Assembly: GCA_945910005.1 (NCBI GenBank)
Contig: OX246738.1
Span: forward strand, 27,381,303-27,445,302
Source of the DNA: Isoperla grammatica
Taxonomy: Eukaryota > Arthropoda > Insecta > Plecoptera > Perlodidae
DNA: 64,000 nt
Reading direction: 5' to 3'
The translations under genes were made by a program, and so were the position numbers. Below are positions 1-64,000 of this stretch, in pieces. Every line of letters starts with the position of its first letter. The stretch's first letter is position 1. A model generated the notes under the pieces. The model searched no databases and was not told where the DNA came from. It was given only the letters and a program-made list of their open reading frames with translations.

Positions 1-238
1 TAATCAAGGTCAACGGCAATGCAACCTTCGGGATCGTAAAATGTGGGTCTTGTTCCATGTGGGCGTTATTCCATGTGGGCCTTGTTCCATGTGGGCGTTA
101 TTCCATGTGGGCTTTGTTCCATGTGGGTGTTGTTCCATGTGGGCGTTATTCCGGTAGCTTGCATGGCCGCCTGGCTCGCGCTTGTGGCTGCGATAGAGTG
201 CGTTACTCGCGCCAACACGGGCGAATCTGGCGGCCGTT
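1..238. repeat. Left arm of a long inverted repeat with a 16-bp minisatellite
   Basis: Positions 41-152 are exactly seven 16-bp units, ATGTGGGCCTTGTTCC alternating with ATGTGGGCGTTATTCC. The flanks (1-40 and 153-238) together with the array reappear in reverse complement at about 7698-7950, also with seven units. The two arms may be ends of one 7.9-kb element or two separate insertions. No transposase was seen between them. The window starts at or inside the outer end of this arm. Short open frames here simply translate the minisatellite. Confidence 0.85.
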
Positions 239-540
239 AAGTTACTTACCCGTTTGAAGCCAATGGCGGTACGCGCGAAGAGAATGGCTATCTTAACGGC
301 TTACCTACGAATAATAGTAATAATAATAACAACAATTATTATTACAATGAAGAATGAATATACTTCAAGGAATTTTCCATCCTGCCGGTGGTGTTGGTGG
401 TTGTCCAGCCATACGAAGAGCGAATGCTAAGATGGGTTCAACAAAGTGGCCACGACATCTTAAGTTTGTTTAGATGTTTGTTGAATAATGTATTCATTTG
501 ATATAATAGATAGGCGCTAATTGTGCGTTGTTTTAAGGTT
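239..540. other. No gene seen
   Basis: AT-rich sequence with an AAT/AAC-rich microsatellite-like patch near 310-345. No conserved reading frame, tRNA or structured repeat was recognised. Confidence 0.6.
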
Positions 541-928
541 TTAAGAGCAAGGACTACTAGCCAATATTAAAACCCGCGAAATTAACGTATTTTCGTCATA
601 TCACAATAACGCCACACAATATCAAAACAGTGACACCTACGCACATTGTGGATTCGTGAGAGCTCAATATCAAATCAAAAAGATTTCGTAGATTGTAGTA
701 ATTATAGTTGTAATTTCTAATTAACTTGTAAATTAGTTAAACTACAAATAATAATTATAATTACTGCAAACTATTAACTAATAAATCTTTTTCATTTGGT
801 ATTGAGCTCTCACGAATCCACAATGTGCGTAGGTGTCACTGTTTTGATATTGTGTGGCGCTATTGAGATATGACGAAAATACGTTAATTTCGCGGGTTTT
901 AATATTGGCTAGTAGTCCTTCCTCTTAA
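541..928. mobile_element. Foldback MITE flanked by TTAA (copy 1)
   Basis: A near-palindromic 388-bp element. It starts TTAAGAGCAAGGACTACTAG and ends with the reverse complement GGCTAGTAGTCCTTCCTCTTAA. The arms are about 170 bp around an AT-rich centre (~720-780). A second copy lies at 9276-9650 in the same orientation. TTAA at both outer ends fits a TTAA target duplication, as in piggyBac-like elements. There is no coding capacity. Confidence 0.85.
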
Positions 929-1934
929 GTGGATTAAGTAAGGTAAGCGCATAGAAATACTCGACATTTATGTCCGTACAACATAATCGCACCAGGTATG
1001 ACCGAGTTTGTATGTGTTACAACAAAAAATGTAGGCTATAATAATAACTAGGAAAACGCCACATGAGAACCGCGTTATCAGTTAAGCGAATAAATTTTTG
1101 ACAGGATTGCGGCGTGAGTTAAAAACTTACAACTTATGTGAAGTGTGTTCGGATATGTTGTAAATATTTTCATGACATATTATTAAAATCCGTCAAGAAG
1201 ATATTATAAAAAAAAAAACTTAATATAAATCCATCAATGGTTTTTTGTGTAACAGTCGTCTACTAATTAGGCTGTACATCATAAACTCTTTGACATATCT
1301 GTGTATACCATATTGAGTTAGATAATGGTTATATGTAGATAGTATTTTTTTATTTTATAGAGAAACGCATGTTAACCAAAATAAAAGAGTTTTAAATGTT
1401 GTAAATTAGTAGTTTCTTGCAATGTACACGAAAAACATCAAAAACATCACACAATTAATGCCATTCTATGAAAGTTCAATCCAAAGGCACCATTAACAGA
1501 GGCAGTGGCGTAACTACCGCCCGGCACACCCGGGCAAAGCCCGGAAACCCCCACTTCGAGGGGGGCCCTCAGGGGCCTCGGAGATTTTCCCTGAGTTATT
1601 AATCTAACTCAAAATTTTATATTTCCTCTAATTTCGCAAAATAGTTGTGACACAATATTTAGATGGAAACTGTTCAATATTCATTTATTTATTCTTTATT
1701 GACAACAGGTCACAAGACCCACAAGTGCAATATAATAAAGTTGAATATAAGGACAAGTACAATTACAAACAAATACAAAGACAAGTACTGGCAATTAAGG
1801 AAATAAAATACAGACGTACACTTCATAATATTCATACAGACGTGCATGTGTATGTCGATAACAGTTAAAAATAAGTTTTAGTGAAGGATAAAAGAGAAAG
1901 AATTACAAAGGAACAGTACTTTTAGCGGTGTTTA
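929..1934. other. No gene seen; one-sided CAGTGGCGTAAC terminus near 1505
   Basis: AT-rich intergenic sequence. Around 1505 there is a CAGTGGCGTAAC end followed by GC-rich sequence, resembling the left terminus of the element at 1935-2342. No matching right end was found, so it is probably a truncated relative. Confidence 0.5.
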
Positions 1935-2342
1935 CAGTGGCGTATACACGGGGGGGGAGGGGGGGGACAAAACCCCCCCCTTTTGCAAAGGAAACATGGA
2001 AAATGACCGTTTACTTTTCAATTGACAGTTTTTCAATAGACAGTTAGATGTTTTACTTTATAATTATTGTATATTGTTGTAATTAAAATCAAAAGCAATA
2101 CGAAAAATATGCAAATTATTGATTGAGTTTCCTTTTATTAGCGGTGCTAAGGAAAAAATGTGTTGCCAGGAGTAATCTTGTTTAAGTTAGCCGCTGTAAA
2201 ACGCACAGATTTGCACTAAAATTACCTTGACGAGAATTTTTTCGGGGGGCAAGCCCCCCGGAACCCCAATTATGTTTCTGCTCCACTCTCTATAATATGG
2301 GTGGAAAACCCCCCCCTTTCCCAATTCCTGGATACGCCACTG
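1935..2342. mobile_element. hAT-like non-autonomous element, 8-bp target duplication
   Basis: Termini CAGTGGCGTA and TACGCCACTG are inverted repeats. The element is flanked on both sides by the same 8 bases, GGTGTTTA (1927-1934 and 2343-2350). An 8-bp duplication is typical of the hAT superfamily. The 408-bp interior has G- and C-runs near both ends and encodes no transposase. Confidence 0.85.
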
Positions 2343-2696
2343 GGTGTTTAGATATAGCCGATTTGAACGCGTCCAGTTTCACTGGCATTAGCAAAAGGGT
2401 GTGGAGAGGGGGGGGGGGGTAATGTGCTTATTTATTTATTTTACAGCAATCCTTTTCAGTTGTGAAACTGATTTACAAAAATTACAATGTTCTTTACTGA
2501 CTGCCTACTTAGCCGGTACGCTCTTAGGTGACGCCGTGGTGGTTTCTTTTGTTACTTCCGTCTCGATTAGCCCTATCGAAAAATATGAGACGTAAAGGCC
2601 AATTTATCAATCAATCTTTTGTTACTGCACTTATTTGAACTTTACACGAACGACCACACACTCAATTCTGATATAATAATATAACATGCAAATTTT
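2343..2696. other. No gene seen
   Basis: Contains a poly-G run near 2407-2419 and AT-rich sequence. No recognisable feature otherwise. Confidence 0.5.
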
Positions 2697-2955
2697 TTTT
2701 TTTTTTTTTAAACAACGCTTATATTTAAATGCACTAAAAAGTAAAAAATAAATTTTCGCCCAACAAATTTTTGCCTCACTCGGAAAATAAAAGCGTTGGG
2801 CGCTTTCCCTGCATAAACAGCAGAATACTGCAATCTATGTCAATACCGAAAGCGCCCAACGCTTTTATTTTCCGAGTGAGGCAAAAATTTGTTGGGCGAA
2901 AATTTATTTTTTACTTTTTAGTGCATTTAAATATAAGCGTTGTTTTAAAAAAAAA
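2697..2955. repeat. Near-perfect palindrome (foldback element)
   Basis: The left arm (about 2701-2807) and right arm (about 2848-2951) are nearly identical reverse complements around a ~40-bp loop. The outer ends are an A/T homopolymer. The very low arm divergence suggests a recent insertion or arm conversion. Confidence 0.9.
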
Positions 2956-3121
2956 TATTATTTTATACTTTTCAGTCTTAAAAAATCTTGCAATCGAATA
3001 TATATCGAATATCGATTAATTAATTATGATGGTTTAATTGATTATTTAGTAAATATGACAATAGGCAACACGCGTACGATTTTTTTTGTTATTCCAAACA
3101 CTTAGTTTAATAGTATTATGC

Positions 3122-3252
3122 TACGTTTACAGCTACGCGTTGCGAGCGAAGCGAAGGCGCGAGCTCCAATCAGTGGCCGAGTTTGCGTGAAACTCGGCCG
3201 CTGATTGGAGCTCGCGCCCTCGCTTCGCTCGCAACGCGTAGCTGTAAACGTA
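3122..3252. mobile_element. Palindromic MITE, TA-flanked
   Basis: A 131-bp GC-rich palindrome with arms of ~62 bp and a five-base centre (GCGTG). It has TA at both ends, beginning TACGTTTACAGCTACGCG. It contrasts with its AT-rich surroundings. It interrupts the ~148-bp satellite, whose fragment lies just upstream at ~3012-3060. Confidence 0.9.
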
Positions 3253-3574
3253 CCATTAGATACAAAAAGTATATTAATGCAAGTCGCACGTAAAAAAGAA
3301 ATGTTTAAATAGGTTTAATGTGGTCGCATTTATTGAAGTTTAAACTGGGGATCTGAAACGCGTATAGGTGGCTGTGACGCAATGGTTCTGTAGACGTGGC
3401 AGAACAGACCAATCGCTGAGGCGGTGAGCGTACGCAGAACAAAACTATGACGTCAAATCCACTCTACATGGCGGCGGCTCGTTTTTCGCGCCCTTTTTTT
3501 TATCGTTACTAAACCAATTATTTTGAGGCATAGACTGATCCGTTTTTCAAAATTTAAAGACACAAAATTATTAA
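3253..3574. other. No gene seen
   Basis: Single-copy-looking sequence between the palindrome and the satellite block. No conserved frame was recognised. Confidence 0.5.
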
Positions 3575-3735
3575 ATGAGAGATAAGGTATTTAAAAATCG
3601 ATTAAAATTTTCATCCGCGTGTTCCCTATTGATTCATGTATTGTCATTAAGAATACATCTGTGTGAAAACTTTCAGCTCAAATCGACGTTCGAAAGTGGG
3701 TGTTTTATCGATTCCCATATAAAACATCAATTAAC
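3575..3735. repeat. ~148-bp satellite, block 1
   Basis: One unit of a tandem family marked by TGTATTGTCATTAAGAATAC, a CGACGTTCG(A/G)AAGTGGGTG segment and CCCATATAAAACAT. The array continues after the Penelope-like insertion at 4794. Confidence 0.8.
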
Positions 3736-3747
3736 TATTAATAATTC

Positions 3748-4695
3748 TTGGCTGTCGGGTGTCGCCGCGTCTGTCGTTTATTAAAACCTGACGATAGAAA
3801 AGCTACCCACACGGGTCGTTATTTAAATGCTGCTTCTCACCACCATCCGTCTCAAAAACGCGCTGTGATTAATACTCTAGCATGTAGAGCACATAGGATT
3901 TCTGACGACGAGCATGTAGAGGAACCGAGAAATGTTACGACAGAATGGCTATAACAGTAGAGACATTTCCAATGCATGGAGAAAAAGACTGTGTGTACCA
4001 GCCGTGCCACTAGCGACAAGCGAGTTGAGTCGGACAACAACGAGGATGCCTCTTGCCTTCTTGCCATATGTAGAGAACACCACTGATCGTATTGCTAGAT
4101 TATTAAAGAAGCACAATATACAAACAATCTTTAATACTGACAGGAAGCTGAGTACCCTATTTAACTCAGCAAAAGACAAACCCCCTCCCTTAGGTGTACC
4201 AGGCGTGTATCAAATACCGTGTGGGGCGTGTGATAAGGTTTAAGGACAGGACGAAAAATCTCAACAAGAGTACAAGAACATAAGAGCCATGCACGTTTAG
4301 GACATTTTGAGAAGTCAGCCATTGCAGAGCATAGTGTTGACAAATGCCACATTATAGATTTTGACAACACGCGCGTCCTGGCTACCAGTAAAGACTACCG
4401 CCCCCGCCTGGTACGAGAGGCTATTGAAATTGAAATGCAACCTGATAATTTCAATAGGGAGGACGGATTAAAGCTGAGTAGGGCGTGGCAGCCTACGTTG
4501 CAGCGCTTGAAACTCGCGCGGGCGGAACATGCGAAGCACATCGCGAAGGTTCGAGAACAAGCTAGCGCGCACGCGCGGGATGTTCGCGCGTCAGAGATTG
4601 CACGGCAGTGTGAGGCACAGTCGCTGGGTAGAGCTGGATCGAGTAGGTTCTCTCAGGTACTGTCCCTTCACTCTGAAGATGGACTATGCAATTAG
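3748..4695 (+). pseudogene. Degraded PLE polyprotein: end of reverse transcriptase region plus GIY-YIG nuclease
   Basis: The family uses a reverse transcriptase fused to a GIY-YIG endonuclease for target-primed retrotransposition. Pieces recognised in order are a GRYLNAASHHHPSQKRAVI segment (~3810-3870), an LPYVENTTDRI segment (~4060-4090), GVYQIPCGACDKV at ~4203-4241 where the GIY-YIG domain begins, HARLGHFEKSAIAEHS (~4294-4341) and a basic coiled C-terminus to 4695. It is broken: the frame changes near 3930-3950, and just after CGACDKV there is a stop plus loss of the expected YIG segment. It is not functional. Family assignment rests on motif recognition, without a search. Confidence 0.8.
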
Positions 4696-4706
4696 TCCGA
4701 AACGTC
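4673..4706 (+). ncRNA. Possible type-I hammerhead ribozyme core (PLE-associated)
   Basis: CTGAAGA (4673-4679) is followed by a six-base-pair stem GGACTA/TAGTCC (4681-4686 with 4693-4698, loop TGCAAT). Then come GAAAC (4699-4703) and GTC (4704-4706), the order of a hammerhead catalytic core with minimal stem III. PLEs are known to carry such ribozymes. Stem I pairing is only weakly visible (two pairs beside the core). The PLE inverted fragment ends within four bases of the predicted cleavage site, which supports the idea. Activity is not shown. Confidence 0.5.
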
Positions 4707-4793
4707 AGGTTTTAATAAACGACAGACGCGGCGACACCCGACAGCCAAGAATTATAAATATTGACTCGGGCCGCGAAAGCCTACAACAAGTAT

Positions 4794-5343
4794 CAATTAA
4801 CTAATTATGATGGGATAATTGATTATTTAGTAAATATGACAATTGATTCATGTATTGTCATTAAGAATACGTCTGTGTGAAAACTTTCAACTCAATTCGA
4901 CGTTGGGAAGTGGGTGAAACATTGATTCCCATATAAAACATTAATTAATTATGATGAATTAATTGAATATTTTTAGTAAATATGACAATTGATTCGTGTA
5001 TTGTCATTAAGAATACGTCTGTGGAAAAACTTTCAGCTCAATTCGACGTTCGGAAGTGGGTTTAACATCGATTCCCATATAAAACATTAATTAATTATGA
5101 TGAATTAATTGAATATTTACTAAATATGACAATTGATTCGTGTATTGTCATTAAGAATACGTCTGTGTGAAAAATTTTCAGCTCAATTTGACGTTCGGAA
5201 GTGGGTGAAATATCGATTCCCATATAAAACATCAATTAATTAATTATGATGGCTTAATTGATTATTTAGTAAATATTACAATTGATTCATGTATTGTCAT
5301 TTAGAATACGTCTGTGTAAAAACTTTCAGCTCAATTCAACGTT
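4794..5343. repeat. ~148-bp satellite, block 2
   Basis: About four head-to-tail units. The marker GTATTGTCATT recurs at roughly 4851, 4998, 5141 and 5291, a spacing of 143-150 bp. Units vary by point changes and small indels. Confidence 0.85.
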
Positions 5344-5767
5344 GGCTCGTTGGTCTAGTGGTTAGCATCCCTGCTTCCAATGCAGAAGGTCCCGGGTTCA
5401 AATCCCGCTTCAGGCAGAAGTTTTTTAACTTCTAATCTGGATTCAATTCCATTACTTCTTGGCTTAGGAATAAGTTAACGGTGACTTTGGAGCCGTCCTA
5501 GCAACGAAGCACTCAATAAATTCAAAGTTGTTCTGAATCGGCCTTGTTGATTCTGGCATTTGTCCGCAGGTGTTCGCACTGTCCAATCACTGATTCATAT
5601 GTTTCGTATTTGAAATATCGATCTTTGATTGGTTATCGCTCACTCGTCGATGGTGTTCGAAGCCTACAGGGTTGGTTTAGTCACTTTAAATTAAAGTCCC
5701 CCACTGCAAATCAGTTTAATTACTGAGTGGGTAGACTCTAAATGTGAATTTATTTTATTTATTTATT
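5344..5767 (+). mobile_element. tRNA-derived SINE
   Basis: The head resembles a tRNA. An A-box-like TGGTCTAGTGGTTAGCAT is followed by an anticodon-arm-like CTGCTTCCAATGCAG and a B-box-like GGTTCAAATCC. The acceptor ends do not pair, so it is not a functional tRNA; the loop could be read as a Gly- or Trp-type arm. A ~300-bp unrelated body and a (TTTA)n tail (~5748-5767) follow. It splits a satellite unit: the sequence before it ends in ...AACGTTGG and resumes AAGTGGGTG, as in intact units. Confidence 0.75.
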
Positions 5768-6232
5768 TAAAGTGGGTGAAATATCGATTCCCATATAAAA
5801 CATCAATTCATTAATTATGATGAATTAACTAATAATTTAGTAAATATGACAACTGAATACGTCTGTGTGAAACCTTTCAACTCGATTTGACGTTGGGAAG
5901 TGGGTTAAACATCGATTTCCATATAAAACATTAATTAATTAATTATGATGAATTAATTGACAATTTAGTAAATATGACAGTTGATTCATGTATTGTCATT
6001 AGGAATACGTCTGTGCAAAAGATTTCAGCTTGATCGGACATTTAGAAGTAGGTGGAATATAAACATCGATTTCCATATAAAACATTAATTTATTAATTAT
6101 GATAAATTAATTGATAATTTAGCAAATATGACAGTTGATTCATGTATTGTCATCAGGAATACGTCTGTGTAAAAAATTTCAGCTTGATCGGACATCTAAA
6201 AGTAGGTGGAATATCGATTCAAAGATTCCGTC
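5768..6232. repeat. ~148-bp satellite, block 3
   Basis: Three further units. The unit near 5850 has lost its GTATTGTCATT segment. Units at ~5985 and ~6135 are spaced about 150 bp apart and are the most diverged, as expected at an array edge. Confidence 0.8.
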
Positions 6233-6379
6233 CAGACAAACAAGGCAAGTTAATATAAGCGTTGTAATAATAAGAAAAATTTGGCTCATTCTGTCACTTT
6301 TCCCAATATGCGTACTACCCCGATACTTTATGCTGTTACCTATAGGTGGATAGGGTAGGGATGCCGGGGGTAGATAAGA

Positions 6380-7375
6380 CACAAGGTAGTATAAGAATAG
6401 CGAATAATTGTTTGAAATATTATTACTCAATGCTTAAGGGAGTAATAATACTGAATGAAAGCTGTGAAATAAAATTACTCTACTTGCTACCAAGAAAATT
6501 ACAAACCATGTCATTGCTACAAGGTACATCTTGATGATGTCAGACCAGTTACTTTCTACATTTAAATGCTGATTGCTAAGGGAGTAATAATATTGAATAA
6601 GTGACCTGAAATACTATTACTCTATGTGCTAAAGAGGAAATCGTGTACCATGTATTTTCAAAAGGGTCTATCGGGATGATGTAAGACTAGTTAATTTCTA
6701 CATTAAACCCCATTGTTAAGGGAGCAATAATATAGAATGAAAAGCCTGAAATACTATTACTCTCCCTGCTAACTATAAAGAAATACACCGTGTCATTGCG
6801 ACTAGGGTCATCGTGATGATATAGGTGTAGTTACTTCAACGTAATAACGTAGTTGTTTAAGAAGTAATAATATTGAATGAGGGACATAAAATAAGCTATT
6901 ACTTTACCTGCTAACGAGGAAGATACGATGACAGCAACTAGGTTCATCGTAATGATGTAAGTTAGTTACTTAAAACATCTAAAAACTCGGAGTAATTATA
7001 TTGAATGAAGAAGGTAGAGTAATATAGGCTACTATTACTCTACCTGCTATCAAGGAAATTATATACGATTTATTTGCTTACAACATTAAAAACACATTGT
7101 TAAGGGAGTAGGCCTAATAGTATTGAAGGATGTACCTGATATACTATTACTCTACCAGCTAAAGAGGAAATTTCATGATATGTGATTTCTCGTTAGCAGG
7201 CAAAGTAATAGTATTTCAGATCACTTATTAATTAAATATACTTACGCCCTTAGCAATGAGTATTAAATGTAGAAAGTAACGCTTACATAATCACGTCAAA
7301 CATTGTTGTCGATATTACATATACGGTATATCATTTCCTTGATAGCAGGTACAGTAATAGTGTAGCATAATTCTT
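6380..7375. repeat. ~142-bp tandem repeat, last part inverted
   Basis: The unit begins TTAAGGGAGTAATAATATTG and includes ATACTATTACTCTACCTGCTA. Direct units start near 6433, 6577, 6717, 6858, 6985 and 7100. From about 7165 to 7375 the same sequence continues in reverse complement (for example TAGCAGGTACAGTAATAG at ~7346), so the array contains an inversion. No coding potential is seen. Confidence 0.75.
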
Positions 7376-7697
7376 AATTTTGAAGATATGACTTGAAGTA
7401 GCATAATTCTTTATTTTGAAGATATGACTTTGTTAATTAAAACACTACACACTAACTTAGTTCCGCTAGAATAAATTTACCTAATTCGTATCATTTAACA
7501 ACGGTTTAGAGTAGCGTAGGCGGAGTGAATCTCTCAATTCAACTCAAACGGTGCTTTCTGTTTCATTTTGTGCGCTCATCTGTCAACGCGTATCTGTCTC
7601 GTGCGGCGTTTTCCTAGTTGGTAATAACGAGGACTTTTTTCTTGCACAAATTGTGTTTTCTTTTCGAATCTTTCTTTTCAATTTTACCGCCGTCATC
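7376..7697. other. No gene seen
   Basis: Contains a short direct duplication near 7380-7425 (TTTTGAAGATATGACTT twice). No recognised gene. Confidence 0.5.
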
Positions 7698-7950
7698 CAA
7701 CGGCCGCCAGATTCGCCCGTGTTGGCGCGAGTAACGCACTCTATCGCAGACTTAGGACACTGTCTACGAGCGCGAGCAAGGCGGCCATGCAAGCTACCGG
7801 AATAACGCCCACATGGAACAACACCCACATGGAACAAGGCCCACATGGAATAACGCCCACATGGAACAAGGCCCACATGGAATAACGCCCACATGGAACA
7901 AGGCCCACATTTTACGATCCCGAAGGTTGCATTGCCGTTGACCTTGATTA
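7698..7950. repeat. Right arm of the long inverted repeat, 16-bp minisatellite
   Basis: Reverse complement of 1-238. It has seven 16-bp units at 7799-7910 (GGAATAACGCCCACAT and GGAACAAGGCCCACAT) and the same flanks, with ~15 extra bases near 7750-7770. It is followed at ~8034 by a third, direct copy. Confidence 0.85.
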
Positions 7951-8033
7951 TGCAAATTAGGTATGCAAATTAGGTGTGCGTAACGACTATTAAAACCAAT
8001 ATTAAACATTTGGCAACGCAGCATCGCTCGGGA

Positions 8034-8130
8034 AGCTTCGGGATCGTAAAATGTGGGCCTTGTTCCATGTGGGCGTTATTCCATGTGGGCCTTGTTCCAT
8101 GTGGGCCTTATTCCTTGTGGGCGTTATTCC
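8034..8130. repeat. Third 16-bp minisatellite array (five units)
   Basis: Units at 8051-8130 in the orientation of the left arm, preceded by the same CTTCGGGATCGTAAA flank. It sits ~140 bp from the inverted array, so the two together could form a large hairpin. The sequence after the array differs from the other copies. Confidence 0.8.
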
Positions 8131-9275
8131 GCGTCCCCGTTGAGTGCGCACTCGGTGCGTGCCAATCGAATACGCCATTACTCGTGTGCGGGCTGGGTCC
8201 CGCACCACCCCGTCCACCTTTTACTGTCACGTACCCTAGCTCAATGAAAACACGGCATATTGTACGGGCTTTCAAAGAAGGCTGGCGGGCCCTCAAGGAA
8301 TATTTGTTGTCACGTTCGGGGGCAATCAACACATGTGAAACGATATGGTTGTAGCTGCGGGGAAATCCCCCCCCCCCCCCGCCCCTAGTGAGGATTGTAT
8401 CCTATAATCAACCCTTGTTATGCTAATTGTTTGTTGCAAAATTCTACCGTAGGTAATGAAATTGAAATTACTTTTGCAAGAACACGGGACTATTCGTTAC
8501 TGTAGTTGCACTGGTATATATATATATATATATATATATATAGCCTATATTTAATGTAGCCTACCAGAGTTTTGAGGACTTTCGCCCGTATCTTACTTGA
8601 ATGAAAAGAAAATTCTGAAATTGAACTAAAATGGAACAAAATATGGGTGTGTATAAGCATATAAATGCGGTATTGATAAACAGATTTGATACAACCATGC
8701 AATTTGAGTTCTTGTTAGAGTTGTCTTATTCCATTGAAACACATTACACAATATACATTTTATACCTATCCTGTTCTGTTGAACGTAGACCGAAATCATA
8801 TCTAGCCCCCCCCCCCCCCCCCCCACATTATAATCATCTGTAGGCATACCAACTTTGTTCTTGCATTCTGTCTTTTGTTCCAAATTGTCTCTTAAATGTT
8901 TTGGTAAGGTTTCCCAAAATTTACTGACATCTAGTGTTTGCAAAAAGCCTCCACTTTATTAGTAGGCTATCTATCTTCAATAAGCTAACACCTTGCTTTG
9001 AAAGAAGAGGTTGATTTTGTGTATTTGTTAGACCTACATTATAAGTTATAACTAAATAATTATCCTCGTGATTATTATAATTTGTTTTTATATAGTTATC
9101 ATTCAGTCTAGTCTGTAGGCTAGGGCTTACCAAACCACAGTGCACTGTATTTTACCTCAGTTCTTTTGGTTCAGATATACTTAATTTTAGAATTGGAAAT
9201 TTCTTATGATTTTTATACTGAGAGTATCGTTCCCATAAATGCATTGTACTGTACTTCAGACAAAAACGGAAGTAT
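8131..9275. other. Intergenic; microsatellite and poly-C tracts
   Basis: Holds a (TA)n run at ~8515-8541 and poly-C tracts at ~8368-8381 and ~8806-8824. On the minus strand, ~8925-8845 can be read as an exon-like peptide (KFWETLPKHLRDNLEQK) between splice-like signals. No family was recognised. Confidence 0.5.
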
Positions 9276-9650
9276 TTAAGAGGAAGGACTACTAGCCAAT
9301 AATAAAACCCGCAAAATTAACGTATTTTCGTCATATCTCAATAACGCCACACAATATCGAAACAGTGACACCTACGCATATTTTGGATTCGTGAGAGCTC
9401 AATACCAAATGAAAAAGATTTCGTAGATTGTAGTAAAGTTGTAATTTCTAATTAACTTGTAAATTAGTTAAATTAGAAATAATAATTATGATTACTGCAA
9501 ACTAATAAATCTTTTTCATACGGTATTGACCTCTCACGAATCCAAAATATGCGTAGGTCACTGTTTCGATATTGTGTGGCGTTATTGAGATATGACGAAA
9601 ATACGTTAATTTCGCGGGTTTTAATATTGGCTAGTAGTCCTTCCTCTTAA
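9276..9650. mobile_element. Foldback MITE flanked by TTAA (copy 2)
   Basis: A 375-bp relative of 541-928, starting TTAAGAGGAAGGACTACTAG and ending CTAGTAGTCCTTCCTCTTAA. It carries small internal deletions relative to copy 1. Confidence 0.85.
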
Positions 9651-10118
9651 CGGGTCGAAATACTTCACTTGTCCTAAACATAATTGAATTTAGGCTTAGG
9701 CTATTATATTTTAATCTTAATATTATGTAGGCACAATGCACAATTATTGTACAATTTATGAATACAAATAAGTTTGGTGTTTCGTTTTGGTACTAAAAGT
9801 CTTTTTGGCCAGGAACCCCATTTGAAGTTTACGTAAAAAGTGGGTGAGAGATTTTTTGTTTTATACATGTAAGGCTGGTTTCACCAAACTTTAATCCTGC
9901 GATTTTCGTTAATAGGAGATCAAAAATGGCGCCCAGTAGAAACTAGAAACCACCGTGCATTTTGTGTGTAATGTTTGTTGCGTTTGAAACCATTTTTTGA
10001 AACCATGGAATTCAGCAATCCAAGATTAGTAAATCGGCCGATTAAAAAGTTTGGTGAATTCGGACCTCGGTAGGTGCTACACTTTTTAGTTTTGTTTCTT
10101 CAAACCCCCTCTTTCAAA
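9651..10118. other. Intergenic; small inverted repeat near 9885-10060
   Basis: TTCACCAAACTTTAATC (~9890) and GATTAAAAAGTTTGGTGAA (~10040) are inverted copies about 140 bp apart, possibly an old MITE. No gene seen. Confidence 0.5.
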
Positions 10119-10660
10119 ATCAGTGTTGTTAAAGCAACTTTTTAAAAGTAGCACTGTTACAGCTACAGCTACTTGATCTTTGAAAGTAACTTAGCTACTT
10201 TTCAGCTACTGTATTTTGTCAAGTAGCTCGCTACTTGTACAGCTACTCAAAAAAAGTAGTGACGCTACTTTACAGCTACTTTCATTTTTTATAAAGGACC
10301 AAGAGTACGTACTATTTATTGAAACGGCGGTACGGTCCGGAGGTGAGGCTTACTCATATCACAGCTGACGGGGTGAAACAGGAAACTCAGTGCTGGGGAG
10401 GCGGTTAAAGCCAATGTCAGTCGTCATTCCGAACCTGTGACGGTGGCAATTGTGGCGGGCGAAACAAAACGTGTGTTTGTTTATTGCAAAAATAGAGTAG
10501 CGGCGACTTTTCGCTTCAAATACTCGCATATAGTAGCTTGCTACTTGCTAGGCCCTACTTTACCACATTTTCAAATGCAGCACGCTACCAGTCTCGCTAC
10601 CAAAAAAAGTAACATGCTACAAGTAGCGCGTTACTTGTACAACACTTTTTTACTTACTGT
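10119..10660. repeat. GCTACT-rich dispersed repeat, copy A
   Basis: Begins GTGTTGTTAAAGCAACTTTTT and carries many GCTACT/AGTAGC motifs at both ends with a ~250-bp unique middle. It aligns almost base for base with 32576-33985, where an hAT-like element interrupts it. It provides the uninserted reference for that insertion and for several GGCCTA insertions. It carries its own GGCCCTA insert at 10551-10557. Confidence 0.85.
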
Positions 10661-10949
10661 TAACAACACTGTTCAAAATCTATAATCAAGTACTATAAAA
10701 CTATAGGCCTATGTATTTATTACAAAGTACATAGGCCTAGTTGATTTGCTGCATTCTTTATTGGAGGGCCTACTGCCACTTAAAGATCAGAAATTTGAAT
10801 CTCATTAGAACCTCCTCTTCATATTATATTTCTTTTAAAGTTAGGTACAGTAGTTTATTTTCATAGGCTGTTTGCTTATTTTTCTGTGTTCTGTCATTGT
10901 ACTATGGTAATACATGGCTAATGGCTAATGTGATTTGTGTTCATTTTAG

Positions 10950-11903
10950 GTGTGGCCATGGCTCATATGCCATTGTCGTCTCCAGTAGCAAGAGAGCTCC
11001 CTCCTGCCAATCGCTCTTCAGCAGCTCTTCATGGTCGCCTCTCCCCGATGGTCTGCCCTCTGGTGAAACTCGGTCGACCGTCGTCGGCACTCGATCCTCA
11101 GGGGTATCACATACCCCAGTCGTATCATCTCTCGAGGGGATCTCCCGCCCTAGACCAGACGTACGCCGTGAGACGATCGCCGGCCCCTCAGGGGTACCGG
11201 GGGACTTCGCCCTCGGTGGACCGCGGCTACGAGCTCCGAAGCTCTCCCGCCCTGAGGAGGGCGTCGTCGCCCACTGCGGAACGTCGGTGCTATCTCCGCT
11301 CTCCCGTGCTCGACCCGGGTTACAAAATCGGGAGATCCTCGCCGTCTCTCGACCAGGGCTACCACACCCTGGTGTCGCCCAGTCCGGGGCCGTCGACGCC
11401 GGGGCCCTGGGCGGATGCTCTCGTCCTGCCGTCGGCTTCGGTCACGCAAAACACCGGGGCCGTTTACAAGGGCAAACGTTTCCACTCGAAAACCTCTCCG
11501 TTCGACAAGATCGCCGACGATTCCGTTTTGAAGATCTTCTCGTGGCTGGAGAGCGGCGACCTGCGCACCTGCGCTCGCGTGTGTCGCCGATGGGAAAACC
11601 TGGCGTGGGAACCATCGCTGTGGCGTTCCATCAGGCTGAGAGGCGACGACGTTTGCGGCGATCGTGCGGTGCGAGCGGTCCTGAGGCGATTGTGTGGACA
11701 GGGCCTCACCGGTGCGTGTCCCAACGTGGAGCGTGTGTTTCTCGGCGATGGTGCTCGCATTACGGACAAGGGACTGACGCTACTTGCGAGGCGATGTCCT
11801 GAATTGACTCATCTGCAGCTGCAGGGGTGTATCTCTGTTTCAAACTCGGCTATTTTTGAGCTCTCTATAAAGTGCTCCAATCTACAGCATCTTGATCTGA
11901 CAG
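10950..11903 (+). CDS. FBXL7: FBXL7 exon with Ser/Pro repeats, F-box and first LRRs
   Basis: Acceptor TTCATTTTAG ends at 10949; donor CAG|GTAGGC is at 11903/11904. Residues ~45-137 (numbered from the ATG at 10958) form a degenerate repeat of about seven units built on S-P-x-x-D-x-G-Y (SPALDQTY, SPSVDRGY, SPVLDPGY, SPSLDQGY). The exon is much more GC-rich than its surroundings, which keeps other frames open by chance. Confidence 0.9.
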
Positions 11904-12152
11904 GTAGGCTACATAATGTAAAAAATACAACTGATGATAGTGTCGGCTTTCTTTTGTAATGAGTACCGGTTCAAGAAAATAGTTTTATTAAAATAAATGT
12001 TAGTGTTGTAGGCCTAGATAAGTGGTTCTTGGCCTTTTATTAGTCCAGGCACACCTGGTAACAATGGCATCTGGTGGCACACTGTATTTTATTTACTTTT
12101 TTTACTTACCCGGTATATTTATTTATGAAAAAATATTAGCCTATTATTATTA

Positions 12153-12193
<41 letters not shown>

Positions 12194-15100
12194 GTTATTA
12201 TTATTATTCATTTATTTATTTGGTCGTACCAATTCCTATTCCATTAGGAGCGGATTTTATAATTTTGTATGTCAATCGCAGACAAATTTCAATTGATTAA
12301 TTAGGCTGATTGATTATAAACATGTATGTCATCCTTAATTTAATTTTTTTTAATTTTCAAGAAGCAGTAATGTTACCATAATATTGCTCGGTAATATTAC
12401 AACTTTTGGCTTAGTTTAACTAGTAAAGAGTAGTTCAGTTTGTTTTATGGTCCCAGTTCATATCATATAACGTTTTCCCTGGTTTATGGTTCAATTCCCT
12501 GCTTAAAAGATAAAACCTATTCCTTGTTATTGAAGTGTATCCCCTGTACTACTTCCGAATTTGATTTTCTTGTACACAGGGTGCACTCGTATCTCCTGTA
12601 TTGGCATGGTGGCAGGCCCAGAGCCACCTCGCCGCCTCTTACTTCAGTACCTAGATCTGACCGACTGCCAAGAGGTAGAAGATGGAAGCCTTCGCATCAT
12701 TGTCAGGAACTGTCCACAGCTAGTCTTCCTTTATCTCCGGCGATGTTTGCAGATAACAGGTCAGACCTAATTATAGTTATTAGAGGGTAGGAGTAGTAAA
12801 CGAGTACACGTTTGAAGTTGTTCCAGTTCCACAGAAACCTTGTGGATGCTGACATAATGGATAAGTGAGCTATTGGCCAACCAAATGTCAGTGTTTAAAA
12901 AAGCCACCTGGTGATTGACTCAGACTCGCTCATCAATCATCATTAGTGATACGTGAAAATAGCATTTTCAATTGTCATTTTATAGCGTATTGTAGCATCT
13001 ATTTTTTTGCCAAGATTAAAAACTTGAGAATGAAGTTTTCTCAAATTTTTATTTTTAAATCATGTCATACTATTAAAATTAAAATCAACCAAATTGCATT
13101 TATCATAAACAAAGTATAATTACTACGTTAAATATAATAAAATAGGAACAGAAAAACCTTAGTTTCTACTGAAAAAAAGCGCTTTGTAGCATCTATACAC
13201 AAAACGCTATTTTCACGTATCTCTAATCATCATCTATGACGGTAGCACTCACAAGGTTGCTGTGGAACCACTTTACTGTTTCTCTCAAATAACTAAATTT
13301 TGCATGTATCTTGTTGAAAGAATGAAACTATGATACAGGTTAGCAAATACCATATTGGAATAATACTGGACACTTTCCATGTTTAACATGTACGAGAAGG
13401 CGGCGACACGCAACACTAGTGCTCCTAGCGGCAAGTGGTGATACGGTGATGATGGCTGCTTTGTTCAATGCTATTATTTTCGTACTTTAAAACGTGTTAG
13501 TAAGGGTAGCAATTATGCATCAGTGATTGAAAACATACGTATGTAGTACCAGTAGACTTAATTATGATTTAAATTTCAAATTGTAATTTAAATTAATCTA
13601 AAATGAGCCATATTATTTAATTCATGTCCTTTAACTGCGAGCAGCACTCCATACGTGTCGCTACTTTCCTGTATTACAACTGATAGGTTAAGTATATTAC
13701 AGTTTATTTGAGGTTAGTATATTAAATTATTGGACTTAAGCACTGTTCTTAAAAATATTTTTAATGTTTATACAGTATTTCAATCGACATCTGTGATCTT
13801 TATCAAACATTTCTTGACAACAGTCACAAACAAAATTACAGAAACACATCAGTTACAACAAAGGCCAACGGGGACAGAATTACCCCACACAAAAATTTAA
13901 TTTTAGTGCAGAAATAATTTTAATTCCAAATAGGAGGACAATCTTAGAATATTACCCCCAGCTTTCTGAAAAGATTAAATGTGGATTATCTCCACACACC
14001 ATTCGAGTGGTGTTTAAATCTTTTGGTTGTAATGGTTTATTATTTGAAATGAAAGATGCAGCAGAATGTCGTTATAGTACTTGGCCTAGCTTTATTGCAA
14101 CTTTTAGGTTAACGTCATCTTGGCTTGACTGCCATCTAAAGATATACATTCATAGTAATAACGAGCATAGGTCTAAGGATGCGGTGCACCTTAGGCAGTG
14201 AATAGCCTACAAATAGCCTACGAATTACTAGATTGGTACTTTTAAAAGTATGTTAACGACAATAAAATCTTTGGATTTGATACAATCGTCTAAGAATGTT
14301 CTTTATTAAATTTCTTGACAATGTGGGTAGGGGAATCCAAACGCATAGGTCTAAGGATGCGGTGCACCTTAGGCAGTGAATAGCCTACGAATAGCCTACG
14401 AATTACTAGATTGGTACTTTTAAAAGTATGTTAACGACAATAAAATCTTTGGATTTGATACAATCGTCTAAGAATGTTCTTTATTAAATTTCTTGACAAT
14501 GTGGGTAGGGAAATCCAAACGGCCCTTAAGCTCGGTTTACAGTTCACACACTTTCTTTAGGTTTGTATTGAATGGGAAAGAATTATAGGAACCAACAGCT
14601 CACCTTAAAAAAGTTTGGCAGCCGTGTTGAGATGGAGATTAATTAACACATGTACTTATTTACAATATTTAAAGATGAGTGTTTCGGCTTACATAGCCTT
14701 GTTCACCCGTCGGTGTGGAGAAACTAACTAACTCAAAACAGATAACTATTTACAAGAATATACAAGGTGTTGTTGGTGGTGGAGGGGAGAGTTAACCAGG
14801 TAAGGTAAGGGAGTTCTCTGTTTACCCCCCCCCCCCCCCCCCCCCCAAAGTCCCAAGATCAGCGAAGGTTGAGGTTAGGGGGAACACGGGAGCCGGTAAC
14901 CATCTGATGAGCCAGTTCCCACATTCTGAGCTCTCCCTCGCTGCAGTTGTGTGGTAGAGCTCTGATGATGCTGGTATTAAAACAGTCATTGAAGGCCAGG
15001 TTGTGAGTGGTCGCATGTATGGCCACTATTTTCTCATTAGCCATCCACAGTGTCGTGCCTGTGCCCATAAAATCTTTCCTAAGGTTTGAGATCTAAATGT

Positions 15101-17054
15101 TACTGAAGTTGAATCAACCCAGTAGCATCATGTCGTTCACATAATTTCCTAATAGGAATGTCAAACGATATGAAATTCCATATTGATAATCGCAACAACA
15201 ATACAAAATTATTGCAATAATATCGGCGCAAAAAATGATCATCTCAATATTGCATTTTCAATTTTTACCGCGATATTATAAAATAAGCACTAATACTACT
15301 TTTTAACATTGCGTCATATGTGGGGGGGGGAGGGTAGTGGCGAATAGTTACATCGAAGGAGGGCACTCGGCGGCTGGTCAGTGGTCGCTCGGCTACCGTT
15401 GAGCAGGCGCCAAATTTAAATATTAAATCAAGTCGCCGCGATTATCGGGATATCACACGGAATTTAATACCCTACGATTATCGCGATCGATATACGATAT
15501 TATCGATATTTATCGATATGCGATTATCGTTGACATTCCTACTTCCTAATATTCAAGAGCTGGGACTGGAGTTGAAACTATTTCAGCTTGATAGCTCTTA
15601 TCCCTTACATTCTTAACCCAGCCAATGAGAGACAATTTTTCATAAATGTGGCCAATGATAGCGATCCTAAAATGTGTAAATCGACCTTAAGGTGTCATGA
15701 TTAAAGAATACAAAATTATATCACAATGTAGAGGGCAGCTAATTTAATTAAGTATGACATAGTTTGAAGCTCCACTCCACCCCCTAGTTATGTGACCACC
15801 ACCCAGCATAACAAATATGACTGATTATAGCACAAGCCTCAATTCCAAAAATAGTCTTGTGATCGTGTTTTGTTTTGAACAAAAATTGAATATGCACCAA
15901 TCAAAGAAAGATACAACAATGAGTCCCCTTGCAACAGATTGTTGACCTACCCTGTGATGTCACAACGACCTCAATTGAGTCATGTGCTGTTAGAGCCAAG
16001 TAAAATTCGTGTCTAGTTCACATTGTGGAAACAAACATCTTGCTATTTTTATGCATATGTATGTGTAATCGGAATCGCCTAACACAAAAAGAGGTTACAC
16101 GTTTCTGAAACATGCTTTCGCTCATCCCTAATAGTTATTCTATTTAGCCTTGAGAATATGTGTCAATACGTACAAGGTTTTTAATATTGATTGGAATAAA
16201 ATAATGGAAATTGGAAGTAGAAAATTTGAACAGTTATATTAATTCTAGAAACAATAGGTGCCTTATCAAATTAGTTGTCAAAACACCCTACTTCATAATG
16301 AAATGTCTTGTATAGGCCTAATTGAGTAATTGTGAATGTTCTCAGATACTTTGTTACCAACCACTGTACCAATTTTTTAAATTGTATAATTGTGTTATGT
16401 TTCGGATAAACAACTGGAAAATGTAAATTTATTTTTTAATATTGGCAGTAGTCCTGCACCGTAAAGAGGGTCTTTTGGCGACCTCTAAACGTATTCATAA
16501 CTATTATTTTGGTTTCAGATGCCGGCATCAAATTTGTACCCAGCTTCTGCTCCATGCTACGCGAACTCAGCGTTTCAGATTGCAATCAAGTGACTGATTT
16601 TGGTCTGTACGAGTTGGCAAAACTTGGTGCTACGTTACGTTATCTCTCTGTCGCCAAATGTGACCAAGTGTCAGATGCTGGTCTGAAGGTGATTGCCAGG
16701 CGGTGTTATAAGCTGAGGTACTTGAATGCACGTGGATGTGAAGCAGTGAGTGACGACGCAATATCTGTATTGGCTCGTTCCTGTCCAAGGCTACGAGCTC
16801 TCGACATTGGAAAGTGTGACGTCAGTGATGCAGGACTAAGAGCTCTAGCAGAAAGTTGTCCTAATTTAAAAAAGCTTAGTTTAAGAAATTGTGATCTTGT
16901 AACTGATCGAGGTGTACAGTGTATAGCTTACTACTGCAGAGGACTCCAACAGTTAAATATTCAAGATTGTCAAATATCCTTGGAAGGTTATAGGGCAGTA
17001 AAAAAGTATTGTAAACGATGCATCATTGAGCATACAAATCCTGGATTTTTTTAG
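10958..17054 (+). CDS. FBXL7: F-box/LRR-repeat protein 7 (three exons seen; 5' end probably incomplete)
   Basis: FBXL7 is the substrate receptor of an SCF ubiquitin ligase: the F-box binds SKP1 and the leucine-rich repeats bind substrates. Join 10958-11903, 12580-12759 and 16519-17054, giving 553 residues if the first ATG is used (human is ~491). Residues ~182-227 are the F-box (core DDSVLKIFSWL, then CARVCRRWENLAWEPSLW). About 11 LRRs follow, with many HLDLTGC / YLNARGCE type units. The C-terminus CKRCIIEHTNPGFF is the family signature. Both introns are phase 1, and each split codon rebuilds a sensible residue (G, D). An acceptor-like TTCATTTTAG ends at 10949, and the frame stays open back to it (codons for V-A-M), so the true start may lie in an upstream exon. 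Identification is confident. Confidence 0.95.
11904..12579 (+). other. FBXL7 intron with (TTA)n microsatellite
   Basis: GT...AG intron (donor GTAGGC, acceptor TTGTACACAG). A TTA/TAT microsatellite occupies about 12136-12210. No other feature seen. Confidence 0.85.
12580..12759 (+). CDS. FBXL7: FBXL7 exon, middle LRRs
   Basis: 180 nt, phase 1 at both ends. It encodes GCTRISCIGM, then QYLDLTDCQEVEDGSLR and FLYLRRCLQIT, matching consecutive LRRs of the family. Donor is ACAG|GTCAGA. Confidence 0.93.
12944..13225. mobile_element. hAT-like MITE, 8-bp target duplication
   Basis: Termini TAGTGATACGTGAAAATAGC and GCTATTTTCACGTATCTCTA are imperfect inverted repeats. ATCATCAT flanks both sides (12936-12943 and 13226-13233). 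282 bp, no coding capacity. Confidence 0.75.
14166..14521. repeat. 178-bp tandem duplication
   Basis: Two head-to-tail copies, CATAGGTCTAAGGATGCGG at 14166 and 14344, nearly identical through to GGGAATCCAAACG. The high identity suggests a recent local duplication in the FBXL7 intron. Confidence 0.9.
14585..14725. repeat. Fragment related to the foldback at 18109-18320
   Basis: Shares GGAACCAACAGCTCACCTT, and GTTTCGGCTTACATAGCCTTG followed by TTCACCCG, with the element at 18.1 kb. Read on the minus strand this gives AAGGC...AAGCC-GAAAC, a stem plus GAAAC arrangement, but no complete hammerhead core is visible. Confidence 0.5.
14825..14846. repeat. Poly-C tract
   Basis: About 22 consecutive C residues inside the FBXL7 intron. 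Similar tracts lie at ~8368, ~8806 and ~60460; lengths may be unreliable in assembly. Confidence 0.8.
15060..15700. repeat. Older repeat carrying an hAT insertion
   Basis: The parts left and right of the hAT element at 15153-15541 match, in reverse complement, one uninterrupted stretch at about 30240-30430 (shared GTTGAATCAA, GTAGCATCATG, AGCCAATGAGAGACAA and TAGCGATCCTA). The 30-kb copy is therefore the uninserted form. Confidence 0.75.
15153..15541. mobile_element. hAT-like non-autonomous element, 8-bp target duplication (7/8)
   Basis: Termini TAGGAATGTCAAACGAT and ATCGTTGACATTCCTA. Flanks are TTTCCTAA and CTTCCTAA (15145-15152, 15542-15549). The interior is full of ATCGATAT-type motifs, as in the elements at 37849 and 41001. 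The uninserted site is visible in the repeat at 30 kb. Confidence 0.85.
15701..16440. other. Intron sequence, nothing recognised
   Basis: Unremarkable AT-rich intron. No repeats or conserved frames recognised. Confidence 0.5.
16519..17054 (+). CDS. FBXL7: FBXL7 terminal coding exon
   Basis: Starts phase 1 after GGTTTCAG and ends at TAG 17052-17054. It encodes the last seven or so LRRs (LRELSVSDCNQVTDFGL, LRYLNARGCEAVSDDAI, LRALDIGKCDVSDAGL) and the conserved tail. A possible ATTAAA polyadenylation signal lies at 17090-17095. Confidence 0.95.
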
Positions 17055-18108
17055 TGTCATGGAATTTACTATGATGATGTATTTATTTTATTAAATGAAC
17101 TGAAATGTTAATAACTTTGTACTACTAAAACGAAAAATAAGTATAGAAGACAGAATTGGGTACTAGTCAAAATGGAGGCTCATATGTCTTAAAACACTAA
17201 CTAAACATATTATTATATATACACAATGCAATTTTATATTTAATAGGCCTATGTCTTCAAACTACTACACAGTAGGCTATTTGTTTTAAAAATTATATTT
17301 TTTTGAAAAATTTAAGTTATAGCTTGTTAAAGCAACTACTACCAGTTGCATTATGTATTTATTTTCAAGTACCTATAAGTAATAATAATAGGTAAGGAGT
17401 GTATTGTTGGTTTTGTGTTTTTCAACACTTCCCAAAATAGCCTATGCATGAAAAGTGCCTGACATAATGCCTTATTATTATTAAGTTTGTTTGTTAACAT
17501 AATACTGAAGTACTAATCTAAGAATGTGCAGTGCTTGGCAAACTGTCTTAAATCATTTATTAAATATTTGTTGTTTTAACGACATAATTAAACTGCTCCA
17601 AGGTACAGTGGGGTGTTTGTTTGGCTACCATAAATTTACTTCATTCAACTCTTTGTATTTTGTAACATTGAATTCCTAATTTTGTTAACAACAAACACAA
17701 CATGGAAATGAGGTGATAGTTTTGATGAAGCATTACCCTAAAAGCAATGCTTCACAAGGTACATACTTAGGCCTACACAATATTCAAACTGGCTTTATAA
17801 TTACTGATACAGGGTGTGTCCAAGGAAAATGTCAATAATTGTATTTTAGTTAATCCTAAATGTATAGTTTCTAGGGCTGCGAGAAAATTTTTAATTTAGT
17901 AGGTCTAACTAAAACGTTTATTTTCTTCAAATTTTTCTCATTTAAACGTAACACCCCTTCTATTCACAAAACGTAAAACGATAACAAAAAATGAGTTGTA
18001 ATGTTTGAAAAAAAAAACATGTTTAATGAAATAACATGGATGATTTATTATATATAGTGTGAATGTGTAAGTTTGCCTAACGGCTAGGTTTGAGCTTGGG
18101 GGCAAGGA
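17055..18108. other. FBXL7 3' UTR and intergenic sequence
   Basis: AT-rich sequence after the FBXL7 stop. The 3' UTR end cannot be fixed. No other feature seen. Confidence 0.5.
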
Positions 18109-18320
18109 TAGGAAGGAACCAACAGCTTACCTTGTAGTAGTAGCGGCCTTCGGAGCCGATAGAAACACAAAAAAGATATAAACAAAACGTCGAGACAGTT
18201 TCGGCCTGACGTGGCCTTGATCACCCGACGAAGGTGGAGAAAAGACTGGGTCGGAAGTCTATTGTCAAGGTAAGTTTTTGTGTTTCTATCGACTACCACA
18301 AGGTAAGCTGTTGGTTCCTT
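18109..18320. mobile_element. Foldback MITE
   Basis: Ends AAGGAACCAACAGCTTACCTTG and its inverted copy CAAGGTAAGCTGTTGGTTCCTT, with inner inverted ATAGAAACACAAAAA / TTTTTGTGTTTCTAT. The centre carries GTTTCGGCCTGACGTGGCC, shared with 14.6 kb. Confidence 0.8.
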
Positions 18321-18784
18321 CTTATTATATATAGACTAGTATTTGTATTGGTGGATGTAAAAGTCTAGATGCCAACAACTCTTATATATTATATATTATA
18401 TATATAATTTTTGTTCAATACTTCATAGTATAAACAAAGATGAGTTTACACTATACTATAAAATTCAACTTTCACACTTTGCTTTTGGCTCCAGAAGTTG
18501 TTACAACACAATTTGACTTTGCAACACCATATCGAGAGTGGGCATAATAGTAATACGCCACCGAAAAAATTTGAAAATTTGTTTGGAAAATTTGGTATGA
18601 CCTCATTTTAGTTCCACTCTATAAGTGTATTTGTATGGACATTAAAAAAAAAAAAAATCTCCAGGAGGCACTTTAATGGGTAGGCCTTATGAGCTCCAAA
18701 AAGTTGAAATTTTTAAATTGAATCTTCCATTTATTTTAATTGTGGAACTATGTTACTGTATCCACTCTCTCGTAATACTGTACA
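18321..18784. other. No gene seen
   Basis: AT-rich, with a (TATA)n patch near 18375-18400. Nothing else recognised. Confidence 0.5.
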
Positions 18785-19604
18785 GGACCCCTATTCTGTA
18801 ATTTCCCGATAAGGATCCGTGCCGATTCCAAAGCGTGTATATTCGTCGTTCCCATATAGCGGGTTTGGTGAGAAATAAAAAAATAGCGATTCTATAGCAT
18901 AGTCCGATATGGGTAGGCCGATATGGGACTGCCGTGCCGTGCCGAGCCGAGCACATCACACAGAGACGGAGCTGCCGAAGTTGTAACCAATCAGAAACTC
19001 AGCTCTTCCGAGTGCTTCGCAGTTCGCACAAGTCATGTTGTGATCGTCTTTTATTTTTGTTTATAACCTCAAAATGCCATCGACCGACAACGTTGTTCAG
19101 TGTTGTTTTAAAACATACTAGGCCTAGCATTCTGCTGCCACTATGTGTACATATGAGTAGGGCTAACGCTGTGAAAGTCTAGGCCTAGACATACGACCTT
19201 TAGGGGGAGGGGATAATTAGGCCTAGACCTGCATTGAATATTAATTTAAAGCTAAGTCAGTATATGCGTGTATAGTTTGACATAACCTCAACAAAATAAT
19301 ATTTAATACAGTCAATTGAAGAAAATAATTTCAACTTACGATGTACAGTATTTCTTCGTTAGAATCTAAATCGTCTCCTAGTTTTCGCTGAAAACAAATG
19401 TTAATAAGCTAAAAACAACGTTTAACACGCATATCGGCCTAGAAAGAGGTGCCGAATCCGTATCGGGATTTACGCTTCCATTCCGGGTTAAATTTGGCGG
19501 TATCGGGCATAAAAAAGTTACATAATCGCTCTCGCCCGCTTTCGACCCATAGCGGCCCGAATCAGTATCGGGAGTTTCATAAAACAGTTACCGAATAGGG
19601 GTCC
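18785..19604. mobile_element. Inverted-repeat element, ~820 bp
   Basis: Ends GGACCCCTATTCTGTAA and TTACCGAATAGGGGTCC are inverted repeats. The interior repeats phrases such as CCGATATGGG and CCGTATCGGG. No clear target duplication and no transposase seen. Confidence 0.65.
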
Positions 19605-22053
19605 AGGCGCCCCAACATAGTCTAATCATAGCCACGTACAGCACGTAGGACTTTGTACCGAGCTATATATCCCGAATTCTTGCCAACAGTTTCTTTGTTA
19701 GTGATTGGCTAATTGAATTGCTTAAATCCTGAAACCTTTGAAAAACAGTATGCTAAAAAGTCTACCACAAACATTTGATGGGAAGTTACCTTAAACTAAG
19801 GTTTAATTACAATCATCGAAAAATTGACTTTTTAATGTTTTTTTATTTTTTTTTATTTAGTGTTAGTTTTAGTTTATTAAAAATGTAGGCCTACGTGTGA
19901 TGAAATGTTATTGACAGGTTGTACTGTTTACTCCTCGTGGACTGTAAATGGGTTCCATCGAAATGTTCAAAGTATGATCACCTGATCACCTATTCTTCCG
20001 AGCCGGCAGTCAAGTCCATTGGAGGGTGAAGAGATGCCCCATGTACTTGTGCAGGTTATTTGCCAGGTTCTGTTTACAAGGTTGGTCAACGACCACGAAG
20101 TTCAGACATCCTGTGCACAGAGCACAGTTACACTAAAACAATTATGTTATAGATATCTTAGGCCTACATCATCTGCCACTTCACAAATCTAAAAGGTATC
20201 TTGGGGAGGGGGAGGGTGGAGTTCTACCAGCAGCTGGCAAAACCGGACCCCAGACTGGAGTCAGTAAGATGAGGGAAGCTGTTAAGTTATTCTTTCAAGT
20301 TTAAATAGGCCTACAAGATATATTACATTGCTATATTTGTTAGCCAACCAACTTGGCTACCGAGTTCACTCCAGAACACGAACCCTTCTAAATTGCTATT
20401 ATGTTAATATTCAATTCGACAAGGGTTCGATTCTTGGTTAGGACTATTTAGACTATTGGCACATTACATATTGTAGCTTTAAGCTTTTTCTGATAGATCC
20501 ATGGTGACACATCCACATATTTGCATGACCACAAGTATGGATGCTCCCTTTTCAAAGGTAAACAAATCTACTAATTATTCGATTAATGGGTCATAAGTAT
20601 GTGACAAGACTTTTTTTATCTGCATACAATCGAGCCACCTTATCGATTGGCATTATTATAAAAATAGTCGTGTATCCTAAAACAAAAAATTACTAATACA
20701 TTCTTTTAAAATTTAAAAAATGGAGTCTGGGTTTCCACAAGTTCTCGGAGTTTTGTTTTGTTTGTTTATTAGTAAATCAATGTCATGTTGTCGTGTAAAT
20801 GACTAAGTGCGTACACTTCGCTAATAGTTACCTGATTGACTTCGTAGCAAACAGTCTACAATAAAAAATTAATGGCGAACAGTCTAACTAGCCAAATACA
20901 TTTTATGGCTACATATTATTATGACTGTCAGCTGTTTTAGGGTCAATGAATATGATCACGAAAAAAGTACCCAATTAAAAAAGGTAAGTAAAATTCAGTA
21001 AATACTTAAAAAGAAGTCGCAAGTCGCTTGGATAGCACAGTCCGAGAATTTAATTTGGGAGCTCTCCGGATCGATTGATACCCATAACAGGCAATCCTGA
21101 CTGAAGTTGTTCCTAGGTTTTCCTCAGTCATAAGGCAAAAGCCCTCGGACATTCCTTCCCAACGCCTTAAATACACAAATATTATAGGCCCTACTTACCT
21201 ACCCCTAAAAAGAGGGTGTACATTGTTCGTGCTACAGGTGGGACTCTTAGGAAATTATTATTAAGCGAGCGTTTCCACTTGACTCTTATGGCACTTCGTT
21301 CTGTTTTTTTTTGTTTTTATGTCTGTCGATAGCGGTCGAACGGAAAGTCCGATCAACTTGAAATTTGGACCATCCACAAGCCTCGATGTGGATTGAAGGT
21401 GTATAGTTTTGAGGCAAAATCGTTCGAAAAGTTACAAAGTTACACCATAGTTACTGCAAAATATTTTTCTGAAACAAAATGGCGGCAAAATGTGAGATAG
21501 CCAGATTTTTCTACAGATTTTTCCGGTCACGAATATGTTAATCTAATGGCGATCTGATAAATATTGGCAAAGTTACACGAAAGTTACTCGAAAATATTTT
21601 TCTAAAACCCAGTAACGGCAAAATGTGAGGTGGCTATCTTATAGTAAATTTTTGTCCGGTCACGAATATACTATTGTAAACGCGATCCAATACGTATTAG
21701 AGGCAGAAATTACATTTCTATTGCTGTCAATAAGTGTTAGTAACGGTGGCGGACCGTGTTGAAAACATGACCACGAAAATTCTTAGCAACGCACATTGCA
21801 CTGCATACAACAATGTCGGGAAGTATAATAGCTATGGAAATTAGAAAAAATTTTGCAATGCGCATTCTTGAATTGTTGTTAATTGTTGTTTGTATTAGCA
21901 TTGAAGTCTTTTCGCCAGAAAGTTCGTAGATATTGACGCGCTCGCTTATCAACGCGTCAAACAGAGCGTTTTCCTAGTTATTAACATTATTACTTTTAAT
22001 AATGCACGTAGCACTAATAATAAAAGTAAATAATAAAATCCATTACCGTCATA
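19605..22053. other. Intergenic, no gene supported
   Basis: No conserved reading frame. Around 21270-21960 the sequence AAGCGAGCGT is mirrored by GCGCTCGCTT, and phrases near 21380-21690 recur with changes (AGTTACACC/AGTTACACG, CGGTCACGAATAT twice), suggesting an old degraded repeat. Confidence 0.5.
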
Positions 22054-22494
22054 GATTACTGAGTGGGGAAGATGTTTCATAGCCGTGTTAAAATATCTGC
22101 GCGAGTTTTAACAAAAAATTTTAAGTCTCGCCACTAGTTCGAATTCTGACCGCAAGGAGCGCTAGCCCTGCACGTTTGACCAAGGTCCACTAAATACCCT
22201 GGCGGCTACTAGCGATCTAGTAGACCTTGTGTTTTACTTCGTTACCGTTTAATACTATTATAAATCCATGGTCTAAGCATGGATTTACAACTCCATGGTC
22301 TAAGGTTACTGTTAAACAAGGTCTACTAGATCGCTAGTAAGTGCCAGGGGATTCAGTGGACCTTGAGTTTTAAACTTTTGGAAGAGCGACTCTTGCGGTG
22401 AGAATTCGAACTACACGTAGGACTTAGAAAATTTCACTCAGACACGCGCAGACGAATTCCCATATGGATGAACTATCTTCCCCACTCAGTAATC
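22054..22494. mobile_element. Foldback MITE, ~440 bp
   Basis: Termini GATTACTGAGTGGGGAAGAT and ATCTTCCCCACTCAGTAATC are inverted. An inner inverted pair, TAGATCGCTAG-type, flanks CTAGTAGACCTTG / CAAGGTCTACTAG. No coding sequence. Confidence 0.8.
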
Positions 22495-22555
22495 TTTGTT
22501 ACCGTACAGTATGTTTTCTTTTTCTTTAGGTGTTCACTAGTAACGTGGTTCTTAA

Positions 22556-22611
22556 AAGGATTTTAACGGTACTATAATAATAATTGCTACAGCACCGTTA
22601 AAATCCTTTAA
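22556..22611. repeat. Short inverted repeat
   Basis: AAAGGATTTTAACGGT and ACCGTTAAAATCCTTT flank a ~24-bp AT-rich centre. Confidence 0.75.
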
Positions 22612-23109
22612 AACCCTTTGCAATCTTATGTCGACGGTTCGTTAACACTTAACATTGACAGTTCTCCAGTGAGCTGTATTTGTAACTTTTAGAAATTTTG
22701 TTGAATTATTCCATTTTTTTTTTTTTACAATTTATTGATTTACACCTTGAAGAATAGGTTGGTTGTTGGCCAATAGCTAGAGAACTGTAATGATTAAATT
22801 CATTTCCATTTTTTTATTCGAGAAAGAGTAGAATTGTGGGAACTATATAAGCTGAACAAACAAAATATGGTCAAATGCTTTATTTGATACATAAAAAATA
22901 TCGCTCATCTGTCAACGCCTCCAGTTTTCATAGAAAATATGTTTATATTTTCCCCGCCCGAGATCGCTACTGTCACGTGACGAGAGTGGGGTTTCGATGT
23001 ACAGATATGCCAACAGCCCACTGAGCTGCTGAATAAAATACCCCAACCTAAATACCAACCACAAGCACCGAACTTGCTTAACAAACAATATGTATGGCCC
23101 AATGTAACA

Positions 23110-23160
23110 CCCAATGATATGTAACACCTATAGCCTACCATAGGTGTTACATATCATTGG
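23110..23160. repeat. Perfect hairpin upstream of PAM16
   Basis: CCAATGATATGTAACACCTA and TAGGTGTTACATATCATTGG are exact inverted copies separated by ten bases, ~250 bp upstream of the PAM16 start. It could be a small foldback insertion; a regulatory role is speculative. Confidence 0.8.
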
Positions 23161-23409
23161 TAACACCCAAGTCACGACTCACGGTGCCCTCTAAAAACAT
23201 CGTCCTACGATTTTCGATTTCGCACCGTTGTGTTGGCTAAACTGTTTTTCTTCCACAATTCACAGCTGTTCTCCATGGTATGGTGCAATGTACATTCACA
23301 ACTTCACGTTCATTGTCAAAATTAATCGAAATTGTGATGTGTGATCAGAAAAAATGAAGTTATATAAACCACGTACATACTAAGCCTAATTCAGGAAGTT
23401 ATTCTCATA

Positions 23410-23796
23410 ATGGCAAAATACGTAGCACAGATAATTCTAATTGGAACACAAGTAGTAGCACGTGCATTTGCCAAAGCAATAAAGCAAGAATTTGCTGCTA
23501 GTCAAGAAGCTGCACGTCGTGGTGGTGGTGGTAAACAAGGAACAAGTCGTGCAGCAGCGAACGCCAGGACTGGTATTACTGTGGAGGAAGCTCAACAAAT
23601 TCTCAACGTAGAGAAATTCGACAAGGAAGCTATCAGCAAGAACTATGATTATTTATTTCAAGCTAACGATAAGAGTAAAGGGGGATCATTTTATCTCCAG
23701 TCGAAAGTTGTTCGTGCCAAAGAAAGACTGGATCAAGAATTAGCGAATATATCAAGTAGTTCTAAATCTTCTCATGAAAAAGAAGACCGAGTATAG
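23410..23796 (+). CDS. PAM16: Mitochondrial import motor subunit PAM16 (Magmas/TIM16)
   Basis: PAM16 is a J-like protein at the matrix side of the TIM23 channel. It pairs with DNAJC19/PAM18 and restrains its stimulation of mitochondrial Hsp70 during protein import. The 128-residue product (human ~125) has the family N-terminus [20 protein letters not shown], a weakly hydrophobic membrane-associating segment. A Gly/Ala-rich spacer (~35-52) follows, then the J-like domain: EEAQQILNV (~59-67), [10 protein letters not shown] (~78-87), DKS at 87-89 in place of the HPD of true J proteins, and [18 protein letters not shown] (91-108). The whole frame is uninterrupted, although vertebrate orthologues have introns. 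It is either naturally intronless or a retrocopy; no A-tract follows the stop, and the frame is intact. Confidence 0.93.
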
Positions 23797-23879
23797 GCTT
23801 TAGGCCGGACATAATAACTTTATCATTTTTTTTTTCGAAATAATAACTTTCGAAAGTTTTACCTAGAGAAGCCCTTATT

Positions 23880-24075
23880 TAGCCTAGGCCTAGGGCCAAG
23901 CCACAAAGAAAAGCTAACTTGTTCGGAATACCTAGGCTAGGCCTAGGCCTAGGGTTAAGCCTGTCAAAGCTGAGCATACATCCTTGCCAAGGTCAGTCAC
24001 AGTTTGAACCCAGTACAGATGAATGAAAAGGTGGGTTGCTACTTGCTAGGCCTAGCCTAGGCCTAGTTGGTGTCC
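23880..24075. repeat. Cluster of GGCCTA/CCTAGG motifs
   Basis: Repeated TAGGCCTAGG, CCTAGGCTAGGCC and similar strings in the PAM16 downstream region. Similar clusters lie at ~30925-31200, 31985-32570, 34060-34160, 48735-49400 and 55570-55930. Confidence 0.8.
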
Positions 24076-25209
24076 GAATTATAGTTTACCATTGCTAATT
24101 CTGTCCAGATTTGATGTTATCCACAATGGGTGACCTCTGATCACAGATTGTTGACAACGTCAAATCTAGACTAAGAATTAGCATCAATAAACAGAACTTC
24201 GGACATGGCCATAAGGGCCTGACGCAAAGTTATGTAGGTCCTACAACTGTAACTATAGTTGGAGCAAACCACCTTCCGATTTATCAATATCCATGCTAGG
24301 CCTAGTCTAGCTGTAATTTTAAACCTAGGCATAGGCCTACTTGCAAGTCTTTGAAGAATCAAGAATCGTTTACTCGAGTATTGCCATAAGAAGAAGTGCA
24401 ACAGGCTAGGGCTAACAATTTTCAGTTATTTATGTTGGAGAATCCTCTCGTGTTTCTGCTTCTAACTGCATTGTCTACAATATTTTGAAAGTTGGGCATG
24501 GTTCGAGAACAACGGTGGACAGTGGTCTTCTTGTTTTTATATTGTAATTCAGCATGGCCTAGGCTTAGCCTATCATAGGATTCCCATACATGGCTGCCTT
24601 TAGTAATTTGTAATTTTCATTATATAGGCTTTACACATTTTGGTATGATTAAAGAAATGTTTCAAACTTAGCCAGACTACTATACTTGTTAAATAATATC
24701 TTAGTAATAATTGTACCTGAACATTCTGGCAGCACAATTTTGTGATGTGTGTCGTTGCTCGTTATACATTGCAGAGGGTATTTATTTATATTTTGATGTC
24801 TAAAGAACATATAGGCCTACACATGCCATGTGTAGGTTTATGCCATAACTACATAATATAAAACACTACCAAATTACAAAAACACGAAAAAATAACTTCC
24901 TGAAACGCATGGGATGGGTCAGTGGGACAGGAATTTAAATAAATTTGAATGTCTTTTTGTCACATGAAGACCCACCTCTTTATTTAATTATGTACCCCCT
25001 ATATAGGGGGAAGAGAAGGTTAGAGGAATGTTTTCTTTGTAAATACAAAAGTTAGGCCCATGAAGACTGACAGATACAAATTGTGTTGAACAGCAAATTC
25101 AATGTAGGCCTAAAGGGTGAATAATCAAATCCCAATTCACAGATTTTTGCGATGTCACAGCTCTTCGACAAGCCGACGAGGCATAGCTTAGTGTGGGAGT
25201 CAAAATGAG
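24076..25209. other. Intergenic, no gene supported
   Basis: AT-rich with scattered GGCCTA motifs. No reading frame recognised. Confidence 0.5.
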
Positions 25210-25679
25210 CAGTGTTGAATTCAGAGTTTTGTCCCCGGGGGGGCTGTTTCAAATCCCGGGGGTGTAGACATCGAATAAGCGGGGGGGGGGGGGAGGGGGG
25301 CAAATTTTCAAAATCACTGCTGCTTCCACATCACTTTTACTAATAAACTGTACCAAGTGTTCTGATACAAAAACACTACTTAAAACACTATTTAAACAAA
25401 AATATGTGTTCAACAAACCACTTGATGCCCAGTTGAATTTGAGGCGGAGTTTAGATAATCCTGGCCTTTCTCTGCTTGTTTCAACTCTCTTGACACATTC
25501 TTTTGTGACACACAGAAAAATGTATTTACTTGTTAAACCTTCCTTCAAAGCAATATTTCCGTGCCATTTCAAAATTAAGTAATTTGTATTTAGCTTGTAG
25601 CCAATTCATTCCCGGGGGGGCGAATAAGAATTCCCGAGGGGGCTTCGCCCCCCCGAGGTCATAGCTGAATTCAACACTG
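25210..25679. mobile_element. hAT-like non-autonomous element, 8-bp target duplication
   Basis: Termini CAGTGTTGAATTCAG and CTGAATTCAACACTG are inverted. The flanks are identical, AAAATGAG at 25202-25209 and 25680-25687. G- and C-runs lie just inside both ends. 470 bp, no transposase. Confidence 0.9.
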
Positions 25680-25800
25680 AAAATGAGTATGGACAGTTGG
25701 ACACAACAGTGGGGAATATAATCAACAATGAATATTATAATAAATCATTATCAACCGTGTTATTTTGCTGACCATGTTTTTTCGCAACATTATAACTCGC

Positions 25801-25806
25801 TTTATT
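25801..25806 (-). promoter_or_regulatory. Candidate polyadenylation signal of TMEM169
   Basis: AATAAA on the minus strand about 230 bases after the TMEM169 stop. Position is plausible but unproven. Confidence 0.35.
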
Positions 25807-26038
25807 GTTGTAATTTTGTGAACTGGGGGGTTTTAGGCTATGTTTAAACGCAAAAAATTGGGAAAAATAAACGTTTATAAAATTAACCTTTTTCTCCCAG
25901 CCCTATACTCATTACGATTCATAGTGACAAAAATCATGCACACACACAATATGTTGTGCACATTTATATAAAATACAGTTTATAAAATTATCTAAAAACC
26001 CATAACATAAACTGACTAGACATCATCATGTGGGATAT

Positions 26039-26989
26039 TCAGGCAGTATGTGGAAACGTTTCCAAATCTGAAATGGCTGCATTTCCTACATTTAATGACT
26101 CTTGTTGAATATCTGTTAAAACTACCACTTCATATGGAGCACAATCTTCATGTTTTAAGGTAGCACATAGCCATCCATAAAAACCCTTTTCCAAGTCTGT
26201 TATTTCTTTATACCAGCTGTCAAAAAACCATGACATTTGAACGATTCCCGCATAAATGCCAAGGCCTAATGTTAAGACAAAGATAAGAAATGGGTACACC
26301 AGAATAAGAAGAGGAGTGAATATCACTTTATAAACAACAGATTTTTCTTCTAAATAGTATGTAAACACATTGTACCATGTGATAGTCCCAATGTAAAAAG
26401 AATATATTCCTGATGCAACAATTGCAAAAGGGAGACAAAGGGTAGTCCAAATTGCAATATGTAAACCATTTCGAGAACTGCATGGGAACGAGCTACTGGT
26501 AACCGAGTGGCGTTTTGATGTGATAGTAGCTTCGAGTTCTTCCCGGGATATGTTAAGTTTGACGTCGAGACTTTGTCCAGCTTTTCTTCCACGTTTGATC
26601 GTACCGGTCATCGTAAGGAAACCATCCGTACTGCTGCTGATTGCGGAATGGTCGGCAACAGAATCGGACGTTTCCGACCCTCGTCTCAAAGCTGTAGTCT
26701 CAACGTAACCGTTACTGCCTTCTCCCTCTTCATCTATACCACCATTTTGGGTACATATGCTAGCAAGTTTCTTGAGTTTGGTTTTATTAATTACTTCATC
26801 TTGTGCTGAGGCGAGATGTGTATGTTTACATGTGGAAGAATTTGGTTCACTCTTATTCGTATGTGATTCATCAGTACTATCAAGAATATTTTCGTTTTGA
26901 ATATAGGAAGAATGGTCTAGTGATTCTTGGGAACTCCTGCTATGAGTGGATGACTTACAACTACTGGTTGGGATACAGCTCGGAGATTC
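26039..26989 (-). CDS. TMEM169: TMEM169 exon 2 (main coding exon)
   Basis: Acceptor TGTTTGCCTAG ends at 26990; stop TGA is at 26041-26039. Contains all conserved parts including both membrane segments. The frame is open without a methionine from 26989 to MTGTIK, so translation cannot start within the Ser-rich part. Confidence 0.92.
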   Translation of the reverse strand, partial: ESPSCIPTSSCKSSTHSRSSQESLDHSSYIQNENILDSTDESHTNKSEPNSSTCKHTHLASAQDEVINKTKLKKLASICTQNGGIDEEGEGSNGYVETTALRRGSETSDSVADHSAISSSTDGFLTMTGTIKRGRKAGQSLDVKLNISREELEATITSKRHSVTSSSFPCSSRNGLHIAIWTTLCLPFAIVASGIYSFYIGTITWYNVFTYYLEEKSVVYKVIFTPLLILVYPFLIFVLTLGLGIYAGIVQMSWFFDSWYKEITDLEKGFYGWLCATLKHEDCAPYEVVVLTDIQQESLNVGNAAISDLETFPHTA

Positions 26990-29443
26990 CTAGGCAAACA
27001 AATCAACAAATCAGGCATCACATTACCTATTCTGCTGCATCTCTATTCTCTGATGGAATTCATTTCACATAAGCTTGGTCAGCTGAGTAAAATGGCCCAC
27101 TGGACACACCATATAGAGGGCTGCTAACCTTGCCACTCACAGCACAGTGGGTACATTTATTGCAATGGATGTTTCATACAAGCGGAATATTGCACAAGTC
27201 GTCTGCGATTATGACATTGGATTAGTTATTTCAATTCATATCTTGTAATAAACAGTTAAAGGCCCACTAAACCCTCACATTTCGTTTAAAACGTGGTATT
27301 GTAAGCCTAAACTGTAACGGTTAGTACATGTGTCAAGTTGCCTAGTGTATCAGGGCTCTTGAAATCCAAGAAAAAGTGTTTCGCCCCAGGCGTTGTGACG
27401 TCGACCAAACGCTGCGCTGCTCGCTGCATATGGAGCATCTTCTGTGTTTCGAGGCCCGCACAAATATATCTCGTCGTCCAGACCCACCTAATTCAATTGA
27501 GCACAAATCAAACATACCACTGAATTCGTCTTACTTCGGTCTACACGATGAATGTTTAAACAACCTTGTACCATTTATGCAACTTATTTAATAAAATGTT
27601 AAACATGAAGCAATTACCACATAATTTAGATGGAAACACAACTAATTTCAAGCAAATGTAATGAGGAGCTCGCTTTAAAAATCAGAATTCCAACCAGCCT
27701 ATCATGTTAACTGATATGTCAAGATATTATAAGCAGAAAACCAGCAAGAAATTGATGAAAATTTAGCCGATTATCGTATGTATATAATAATGCGTGTTGT
27801 CCGTTCACTGCTGCGGAGTACAACTCGGTGAGCGCGGGCAAAGCCGCCGATGGCCTGTCAAGCTTTTAATAGCTTGGCTGAAAACATCAACGCATTTGTA
27901 CATTGTATAAAATAAAATGTTTCAACTATAAACTTATTAGTTGTACGTCTCAATCTATTGCTATCGATACTTTAATACAAAAAAAATAAAAAAGCGCATA
28001 AAATAACTTAGAATAACTGAACAAACTATATTTTGAATTTGAAATACAAAATAATACTACAGTTATTAAGAAGATACAAAACAGCTTGAACCTGATATTA
28101 TTAATATAACTATTGCGGTTATCAAGATTTGTAATGTTAGTTTCCGGCAATTTTTAGTTACAGAATTTCCATTGGTGCCAATAATAAAATTAAGTCGATA
28201 TATTAATAATAATGTAATGTAATAATGAAAGTAATAATACCACCAATAATAACAATAATAATAATTGTGATGATGCAAACACGAATAATATGTAAATCAC
28301 GCACACGCACACAACCAAACCATGACACACACGACTATTGTAGTTTTGACGTGTTCTTTAGGCCTATGTAATATATTTGTATCAGTTATTATTATTATTT
28401 CCAGGCCTGACTGGTAGAAATCCCACTCACTCATTGATATATGACTATACATATACAACGCAAGACAAAATCAATACAATGTTTTTATAGTCGATAGTAA
28501 AGACTAGTAGTTTGACTGATCTCGATCTACGCAGCTCACTCGATATATTCGCGGACGTATCAGGCAATAGGCCGCTACACGCGTTGTTATATACACACGA
28601 TAATCGGCCAAATGTTCATCAATTTCTTGCTGGTTTTCTGCTTGTAATATCTAAACATATCAATTAACATGATAGGTTGGTTGGAATTCTGATTTTTAAA
28701 GCGAGCTCCTCATTACATTAGCTTGTAATTGGTTGTGTTCCCAACTAAATTATGTGGTAATTGCTTCATGTTTCACATTTTATAGAATAAGTTGCATAAA
28801 TGGTACAAGGTTGTTTAAACATTCATCGTGTAGACCGAAGTAAGACGAATTCAGTGGTATGTTCGATATGTGCTCAATTGAATAAGGTGGGTCTGGACGA
28901 CGAGATATATTTGCGCGGGCCTCGAAACACAGAAGATGCTCCATATGCAGCGAGTAGCGCGTAGTTTGGTCGACGTCACAACGCCTGGGGCGAAACACTT
29001 TTTCTTGGATTTCAAGAGCCCTGATACACTAGGCAACTTGACACATGCACTAACCGTTACAGATTAGGCTTACAATTACACGTTTTAAACGAAATGTGAG
29101 GGTTTAGTGGGCCTTTAAATGTTTCACAAGGATTTCTTAGCCTTGGTGATGCGGTTATAATAACATACCTATATGCTTGATGCTTACACAGCTTGAAATG
29201 TAGTAACGTTTACTCAAATAGTTCAATTAGGTACATATGTAATAGAAAAATACATAAAAAATACATATAGGCCTATACATAGAAAAAATACATAGGACAA
29301 TTACATAAATTAAAAACATTTAACACATTTCAAAACATTTTAACACTTACTTGAAGTGGGGCTGAGTCAGTGATTGCAGCAGAGCAGTAACCGTTTTTAG
29401 CTCCGTCACTGTGTATGTCAATTGGCTTTTCTTGCATATCCAT
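26039..29443 (-). CDS. TMEM169: Transmembrane protein 169
   Basis: Two coding exons on the minus strand, 29443-29351 and 26989-26039, give 347 residues (human ~297). The function of this family is not established. Family features are TMTGTIKRGRKAGQSLDV (~158-175), a first membrane segment (~207-231), GTITWYN (232-238), a second membrane segment (~255-279) and EKGFYGWLC with EDCAPY near 298-317. The N-terminal ~130 residues are Ser/Thr-rich and acidic and poorly conserved. The start was chosen at 29443: an in-frame TAA lies 15 bases upstream, the exon ends CAA|GTAAGT, and the next exon opens after TGTTTGCCTAG in phase 0. Exon 2 alone has no methionine before the conserved core, so the upstream exon is required. 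The exon-1 link is inferred from splice signals and phase. Confidence 0.88.
26990..29350 (-). other. TMEM169 intron
   Basis: Donor GTAAGT at 29350-29345, acceptor CAG-like TAG at 26990. Nearly the whole intron is one TTAA-flanked foldback element (27260-29114). Confidence 0.75.
27260..29114. mobile_element. TTAA-flanked foldback element with ~550-bp inverted arms
   Basis: Starts AAGGCCCACTAAACCCTCAC and ends with its inverted copy GTGAGGGTTTAGTGGGCCTT. TTAA flanks both sides (27256-27259, 29115-29118). Arms of about 540 bp (27260-27800 and 28580-29114) mirror each other, including paired short open frames that are therefore artefacts. The centre is AT-rich and non-coding. TTAA duplication is typical of piggyBac-like elements, but no transposase is present. 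Confidence 0.85.
29351..29443 (-). CDS. TMEM169: TMEM169 exon 1
   Basis: 93 nt encoding 31 residues beginning MDMQEKPIDIHSDGAKNGYC and ending APLQ, followed by the consensus donor GTAAGT. Phase 0 matches exon 2. There is no recognisable homology in this short part, so confidence is lower. Confidence 0.7.
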
Positions 29444-30163
29444 ACCTGCATGGAATTATACAAAGAAAATGTGTACTGTAGCCACCAACAATCTGAAGGA
29501 CGGTTGTCTTAAACGCTTTACACAATCACGTTGTTGGCAGCATTTAGAAAGCAAGGACATTGCACGATGCAGTCACACAACAATAAGTTGACTCAACATT
29601 TTTACAGCTTTTGCCAGGAACGCAGCTTTTTCTGCGTTTTATACATAGTGGGTTCATTTTAACCTACCTATTTCGATAAATTGTCGGCATTGTAATTATA
29701 TTGTATTGTACTGTAATTTAAAAAAATTGTAATTGTAAAAATATCAGAGTTGGGGAGTAGCATAATTGTATTGTAATTTATAATTTGTAACAAAAACACA
29801 TTGTAGGCCTAATTGTAAAAATATCAAGAGTTGGAGAGTAACATCAAAGATTGGTAACATGCTACTTTTATTTGTAGCGGAATTGCTAGTGCGCTACCTA
29901 CTTCATTTACCTACATAGCAAAATGTAGCGATAGCAGGCTACAAATTTTTTAGCTGTAGTGAGAAAAGTAGCGCGATATTTTTTAAAGCGTGCTATTTTT
30001 TAATAGGTAGCGTCCCCAACTCTGAAAATATGAACACTAACTGATTACAATCCGGATTGTGACATTACAATTAAGTTGTTTCCAGCGCCATGCAAATCAA
30101 GTAAGCTTTAAACCCCGATGGTACCCACAATTGTCAGTTGCAATCCGGAAATTGTGAGAGTTA
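29444..30163. repeat. TMEM169 upstream region with GCTACT/TTGTA repeats
   Basis: From ~29690 to 30020 there are repeated ATTGTAATTG and AAAAATATCA(A)GAGTTGG(G/A)GAGTA units and AGTAGC/GCTAC motifs related to the repeat at 10119. One unit has ATTGTA-GGCCTA-ATTG where its neighbour has ATTGTA-ATTG. Confidence 0.65.
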
Positions 30164-30453
30164 TGCTGGGTTTACCCACCATAATAAGGTTTAAGATTTA
30201 ATATTTTGTTCTAAAGAAAGTATTTTCCAAACTGATTTACTAGGATCGCTACCATTGGCCGGATTTATAAAAGCTTGTCTCTCATTGGCTGGGCTAAGAA
30301 TTTTAGGAATAAGAGCAAACAAGTTGGAATAGTTTCAACTTTCGTTCTAGCCCTTAAATCTTAGGAAGTTATGTAAACGCCATGATGCTACTGGCTTGAT
30401 TCAACTTCGTTAAACCTTTTACCTTAAACCTTATTACCGTGTGTAAACCGGGC
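30164..30453. mobile_element. MITE with ~30-bp inverted ends
   Basis: TGGGTTTACCCACCATAATAAGG and CCTTATTACCGTGTGTAAACC are imperfect inverted ends, and ATTTA-rich inner arms continue the pairing. It matches the sequence interrupted by the hAT element at 15153-15541. Confidence 0.7.
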
Positions 30454-30859
30454 TTTAACGTACATGATTCTTCTGGCGCTGTTCACAACAAAATCATAAT
30501 GATGGGAAAATGTACAATTGCGATCCTGATCACGATGCCAACAATTTTGGTTAGGGAATGACACTTCCATAATTTTTTAATTGCGACCCTGATATGTGTG
30601 AGTGGGGCTTAAGCTATTATGGGAAGGGGGAACATGCATATATGCAGAAGTCAAAAAGGAAGCTGTGTACATAGCAAGGATATGGAGACGTTCCCCTTCC
30701 TGGGGCGTACGAACTATATGCAGATGGTGGGGCAAGAAATAAAAACATATCCTGTATGTTGCCGAGACCCGGCTGCAGCCCCGCGGGGACTTGGATAGAT
30801 TGTGAGGAAAGAGAAAGGAAGGTAAATACCTCGCCACCACCCGCAAATGCGTACGCGAG

Positions 30860-31094
30860 CATTGGGTTTGAAATTTCAAACCCAATGACGCGAGAGAACA
30901 ATCACCAAAATTTCTAATGACAATTAACCTAGGCCCAAGCCCCAGCTGTACAGTGCTACTTTTAAAAAGTACCTAGGCCTAGGCTAGTATAAACAACACT
31001 GGGCAGGGTCTAGGCTACCCTAGGCCTAGGACTACCTACAGTAAGGTGAGGGCCTACGCTTATCTATATCATTGGGTTTGATTCAAACCCAATG
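30860..31094. promoter_or_regulatory. Two perfect palindromes containing CCAAT boxes
   Basis: 30860-30887 is a 28-bp perfect palindrome and 31070-31094 a 25-bp one; both have the arm CATTGGGTTTGA. Each holds inverted CCAAT motifs (ATTGG/CCAAT). They lie between TMEM169 (minus) and SMAD4 (plus). They could be regulatory or small repeat-derived; this is inference. Confidence 0.45.
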
Positions 31095-31289
31095 TCTATA
31101 TATTTGGGGTCTACATGGACCCTACCTAGGGGCCTAGCCCTAGGCCTAGAGATGGGATGACAAGACACATAGGCCTACACCTTCAGTTCATGCACATACC
31201 TTTATGGCCTACCACCTAGGTCTTAATGCCCTAATCCAACTGTTTCTAAAATAAATAAAAAGAATACTTGAAAGTAGTCTTCAAGGGTA

Positions 31290-31520
31290 GAATATTTCCA
31301 CAATGCATTTCCCATGAGACAACAGAGTTATCCTCCTTATACTATGGTTCGGCAGGTGGTTGTTGGGATGGGCCGCAGGTAGTTTTTGGCCGCAGGGTTG
31401 CCAGATACCACAGCCTGCTGCTTGCACGGGCCAACCAGCCCCAACAAATCCAACCCCCTCTGCGCGCAAACATGAGACTGGCGTACCGCGAAAGGAAAGG
31501 CGCCTACAAAGAGTCATCGT
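31290..31520. other. GC-richer unique patch, possible promoter
   Basis: A locally GC- and CpG-richer stretch with ACAATGCATTTCCCATGAG, which resembles a degenerate ZNF143/Staf-type site. It may be a promoter for TMEM169, for SMAD4 5' exons or for an unseen gene. No exon could be supported. Confidence 0.3.
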
Positions 31521-32575
31521 TGATCGATGAAATGAAATGAAATCACAAGTGCGTTCATATTGCATTACATTTGTAACTGTATTGAGTGTCAGAATTCTGC
31601 AATTAATTCGGCCGAAATCAAAGTTTAAACAGGTTTAAATACCCCCCCTACCAAAAAAAGATTCGAAAGATTCGAAATCTACCGAGGTGATGGACAGACT
31701 GCGCCTCCAATCACGCCTCCTTTCAACTTTCATGTATGTGCATGTTAATGACGAGTAGGTAGTTGGTGAAACTACAATATCCAACAGTCCAGTCTTGTTG
31801 TTGTGGGCAGTTGTGGGTATTCTCTGCATTCAACGTTAAAGCCTAAATTGTTGCTATTTAATACACTGTATTCTTTTAAAATAGGTTTATCTGCTGTGTT
31901 TACTTCTATTTTTATTCCCGATTTATTCCTGTGTGTAGAAAAACAGCCGTCCGAAGTCTATCGTTGACAAATTACTTGTTTGGCCTACCTAGGCCCTAGG
32001 CCTAGGCTAGGTTTCCCGGGTTCTACAACCACAATGGTCTCTGGTTGCTCACAACGATTAGTTGCAATAAATTAAGGTAGGCCTAGGTTATAAGTATTAA
32101 AATACTTAAGTCTTGTCACTATAAAGTAAGGATAAGAGGGATAAGAGATTGGTCATCTCAATCGCGTGAAGGCCTAGGGCCTAGGCTAGGCCTAGGAATT
32201 AAGTGACAAAAGACCCCAAGGCCTAAGCCTAGGGCCTAGATAGGCCTAGGCCAAGTTTCACACATGGGAACACTATCTAGCCCTAGCCTAGGTCTAATCC
32301 TACTTGCTGAATCGTGGAATAGGCCTAGGCTAGGCCTAGTTTATTATCCACATAGGCCTAGGGCCTAGACCTAGACCTAACCTTCTAAACCAAATGTCAA
32401 GACTGAACTTATTACTTGTAGGCTAGGCCCTATGCCTAAGTCTAGGTCTAGGCCTATATCCTAAAACTGTACATGTAGGCTATGTAACAAAAATGTCATC
32501 AAAATAAAACTAGGCCCCTAGCATAGGCCTAGGCCTAGCCTATCTAGGCCTACCTATCTGTCTAGGCTATATTTA
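31521..32575. repeat. Dense (GGCCTA)n clusters
   Basis: From ~31985 to 32570 GGCCTA and CCTAGG occur every few tens of bases, often in runs such as TAGGCCTAGGCTAGGCCTAG. No gene seen. Confidence 0.75.
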
Positions 32576-32644
32576 TCAGTGTTGTTAAAGCTACTTTTTA
32601 AAAGTAGCACTGTTACAGCTACAGCTACTTGATCTTTGAAAGTA

Positions 32645-33493
32645 CGCTGTGTATATTCTTACGGCAGAACGTAAGATTTGCTGAAAATTATTCTTACGGC
32701 AAGTGCTGTTATTGGTCGTTTTTTTCACGTGTTAAGGCCGATGTACAATTGCCCGTTAACGTTAACGGGAACACGGTAACGGGAAGGGTTTCGATGCACA
32801 ATCACCCGTCAAGCAGACGCAAGTAAATAAAATATTATGTTTGTCAACCTGTATTTGTTATAGGTTTTAATACCGTATATTTGGCGCACCTGGTAATTTC
32901 GGCCAATCAACATTCGACCAGCTGATTAGGAGTAGGCCTACGTACAATTTTTAACAGGCCGTGGACATCTTGATTCTGAAATGGTTCCGGGAAGGCCCGG
33001 AACGGGAACGCTAACGAAAAGTTAAAACTTGGCGAATTTCCCGTTACAGTTACTGGGCCCGCAAACGGGAAGCTCTTAATGTGTATCGTAAGTTAACACG
33101 AGATCAAACTTTCTTCACGATCTAACCTTCATGGACCTTAACTAACGTCTCTAATGAATCGCCAAAAGCTTTAATCGCCCTGACATTTTTACCAGGAAAA
33201 TGTTGAATTCAAAATATAATTCAACGTACATTACAACTAGGAATGTAAAAAAAAAATAAAAAAAAAAGATTGGGCAAGATTCGAACCCTGGCCGTCCGCT
33301 TGACAGTCGAACTCGCTCACCACTAGGCCAATGTGACTGCTTACGGTAACAGCGTCTTGACTGCCATATAATATAACGATCCGGCCGCGCTTGCGCGACG
33401 TAAGAATAATTTTGACTGAGCAAATCTTACGTTCTGCCGTAAGAATATACACTCCGTTGATCTTACGTTCTGCCGTAAGAATATACACTCCGT
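32645..33493. mobile_element. hAT-like insertion with 8-bp target duplication, known empty site
   Basis: Flanked by TGAAAGTA on both sides (32637-32644, 33494-33501); copy A at 10119 has this octamer once. The inverted ends contain GTGTATATTCTTACGGCAGA. At the right end the terminal ~35-bp unit is present twice in tandem. The interior (849 bp in all) contains a tRNA-like sequence and no transposase. Confidence 0.9.
33271..33342 (-). pseudogene. tRNA-like sequence (Asp-type loop), probably a SINE head
   Basis: On the minus strand GGCCTAGTGGTGAGCG resembles an A box, CTGTCAA reads as an anticodon loop with GTC, and GGGTTCGAATC is a B box; a T-run follows. The acceptor ends do not pair and the anticodon stem is imperfect, so it is a tRNA-derived SINE or pseudogene and not a working tRNA. 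Confidence 0.55.
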
Positions 33494-33985
33494 TGAAAGT
33501 AACTAAGCTAGGCCTACTTTTCAGCTAGGCCTACTGTATTTTGTCAAGTAGCTCGCTACTTGTACAGCTACTCAAAAAAAAGTAGTGACGCTACTTTACA
33601 GCTAGGCTACTTCATTTTTTATAAAGGACCAAGAGTACGTACTATTTATTGAAACGGCGGTATGGTCCAGAGGTGAGTTATACTCATATCACAGCTGACG
33701 GGGTGAAACAGGAAACTCAGTTCTGGGGAGGCGGTTTTGGGACTATGGAGCAAGAAAGCTAATGTCAGTCGTCATTCCGAACCTGTGACGGTGAGAATTG
33801 TGGCGGGCGAAACAAAGCGTGTGTTTTTTATTGCAAAAATTGAGTAGCGGCGACTTTTTGCTACAAATACTCGTATATATTAGCTTGCTACTCGCTACTT
33901 TATTGCATTTTCAAATGTAGCGCGCTACCAGTCTCGCTACCAAAAAAAAGTAACATGCTACAAGTAGCACGTTACTTAACAACAC

Positions 33986-36959
33986 TGCTATTTATCTATC
34001 TGTCTATCTATCTATCCAGGCATATCTATCTATTGTAGCCTAACCATTTGCTGTCCATGCTAGGCCTTCGCTAGGCCTAGGCCTAGTGCTAAATGGTACC
34101 GGTAAAGGAACTGGTAACAGTTACCTACAATGTTAGCTAGGCCTGTGCCTTACTAGGCCTATCATCATACTTGGGGAAGGAACTTTTAAAATTAACATGT
34201 TCGAATTAGCCTATGACAAACTTTTGAACGAACACATCATGATAAGTAGGCCTATGAACTTTTCCTTTTTTTCTTTTCTTAGCCTGTGCCAAAGATGACT
34301 TTTTCAGCCATTCTTTTATCCAACTATCCAATATAAAAAAAGCTTCCTTTTCTGGCCTGCTCATATGATGGGGTAGGGAATCGATATGTACTTAATGGCA
34401 GCACATAAAGAGATGTGCCTTGTCTTGATCTTGGGAGCTACACCATAGCTCTAGGCCCTACTATATTTAACATTAACATTAACATTATTACACAATTTAC
34501 ACATTGCTGGTTTGTTACTGATGTTGAAATGGTTCAAGTGATGCTGTAGGATGTCGTGGCCAGTTGCATGCCGGAACTGAACGGTGGCTGTCTTTCTCGA
34601 GGTCAGTTTTTAATTAATATTAATAATAACGATGTAAAGTAGGCCTACCCACACAGGTTCGAAGCCTGGTCATGTTTTTATTTCATGCAATGAAATGATA
34701 CGATCACTAAATGTTTCTGTGGTTTTCATTTATAAGAGAAGGCATGATATTCAGTTTTCCTTAAGAAATTTTTTTGAAAGTGATAATAAACAGTGTTAAA
34801 TATGTTTCAGTAAGTAGATGATTTTGATTATAGGACTTATATTCGCGTTTAAATCCGAAGTGGCTGAACTCGGGCGGACAAATCGAGAACCAGTACAGCC
34901 GGGATTAGACCATTATCACATTAGGTTCCGAACTGACAATTGCAATCGTACACAATGAGCCAATAACTTTAATTATGTATTTGTTTGTTGTCTTATTAGT
35001 TATTATTATTGAATTTATTTCCTAGTTGCACGATTTTAGGATTTTCAGCTGTTCAAGTGTGATTGGAGAATTATAGATTGCGATTGCAATTGGCGACTCC
35101 AACCTACGATTCCAATTGTAGTGTGATATGGGCTTTAGCCGTGCGTTGTTTATCCCAGCTCGGACGGCCATGATAGTCACGACGGTGGCGCGCCTACATC
35201 TCGGTTTAAAGGCGAATAGCACAATATTAATTATTAAACCGTACAGTCCATGGCGGCACAGAAAAATTAATTTTTAGCATTTTGTATTTGTCGTCGCCAT
35301 CTGTAAACATATGTAGGCCTAGGTGTCTCAAATTTCGCACGGTTCCATTTTTTTTTTTTTTTATATCTGCTCCCTGTGTCCAACAATGAAGTCGGGTAGG
35401 GGATAGGAACTTAATCCCATCATATTCTGGCCCCTAGGTACATCGAAGCCGGCTGGCCATCCTGACGCTTCCCTCATGTTAACTTCCTCGTGTGTACATT
35501 TACACAAAATAAGCTCACCAAATAGGACAAATAATCGTGGTTATTCTATGTTTTACGAATTTGGCGGCCTGCGAGCCTTAAAAAATACACATGGAATGCT
35601 GATTGCACAAATTCAATAACCTTCTACTATATCCCTTTATTCCTTACTGTATTCTCCCCATATTCATGTTGGTATTAAAACCAACATGCATGTTTTAGAC
35701 AATATGAAAATAATAATGTGCTTATAAATATACCCTTAGGTAAACTCCAAGATCATTGGCAATGACTGTAAAAAACGGTGGTCCCATGTATGGTTTTTCA
35801 CCATAATATGAAGGATGCCATGAAATACACAGATGACATGCAGTGACCTAGGTCAGGAGGTGCAGGTCAATATCGTATCCAGGTAAGAATAATGTGGTTA
35901 TTCTGGCCTTGCTTCATTTCTATAATAATGAGTGGGCAGACGCCCGACGATCTTCCTCTCGTGGGGGGGAGGGGGGGCCAACAATAGCGTTGCAGGTGAA
36001 ATTTTTTTAAATCGAGCTTTAAGAGTGCGATCTTAGCGTTTCAGGAAATAATACAATACCGAAATCCTGTCGTTTTCGTAGTGCATAAACCAGAAAACCA
36101 GAAAAAAGAATAAGAACATTGACGAGAACTATAGTACTTGGATGTTCATAGCTGAGCTCGTTTTAGACTGCAGTTAGGCCTATCTGATATTGTAAAGTAG
36201 ACGTCGCAACATTGTGTATTGCGGGATCTAATCTAAGAAAATAGCGGGACGTATGTCAACCCAAGGGAGCGCGGTCGAGGGGCGGCGTCTTGCAGTTTTT
36301 CGTTTTCTGAAATAAAAATCATCTTGCCAACTGTTTGACTTTAAGGAAACCCAAAATACCTACCTCCTAGTCAAGCAGGCATATACTTGTCAAGTAGCAG
36401 GAAGGATATAGGGAAAAGTGCAGTCGACACACTAGTACAGTGACTACAGACAAGCTATGCAGTCTACTACAACATCGTAGGCTATTGACTTTTTAATTAG
36501 GTCTTTTCTAAAAAAGAAATGGGTGGACGCGTCCATCCATGAAAAAAGAGTAGGTGGATGCGTCCGCCCTAAAATTAAGCACTGGTGCCACATACATGGG
36601 AAAATGATGAAATTAACTGAGTCTTGTTTTGTATCACATAGCCTATTTGCACTTATAGCAATTCATACTAATCAGAATACGGGTAAAAACGTGGTGTTGA
36701 TTTTTTTATGAGGATACCGATGTCTCAAAAACCTAAGATGGAGGATGTTTCAAACGTGAAAATTGATAGGTATAATTATACATTTTTCTTTAGAAATAAA
36801 GAAAGAACATTCAGCTTAGGAAGTGATTTTAGTATCTCAAAATTTACTCAACAGTAATTAATTTTTGTCTTATATCTAGGCCTACATGTATCACACTTGT
36901 GGAGGCCTGCTTTGTAATGATATATTAAATTCAATATGGTCAGTAGACAAACTTTTGTT
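33986..36959. other. Intergenic; CTAT microsatellite, GGCCTA cluster, no gene supported
   Basis: A degenerate (CTAT)n stretch at ~33990-34035 and GGCCTA motifs at ~34060-34160. Poly-T and poly-G tracts occur near 35349 and 35970. No conserved frame was seen. SMAD4 5' UTR exons could lie here but cannot be recognised. Confidence 0.45.
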
Positions 36960-37482
36960 AAGCGCTCGTTACACACATGGAAGTGAAAAGAAAAAGCCAC
37001 TTTTCTAAAGTTGAGATAGCGTGTTCCTTATGGGACTTTCCGGTCGCTGTCACACGGGGAAGTCGAAAAGTAAAAAGTAAAAACTTTCCGCACTAGTCAA
37101 GCTCGGTTCAACAAGTGAATAGCGAAAAGCGAAATAACCTTGAACAGTTGTTCGTGATTGGCTGGTAATATTGCCATGGACTACAACTTCGGGGATAAGT
37201 CGACATCATTTAGGACGTCCTGTTAACTTTCCCAGAGATGTGTGTAAACAAGGCGGTGGTGTTACACGTACGTACAAGACGGGAGAAATCAATCGCCATA
37301 CCTAGTTAGTTACCACTTTTGCCGCACAGCGCCTGATAGTGTTGCACGTAGGTCGAGAGATGGTGCCACACGCACACTGTTTCTTTTCCTCGAGAAGTGT
37401 CCCGGGTGACAACTTCGAAAAGTCTTTTTACTTTCCACTTTTTACTTCTCACTCTTTTCACTTCCCCGTGTAACGAGCGCTT
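36960..37482. mobile_element. Inverted-repeat element just upstream of SMAD4
   Basis: Ends AAGCGCTCGTTACACACATG and GTGTAACGAGCGCTT are inverted. Subterminal GAAGTGAAAAG and CTTTTCACTTC pair, with further AAAAGTAAAAAGT / ACTTTTTACTT runs inside. 523 bp, non-coding. Confidence 0.75.
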
Positions 37483-37652
37483 TAGTCAGAAATGCATGCT
37501 TCACTGGCCTAGTTCAATTTACTTCAAGTTAGAACATTTTTTTACTATTCTGTTACTTGGAGTGTTTCTAACATAACTTTGTAGGCCTATCTATCTACCT
37601 ACTAGGCACCATATTGACTAACTTGTTTTTCATAACAATGACATTCTTCTAG

Positions 37653-37804
37653 AACCGCATGACATGACAGCCATAGTGTCGAATGCTCCAACCTCGGCCG
37701 ATGCTTGCCTGAGTATAGTGCATAGTTTGATGTGTCATCGCCAAGGAGGTGAATCGGAGAGCTTTGCCAAACGTGCTATTGAAAGCTTGGTTAAGAAGCT
37801 TAAA
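37653..37804 (+). CDS. SMAD4: SMAD4 first coding exon
   Basis: Acceptor ACATTCTTCTAG ends at 37652, so at least one 5' UTR exon lies upstream. The ATG at 37664 starts 47 residues and the exon ends AAA|GTAAGT in phase 0. A second ATG at 37659 opens a two-codon frame (ATG ACA TGA) whose stop overlaps the main start. Confidence 0.93.
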
Positions 37805-40800
37805 GTAAGTACTGTTGAACATGATAATAATGATTATTTTATTTTACTTAGGGATGTCAAACGATTAAATTATTATAATCGATAATCGAATTCACTTTCA
37901 CCTCCATAATCGATTATTAATCGATTTTAATCGTTTTGTTAAATGTCGGTATAGTAGCAAGTTTCTTCCAAACTTCGGTCTGGTTTCGGTTAGTTTGAAT
38001 TGCCCGCGCAAGCCACGAGTTCGCAATTCGACTTCTTTTCGACTATCGATATATTTTACGTCACGGAGTATTTTTGTTATGTTCTGTCCAAGATTTCGAC
38101 GATAATTTCTGTCCTAGTTAGGCCTGAAGGGCTATAGTTATTCACTTCCCGTTTTTTTTTAACCAATAAGTAATTAAAAGTATGCTGAATATGCGTCGTA
38201 ATATTATTATTTTCATGTGCAGCATAATTAAAATTTACGTGATGTGAACTAAAAATCGTAGCGACTTTTCTAACCTTACTTCTCTTGTTATTTGTGAAAA
38301 AACATAACAACTCGTATTTTTATAGATCGTAGGCGTCGAATGCTGGGTCTAGGGTAGGCGACTAGACACATTTATTCAAAATATGACTGGAAATTCGGCT
38401 CAAATTATGACGCAAAGTTATGCTGTTGCTGTTCTTAGGCCTAGGCCTAGGCCTACTGTAAATGAAACTGAGCAATAACGATGCTAGCGCTAGCGCTCGC
38501 GCTCGAATAGGCGGCAGATCTTGAGAACTAAATTTAAAAAAGCGCGAAAATTTAAAATCGATTTTTTTTTAAAATAATCGATTAATCGTTTTCGATTGAT
38601 AATCGATTAATCGAATCGATTTAATCGTAATCGTTGACATCCCTAATTTTACTAGTACTGTACAGTAATCCCCCTTTAATTCAAATTTCAAGGGACTCTA
38701 AAAATTCCAATTTGAATTACAAAATTTTGAATTAAAAGAACTTGAACACTATGCAGTATGCACCATACCTAAATCTTCTGCTGGGACTCCATCAATAGTT
38801 TGAAGTTTTGAACTATACATAATTTTAAATTAACCGAGTGTGATATAACGAGAGACTACTGTACCGGTACCCTTGTTTATTTGCACATTTGGTTTACAAG
38901 TGCAGGCCTGATCCCCGATATGTGGCAAAATGTAAAAATCATGGTTCACTTGAAAAACACTTATCATGTCAAACCTCACTGCAAACTACATTTTATTAAA
39001 TATAATAAATAGGGTTGCCCGGCGATAAAAACAATCGTATCGATATCGCGGGTAGAAATATCGATATCGCATCAAATATTGAACTTATCAAGTGACCTAT
39101 CGATGTCGGCGATATTGCGGCTTTATTTACGATTGGGTGACGTCATTCCGCAACGGTAAGTTGACCCTGGCACTACTCTTGCAGTGCGCGGTAATACCGC
39201 GCGGCTGAAAATGCTGTGGTTGGTCACTGCCGCGTGCCAAGGAACGTGGAAAACATGGAAACCGACTATTCCATTAGGCCTGTTTAGTGTTGGCAATTTT
39301 CAGAAAATTTTGAATTGTTGAAAATTTAATGAAAATTTTAATGAAAATTTTCGGGGAAATTTTCGTGAAAATTCGTGAAAACTTCGTCCTCGTTCGAATT
39401 CGTTTCGTGAAAACTTGATGTTTGTACTTTAAAAAATGGGTTTTACATTAAACCTTAACTTACTGGTAATGTGTCTGTATTGAAAAGCAACTCAGACACT
39501 TGTTGATTATCGTTACTAAAATAACCTACTTATTGTAATTAGGCCCGCTATTTCAATGCTGTAATAACTATTTATTTGTCGAGTAGCTTGNNNNNNNNNN
39601 NNNNNNNNNNNNNNNNNNNNNNNNNNNNNNNNNNNNNNNNNNNNNNNNNNNNNNNNNNNNNNNNNNNNNNNNNNNNNNNNNNNNNNNNNNNNNNNNNNNN
39701 NNNNNNNNNNNNNNNNNNNNNNNNNNNNNNNNNNNNNNNNNNNNNNNNNNNNNNNNNNNNNNNNNNNNNNNNNNNNNNNNNNNNNNNNNNTACGCGGATT
39801 TGAAAATATTTGTGGCGATAACCGTGGACTAAATCACTTCTGTAGTTACATTTTATTTTAATACATTTATTTTTTAAAAACCAAGTTTGAATTAGGTTCG
39901 AACTTCTTACTGTGACTGTCCTATGCTAGCGTGTATGTAGGTACATTTGAATGTTATTTTGTTGGTAGGCCTCACCTCTTGCATATTGTTATACAAAATG
40001 ATTATTAATCACTAGTGACATGAGCCATTCCCCAACTTAGTAATTGTTGTATTTTGTTGCTGAAATTGTAATATGCCACCAAATGTACCAAATGTGTATG
40101 TAAAATCTATTTAAACTCTTGTTAAATGTTTTAGATTTGTCGGGTCTGTCACTCCAGTCCGGTCCGAGCCGTCTGGTGAAAGATGAGTACTCTGCCGGAG
40201 TAGGAACCAGTGGTGGTGGTATGGAAGTAGATGGAGAAGTTGGTCAAACCATACAGCATCATCCTCCACCCCCTCAGTTTTCCTTGGGCCTGCAACCACA
40301 ACAAACAGGTATAAACTATTCTCCCTCCACTTGGCTTAGATCTCCTCTGCAATATACTTAATATAGTATGCATTAGCTTGAGTATAAGAAGTGTGAAATT
40401 AACAAACTTATACAATGCATGTACCGTATCGACCCGAATATAATACGAGGTTTTTTCCCCTAAAAAATAATCTAAAATCGTATTCGTATTATATTTGCGG
40501 TCTAAGGTTTTTGAAGCGTGAATTCAAATTTCCCGCGCGCGTATACATGCGCACTATCGCAGATCGACGAATCACGGCTCCGTGGCGAGTGCTCGTGCCT
40601 ATCGCACTCTACCGGAGAGTTTATACACCACGCCAGCGCTCCGCTGCGCAATGTCTCCGCTAGAATGCGTTGTCGTGTTCTGTGCGAGACTGCTAGTAGT
40701 CTGCTAGCAGGACATCGTTCCATGTGTGCTAGGCGGCCCCGATCGAGCGTTCGTAACAGGTTTACTGTGGCGCGGGGCTGCCTACCTCACGGGCGCTGGC

Positions 40801-43800
40801 CAGCTGGCTCGCAGCGCCGGCAAGGCGGCAGTAGCTGACGTGCTGTATTGTTGTTTATCACGATCGTATTATATTCGAGATATATGATATTGTCCCCACT
40901 GGCTGCTCCAAAATCCACATTGTATTAAATTCGAGGCCGTATTATATTCGGGTCAATACGGTACATTATACATGCAGGCAGGTATTTGTGGTAAAAATAG
41001 TAGGGCTGCCCAACGATATCGATAATTCGATACAATATCGATAATAGATAAATAATTCGATATCGATATAGAATTAATTAAACCGTACATATCGCGATAT
41101 CGAACTTGTGCCTAATAAGCTAATTGATACAAAAAACCGATTACGTATCACGTCACGCCAACCACACTATCGCTGTTTTGTGTGGATATTTTACAATTTG
41201 AATAGTACAACAAACAAATTGACACACATAGTAAGACATTTCAAAGCTAAAATATTTATTTACGTAATATTGTTTAAAGAATGACCTCTAGCTGGCCTGT
41301 AAATCCTGAAAACAGACGAGAAAAGTTTCGATGTGGCGATATCGCCGATATCGATACGTCACTTGAAAACTTTGATATCGCGACGCGATATCGATATTTC
41401 TTCCCGCGATATCGATATGATTTTTTTTATCGTTAGGCAGCCCTAAAAAATAGATACATAGTCCTACAATATGCAGCATGATGATCAGAAGACTAATTTT
41501 GGGCATATGAAATGATGATGATAATATCAATAATTCGATTCGATATCGATACCGCGAGACAATGGAGGTTAATTTTGATATTGATGTGGTATTTTCAGCT
41601 GAAATATCACGATATCTTGGTCAACTTAAAGTATTACCATATTTTTGACACGTGCTACTGCAGTTTCTGGCTGCAAATTTCCCTCTCGGCTCTACCGGGA
41701 CAACTGGTGCACTCTGCTACACGGAGTCTTTCTATACATTTGAACCCGAAATTCTTTTTCGAGAAGAATGATGTTTGGTATTGTTTGTTGACTACTTTTA
41801 TGACTGTCAAAAGTCTATAACTATCAGCCTTGACTCATCGTACGAATTCTTTCTCTTCTCACTAATGCAACGGCTTTATTCCTGTATAGGGCACTAGCAA
41901 CACCAAAAGACAACAATGAAACAAATTAATTGAATCGATGGACAAACAACAAGCTGTCAAAAAATAATTTTGTCTGATTTTGGAAAACAAACAAAGAAAT
42001 ACACATAGGCCTACAGTACAAAACTTTCACATAGACATTGTCTATCATTAAAAGTTTTAAATGGCGAGCAGTTACTATTGCTACACTTGTTTTTATTTCT
42101 ATGGTTACAATTTTATTATATTGACAGCTGATGGTTTGTCCATCAGTTCAATTAATTTGTTCCAATGTTGTCTTAGGTGTTGCTAGTGCCCTATAGCAAA
42201 GTGTAATGCAGACTACAGCCAAAATGTTTTGATTTTGAGTTCATAGGGATATCCCGATAATGGTGGTGGGAAAGAGGGTTACATGTAGGGAAGGCAATAG
42301 GATGCATAGGCCTACATACATATTATACTGAAGGGCAAGACCAAAATATTTTAAAATTAACTACGATATCTTCTGTATTTTTTTTTTAGTAGGCCTACTG
42401 CCAAAAAAATTTGATATCATATTTATCTCAATTAGTAAATGTTAATACTGTATATATCTACACTTTGTGCCAACATCATTTTGTTGGGTAAAGAGGTGAT
42501 TTACCCCGGCTAAAATTGCACCGATGTCAATACTGTTAAAATGTTGTGTGGTAAAAACAAAATTCGACGCTTAAAAATGTTTAATTTTTATTACAAAATC
42601 GCCAATTTGGGACATCAAAAAATTAATTCTTCTTTAACAAAAAATACTTCCTTTGAACTACATTTGTAACCTGCATTTACACAGCTAGATCGCTGCATCA
42701 AAATTCTCAACCATAGGCTAAAAATTGAGTTTTAATTTTTTCACCACCAATATACCACTTTTGTGGGTAGCAAAAACGAAAATTTATTTTCAACATAAAT
42801 ACCTTCCTGTGCATATACATAGCAGGCACACAAAATATGCTAGCTTTAAGGTTTAGAGACAGACCAGCATTAATTACACCTGATTGTGATTGTATGCGCT
42901 GTGCAGTCGCATATCTGTCCTTTGCCCCCTTTCCCGTTGTATTCACGGGTACAGAACTACCTTAGAGCCCATTTTCTTTCCAAATCATGGCAAATAGAAT
43001 CTTGCTACAACATTTAAGGTTGGGAGTATTTTAAACATAATATCTTTACTTATGTAACTTGCCACTTTTATGAATTTCATCCGTAAATACGGATATTTAC
43101 CTAGGTCTCCATACGGATTCAGGGATACCTATCGTACACGTTTTACGGATACATATTAACTAAATTTAAAAAAGGTGTTTTTTTTTGCAAGTTTCTAACT
43201 TTTGCACTTTTGAAGTCTATGAAGCAATATTTTGATTGTTTCGTTTTGTTAAGTTAACACCTTGCGCACCAAACATCGAGAGATCGATAATATACTGATT
43301 CATTTGCTTCATTGCCTTCGAAAGTGTAAACTTTTGATTCTAAACGTTGTACTTTTGAAGGCAATGAAGCAATATTTTGATCCATATTGTTTAGTTTTGT
43401 TAAGTTGACACCTGGCGCACCAAACATCGAGAGATCGATAATACCGTATTTACACGCATATAAGCCGCACTTTTTTTCTTATTTTGTGTCTCTCAAAACT
43501 AGGGATGTCAACGGGTACCCGTTACCCGCCCGGTACACACGGGTACGGTTCCAACTTTTCAATACCCGTTACCCGGTACTAGCCTACCCGTTCCCTTCTT
43601 CTGTTCAAAACGAAATCAATTCAACATTGCGATATTTTCCCCTACTGACCTCTTTGTGCGAGCGTACGAGCCGCGCTTTTCAATTTGCCGGCATTTAACT
43701 TGACACTTCCCCCCCCCCCCTCGTCAAGATTAGTCATCGTCGCAAAAAAATGAGACGTATTAGTATCATCTTCTGTAGGCCTATGGAAGAATGCTGCGGA

Positions 43801-46800
43801 ACGGTTGCGAGTCCGAGGGAGCGCACCTGCCCGTCGTAGCTTTACCGCAATCATGTTCTCGTGTTCGAGCTCGGACTTCGACGTCATCGCTTTGACGCGG
43901 CCGACCACCGAATTCATAGCTTTGTTGAATACTTCCGCGATCGTTTTGCATCGAAGACAATGCAACCTGATACCGTTTAACAATATAATGTCTCTTTCCA
44001 CAACTTTGCAAATCATTTGACACCCATGATGGTAAAACGCGTATTTAGTATTATTTACTACCCGGGTAGTCCGGGTACGGCGCGAGGGTACCCGGGTACA
44101 GCTATTTCTGGGTATTGACATCCCTACTCAAAACCACCATGCGGCTTTTTTTCGTAAGTGAAAAAAAAATCCCGGGTTTACGGGTGTTATGTTCGAACCT
44201 GGCATCAAATTATTAGGCTCTGCGACAAAGTGAGTCATTCGTCGTCGTGTTTGTCGGGCGTCCCTTGCTCTACAGCATGATGTTTTGTTGGCCCGCTGCC
44301 AGCCGCTCGCCCGCGCATCTGGCGTACGCATCACCAACTCCTCCCCTCCCCAAACCCCTATGAACTCAGTGCATTAGCGGGCCAGCGGGATGCAGAGAAC
44401 TACCTATGGTACATTCCTCACATTAGCTCTTACACTCACATAACCTCTATTACCGAATACTGCCAGTTCCTTATTACATACCAATTATTACTTCACATTA
44501 TTTTCTGGTCCTTTCTCGAATATAATAAATGCGGCTTATAAACGGAAACAAATTGTTTTCTGAAAAGTAAAGTTCAAAAAGTGCACTGCGGCTTATAATC
44601 GTATGCGGCCTTTATGCGTGTAAATAGGGTATACTGATTCAATTGCTTTATTGCCTTCAAAAGTGGAAACTTTTGTGGGGGGAAAAAAATGGTTTGTAAA
44701 TTTGAAATTTAAGCTGCAGTGGTATATTTTCGTGGCCTATTCTCTAAAATGGAGAAGCGACGGACATTTTTGCCTGATCACGATCGCAATAAATTATGTT
44801 TGGCGGGATAAAACTGAGCAAATTAAAGTGGCTTAAAATGGACAAGTAATGTGCAAACGTTCTCTTTTTATTATTCAGTTCAGTTAATTAACTGTACATC
44901 AATACTTTTTTGTATTGTATATTCCAGGGTATATTCTTGTTTCCTACAGGATATTTTTGCTTGGAGAAGTGGCAGTCGTGAACTATAATATTGAACTAAA
45001 TTATCAGTATGTAAGAGAAGAATAATGAAAAAATGATTCACAATTTACTTCAATGTTGATTTTACATTTTATGTAGGATACGTTTATGTTAAATAAATCT
45101 ATACATATTTATATAGGCCTATATGATTGGACCTGGTTATCAGATCTTGGTACTATTTATTTACATCAGCAATGAACCCCTTTTAGCCACTGAACACTTA
45201 TAAATGGTTCCAAAGGTTACTTGCCTCCGTTACTAGACTTGACCAGTAGCAAGTTCTCTACGCACACACGTATCACACTAAATCCTTCTTCTGCTGTTCC
45301 TTTATGATTTCTTATTATTTTACCCCTAGGTGTTTTGTTTTGTTTTGTTTTGTTTTTACTGCCTGTGTTTTATTTGGTTGATTTTTTAGCTAGGACCCCA
45401 GCTCCCTTCTCTCCAACAGGTGACATATCATTGTTTGGAGCGCCCGGTCGAACCAACAAAATGGAGCCTCCACCAGACCCTTGTCCTCGCTCCACTTGGC
45501 TGCCGACAAGATTAACACATCGTAAGGCGTTCACTTAACACTTTCTGGCAGGGCTGCTTATTTAACGGGTGTGATCCATTTTCACAGATATTAAGGACGC
45601 AAAACAAATTGGCAGATGTTTCATTGTTAGTTGCTGACATAATATTGCGATGCTAATTTCTCCAAGATTGTGTGTACAGTACATTTTAGTTTGCTGGGGT
45701 TTATTTAAAAGTGTCATCTGGTTCATAATTGGACTTCATTTAAACTTATTTTGACCGTTTTTGCGGATTTTCAGGGCATAAAAAGAATACACGAATTTTA
45801 CTAATAGTTTTAGTAGGATATTTCTTTATTTTTAATTAATATTTTTCGTAAATTATAATCTACATGTACTTTTGGATAAGCAGTTGTGGTAGCATTAGCA
45901 GGTCTATAGTGAGTGGTTCTGCCCAATTTTAAAATGGCATCTGACCATGGAATCTGTTGCAATAAAGCTTAATTTTGTGATGTTTGATTTTCATCTAGTA
46001 TGTCAATTGTCAATAATCTCAAATGTTGATGATTAAAATGTCATTCACAAGTGCATTACTCAAAATTGAGAATTATTGAGAGCAGCCCTTTGGACTAAGT
46101 TATCTTATAGTTTTGGTCAGCCCTGTTAAGAATTGAGCCTGTTTTTTTTTATTAATACTTTTTGTTTTATTACTTAATTTTATAGTTGATCCTACCATCT
46201 TTTCTATTGTAACATCAAGAGCAACCAAACATTAAAATTGTTTATGTGTTCGAGTGCTACTACATCACTGAAAAGAGAGGCGATTATTTTCAGAAAACGT
46301 CAACCTTTTAGAATACAGTAAAACTTCTTTATAGCAAACTCTTAGGGGACGGATTATTATTTTGTTATAAAGAACATTTCTTTATAAAGATGGTAGCCCT
46401 ACCTTTACATGCATAAGAACCTTTTGGGACCTAAAAACACTTTGTTGTACCATATAGATCATTTTGTTATAAAGACGTTTGCTAAAGAAGTTTTACTGAA
46501 TATCAATCAATAGCTACATACGTAATCTTTTTTTTTTCCTTCTTGTGCCAAGATGGCTTTTTTACATACGTAATCTAAAGTTCCAATCTCCTTTAAAAGC
46601 AATGTCATATTATAACATAAAATTGGATTTGTAAGGTATATAGGCTACTAATTTCTTTACAAAATATGGTAATAAAAAGGGGCAGCCATATACTTCTTTT
46701 ATATATACTAGGCCTATATATAATTGTTTGTAAAAAAAAATATATGGAAAGCCAGTGGCCAGTGCTAATTTTGACTTTAAGGCTAAGTTTGTAGTTTGTA

Positions 46801-49800
46801 CTTTAAATCGAAGTTTTCGTGTAGCGAATAGTTTAGATTAATAATGGGAAAAATAAAATGAATTGAAAAAATAGCTTGTTTCAATGTTTACCCATTATTG
46901 TTTTTTGGGAGGTTCACCTGTTTTCGATATCGAGGTTATACTGTATTCACATTCGGTCGAAAATTCTCTTTAAATTTTATTGCATTATGTATTTGCAAAC
47001 ATTATCCAAAATTCGAATAGGCCTAGCGTACTTATTTACATTTTTTAGTTAGTTCTAGGTGCTTAAACCAACCTGATCCAAGCTACTCGATGGAGTTAAC
47101 TGGATCCATCGTAATGTTGTGATTAACTCGATCCGGGGCAGTTCACGAATGGATGTATTATTTGGCGAGTTATTTTGCAGTGCAAACTGTTTCATCAATG
47201 TCAGTCACACATCCAAGCCTAGTCACGAATTATTCATTCACTTAATTACTCGTCATAAAAGTGTTAAATATTTCATTCCCTCAGAGAAGTGTTTTCACAT
47301 TACTCCGATATTGTCTGAAACTTGCTGCCATTGATTCATATTGCCGCCACAATATGGTGTCTTGATCCAACTAACCCTGGTCCGAGAACTGATCACCGGA
47401 TCACTGATCCGATGGAACTGGATCACGTTCACGAACATGGATTCGATTAACTCGATCAAGTATACATAAGACCACCCGTGATCTGAGTTACTCAGGTCAG
47501 GTCATGCCTTCTGTAACATTAGCTCCATCGAACTCGTAACTGGCCATAGGTATTACTATTATCTATTCTCTAAGAATAATACATTATTTCACGTGTTTTA
47601 CTTTTAGTATAACTTGTTTTGAAAATTTCTGTCTAGACTGACAAGATGCCTCTAGTTCCATTTCATTTCCTTGACCAAGCTAATTATAGGCATACATGAG
47701 AAGAATAGATTTCAACAAACTTGCAATACACATAGGCCTACTTGTATTCCGTAGAGATTGTCAAGTATTAGAAACTAAAGAGTAAAAGTGTGGAACTCAA
47801 ATACCAAATCGGTTATCTTTCATTACTATGTACTATGTATGCATCTTGATTTTCATTGTTTGTTGTGTTTTCAGCTGCGCCACCACTGGTGCATACTACT
47901 GCCTCAACCGAGAGCACTTCATCCAGTTTGGTGGGAACGTCACAAGCAACCAAACCTCCTCAGCCAACTGGCTCACTCGTCTCCTCCCCACAGCTGACCT
48001 CAACCTCTCAGGGACCCTTTTTTGGGGCTGACAATCAACCAGATAGCCAGACATCACTGACTGGAACACTAGGTATGTCCATTCAATCAGGATGGTTACT
48101 GATCTTGAGTCAAGTATTATTTGGGTGGTATTAAAGAAAAGAAATAATTTTTGTCAAACAAGTGTTTTTTTTTTCATCATATATTTTAATTTTTTAGAAG
48201 TATAAATTCTTTATTTTATAAATACATGAAGAGTACATTTTTATTCACAGAAACTCCTGAGCAGCATAGCTATGTAGCCTACTGTCAAACCAAAAAAATC
48301 TATTTCTTATCATAATGTTTGCTGATATATAAAAATATAGGGCTGTGCGAGTACTCGAAAAGTCGAGTTCGGTCGAGTAGTTACTACTCGACTCGAGGTG
48401 ATCGAGTTTTTCATGAAAAACGAGTCGAGTTCGAGTAGTTTTGATCGACTGAGCCGCCGTACTCAACTGGTTAAAAATACCGCCAATAGGTAGCGCTAGT
48501 ATCCAAAAATAGCTTAAGTATCGATTTTATAATCGACTTTGAAGAAAAAGTGACCTATCGATCATTATCGAGCAGATCGATACACGTAGACCGCGCAGAC
48601 GACGCTTATTTGGCCATTTCTCTATGATTTGGCCTATACTTCTGCAAATTCGCAAAAAGTGTCTGCGTTTTTTGTGAACTAAGTGTGGATGTTGTAGAAG
48701 TGGCAGCCAAACAAATGGAAGGGAATCTTCGAGAACCTAGGCCTCTGGCCTACGAGATCGCTGACGCATAGGCCTACTATGTTCAAAGAGCCTAGGCCTA
48801 GGCCTAGCATAGGCCTAGCCTAGGTCTAGGCCCTAGGCCTAGACCTAAAAGTACCTAATCATCAAAGATATTATATTCCCTACTGATCATAATGTATTTG
48901 GAATCATTTTTAAAACGTTCCATACAACTTAAGTTCAAAATGTAATCTTTGCATTATTAACCTCAAAATGGGGAAACACTCGCCAACGGTCTCACAAAAA
49001 CAAAAGTGGCCATCTGACAACCCATCTGCAAAACAGATTACACTGTAGTTCTATTGTTTCTCTTAAAGTCTTTCTCCTGTGCCAGGTCCCCGTGTACAGT
49101 GTAGGCCTAGTCCTAGGCCTAGCATTTGGCCATGCTTCGAGCATAGCCCTAGCCTATCCCAAGACCCAAGACCTAGGCCAAGCCTTAGTACTTTCCTTGT
49201 CTAGATCACGTAGGCCTAGACCCAGTTGGCAGAATTGAGCATCGTTTGAGCCTTAGGCCTAGGGAGACAATAATATTGAACAAATTACAGTATATGGTTT
49301 TAGGCCTGGCCCCAGGGACAGCTTTTAGGCCAAGGCCTAGCCTAGGTGAACTCGGCGATAGCTTAGATGGGGTCCTAGGTCTAGTCTGCCTAGTCCTCTA
49401 CCGGTAGTTATTCCTTTCCTGTATCTTTTTAATATATTCAGGCACTACTCGAAACTCGCAAGTTATTTACTTCTCGAACTCGACTCGATTTGGAAAAGTG
49501 CTACTCGCACACCCCTATACAAATAACATGTGTATAAATGAGGGTAACAATATTTAAGAAATCCTCTTAGGGAAAAAAAGGACAACTACCAGTAGTCAAT
49601 TTTACATTAATGTAGCAAATTAAATAAGGTATACAATACAAATACTAATAATAAGACATATTGACATTGTCATTGGCTATATAATTAAGAAGAACTAAAT
49701 AACAAATAGACGTAAGTAGAGTAAAGCCAGTTTCCCACGGCGCGAGGGTTGTCAAGCTAGTCCGAACTTGGACATGTGCAAGTTGGTGACCTGTGACTGC

Positions 49801-52800
49801 TACCACTGCCTGCAATGTGTCAAGTCTCTCATCCGCTCATGCCCACTCGAACTCATGTGAGGCCTGTTGGTCCGAGGGCTCAGCACGGACAAGTCGGACC
49901 TAGGTAAACTAGCGGGGACGAGGCGTGCGTTTCCTTTGACGCACGAGGGTTTTACCAACAACCGACGTGAAGGACGCGCCAGCTGTTCTCACTGCGCGTG
50001 GCGCGTCGGTTTTATGGTCAAGTGTGGCAACTTTCGCGCCGTGGGAAACCGGCTTAAGACTGATAAATGTGAGATAATTTAAATGAAGTAGCCTACATAA
50101 CCGGTACTGTCAAATTTGTAAGTGAACTTTGTGTTTGGGCATGATTTATATTGGCTTCCAACATTTCCAAATGATTTATGTTAAGGCACCATTCGATGTA
50201 CCATTGATAAATTGATTTTGGGACAAAAGTTTCAACAATGCAATGTTTGAGTTGAGGGATCAACATAGAATAATATTTTAAAATAGCGAAAAGATGGTAA
50301 GTCTGTCTTAACCCATTCAATAGTTATGAAGCAAAAATATGGGATGTAAACTCAAATATCATCATCAACAGTTATGAAAATTAGGGCTACTCAGCGATGA
50401 AAATATTCTTCTCGATATCGCGGATGTAATTATCAATATGCATGCAACATGTCAGGATTTCGAATTTTTTAACTTGGTATTAGTATTGCTGATAGCACTT
50501 CTTTGGTGTTTTAATACAACCTCTGCACTTGGCCATGCCCGCTCGTGCTATGTGGGACTTCCGCACGCTAGCTGACATCACTACAACGGCCTCAATTGAA
50601 AGCGGCAGGTTGAAGGTCAAGTTAGACTTTAGACATATTTCTCATGGAACCTCTCCAATGATCACGGATGCAACGATTTTCCATTCCGATTTCCGTCCAG
50701 ACTAGTGATGACATCGGTTATTAAAATTACTAACCGGTTAACCGAATTCAAAACCGGTTTTCAAAAAAAGAAAAAAAAACTCTTTCCAAAAATAAACATC
50801 AGCGAGGGAGGTGAGCAAAAAGCCAGTCCGTTCTGCCTGCTTTGTCAGCATATGAGGACATAGGATCGGGATGGTGAAAGGGGACGACCTTGCGACTTTG
50901 GCTGTCTGCCAACTCGGGTAATATTGTAAAGGGGGGTTGTGCGGGGGGGGGGATGCTCTCCTATTGAAATACAGTGTTACGTTTTCGAGGGGCACAAGAC
51001 AAAAAACGTGGTAACGGGAAAAACGCGCTCTTGTTGACATAACATCTCCACCCCCCCCCCACCCCCCCGACACCATGCTTATCTGAGAAGGGTCGTAAGC
51101 GAGGCCCGGCGACCAAGGTCACACAGCTAGGCTAGGCTGTGATGATGTAATCCAACATTTTTTCGAGGTGGGTCATAAAAAATCTCTAGTGGGTAAAAAT
51201 ATTGCTTTCAATACTTAGGAAAATATGTAAGAGTAGCCGAAGTGCGATGGCAATGTTTAATTATAATATTTGATTACAATGTTTAATTATAACTCTGTAG
51301 TATGACAAAAGCCTTTTGTAAAGAGGACCACTGGAGGAGGGTTTGTTATTTATGATAAGCAGGTAAAGAACCTCAGTACAGGCAGCCGAGATCGTAGATA
51401 AAACGACCTTTTCAGAGCCCCCTGACCCCCCTCCCACGCGGAACGAGATGCAGCTGGTCAAGGTCAAGTCACTCACTGGCGGCTGGGTTGCATTGTGTTG
51501 AGCGATGGAAGGGGGTGGGGGGCGCTTTACAGAACTGGGATGAATGACTAACTTGGTCGCGCTTGAACAATAACAACTTGGAATTCGGCTCACTGGCTGG
51601 CCGGAAAAACCGATTATGAGAACACAGAAAACGTCTATTGGATCAAATTTCCCTGACGGACTGATTTTTGGAACGCATTAACGTAAGAAACGTAGAAAAG
51701 CGAAATGTACCAAGGCGGTTTTACTGTATAATACAGCTGCTAATTAGTCCACACAAACAAGGAAATCCCAGGAAAGAAGACGAAACCTGAGTAGTCGACA
51801 GGTGGTTCCTTGTTGCTAGTGGGACACACGTCGTTAGGCAATCCACAACCCGCCCGACCGCCCGTCAGAGGCGTGGCTCTTAGCGAGGGTGAAGCACACA
51901 CCGCGCAAAAAAGTAGAACCGAATCTAAAAATCGAAACCGGTTTTCGATTAATCGACGTTATCACTAGTCCAGACTATGTGGATGTGGGTGGTATACAAT
52001 TGTTGAAACATTTGTGAGGGTGGAAGTTTGACAGTGGAAGAGAATGCGACGACAAATGGTGGGAAAAAATTATCGATGGACGAACCTCGGTTTTTGACTT
52101 TCGAACTGAACTCGGAACTTATGAACTAGCCTATGAAAGTTCCGAACTCCAAACTCAACCGAACTTCCACAAATCACAGTAGGCCCATAAAACATAAAAT
52201 ACTAGGGGTGGAACTGTTCCAAAATTTAACCCGTTCCATTTACCAAACCAATTCTGATTCCTTAAAAAATATGTACTGGGGCCTAGACTGGGTAGGATTT
52301 TCTAATACTGAAGGTATTAACTAGATACTATTTGAATGGGATGCCTAGGCCTAGTTCATGAACATGTATTTGAAGATCTAGGCCAACAAATATGGCTAGG
52401 CTTAACCCTAGGCATACAGGTGAGGGTGATGTCATCAGCACTTGATCCAGCACTAGCCATCCATAGGCCCTACTACCAACCCTTGAAAACTACAATTTTT
52501 TTTTTTAGAACAGTTCGACATTTTGATCAATCACGAACTTGAACTTTAAAATTCAAACTCAAACGTTCGTCCATCTAAAGTTCTTGTCTTTTTAACCTGA
52601 GCCCGGCGTTTGGCAGAATCAAAGCGCGCAGAGCGCCACCTCTTCTATTGTGTCACGTTGTAAACATGTCACAGTTTGACAGCCGAAGTGCATCCCCGCA
52701 CAGAGTACAGTCACTGTGTCACAGTCACTATGGAGTTGGCCCTGTATTTTGTATAGTGATTATATTGATCGAGCGAGAGGGTAATCGAGACGTTAGTGCT

Positions 52801-55800
52801 GGTGATGTTATGCACAGCGAGAAGAGTATGCCAAGTAGTCCTACACCCAGTTTTCTGTTGACGTTCGGGAAGTTTTTGGATCAGGCATGTGCGACACTAG
52901 ACGAATGTTACGGCTGAACTCTACACATAGCACCCTCGGAATTTTATTCCCATGACTAAATTTTTGAATATGGAAAAACCTGAACAGGTAGGCCTACTCA
53001 TCTTATAATAGAGATAGGAAAAGCGGTGTACTTTCAAACCCTAAAGTTAACTTTAAAAAATATTTGGAAACGACGTTTAAACGCGGACAAGGAGATTCCC
53101 CCCCCACCCCCACCCCCCAAACAAATAAATAAACAAATAAATTTAATTTATTTAATTTGTCTTTGTTAAATGTTATAATGTGCACGCTACCTCAGCATGT
53201 GCACCGTATCCGAACTGGGGATAGGGCGTGTATATACCTGTACATAATATTGAAGAAATAACCGTTTATAGTTCCTCCGTCTGCATTTTACGAAAGTGAC
53301 AACTGACAAGAATTTGATAATTTCGACGTAGGCATAAACAAATAATTCAAGACGCGAAAAACAAAGGTACATTCGTCGGGTTATGTCTTCAAAAACACAA
53401 TTTTACGGGAGCATTTTCACGTAAAAATGTCGTCAACAGACGATATCGACGTGTTGGCTCTCCCACTTGATGCTTCTACTTCATTCACTTAATTAATATT
53501 TTATAAAGGTAAGCCCCGTGCATTATGATTTTAGTTTATAGCAATGTATTTCTTTGCAAGGTACAACTATCCTTCGTAATATCGTCATGCAAGTAACGAT
53601 ACTATACTGTTGGTTCACTAGCAGCGGACCCGTATGTATTGCCCATTGGATGTGATTGTACTTCGGTGTTCCGGGGAGGCCCATCCTACCTGCCAAATTA
53701 GAAGGGTTTACAATAGAGCAGGCGACATCCTAGTTTCTTTGAACCCACAAAACGCCGGGCTCAGGTTAAAAAGACAAGAACTTTAGCCTAGGCCTAGATG
53801 TTGTTGAAAGCTTAGAACAACTAGACTTAGCCCGTGGACTTAAGAATTATCTGCTAAAATTACTCAGGAGTCCTATTAAATTATCACGTTCATCATGTCA
53901 ATGTCATTCTAACCTCGGAGAGAATTGTATATATAACATTTAGCTTATAATCTAGATGCACACGTGATTTCAAGGGGATATTGCATGGTCTCGAATAAAA
54001 AATGGTGGCCATGGTTAATAATAAATACTACTACTGTAATACTATGGTATTTGGTGCTTCTCTTTTACTTATTGTATTCTTAATGGGGATTGGTATTTTG
54101 CCCAACTTAATTTTATTGCACGCATCAGGGTTCCAGGGTTTGGTGACGGTGGTCAACTTTAATCACTATCTATGAACCATCACCATCATCCATCAATGAT
54201 CATGGTCTGCATTATGTTAAAATGTAGACATCAAATGAAAGTTTTGAAATACACTACAATTATATAACCATTAATTTTGTTTTTGTGTGAACTGTTTTTG
54301 GTAGTTTATGCTAAACATTTAATGGAACAATATAAGGTATATGTACTCAGTATCTGTAATAAGTAAAGGTACCTGCATTTCTTTAACAGCAAATTTAACT
54401 TGACAATTTTCAGTTTGTGGTGTACAGTCAAATGTCATTAAAACGAACTCCCTTACAACGAAATCATCATTTGAACGAAATTTATTTGTGGTCCCGCCCG
54501 AATCCCTATGTTCACAATGTTAATTTATTATCATTACAACGAAAATTCGTTATTACGAAAAGATCATTTTAACGAACTAATTTTGGTTCCCCTTGGTATT
54601 ATCATTGTATTATTGAACGTTTTTACAACGAAATGTACCTTCCGAAATGTGGATTAGTTGGAATTCCCAGTCCCGTAGATTGGTGTTTTCCGTTGCATTG
54701 CCGCCGACTGGCTGCTAGCACGAGCTTGGCTATTCACGAGAGTCGGGTAAGGTCATTGGCTGCCGCAAGACGAGCCCTGCCCAGCCGGCCAATCACGATC
54801 GAGGTTACGGAGCGCGGGTAGGCAGCCGGCCGGCCGAACATCCGAGCATGGTGCGAGTAGCCTTCGCCCTTCATTCTACCCCTCCCCCCCGAACACCCAC
54901 GCCGCGCTCTACGTAAACACGCCTGGCAAGCCTACCGCACGCAACAGAGACGTGTAATGCAGGTTGCGGGCCACACAGGGGCCATGTGTTGCCTGCCATT
55001 ACTCGCGCGCTACGCGACTTGTAGGCTTTCTAGATGCAATGTTGACCAATTTGGGGACTGGGAATCAAGTTTTCATCACAAAAAAAAACACTGATCATTT
55101 TAACGAAATAATGATTATAACGAAAAAAATATACGGTCCCTTGGATTTCGTTGTAATGACATTTGACTGTATTATATTAATGGCATTCTTTGTTGAATGT
55201 TTCCACTGTAATTAATAATAACTAGGCCTGTGCAAATAGTGATTTTCACTTTGAATCGAATTTCGAATATTCAAACGAAAAAAGTTCGAATATCGGATAA
55301 TTTTATCCACGAATAGTTTCGAATAATGACGTGAAAAACAGTATTTCTTAATTCAGTACTTAATTAATTTGTGTTACCTTGCACGTTTATTGTTTACACA
55401 ATATTAAAAATAAAATTATATGTTTGCACTTTGAAGACTTGTACAATATCACAAATATTTTAAAAACAAAAATAGCACTTAGTAATATGTTTGTCTTTGT
55501 ATGGCCTAGTCCTCCCTTCAAAGATTATGTTAAAAAATAAAAATATATCAAACAATAAATAATAAAGTAACATTAGCCTAGGCCTAGGCTAAGCTACCAC
55601 GAGATGGTTGTGAGCCTGGGAGGCCTTGACAGGCCTATGCCTAGGACTGGATGAACATAATGCCTATTATGTTGGGGGCACATATTTTTTGTATAGCCCT
55701 AGCCTAGATAGACCTAGGCCCTACCACAATCACGACAAGTCTTATTTGATATGAAGCCTAGCCTAGGCCTAGACCATAGGCCTAGACCCAGCCAATCCAC

Positions 55801-58800
55801 AAGGATTAATGATAGGCCCAACGTAACTAAACTCAGTAGAACCAAAGCCTAGGCCTATCGTATAGGCATAAAGTTATAACTGTAAAGTGAAAACACTAGA
55901 ATATTATCTAGGCCTAGGCCCTTATGGGATCTTCAGATGCTTTCCACAAGTTTTGCACTTGCAGCCATTCCAGCAGAATAGGGACATGGCAGTCAAAAAA
56001 TGAAACTTAAGTTACAGTAGTATGTTATATATCAAATGAAAGCTAACATTCTATAGTTTAAAGTTTTATATAGCTGTGACTTGTTATATGTGTTAGAAAA
56101 GAAATAATTAAATTTAAAGTTGGTGTTACATAAACTTTTGATTTATTGGGATAAAATGCCCAGTTTTGGCAACCGCGATACACCTTGATTCAACAGCTGT
56201 TTCTAGGAGGCATCTATGTTTTTTATTAGAAGAAAACCTGCTGAATCATTTGCAATACATCACAATCTGCTTTAGTAAGTCTATCGTTCTGTTTTTGAAG
56301 CCAGTTCAATACCTCAACAGCATTGTCCCACCCGTAACACAGAAACATATACTTGAGTTGCTGGAAAATGGAGTTTAGGTGTCAGTGCAACCAAACTTTA
56401 TGAAAGTAAACTAGGTTATGTGGGTACTTCAACAAAAATATCAACTTTTCTTCCAATGCACTTAAAGCAGATATGAAGGGTGTTACGGGTGGGACACTAT
56501 TTTAGGTTGAAATGGGACTTTCTTGTTGGGTTGTTAATTTGAAATAGTTGGTGGTGGCTGCTATGATTGAGAATGATGTAGAAGTAAATACATGGTCTCC
56601 ATGATAGGTTAAAGGTCAAATTAGGTAGGGATAGTCCTACTTAGCATACATTGTATAGGTATACCAAGGATACTATACTGCGGATGGGATTTTCTGCCAT
56701 TTATATTTCTTAAAGATTCCTTACTTTGACAGGGCATAATATATTAAACCCCACACAATGTGTGCGTATGCAAGTACCATGGAAATATGGGTTTTTTGGT
56801 TAAATGCCTGTCTGATGCTAAAGATAGCTTTTCAAAGTCTCCAAAAGAACTGGTGTCACTACTAGTGTGTGAAGTTACTGAAGAAAGTTGCATGATGGGG
56901 GTTTGGTAGCCCTTCATAAAGTGTAGTTTATTCATTCCAGTAGGCCTGCCACTACCAGATTCCACCATTATTATTAATATCCCAATCTAAACCCTACCCA
57001 TTGTGACGATAAATCACACTTCTAGCTTGATTCATTTAGTGCTAGCCTACCTAATTAGCGATGCTTATTGTTGGGCATACATTATTTTTCTAGGTAGGTA
57101 GACCTAAATATAAATTAAGAATGCATGTAACTATATAAAAATACAATTTTCCATCAATAAACAGTAATATTGTAATACATGTACTAGTGTGCCATTTTGT
57201 CCCACCCGTAACGTCCCACCCGTAACAAACTTTAAAATTCAGTGCAAAATGAAGTAATGGATTTAAGGTGTTTTCGTTGATGACTCTGCAATTCATGACT
57301 CATAAATTTAATACACAAAATATAGGTATGTGGAAGTAATAAGCAGCAGAACAGAGTTATGATTAATTACTGATGAAAGTGTAAAGCCATGTCCAAAATA
57401 TGTCCCACCCGTAACAGCTCTTTAAAAATAGTTTTCAAGCAGAAGATAACTCCTAATGGTTCCAATTTTTTTTATATATATAAAAGGGGAAACCAGCTTT
57501 ATTCTAGCAACATACACTCATCACTCTCTTACAAACTTTGACTTGGAGAGCTTAGAGAAGCTGTGTGAACTGTCCCACCCGTAACGCTGGAATGGCTGCT
57601 TGGCAGAACTTTTGTCTGCCAAAAGGGGATTGAATTTCTTTGCCAAAGCCTTGCAATCGCGTCTTCATCCGAGTCGCTGTCTTCCAGTTCCATTGTTTAT
57701 GTCATACAACAACAAAAATCGCCAGCAGCGAGCTCAGATCAGGCACCCAGATTCTTCAAAACATCGCTCACGCGGACGCCGCGCAGTCGCAGTGTTCATT
57801 CAAGTCGGAAGAAATTTTTTCGTTTGATACCCACGCGCTCTGTCGTCGAAACTGTTAACTTCTTACACTTTTCAAGATCTGCTCTCTAGCGGCAAAAATT
57901 CAAACTTCTTGTACTTTTGGCGGTCTTTTTAATACACGTCCTACTAGTGAGTGCTGGACCCAAAATAGTTTGAATTTCGAATAGTTACTATTCAATATTT
58001 AGAAATCTCCTGCCCTACAAAAAAAAAAAAAAAAAAATTGGGAAATTACAAAAGAATATTTTGCGCCAAATAGTTGGTAGGTGTGCCCACCAAACCATTA
58101 TGGATAACAAGTGAAAATCGAAAGACTACGTATCAAAGTACTGGTACTCAAACACACTTCCGCCCTGTTGGGAATGGGGGGTTACAGATGTGGCAAATTT
58201 GACATATTTTAAGCTAAAGATATGTACAGTATATAATAGAATGTTTGCTCGACCCTTAAAATAAAAATGAATCGATTTTAATGAATTGCATTTTTTTAAA
58301 TAAAAATCATTGATTTAAATTTTAAAAACCTTACAAGCAGTATTTTCCACTTGTACAGTAGGCCTACATAAAATTCATTTTATTTCATTTGTAGCTACAA
58401 CTATCGTGCTACTTTACCGATCGGGTCTCATATTTTGGCTACTGGAGTAGACGTAGTTCGTGTAGACACGGTTGGAGAGCCCCATATTGTATGAAAATTA
58501 ATTTGTCTATTGCCCTTTCCGATTAGTTTGTGATTCGTGGTATCGGTATTGGAGTTATTTTTTGTAGCAGTTGCAATTTTCCAGTCAATTCTCTCTTTTG
58601 TGAAACACTTCTTATTGTTGTTTTAAATCAATATTGAAGCCTGATTTTAATTGAAACAAATCAAATAAAAATCGGATAAATCAGTAAAACAATCCACCCT
58701 ATTATGTATGTCACTGTATTGTTCTATGTCACAACCTGCCTAAAAATAGCACTTTCTTGCAATTTTCAGGTCTTTTAAATTTTTCAACCACAATAGTCCG

Positions 58801-61800
58801 GTTCAGAATCGCATTTCCGTTCGATTTGTGAGGAGACCATTTTTTTATGATTGTTTATTGTAGAGGGGCACTAGAAGATAAAAAATTGCGAGTATATGTT
58901 TTTTGAAAATTGGATTGTTGGACCCAAATTTGGATTTTGTTATTTTCATACTTTGGGCCATAACTTCTCCGAAATTGGTCTAATCAAAAAACTTTAAACT
59001 ACAATAATATTTATAAATTTAAGTGCAATAGGATAACAATAGTTTGATTTTGTTCATTTTTCAAATGTACAGTCAGTGACACAAGTCTAGAGACCATCTG
59101 TTTATGTCACGTTTTACAACCTGTACCGACTAACAACAATTTTTCTGAATTTGTCATTTATGAATGATTGATATTATTCAATTAAAGTAACGTATCGATT
59201 AAGTGGTCTGCGATTTTTGTATCTTAAAAACTACGGAAAATAGCCTAAGCTGAGGAATCACGTCGATTTTGAGGCCGGGGATTTTTTCGTCGTGACTAGA
59301 CGTGTTCCAACCTAAACACGACTCGTCATTGTTGTTTGATAGTTTGGCAATATTCAATAAGGCGGTGGAACGAGAGCAGTTATGCTGTGATCTAAAAACT
59401 ACACGTAAATGTTTGATTTTGTGAGAAATATCAATTTGATTTTACTAAACAAAATGTGTGAGGTAAATGAAGAATTCTTGAACATAGCGAACCAACTGTA
59501 AAATCGACGAAAATCGTTAATGTGTTAGGCTACTTTTTGTAAAAAAAAAAAAAAAACAACAATAAAGTAGGTATTCGATTCCATTAAAAACGGAGAATGT
59601 CTAAGCGCAGCTATTTAAAAGATTCCCTGGAGATTTCTTCAGGATATGAGTACCTGTCTGGCTGATATCGGTCATATTAACACCAGTGGCGAAGTGTCCT
59701 ATGAGACAAAGATAGGTTGTCTACCCTGTATACAAATTTAATTAATACCATTAATACACTTGTGCACAAGTTTATGCTTTCTTTCCTACATTTTCTTGTC
59801 TTCCGTGGCTCCCGCGAACGTTTGAATTTAGTTGACGGCGAAGGACTCGACATTCGGCAACACTCGATCTCGCACCATCTCTCTTTGTCCGTTGAAGTTG
59901 AATGATTTAAACGTGTGGAGACAAACAGTCGTTTGGTCACTTTCGCTCATGATCAGAATGCTATTTTCGTCAGTTTTTCAAGAATATTTGAGACTTGTCT
60001 CACACACCAACTCTGAGCTGTGAACGCGGGCACATTCCAGACACTCGTTTCATAACACAATGGGACTTGGAAATTTGAGGGAACGGCCGTAACATTATTC
60101 AGTAATAAACCTTCACGGTCTGCTTTTGTAAAATGTGATGACCCAACTCAACCCCATGTGTCTTGTCTTCACATTTTTTTATGTTTGAGGGTAAAACGAT
60201 GGATACTTCAGTAACCAGTTCAAGGCAATCCTTTGACAATGCGAGGTGCGTGCGTCGTGGATTGCGTACAACACAGTACAGTAGTGCAGTGCAAAAGTGT
60301 ACAATATGTCCAAATAGCATGTGATTTCTACCCTTATTTTTTTTTTTTAATATTATTGACTTTATTGTGTAAACTGTTAGTGACTAACGATGTGCTCCGC
60401 CGAAAGTGATATTGTTGATTCTCGCCTTGGGCGATTCACGAATGTTCGTTTTGCGTCACCCCCCCCCCCCCCCCCCCCCTCTCATAACCAACTGTTTTTT
60501 TTCTAAATTGTGAAATATTACACAAAATTATCTATGTCTACCCTAATTTCAAAGCCACGCTTTGCCACTGATAACATAAAAAGATTTCGCGCAAAAGTGG
60601 CCCAGGTGCCAGCTGGTTGTACTTTATTCCACGCCATCCCCATATCAAATATTGCATAATATGGGAAAGAGACGTCAAGTTGATCCATTGTGAGAACTGT
60701 TTTGAACTTGGATTTAACAGTTTTATGGAATCTTTTCTCGGCTGTAAAAAGTGATAGGCATACGTCTGTGATGCGGTGGTTCTTCAGTTCATCAAGAGTA
60801 AAGGGGGCATCTTGCCCACAGATTAGAGGCAGAATCACTTCTTTCATTGCGGCTCGGTCAACAGTTGATCGGGAGTCGACTGTTTTCTTGACTTGCACTT
60901 TCTTTGAACTGGAAGCAAATGTATTATACTCTTTCGTTTCGAAATTGTTTCATATATTGACAAAGTTCCAGTGGTCAGAGGATCAAGGAATTTCTCGACC
61001 ATTTTATATCCCTCTCGATGTCCCTCTCGATGTGCAGTGCTCAAGCTCTTGATGGCATCTTCTGGACACGGCTTAGCTATGGAAAGTGATCTTAGTTGTG
61101 GATTAATCAAACCCCAGGGGTCAGTGTCCCACTCGTTGAGAGCATCAATCACTGACACCACTACTACAATATCCTTTTTGATTTTTGATGGTCCTAATTC
61201 CGGATGCTTATGCTTTGACTTTTTAAAGTGGCTGATTTCATGAAGATGACGATTTTCGTCGATTTTACAGTTGGTTCGCTATGTTCAAGAATTCTTCATT
61301 TACCTCACACATTTTGTTTAGTAAAAACAGATATTTCTCACAAAATCGAACATTTACGTGTAGTTTTTAGAACACAGCATAATTGCTCTCGTTCCACCGC
61401 CTTATTGAATATTGCCAAACTATCAAACAACAATGACGAGTCGTGTTTAGGCTGGAACACGTCTAGTCACGATGAAAAAATCCCCGGCCTCAAAATCGAC
61501 GTGATTCCTCAGCTTAGGCTATTTTCCATAGTTTTTAAGATACAAAAATCGCAGACCACTTAATCGATACGTTACTTTAATTGAATAATATTGATCATAA
61601 ATGACAAATTCAGAAAAATTGTTGTTAGTCGGTACAGGTTGTAAAACGTGACATAAACAGATGGTCTCTAGACTTGTCTCATTGACTGTACATTTGAAAA
61701 ATGAACAAAATCAAACTATTGCACTTAAATTTATAAATATTATTGTAATTTAAAGTTTTTTGATTAGACCAATTTGGGAGAAGTTATGGCCCAAAGTATG

Positions 61801-63721
61801 AAAATAACAAAATCCAAATTTGGGTCCAACAATCCAATTTTCAAAAAACATATACTCGCAATTTTTTATCTTTAGTGCCCCTCTACAATAAACAATCATA
61901 AAAAAAATGGTCTCCTCACAAATCGAACGGAAATGCGATTCTGAACCGGACTACAATATCGTTGAGTGAGTAACATAGGGTAGAGGCGCAACGTCTTCGG
62001 CAGTTTGTCTACTGGCTTTTACTGTCCAACATACTTAATCGGGTAGTAAGGGTTCGCCAAGCGACGCGATGACGGAACCTGATTGGACAGCTACTTCGCC
62101 GAAGATAGCCGAAAGCTTTGTCATTGTGTTTGCTTGGCGAACTCTTCTACCTGGGTAATCTAAAGTATGTTGGATGGTAAGACGCAGTAGACAAACTGCC
62201 GATGGCGTTGGGCATCTACCCTATATTACTCGTTCAAGGACAAATATCACTCAAGATACGAAAAAAAGACTACGGCTTTTTAAATGGCACAGTTAAAATT
62301 TAATATTAGTTTATTTATAATCATTAATTGACAGTTAATTAACTAATTGACCACTGGTGATGTTTACGCCCCCTGACGTCACGAAATCAATATGGCCGAT
62401 TTGTGTCGATTGTGGGATAGATCGTCGATGGCGTGCACTGTTTAGGTGTTAAATTCTAGTTTGACGTTTAAAAAATAGTTCAGTATTGCTGCATTCAGGT
62501 AGAAATTGGGCAGGAATATCTGGAATATCTTTTCATACCTTTCAAAACGAGAAGAGCTCAAAAAACAGAGGCTTGTGAAAATAAGATGAGATGAAAAGCA
62601 AACCTCAAATTTTTTACATAATACTGTAGTGTGCAACTTCTAGTTGTCTACTAAGTACAGGATATTATGTAGACTCACCGGTATTTACTATTTAGTTAAT
62701 AATTTAATATGCTTATTAATTAATTAATTACATGGTAATTAACAATGATAAATAAACAAAAAATATATTTTCATCATGCCATTGTATTACTTTAAATAGA
62801 CTCTGTCAAGCCTTTTTTCGTATCTCGAGTGATATTGTAGTTACAAAATTCAAAAGACCTGTCAATTGCAAGAAAGTGCTACTTATAAGCAGATTGCATC
62901 ATATAAAACAATGCAGTGATATACATACAACATAAAAAACCATAGGCCTAGTACCCCATAGTAGTTTTAAATGATTGTCAAAAGAACTTGGGGTTATTGA
63001 TTTTTCTCTTATGTGAGTACTTATCGTACTCTTTGTTTCTACTTACTCTACTCTGTCTACCTTGTTTATGGTTTTTGAAAGTCAAGGGACACGTACCTTT
63101 TTGAATCTGATAGCAATCTGGGCACATAGTGATGGGCACATAGCCTACTATTTCAATTAACATTCACCTTTTTTTCTTGAAAATAGGCCTAGGTATAAAT
63201 GAATAACAAAACCACGTTTTTGTAAAGAACTAACTGTAGAAAACCTGTAGAAGAACTAACTGTAAAGAACTAAGCATTGTGATCTTATACCATCCATACT
63301 GCATTTGATTTGAATTGTAAACTTAATGTGATTTAATTCACGCCTACTGTATTTGAAAGCTTGTCCGCTAAAGATAAAGACTTTCATTAATTGCATTCTA
63401 TCTCAATTGTTTTCATATTTGGTACTGTCACCATTTCAGAATTAATGGTACGGTACTTAATGGTACTTCTAGTAATCACTACAAATGATTATTAAGTAAA
63501 TTAGGAATGCATGTGTATGCTTGTTGGTTTAGGGACTGGCAGTAGCAGTCAGCAACAGAGCCCTGTGTCACCTCACAACCAGCAGAATGGATTCAGCAGT
63601 AGACTGGGGGGTACGTCTCCTCCCTACACTGGACAGGGGACTTGGACGGGCAACAACACTCTGACCTACACTCAAAGCATGCAGCCCCCAGACCCACGGC
63701 ACCATCACCCTGGCTCATACT
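37664..63721 (+). CDS. SMAD4: SMAD4, common-mediator Smad (incomplete: MH1 gap, MH2 outside window)
   Basis: SMAD4 joins receptor-activated Smads and carries TGF-beta/BMP signals to DNA. Exons seen are 37664-37804, 40135-40308, 45390-45521 (or 45390-45419), 47875-48072 and 63533-63721. Exon 1 encodes the start of MH1 ([19 protein letters not shown], then [14 protein letters not shown]), near-identical to vertebrate SMAD4. The rest of MH1, with the DNA-binding hairpin and zinc ligands, is not found between 37805 and 40134 and most likely lies in the 200-N gap. The later exons encode the Ser/Thr/Pro/Gln-rich linker ([46 protein letters not shown]). All linker introns are phase 1. The last donor splits a T|GG codon, which would give the Trp expected there. 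The MH2 domain must lie downstream. Confidence 0.93.
37849..38645. mobile_element. hAT-like non-autonomous element, 8-bp target duplication
   Basis: Termini TAGGGATGTCAAACGATTAA and ATCGTTGACATCCCTA. ATTTTACT flanks both ends (37841-37848, 38646-38653). Subterminal regions are packed with AATCGATT-type motifs. 797 bp, no transposase. Confidence 0.92.
39010..39590. mobile_element. Left end of an hAT-like element running into the gap
   Basis: TAGGGTTGCCCGGCGATAAAA followed by ATCGATATCGCGG motifs resembles the left end of the element at 41001-41445. The right end is not seen before the Ns. From ~39290 GAAAATTTT-type repeats suggest a second, nested end. Confidence 0.5.
39591..39790. other. Assembly gap (200 N)
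   Basis: Exactly 200 Ns, probably a placeholder length. It lies where the rest of the SMAD4 MH1 domain should be and is bordered by repeats, the likely cause of the gap. Confidence 0.98.
40135..40308 (+). CDS. SMAD4: SMAD4 linker exon ([10 protein letters not shown])
   Basis: 174 nt, phase 1 at both ends; acceptor TGTTTTAG, donor ACAG|GTATAA. Encodes [19 protein letters not shown], matching the start of the vertebrate linker, and [10 protein letters not shown]. Confidence 0.93.
40424..40961. mobile_element. Mariner-like MITE, TA target
   Basis: Termini CCGTATCGACCCGAATATAA and TTATATTCGGGTCAATACGG-type inverted ends, with TA on both sides (40422-40423, 40962-40963). 538 bp; the interior is GC-rich and its open frames are not conserved. 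Confidence 0.85.
41001..41445. mobile_element. hAT-like MITE, 8-bp target duplication
   Basis: Termini TAGGGCTGCCCAACGAT and ATCGTTAGGCAGCCCTA. AAAAATAG flanks both sides (40993-41000, 41446-41453). Subterminal CGATATCGATAT motifs. 445 bp. Confidence 0.92.
41885..42195. mobile_element. Foldback MITE, TA target
   Basis: TATAGGGCACTAGCAACACC and GGTGTTGCTAGTGCCCTATA are perfect inverted ends. The arms continue inward for ~75 bp (ATTAATTGAA... / ...TTCAATTAAT). 311 bp. Confidence 0.88.
43204..43443. repeat. Local direct duplication (~145-bp spacing)
   Basis: GCGCACCAAACATCGAGAGA occurs at ~43264 and ~43409, and GAAGCAATATTTTGAT at ~43221 and ~43365. The second copy is cut at GATAATA by the mariner-like element and resumes at 44632; the first copy is the uninserted form. 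Confidence 0.85.
43444..44629. mobile_element. Mariner-like element, TA target, with nested hAT
   Basis: Ends CCGTATTTACACGCATATAA and TTATGCGTGTAAATAGGG pair. TA flanks both sides (43442-43443, 44630-44631). The empty site GATAATATACTGATTCA is visible at ~43290-43306. Without the nested element it is ~550 bp. Interior open frames are not conserved. Confidence 0.88.
43500..44126. mobile_element. hAT-like element nested in the mariner-like element
   Basis: Termini TAGGGATGTCAACGGGTACC and GGGTATTGACATCCCTA. CTCAAAAC flanks both ends (43492-43499, 44127-44134). Subterminal GGGTACCCG motifs. A 159-codon open frame on the minus strand resembles no transposase and is treated as chance. Confidence 0.92.
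45390..45521 (+). CDS. SMAD4: SMAD4 linker exon with two possible donors
   Basis: Acceptor GATTTTTTAG ends at 45389; phase 1. Either donor CAACAG|GTGACA (exon 45390-45419, 30 nt) or CATC|GTAAGG (45390-45521, 132 nt) keeps the frame and phase. The short form encodes RTPAPFSPT; the long form adds a Pro-rich stretch ([16 protein letters not shown]). Both may be used as splice variants, or the exon may be skipped without a frameshift. Confidence 0.65.
45522..47874 (+). other. SMAD4 intron
   Basis: AT-rich intron of 2.35 kb with one clear MITE (46316-46498). Around 47055-47470, repeated GATCCAA/TGGATC motifs (GGATCACTGATCC and similar) suggest an old inverted-repeat element without clear ends. 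Confidence 0.75.
46316..46498. mobile_element. Short MITE, mariner-like ends
   Basis: CAGTAAAACTTCTTTATAGC and GCTAAAGAAGTTTTACTG are inverted ends of a 183-bp element; inner TTTGTTATAAAGA copies pair with each other. TA precedes the left end. Confidence 0.8.
47875..48072 (+). CDS. SMAD4: SMAD4 linker exon (Ser/Thr/Pro/Gln-rich)
   Basis: 198 nt, phase 1 both ends; acceptor GTGTTTTCAG, donor CTAG|GTATGT. Encodes [18 protein letters not shown] through [10 protein letters not shown], a disordered linker with many Ser-Gln and Ser/Thr-Pro sites, similar in composition to the vertebrate linker. Confidence 0.87.
48338..49517. mobile_element. hAT-like element, 8-bp target duplication (7/8)
   Basis: Termini TAGGGCTGTGCGAGTACTCG and GTGCTACTCGCACACCCCTA. 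Flanks TAAAAATA and TACAAATA (48330-48337, 49518-49525). Subterminal ACTCGACTCGA motifs. The interior holds a dense GGCCTA cluster (48735-49400). 1180 bp, no transposase. Confidence 0.85.
49722..50056. mobile_element. MITE, 335 bp
   Basis: TAAAGCCAGTTTCCCACGGC and GCCGTGGGAAACCGGCTTA are inverted ends, and GCGCGAG/CTTTCGCGC extends the pairing. The open frame across it is not conserved. Confidence 0.8.
50384..50694. repeat. Left-end-like hAT fragment
   Basis: TAGGGCTACTCAGCGATGAA followed by TCTCGATATCGCGG resembles the ends at 39010 and 41001, but no right end was found. It may be truncated or disrupted by the insertion at 50703. Confidence 0.4.
50703..51967. mobile_element. hAT-like element, 8-bp target duplication
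   Basis: Termini TAGTGATGACATCGGTTATT and AATCGACGTTATCACTA. GTCCAGAC flanks both sides (50695-50702, 51968-51975). Subterminal AACCGGTT motifs lie at both ends. 1265 bp; interior frames are poly-Pro/Gly artefacts of C- and G-runs. Confidence 0.92.
52075..52575. mobile_element. Inverted-repeat element (GATGGACGAAC ends)
   Basis: GATGGACGAAC at the left and GTTCGTCCATC at the right. Repeated CGAACTT/AAGTTCG phrases fill both halves. It abuts the next element directly. Confidence 0.6.
52576..53785. mobile_element. Inverted-repeat element, ~1.2 kb
   Basis: TAAAGTTCTTGTCTTTTTAA, continuing CCTGAGCCCGGCGTTT, is mirrored exactly at 53748-53785, giving ~36-bp inverted ends. No transposase or clear target duplication. 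Confidence 0.85.
53786..54424. other. Intron sequence, nothing recognised
   Basis: AT-rich SMAD4 intron sequence with no feature recognised. Confidence 0.5.
54425..55169. mobile_element. Mariner-like MITE, TA target
   Basis: CAGTCAAATGTCATTAAAAC and TTGTAATGACATTTGACTG are inverted ends; TA on both sides (54423-54424, 55170-55171). Both halves repeat AACGAAAT-type motifs; the middle is GC-rich. 745 bp. Confidence 0.88.
55223..58017. mobile_element. Putative hAT-like element, 2.8 kb, non-coding
   Basis: TAGGCCTGTGCAAATAGTGA at the left with GAATTTCGAATATTC, and GAATTTCGAATAGTTACTAT ...CTGCCCTA at the right, look like diverged inverted ends. No matching 8-bp duplication was found, so the boundaries are tentative. 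It contains a GGCCTA cluster (55570-55930) and six copies of GTCCCACCCGTAAC. Confidence 0.55.
58018..58788. other. Intron sequence with A-run
   Basis: A ~20-base A-run at 58018-58037 and AT-rich sequence. The segment 58735-58788 mirrors ~62825-62893 and may be the outer end of the large inverted-repeat element. Confidence 0.5.
58789..61957. mobile_element. Large DNA transposon with ~720-bp inverted arms
   Basis: 58789-59517 and 61251-61957 are inverted copies with few differences, starting (A)GTCCGGTTCAGAATCGC. Between them 1.73 kb includes a broken minus-strand coding region and a C-run (~60458-60479). The outer right arm seems to continue to ~62890, split by a MITE at 61968-62231. The superfamily was not recognised. 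Confidence 0.8.
60518..61161 (-). pseudogene. Broken transposon-associated reading frame
   Basis: Two overlapping minus-strand frames (61161-60844 and 60898-60518) look like one protein split by a frameshift near 60900-60960. The first contains [20 protein letters not shown] and [20 protein letters not shown]; the second [20 protein letters not shown] and [20 protein letters not shown]. The composition looks like genuine protein. No catalytic motif or family was recognised. Its position between the inverted arms suggests a transposon-encoded protein remnant. Confidence 0.6.
61968..62231. mobile_element. Foldback MITE in the outer arm
   Basis: GAGTAACATAGGGTAGAGGC and GCATCTACCCTATATTACTC are inverted ends; CAGTTTGTCTACT and AGTAGACAAACTG pair inside. 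The flanks ATATC... and AAATATCACTC... suggest that it split an older inverted repeat whose other half is at ~62810-62850. Confidence 0.75.
62232..63532. other. SMAD4 intron end
   Basis: AT-rich. CACTCAAGATACGAAAAAAAG (62250) is mirrored by TTTTTTCGTATCTCGAGTG (~62813), another inverted pair ~560 bp apart. The acceptor TTGGTTTAG ends at 63532. Confidence 0.6.
63533..63721 (+). CDS. SMAD4: SMAD4 linker exon (last in window)
   Basis: 189 nt, phase 1 both ends; donor ATACT|GTGAGT. Encodes [20 protein letters not shown] and [12 protein letters not shown], then [14 protein letters not shown]. This matches the QQQNGF...TWTG...HPGHYW order at the end of the vertebrate linker, just before MH2. The remaining 279 bases of the window are intron. 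Confidence 0.93.
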
Positions 63722-64000
63722 GTGAGTGCGAGTGCCATTCTACAAGTTCATACCACATCAACTTCCAACCCTGCTCCGCCATTAGGACAACGCATAACTT
63801 GGGGGGGCTTAGCTCGTGAACAAGGTTGGAACATGATGTGGTACAGAGCTTAGTTAGACTCTAATGTTGGTTCAGTTGTCTAGAACCCCTCCTGATCAAA
63901 AATGCAAAAAAACATATTTTTAATGAATACAAATTTGTTTTTTGTTGAGTTTGTAGTTTGATAACTTTTTGTATATGGAATATTAGCCACTAGACATATA

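What the first reader, a model, noticed from the sequence alone, without database searches (positions are those of the whole stretch)
33505..33612. GGCCTA micro-insertions at TA sites, seen by comparing repeat copies
Two copies of one dispersed repeat (10119-10660 and 32576-33985) differ by clean gains after a TA. Copy B has GCTA-GGCCTA-CTTTT (33511-33516), GCTA-GGCCTA-CTGT (33528-33533) and GCTA-GGCTA-CTTC (33605-33609) where copy A has GCTA-CT. Copy A has GCTA-GGCCCTA-CTTTA (10551-10557) where copy B has GCTACTTTA. The recurrent form TA-GGCC-TA is a palindrome flanked by a TA duplication. It would recreate TA sites and so could build the (GGCCTA)n clusters seen across the window. One hypothesis is that these are excision scars of a TA-targeting transposon with GG...CC ends; another is a new kind of microsatellite birth. 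The variants GGCTA and GGCCCTA fit imprecise repair. Direction (gain versus loss) is inferred from many sister GCTACT motifs lacking it.
Basis: partly seen in the sequence, partly recalled or inferred. Interest (0 to 1): 0.8.

Follow-up and report, generated by a model that had tools for sequence, protein, structure and literature searches.

The report
TAGGCCTA scars flood an insect genome
In this insect genome the eight-letter word TAGGCCTA keeps being created by insertions of GGCCTA at TA sites, most likely scars left by a jumping gene that has not yet been found, so a few bases of repair scar have become a conspicuous word of the genome.

Summary
The two repeat copies belong to a hAT-like MITE family. 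A consensus of 41 copies lacks GGCCTA at every point, so the differences are gains. Seven 6-bp insertions occur in those copies: six turn TA into TAGGCCTA, and the seventh is also TA-flanked (TACGGGTA). In a second MITE family (40 copies), the only insertions of 2 bp or more are GGCC gains at TA, one of them joined to a TA-CAG-TA gain. TAGGCCTA occurs 83 times in the window against 0.75 expected and 245,368 times in the 874-Mb genome. Variants GGC, GCC, GGCCC and GG also occur. Clusters fit independent nested insertions, not slippage. Flanks show a short preference around TA. That element was NOT found. The one TA-flanked GG-ended MITE family seen inserts at a different context (CTA-TA-TAG) and is rejected as the source. 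Further transposase searches did not complete, and no population data were available. Insertion at TA is shown; the mechanism is inferred.

The parts
10121..10671 (+). hAT-like MITE, copy A (ends CAGTGTTG...CAACACTG; 8-bp TSD TTCAAAAT on both sides)
   Evidence: in 23 of the 27 family copies where both ends could be read the 8-bp TSD matches with at most 1 mismatch
10549..10557 (.). TAGGCCCTA: GGCCCTA gained after TA in copy A
   Evidence: absent from the 41-copy consensus
32577..33987 (+). hAT-like MITE, copy B, split by a nested element at 32645-33492
33509..33516 (.). TAGGCCTA scar (GGCCTA gained after TA)
33526..33533 (.). TAGGCCTA scar (GGCCTA gained after TA)
33603..33609. TAGGCTA scar (GGCTA gained after TA; the aligner split it, so it is seen only)
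   Evidence: consensus lacks it
7109..7116 (.). TAGGCCTA scar in one copy of a repeat; sister copies near 6405, 6549 and 6695 lack it
41887..42193 (+). MITE1: TA-flanked MITE (consensus 301 bp), TIR GGGCACTAGCAACACC, used as a second trap family
42006..42018 (.). TA-GGCC-TA-CAG-TA: a GGCC gain and a CAG gain at one original TA inside MITE1
   Evidence: the MITE1 consensus has a single TA here
31982..32566 (.). cluster of nested TA-X-TA scars of mixed X (GGCC, GGC, GCC, GGCCC, GGGCC, GACC)
48769..48848 (.). cluster of nested TA-X-TA scars of mixed X

Best explanation
TAGGCCTA is the dominant excision footprint of a cut-and-paste DNA transposon that inserts at TA (Tc1/mariner-like) and whose ends read 5'-GG(C/G)...(G/C)CC-3'. 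Insertion duplicates TA. Excision leaves a few terminal bases of each end as 3' overhangs, and end joining keeps them: GG+CC gives TAGGCCTA; shorter or longer remains give TAGGCTA/TAGCCTA, TAGGTA/TACCTA and TAGGCCCTA/TAGGGCCTA. If the overhang is GGCC, the two overhangs are self-complementary and would anneal cleanly, which would explain why one product dominates. Every scar re-creates TA sites, so scars nest into clusters. Shown: gain at TA, TA duplication, spectrum of variants, independent nesting, a base preference around TA, about one GGCC gain per 93 substitutions. Inferred: that a transposase made them, the overhang chemistry, the end sequence.
For: Gains, not losses: the 41-copy consensus lacks the insert. 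6 of 7 six-bp insertions are GGCC at TA, and both insertions of at least 2 bp in 40 MITE1 copies contain GGCC at TA. Four further places (W 7109, L043, L049, L051) show the same presence/absence difference; only 7109 is polarised. The TA-X-TA spectrum in 204 kb peaks at GGCC (x77), then GGGCC/GGCCC (x25) and GGC/GCC (x4.6); without the window x58, x20 and x2.8. TA is required: of 16 palindromes xyGGCCy'x' only the TA-flanked one is greatly enriched (x77; next x6.5 on 5 sites). A TA-CAG-TA gain, the form known for Sleeping Beauty-type elements (recalled), lies beside a GGCC gain. Flanks show a short preference. Tc1/mariner footprints are the 3' overhang bases (PMC7827188, passages), in the range of 2-4 bp (PMC7913693, passages).
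Against: No element with TA-GG...CC-TA ends and a TA duplication was found in 222 kb except MITE1, whose target preference (-1 A 0.90, -2 T 0.62, -3 C 0.51) differs from that of the scars (-1 A 0.23, C 0.29, G 0.35, T 0.13). No candidate end pair was seen at 8 DDE_3 loci, but in L098, L099, L102 and L104 the inverted repeats run past the stretch fetched, so their ends were not seen. Classical footprints keep one overhang (e.g. 3 nt), whereas here four bases dominate and TAGGTA is barely enriched (x1.0-1.2). 245,368 sites would need a long-lasting, very active source.
Confidence: 0.6

Rival explanations
1. No mobile element is involved: a repair or replication process at breaks with TA ends adds GG to each end and joins them (for example telomerase or another polymerase adding the GG of the insect telomere repeat TTAGG), giving TAGG|CCTA.
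For: TAGG|CCTA equals two telomere-type ends head to head (the TTAGG repeat of insects is recalled knowledge); variants with G, GG or GGG on either side fit untemplated ends; no transposon with such ends was found.
Against: T before TAGG is depleted, not enriched (0.13 vs 0.34); TTAGGCCTAA is the least enriched of the four symmetric contexts (4 seen on both strands, x8.2, against CTAGGCCTAG x857, GTAGGCCTAC x140, ATAGGCCTAT x45; the C figure is inflated by arrays). Longer additions exist but are few: TTAGGTTAGG 8 seen on both strands in 204 kb, 0.47 expected, 4 of TAGGTTAGGTTAGG. It does not explain the duplicated TA or the flank preference.
Confidence: 0.13
2. Ordinary microsatellite birth and slippage of a GGCCTA unit.
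For: (GGCCTA)n arrays exist: 18,023 TAGGCCTAGGCCTA matches in the genome.
Against: Scars arise as single units at unrelated TA sites in repeat copies. In arrays, neighbouring units are the same no more often than by independent draws: 24 of 78 adjacent pairs, 22.5 expected.
Confidence: 0.05
3. TAGGCCTA is a functional protein-binding site kept by selection (a regulatory or chromatin motif), in the manner of bacterial highly iterated palindromes.
For: Strong over-representation, clustering, and absence from 2,964 bp of coding stretches (0 seen, 3.8 expected).
Against: It is gained as an insertion in young MITE copies at about 1% of the substitution rate, and with non-palindromic variants; selection does not make insertions.
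Confidence: 0.05
4. MITE1 (TIR GGGCACTAGCAACACC, TA TSD) or a close relative is the source.
For: TA on both sides in 34 of 40 copies, GGG...CCC ends, and 2,592 first-look candidates in the genome (40 scored).
Against: It inserts at CTA-TA-TAG (-1 A in 90% of flanks), while scars sit in a different context.
Confidence: 0.07

Closest known systems
Excision footprints of Tc1/mariner transposons (Tc1, Sleeping Beauty, Mos1, ZB)
   Same: TA target, TA duplication, a few extra bases between the two TA, variants by end trimming; PMC7827188 says the footprint equals the 3' overhangs left by the transposase (passages read).
   Different: Here the dominant remnant is a 4-base palindrome, the source element is unknown, and the word numbers 245,368 in one genome. 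My listings showed no report of such a case (with 40 of 182 papers listed, 13, 20, 47, 73, 104, 122).
Genome-wide excision patterns of DNA transposons in rice (PMC4423477)
   Same: Genome-scale view of DNA-transposon excisions and their footprints (passages read).
   Different: There footprints are compared per locus between two genomes and are described as complex; here one uniform scar is the second most over-represented octamer of the window among those seen at least 8 times.
HIP1 (GCGATCGC) in cyanobacteria, PMC4390886
   Same: A highly iterated octamer palindrome (start of abstract in a listing).
   Different: HIP1 lies in bacteria and is linked to methyltransferases; TAGGCCTA here is gained by insertion at TA.

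Membership tests
Tc1/mariner excision footprint | inserted bases lie between two copies of the target TA | tested here: met
   6 of 6 GGCC insertions in 41 hAT-MITE copies, 2 of 2 in 40 MITE1 copies
Tc1/mariner excision footprint | inserted bases equal the terminal bases of a resident element | tested here: inconclusive
   no TA-flanked GG...CC element except MITE1 in 222 kb (threshold 10 of 12 and 14 of 20 TIR bases, so poorer TIRs pass unseen); 8 DDE_3 loci gave no candidate, most ends out of view; other transposase searches unanswered
Tc1/mariner excision footprint | short target preference around TA | tested here: met
   positions -4 to -1 deviate (p 0.002, 1e-8, 9e-5, 1e-18), -5 to -10 all 0.1 or above (98 sites), partly confounded by mutated neighbouring scars; 44 strictly isolated sites give -1 p 2e-6, -3 p 0.002, and also -8 p 0.011 and -16 p 0.028 among 20 positions. 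Both flanks were pooled, so symmetry is by construction.
Tc1/mariner excision footprint | filled (element-bearing) alleles at scar sites | not testable with these tools
   no second genome or reads of this species
ISL2EU / PIF-Harbinger (GG-ended elements) | AT (ISL2EU) or TWA (Harbinger) target duplication | tested here: not met
   scars carry a TA duplication; TSDs as given in PMC4482050 (passages)
hAT (TAGG-ended hAT-type elements occur here: W 15153-15541, W 41001-41445, L056 4294-4970) | 8-bp target duplication | tested here: not met
   scars duplicate only TA; these three elements have 8-bp duplications
Microsatellite slippage | in-phase identical neighbouring units | tested here: not met
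   24 identical of 78 adjacent pairs, 22.5 expected

The most novel reading that the evidence does not exclude
A sequence-specific micro-insertion process (either a hyperactive TA-transposon that excises so efficiently that it leaves a quarter of a million scars but almost no copies, or an enzyme that inserts GGCC at TA with no mobile element at all) continuously writes one 8-bp palindrome into an animal genome at about 1% of the substitution rate.
Probability: 0.3. Interest if true: 0.88.

Novelty: new variant of a known kind. Interest (0 to 1): 0.64.

Why it matters
If these are footprints, excision rather than insertion of a transposon is a major, dateable mutational input: about one GGCC gain per 93 substitutions (8 per 742; 95% range 0.5-2.1 per 100). 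Scars would record past activity where the elements themselves are gone, give the target preference and end sequence of a vanished element, and explain how a dispersed palindrome can arise without selection. If no element exists, it is an unknown insertion mutagenesis.

Tried and rejected
MITE1 as source: rejected by target preference (vs 91). TAGG-ended hAT-type elements: 8-bp duplications; the one at 15153-15541 was noticed only on rechecking, and its paralogue at 30241-30433 shows the empty site. ISL2EU/Harbinger: wrong TSD. TIR scans for TAGG...CCTA in the window and in window + L039-L058: apart from MITE1 and the hAT types, hits are scar arrays, inverted repeats that run on past the TA, or weak pairs kilobases apart. 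DDE_3 family search (109 matches; 8 loci read, L098-L105): long-inverted-repeat families and a 940-bp mariner with TA-CGAGGTGTGGC ends, no candidate with GG ends, though most ends were out of view and the output was cut. Split-alignment search for inserts (38 rows): no GG-ended insert with a TA duplication. Patterns of three close TAGGCCTA in viral contigs and genome contigs gave 11 and 27 stretches, short local repeats without clear excess of the 7-bp variants, judged unrelated. Paper searches gave no report on the motif in what was listed; the one passage with the word in a cockroach paper is a primer. One search gave no rows through a wrong BLAST setting; rerun.

Full report
What the window is. 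The window lies on contig C5 (27,381,303-27,445,302) of an 874,298,753-bp genome in 603 contigs. A TMEM169 gene on the minus strand (26039-26986) is 59-72% identical to proteins of Periplaneta, Cryptotermes, Bacillus, Timema and Anabrus, and a TIM16 gene (23413-23796) has a cricket as its first species-named match. It is therefore an insect close to Polyneoptera; the order was not determined. FBXL7 as the name of the coding stretches at 10934-11959 and 16452-17054 is recalled, not searched.

The observation. The repeat is a hAT-like MITE with ends CAGTGTTG...CAACACTG; among 27 copies where both ends could be read, 23 have an 8-bp duplication with at most one mismatch. Copy B contains an 848-bp nested inverted-repeat element.

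Gain or loss. The genome search gave 945 first-look candidates for this family, of which 40 were scored. I fetched the 39 scored copies other than copy A and added copies A and B (41 in all). Their consensus has no GGCCTA (0 TAGGCCTA in 536 bp). Against it there are 40 insertions of 3 bp or more. Seven are of 6 bp: six are TA to TAGGCCTA in five copies (B twice, L076, L081, L091, L097), and one is TACGGGTA (L095). Other TA-flanked ones are TAGGTA (L072), TAGCCTA and TACCTA (L097), TATGTA (L095) and GGCCCTA in copy A; the GGCTA of copy B was split by this aligner and is seen. The rest are of other kinds: ten copies carry a 14-bp insertion near one place, several are local duplications, and a 9-bp one in copy B is the duplication made by its nested element. 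In the window, 7109 is a GGCC gain that three sister copies lack, one of them reading CA instead of TA. In a broader comparison of sampled sequence, 11 GGCC rows at TA fall at 10 distinct places, since L043 and L044 overlap; those in L043, L049 and L051 are presence/absence differences without polarity. A larger 6-bp class in that table (24 rows) was not examined; I take it for an old indel shared among MITE copies.

A second family. MITE1 (41887-42193; TIR GGGCACTAGCAACACC) has 2,592 first-look candidates, of which 40 were scored. In 40 copies (38 of the 39 scored copies other than the window's, plus the window copy and L045) the only insertions of 2 bp or more are TA to TAGGCCTA in L132, and TA to TA-GGCC-TA-CAG-TA in the window copy. 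GGCC gains per substitution agree: 6 per 574 and 2 per 168.

Genome scale. TAGGCCTA occurs 245,368 times; the reversed word, which contains CpG and so is only a rough control, occurs 3,576 times. TAGGCCTAGGCCTA occurs 18,023 times, its reverse once. In the window there are 83 against 0.75 expected from dinucleotides and 6.9 from a third-order model, which itself absorbs part of the signal. Fourteen sampled 10-kb stretches hold 0 to 28 each. In 204 kb, TA-X-TA words are enriched for X = GGCC (x77), GGGCC/GGCCC (x25) and GGC/GCC (x4.6), hardly for GG/CC (x1.2); without the window the figures are x58, x20, x2.8 and x1.0. Of 16 palindromes TA-xyy'x'-TA, TAGGCCTA stands alone (x77; next TATATATA x7.5), and of 16 palindromes around GGCC the TA-flanked one is at x77, the next at x6.5 on 5 sites.

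Flank preference and nesting. Flanks of 98 TAGGCCTA sites with no recognised scar within 12 bp prefer C/G at -1, disfavour A at -2, prefer A/G and avoid T at -3, and prefer C/G at -4. Some of this is contaminated by mutated neighbouring scars; 44 strictly isolated sites still give p 2e-6 at -1 and 0.002 at -3, with nominal deviations also at -8 (0.011) and -16 (0.028) among 20 positions. In chains of scars, 24 of 78 neighbouring pairs are identical, 22.5 expected for independent draws. The 83 window sites are clustered, and none falls in 2,964 bp of coding stretches, 3.8 expected.

Mechanism. Tc1/mariner transposases insert at TA and cut a few bases inside the element, leaving 3' overhangs on the donor that become the footprint (PMC7827188, passages; PMC7913693, passages; PMC4423477, passages). 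An element ending GG...CC would leave TA-GG-CC-TA when both overhangs are kept, or a self-complementary GGCC overhang that anneals; trimmed or longer remains give the observed variants. The CAG gain next to a GGCC gain is of the Sleeping Beauty type (recalled). All of this is inference: no such element was seen. MITE1 looked right by its ends but inserts at CTA-TA-TAG, unlike the scars, so I reject it. ISL2EU and Harbinger have other target duplications (PMC4482050, passages). Elements with TAGG...CCTA ends do occur (W 15153-15541, W 41001-41445, L056 4294-4970) but have 8-bp duplications, as hAT elements do. Eight DDE_3 loci gave no candidate, with most ends out of view. Searches for PF01359, PF01498 and PF13359 transposases did not complete.

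Rate and age. Under a constant rate and loss by substitution in the 8 bp, the genome-wide density corresponds to about 3% divergence of accumulation (1.4-8% over the confidence range). This assumes that the two MITE families sample the genome fairly; density is very uneven, so it is rough.

Verdict. The indel excess is real, polarised as gain in two MITE families and at 7109, and specific for TA-GGCC-TA. Accumulated excision scars of an unidentified TA-transposon are the likeliest cause; an element-free insertion process is not excluded.

Noticed in passing
window 32645-33492: 848-bp element with inverted ends (CGCTGTGTATATTCTTACGG / CGGAGTGTATATTCTTACGG) inserted in MITE copy B with an apparent 9-bp duplication TTGAAAGTA.
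   Followed up: partly
window 15153-15541: 389-bp insert with ends TAGGAATGTCAA...TTGACATTCCTA and an 8-bp duplication (TTTCCTAA / CTTCCTAA); the paralogue at 30241-30433 shows the empty site with one CTTCCTAA. hAT-type by its duplication.
   Followed up: yes
window 43443-44630: about 1.19-kb insertion with ends CC(G/C)TATTTACACGC and an apparent TA duplication inside another repeat; CCC...GGG ends could account for the TACCCGTA-type gain in L095, though TACCCGTA is not enriched in the sample (2 seen, 4.6 expected).
   Followed up: partly
window 41001-41445 and L056 4294-4970: hAT-type elements with TAGGG...CCCTA ends and exact 8-bp duplications AAAAATAG and GTTGCTAC.
   Followed up: partly
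window 7009-7048 and 23111-23160: TAGGCTA/TAGCCTA lies at the tip of two hairpins; may be coincidence.
   Followed up: no
L098, L099, L102, L104: DDE_3 transposase genes inside elements with very long inverted repeats (about 400-870 bp or more); L098 and L099 are 98.9% identical over 2.9 kb.
   Followed up: no
window 41-152, 7799-7910, 8051-8130: 16-bp minisatellite ATGTGGGCGTTGTTCC in three places, in both orientations.
   Followed up: no
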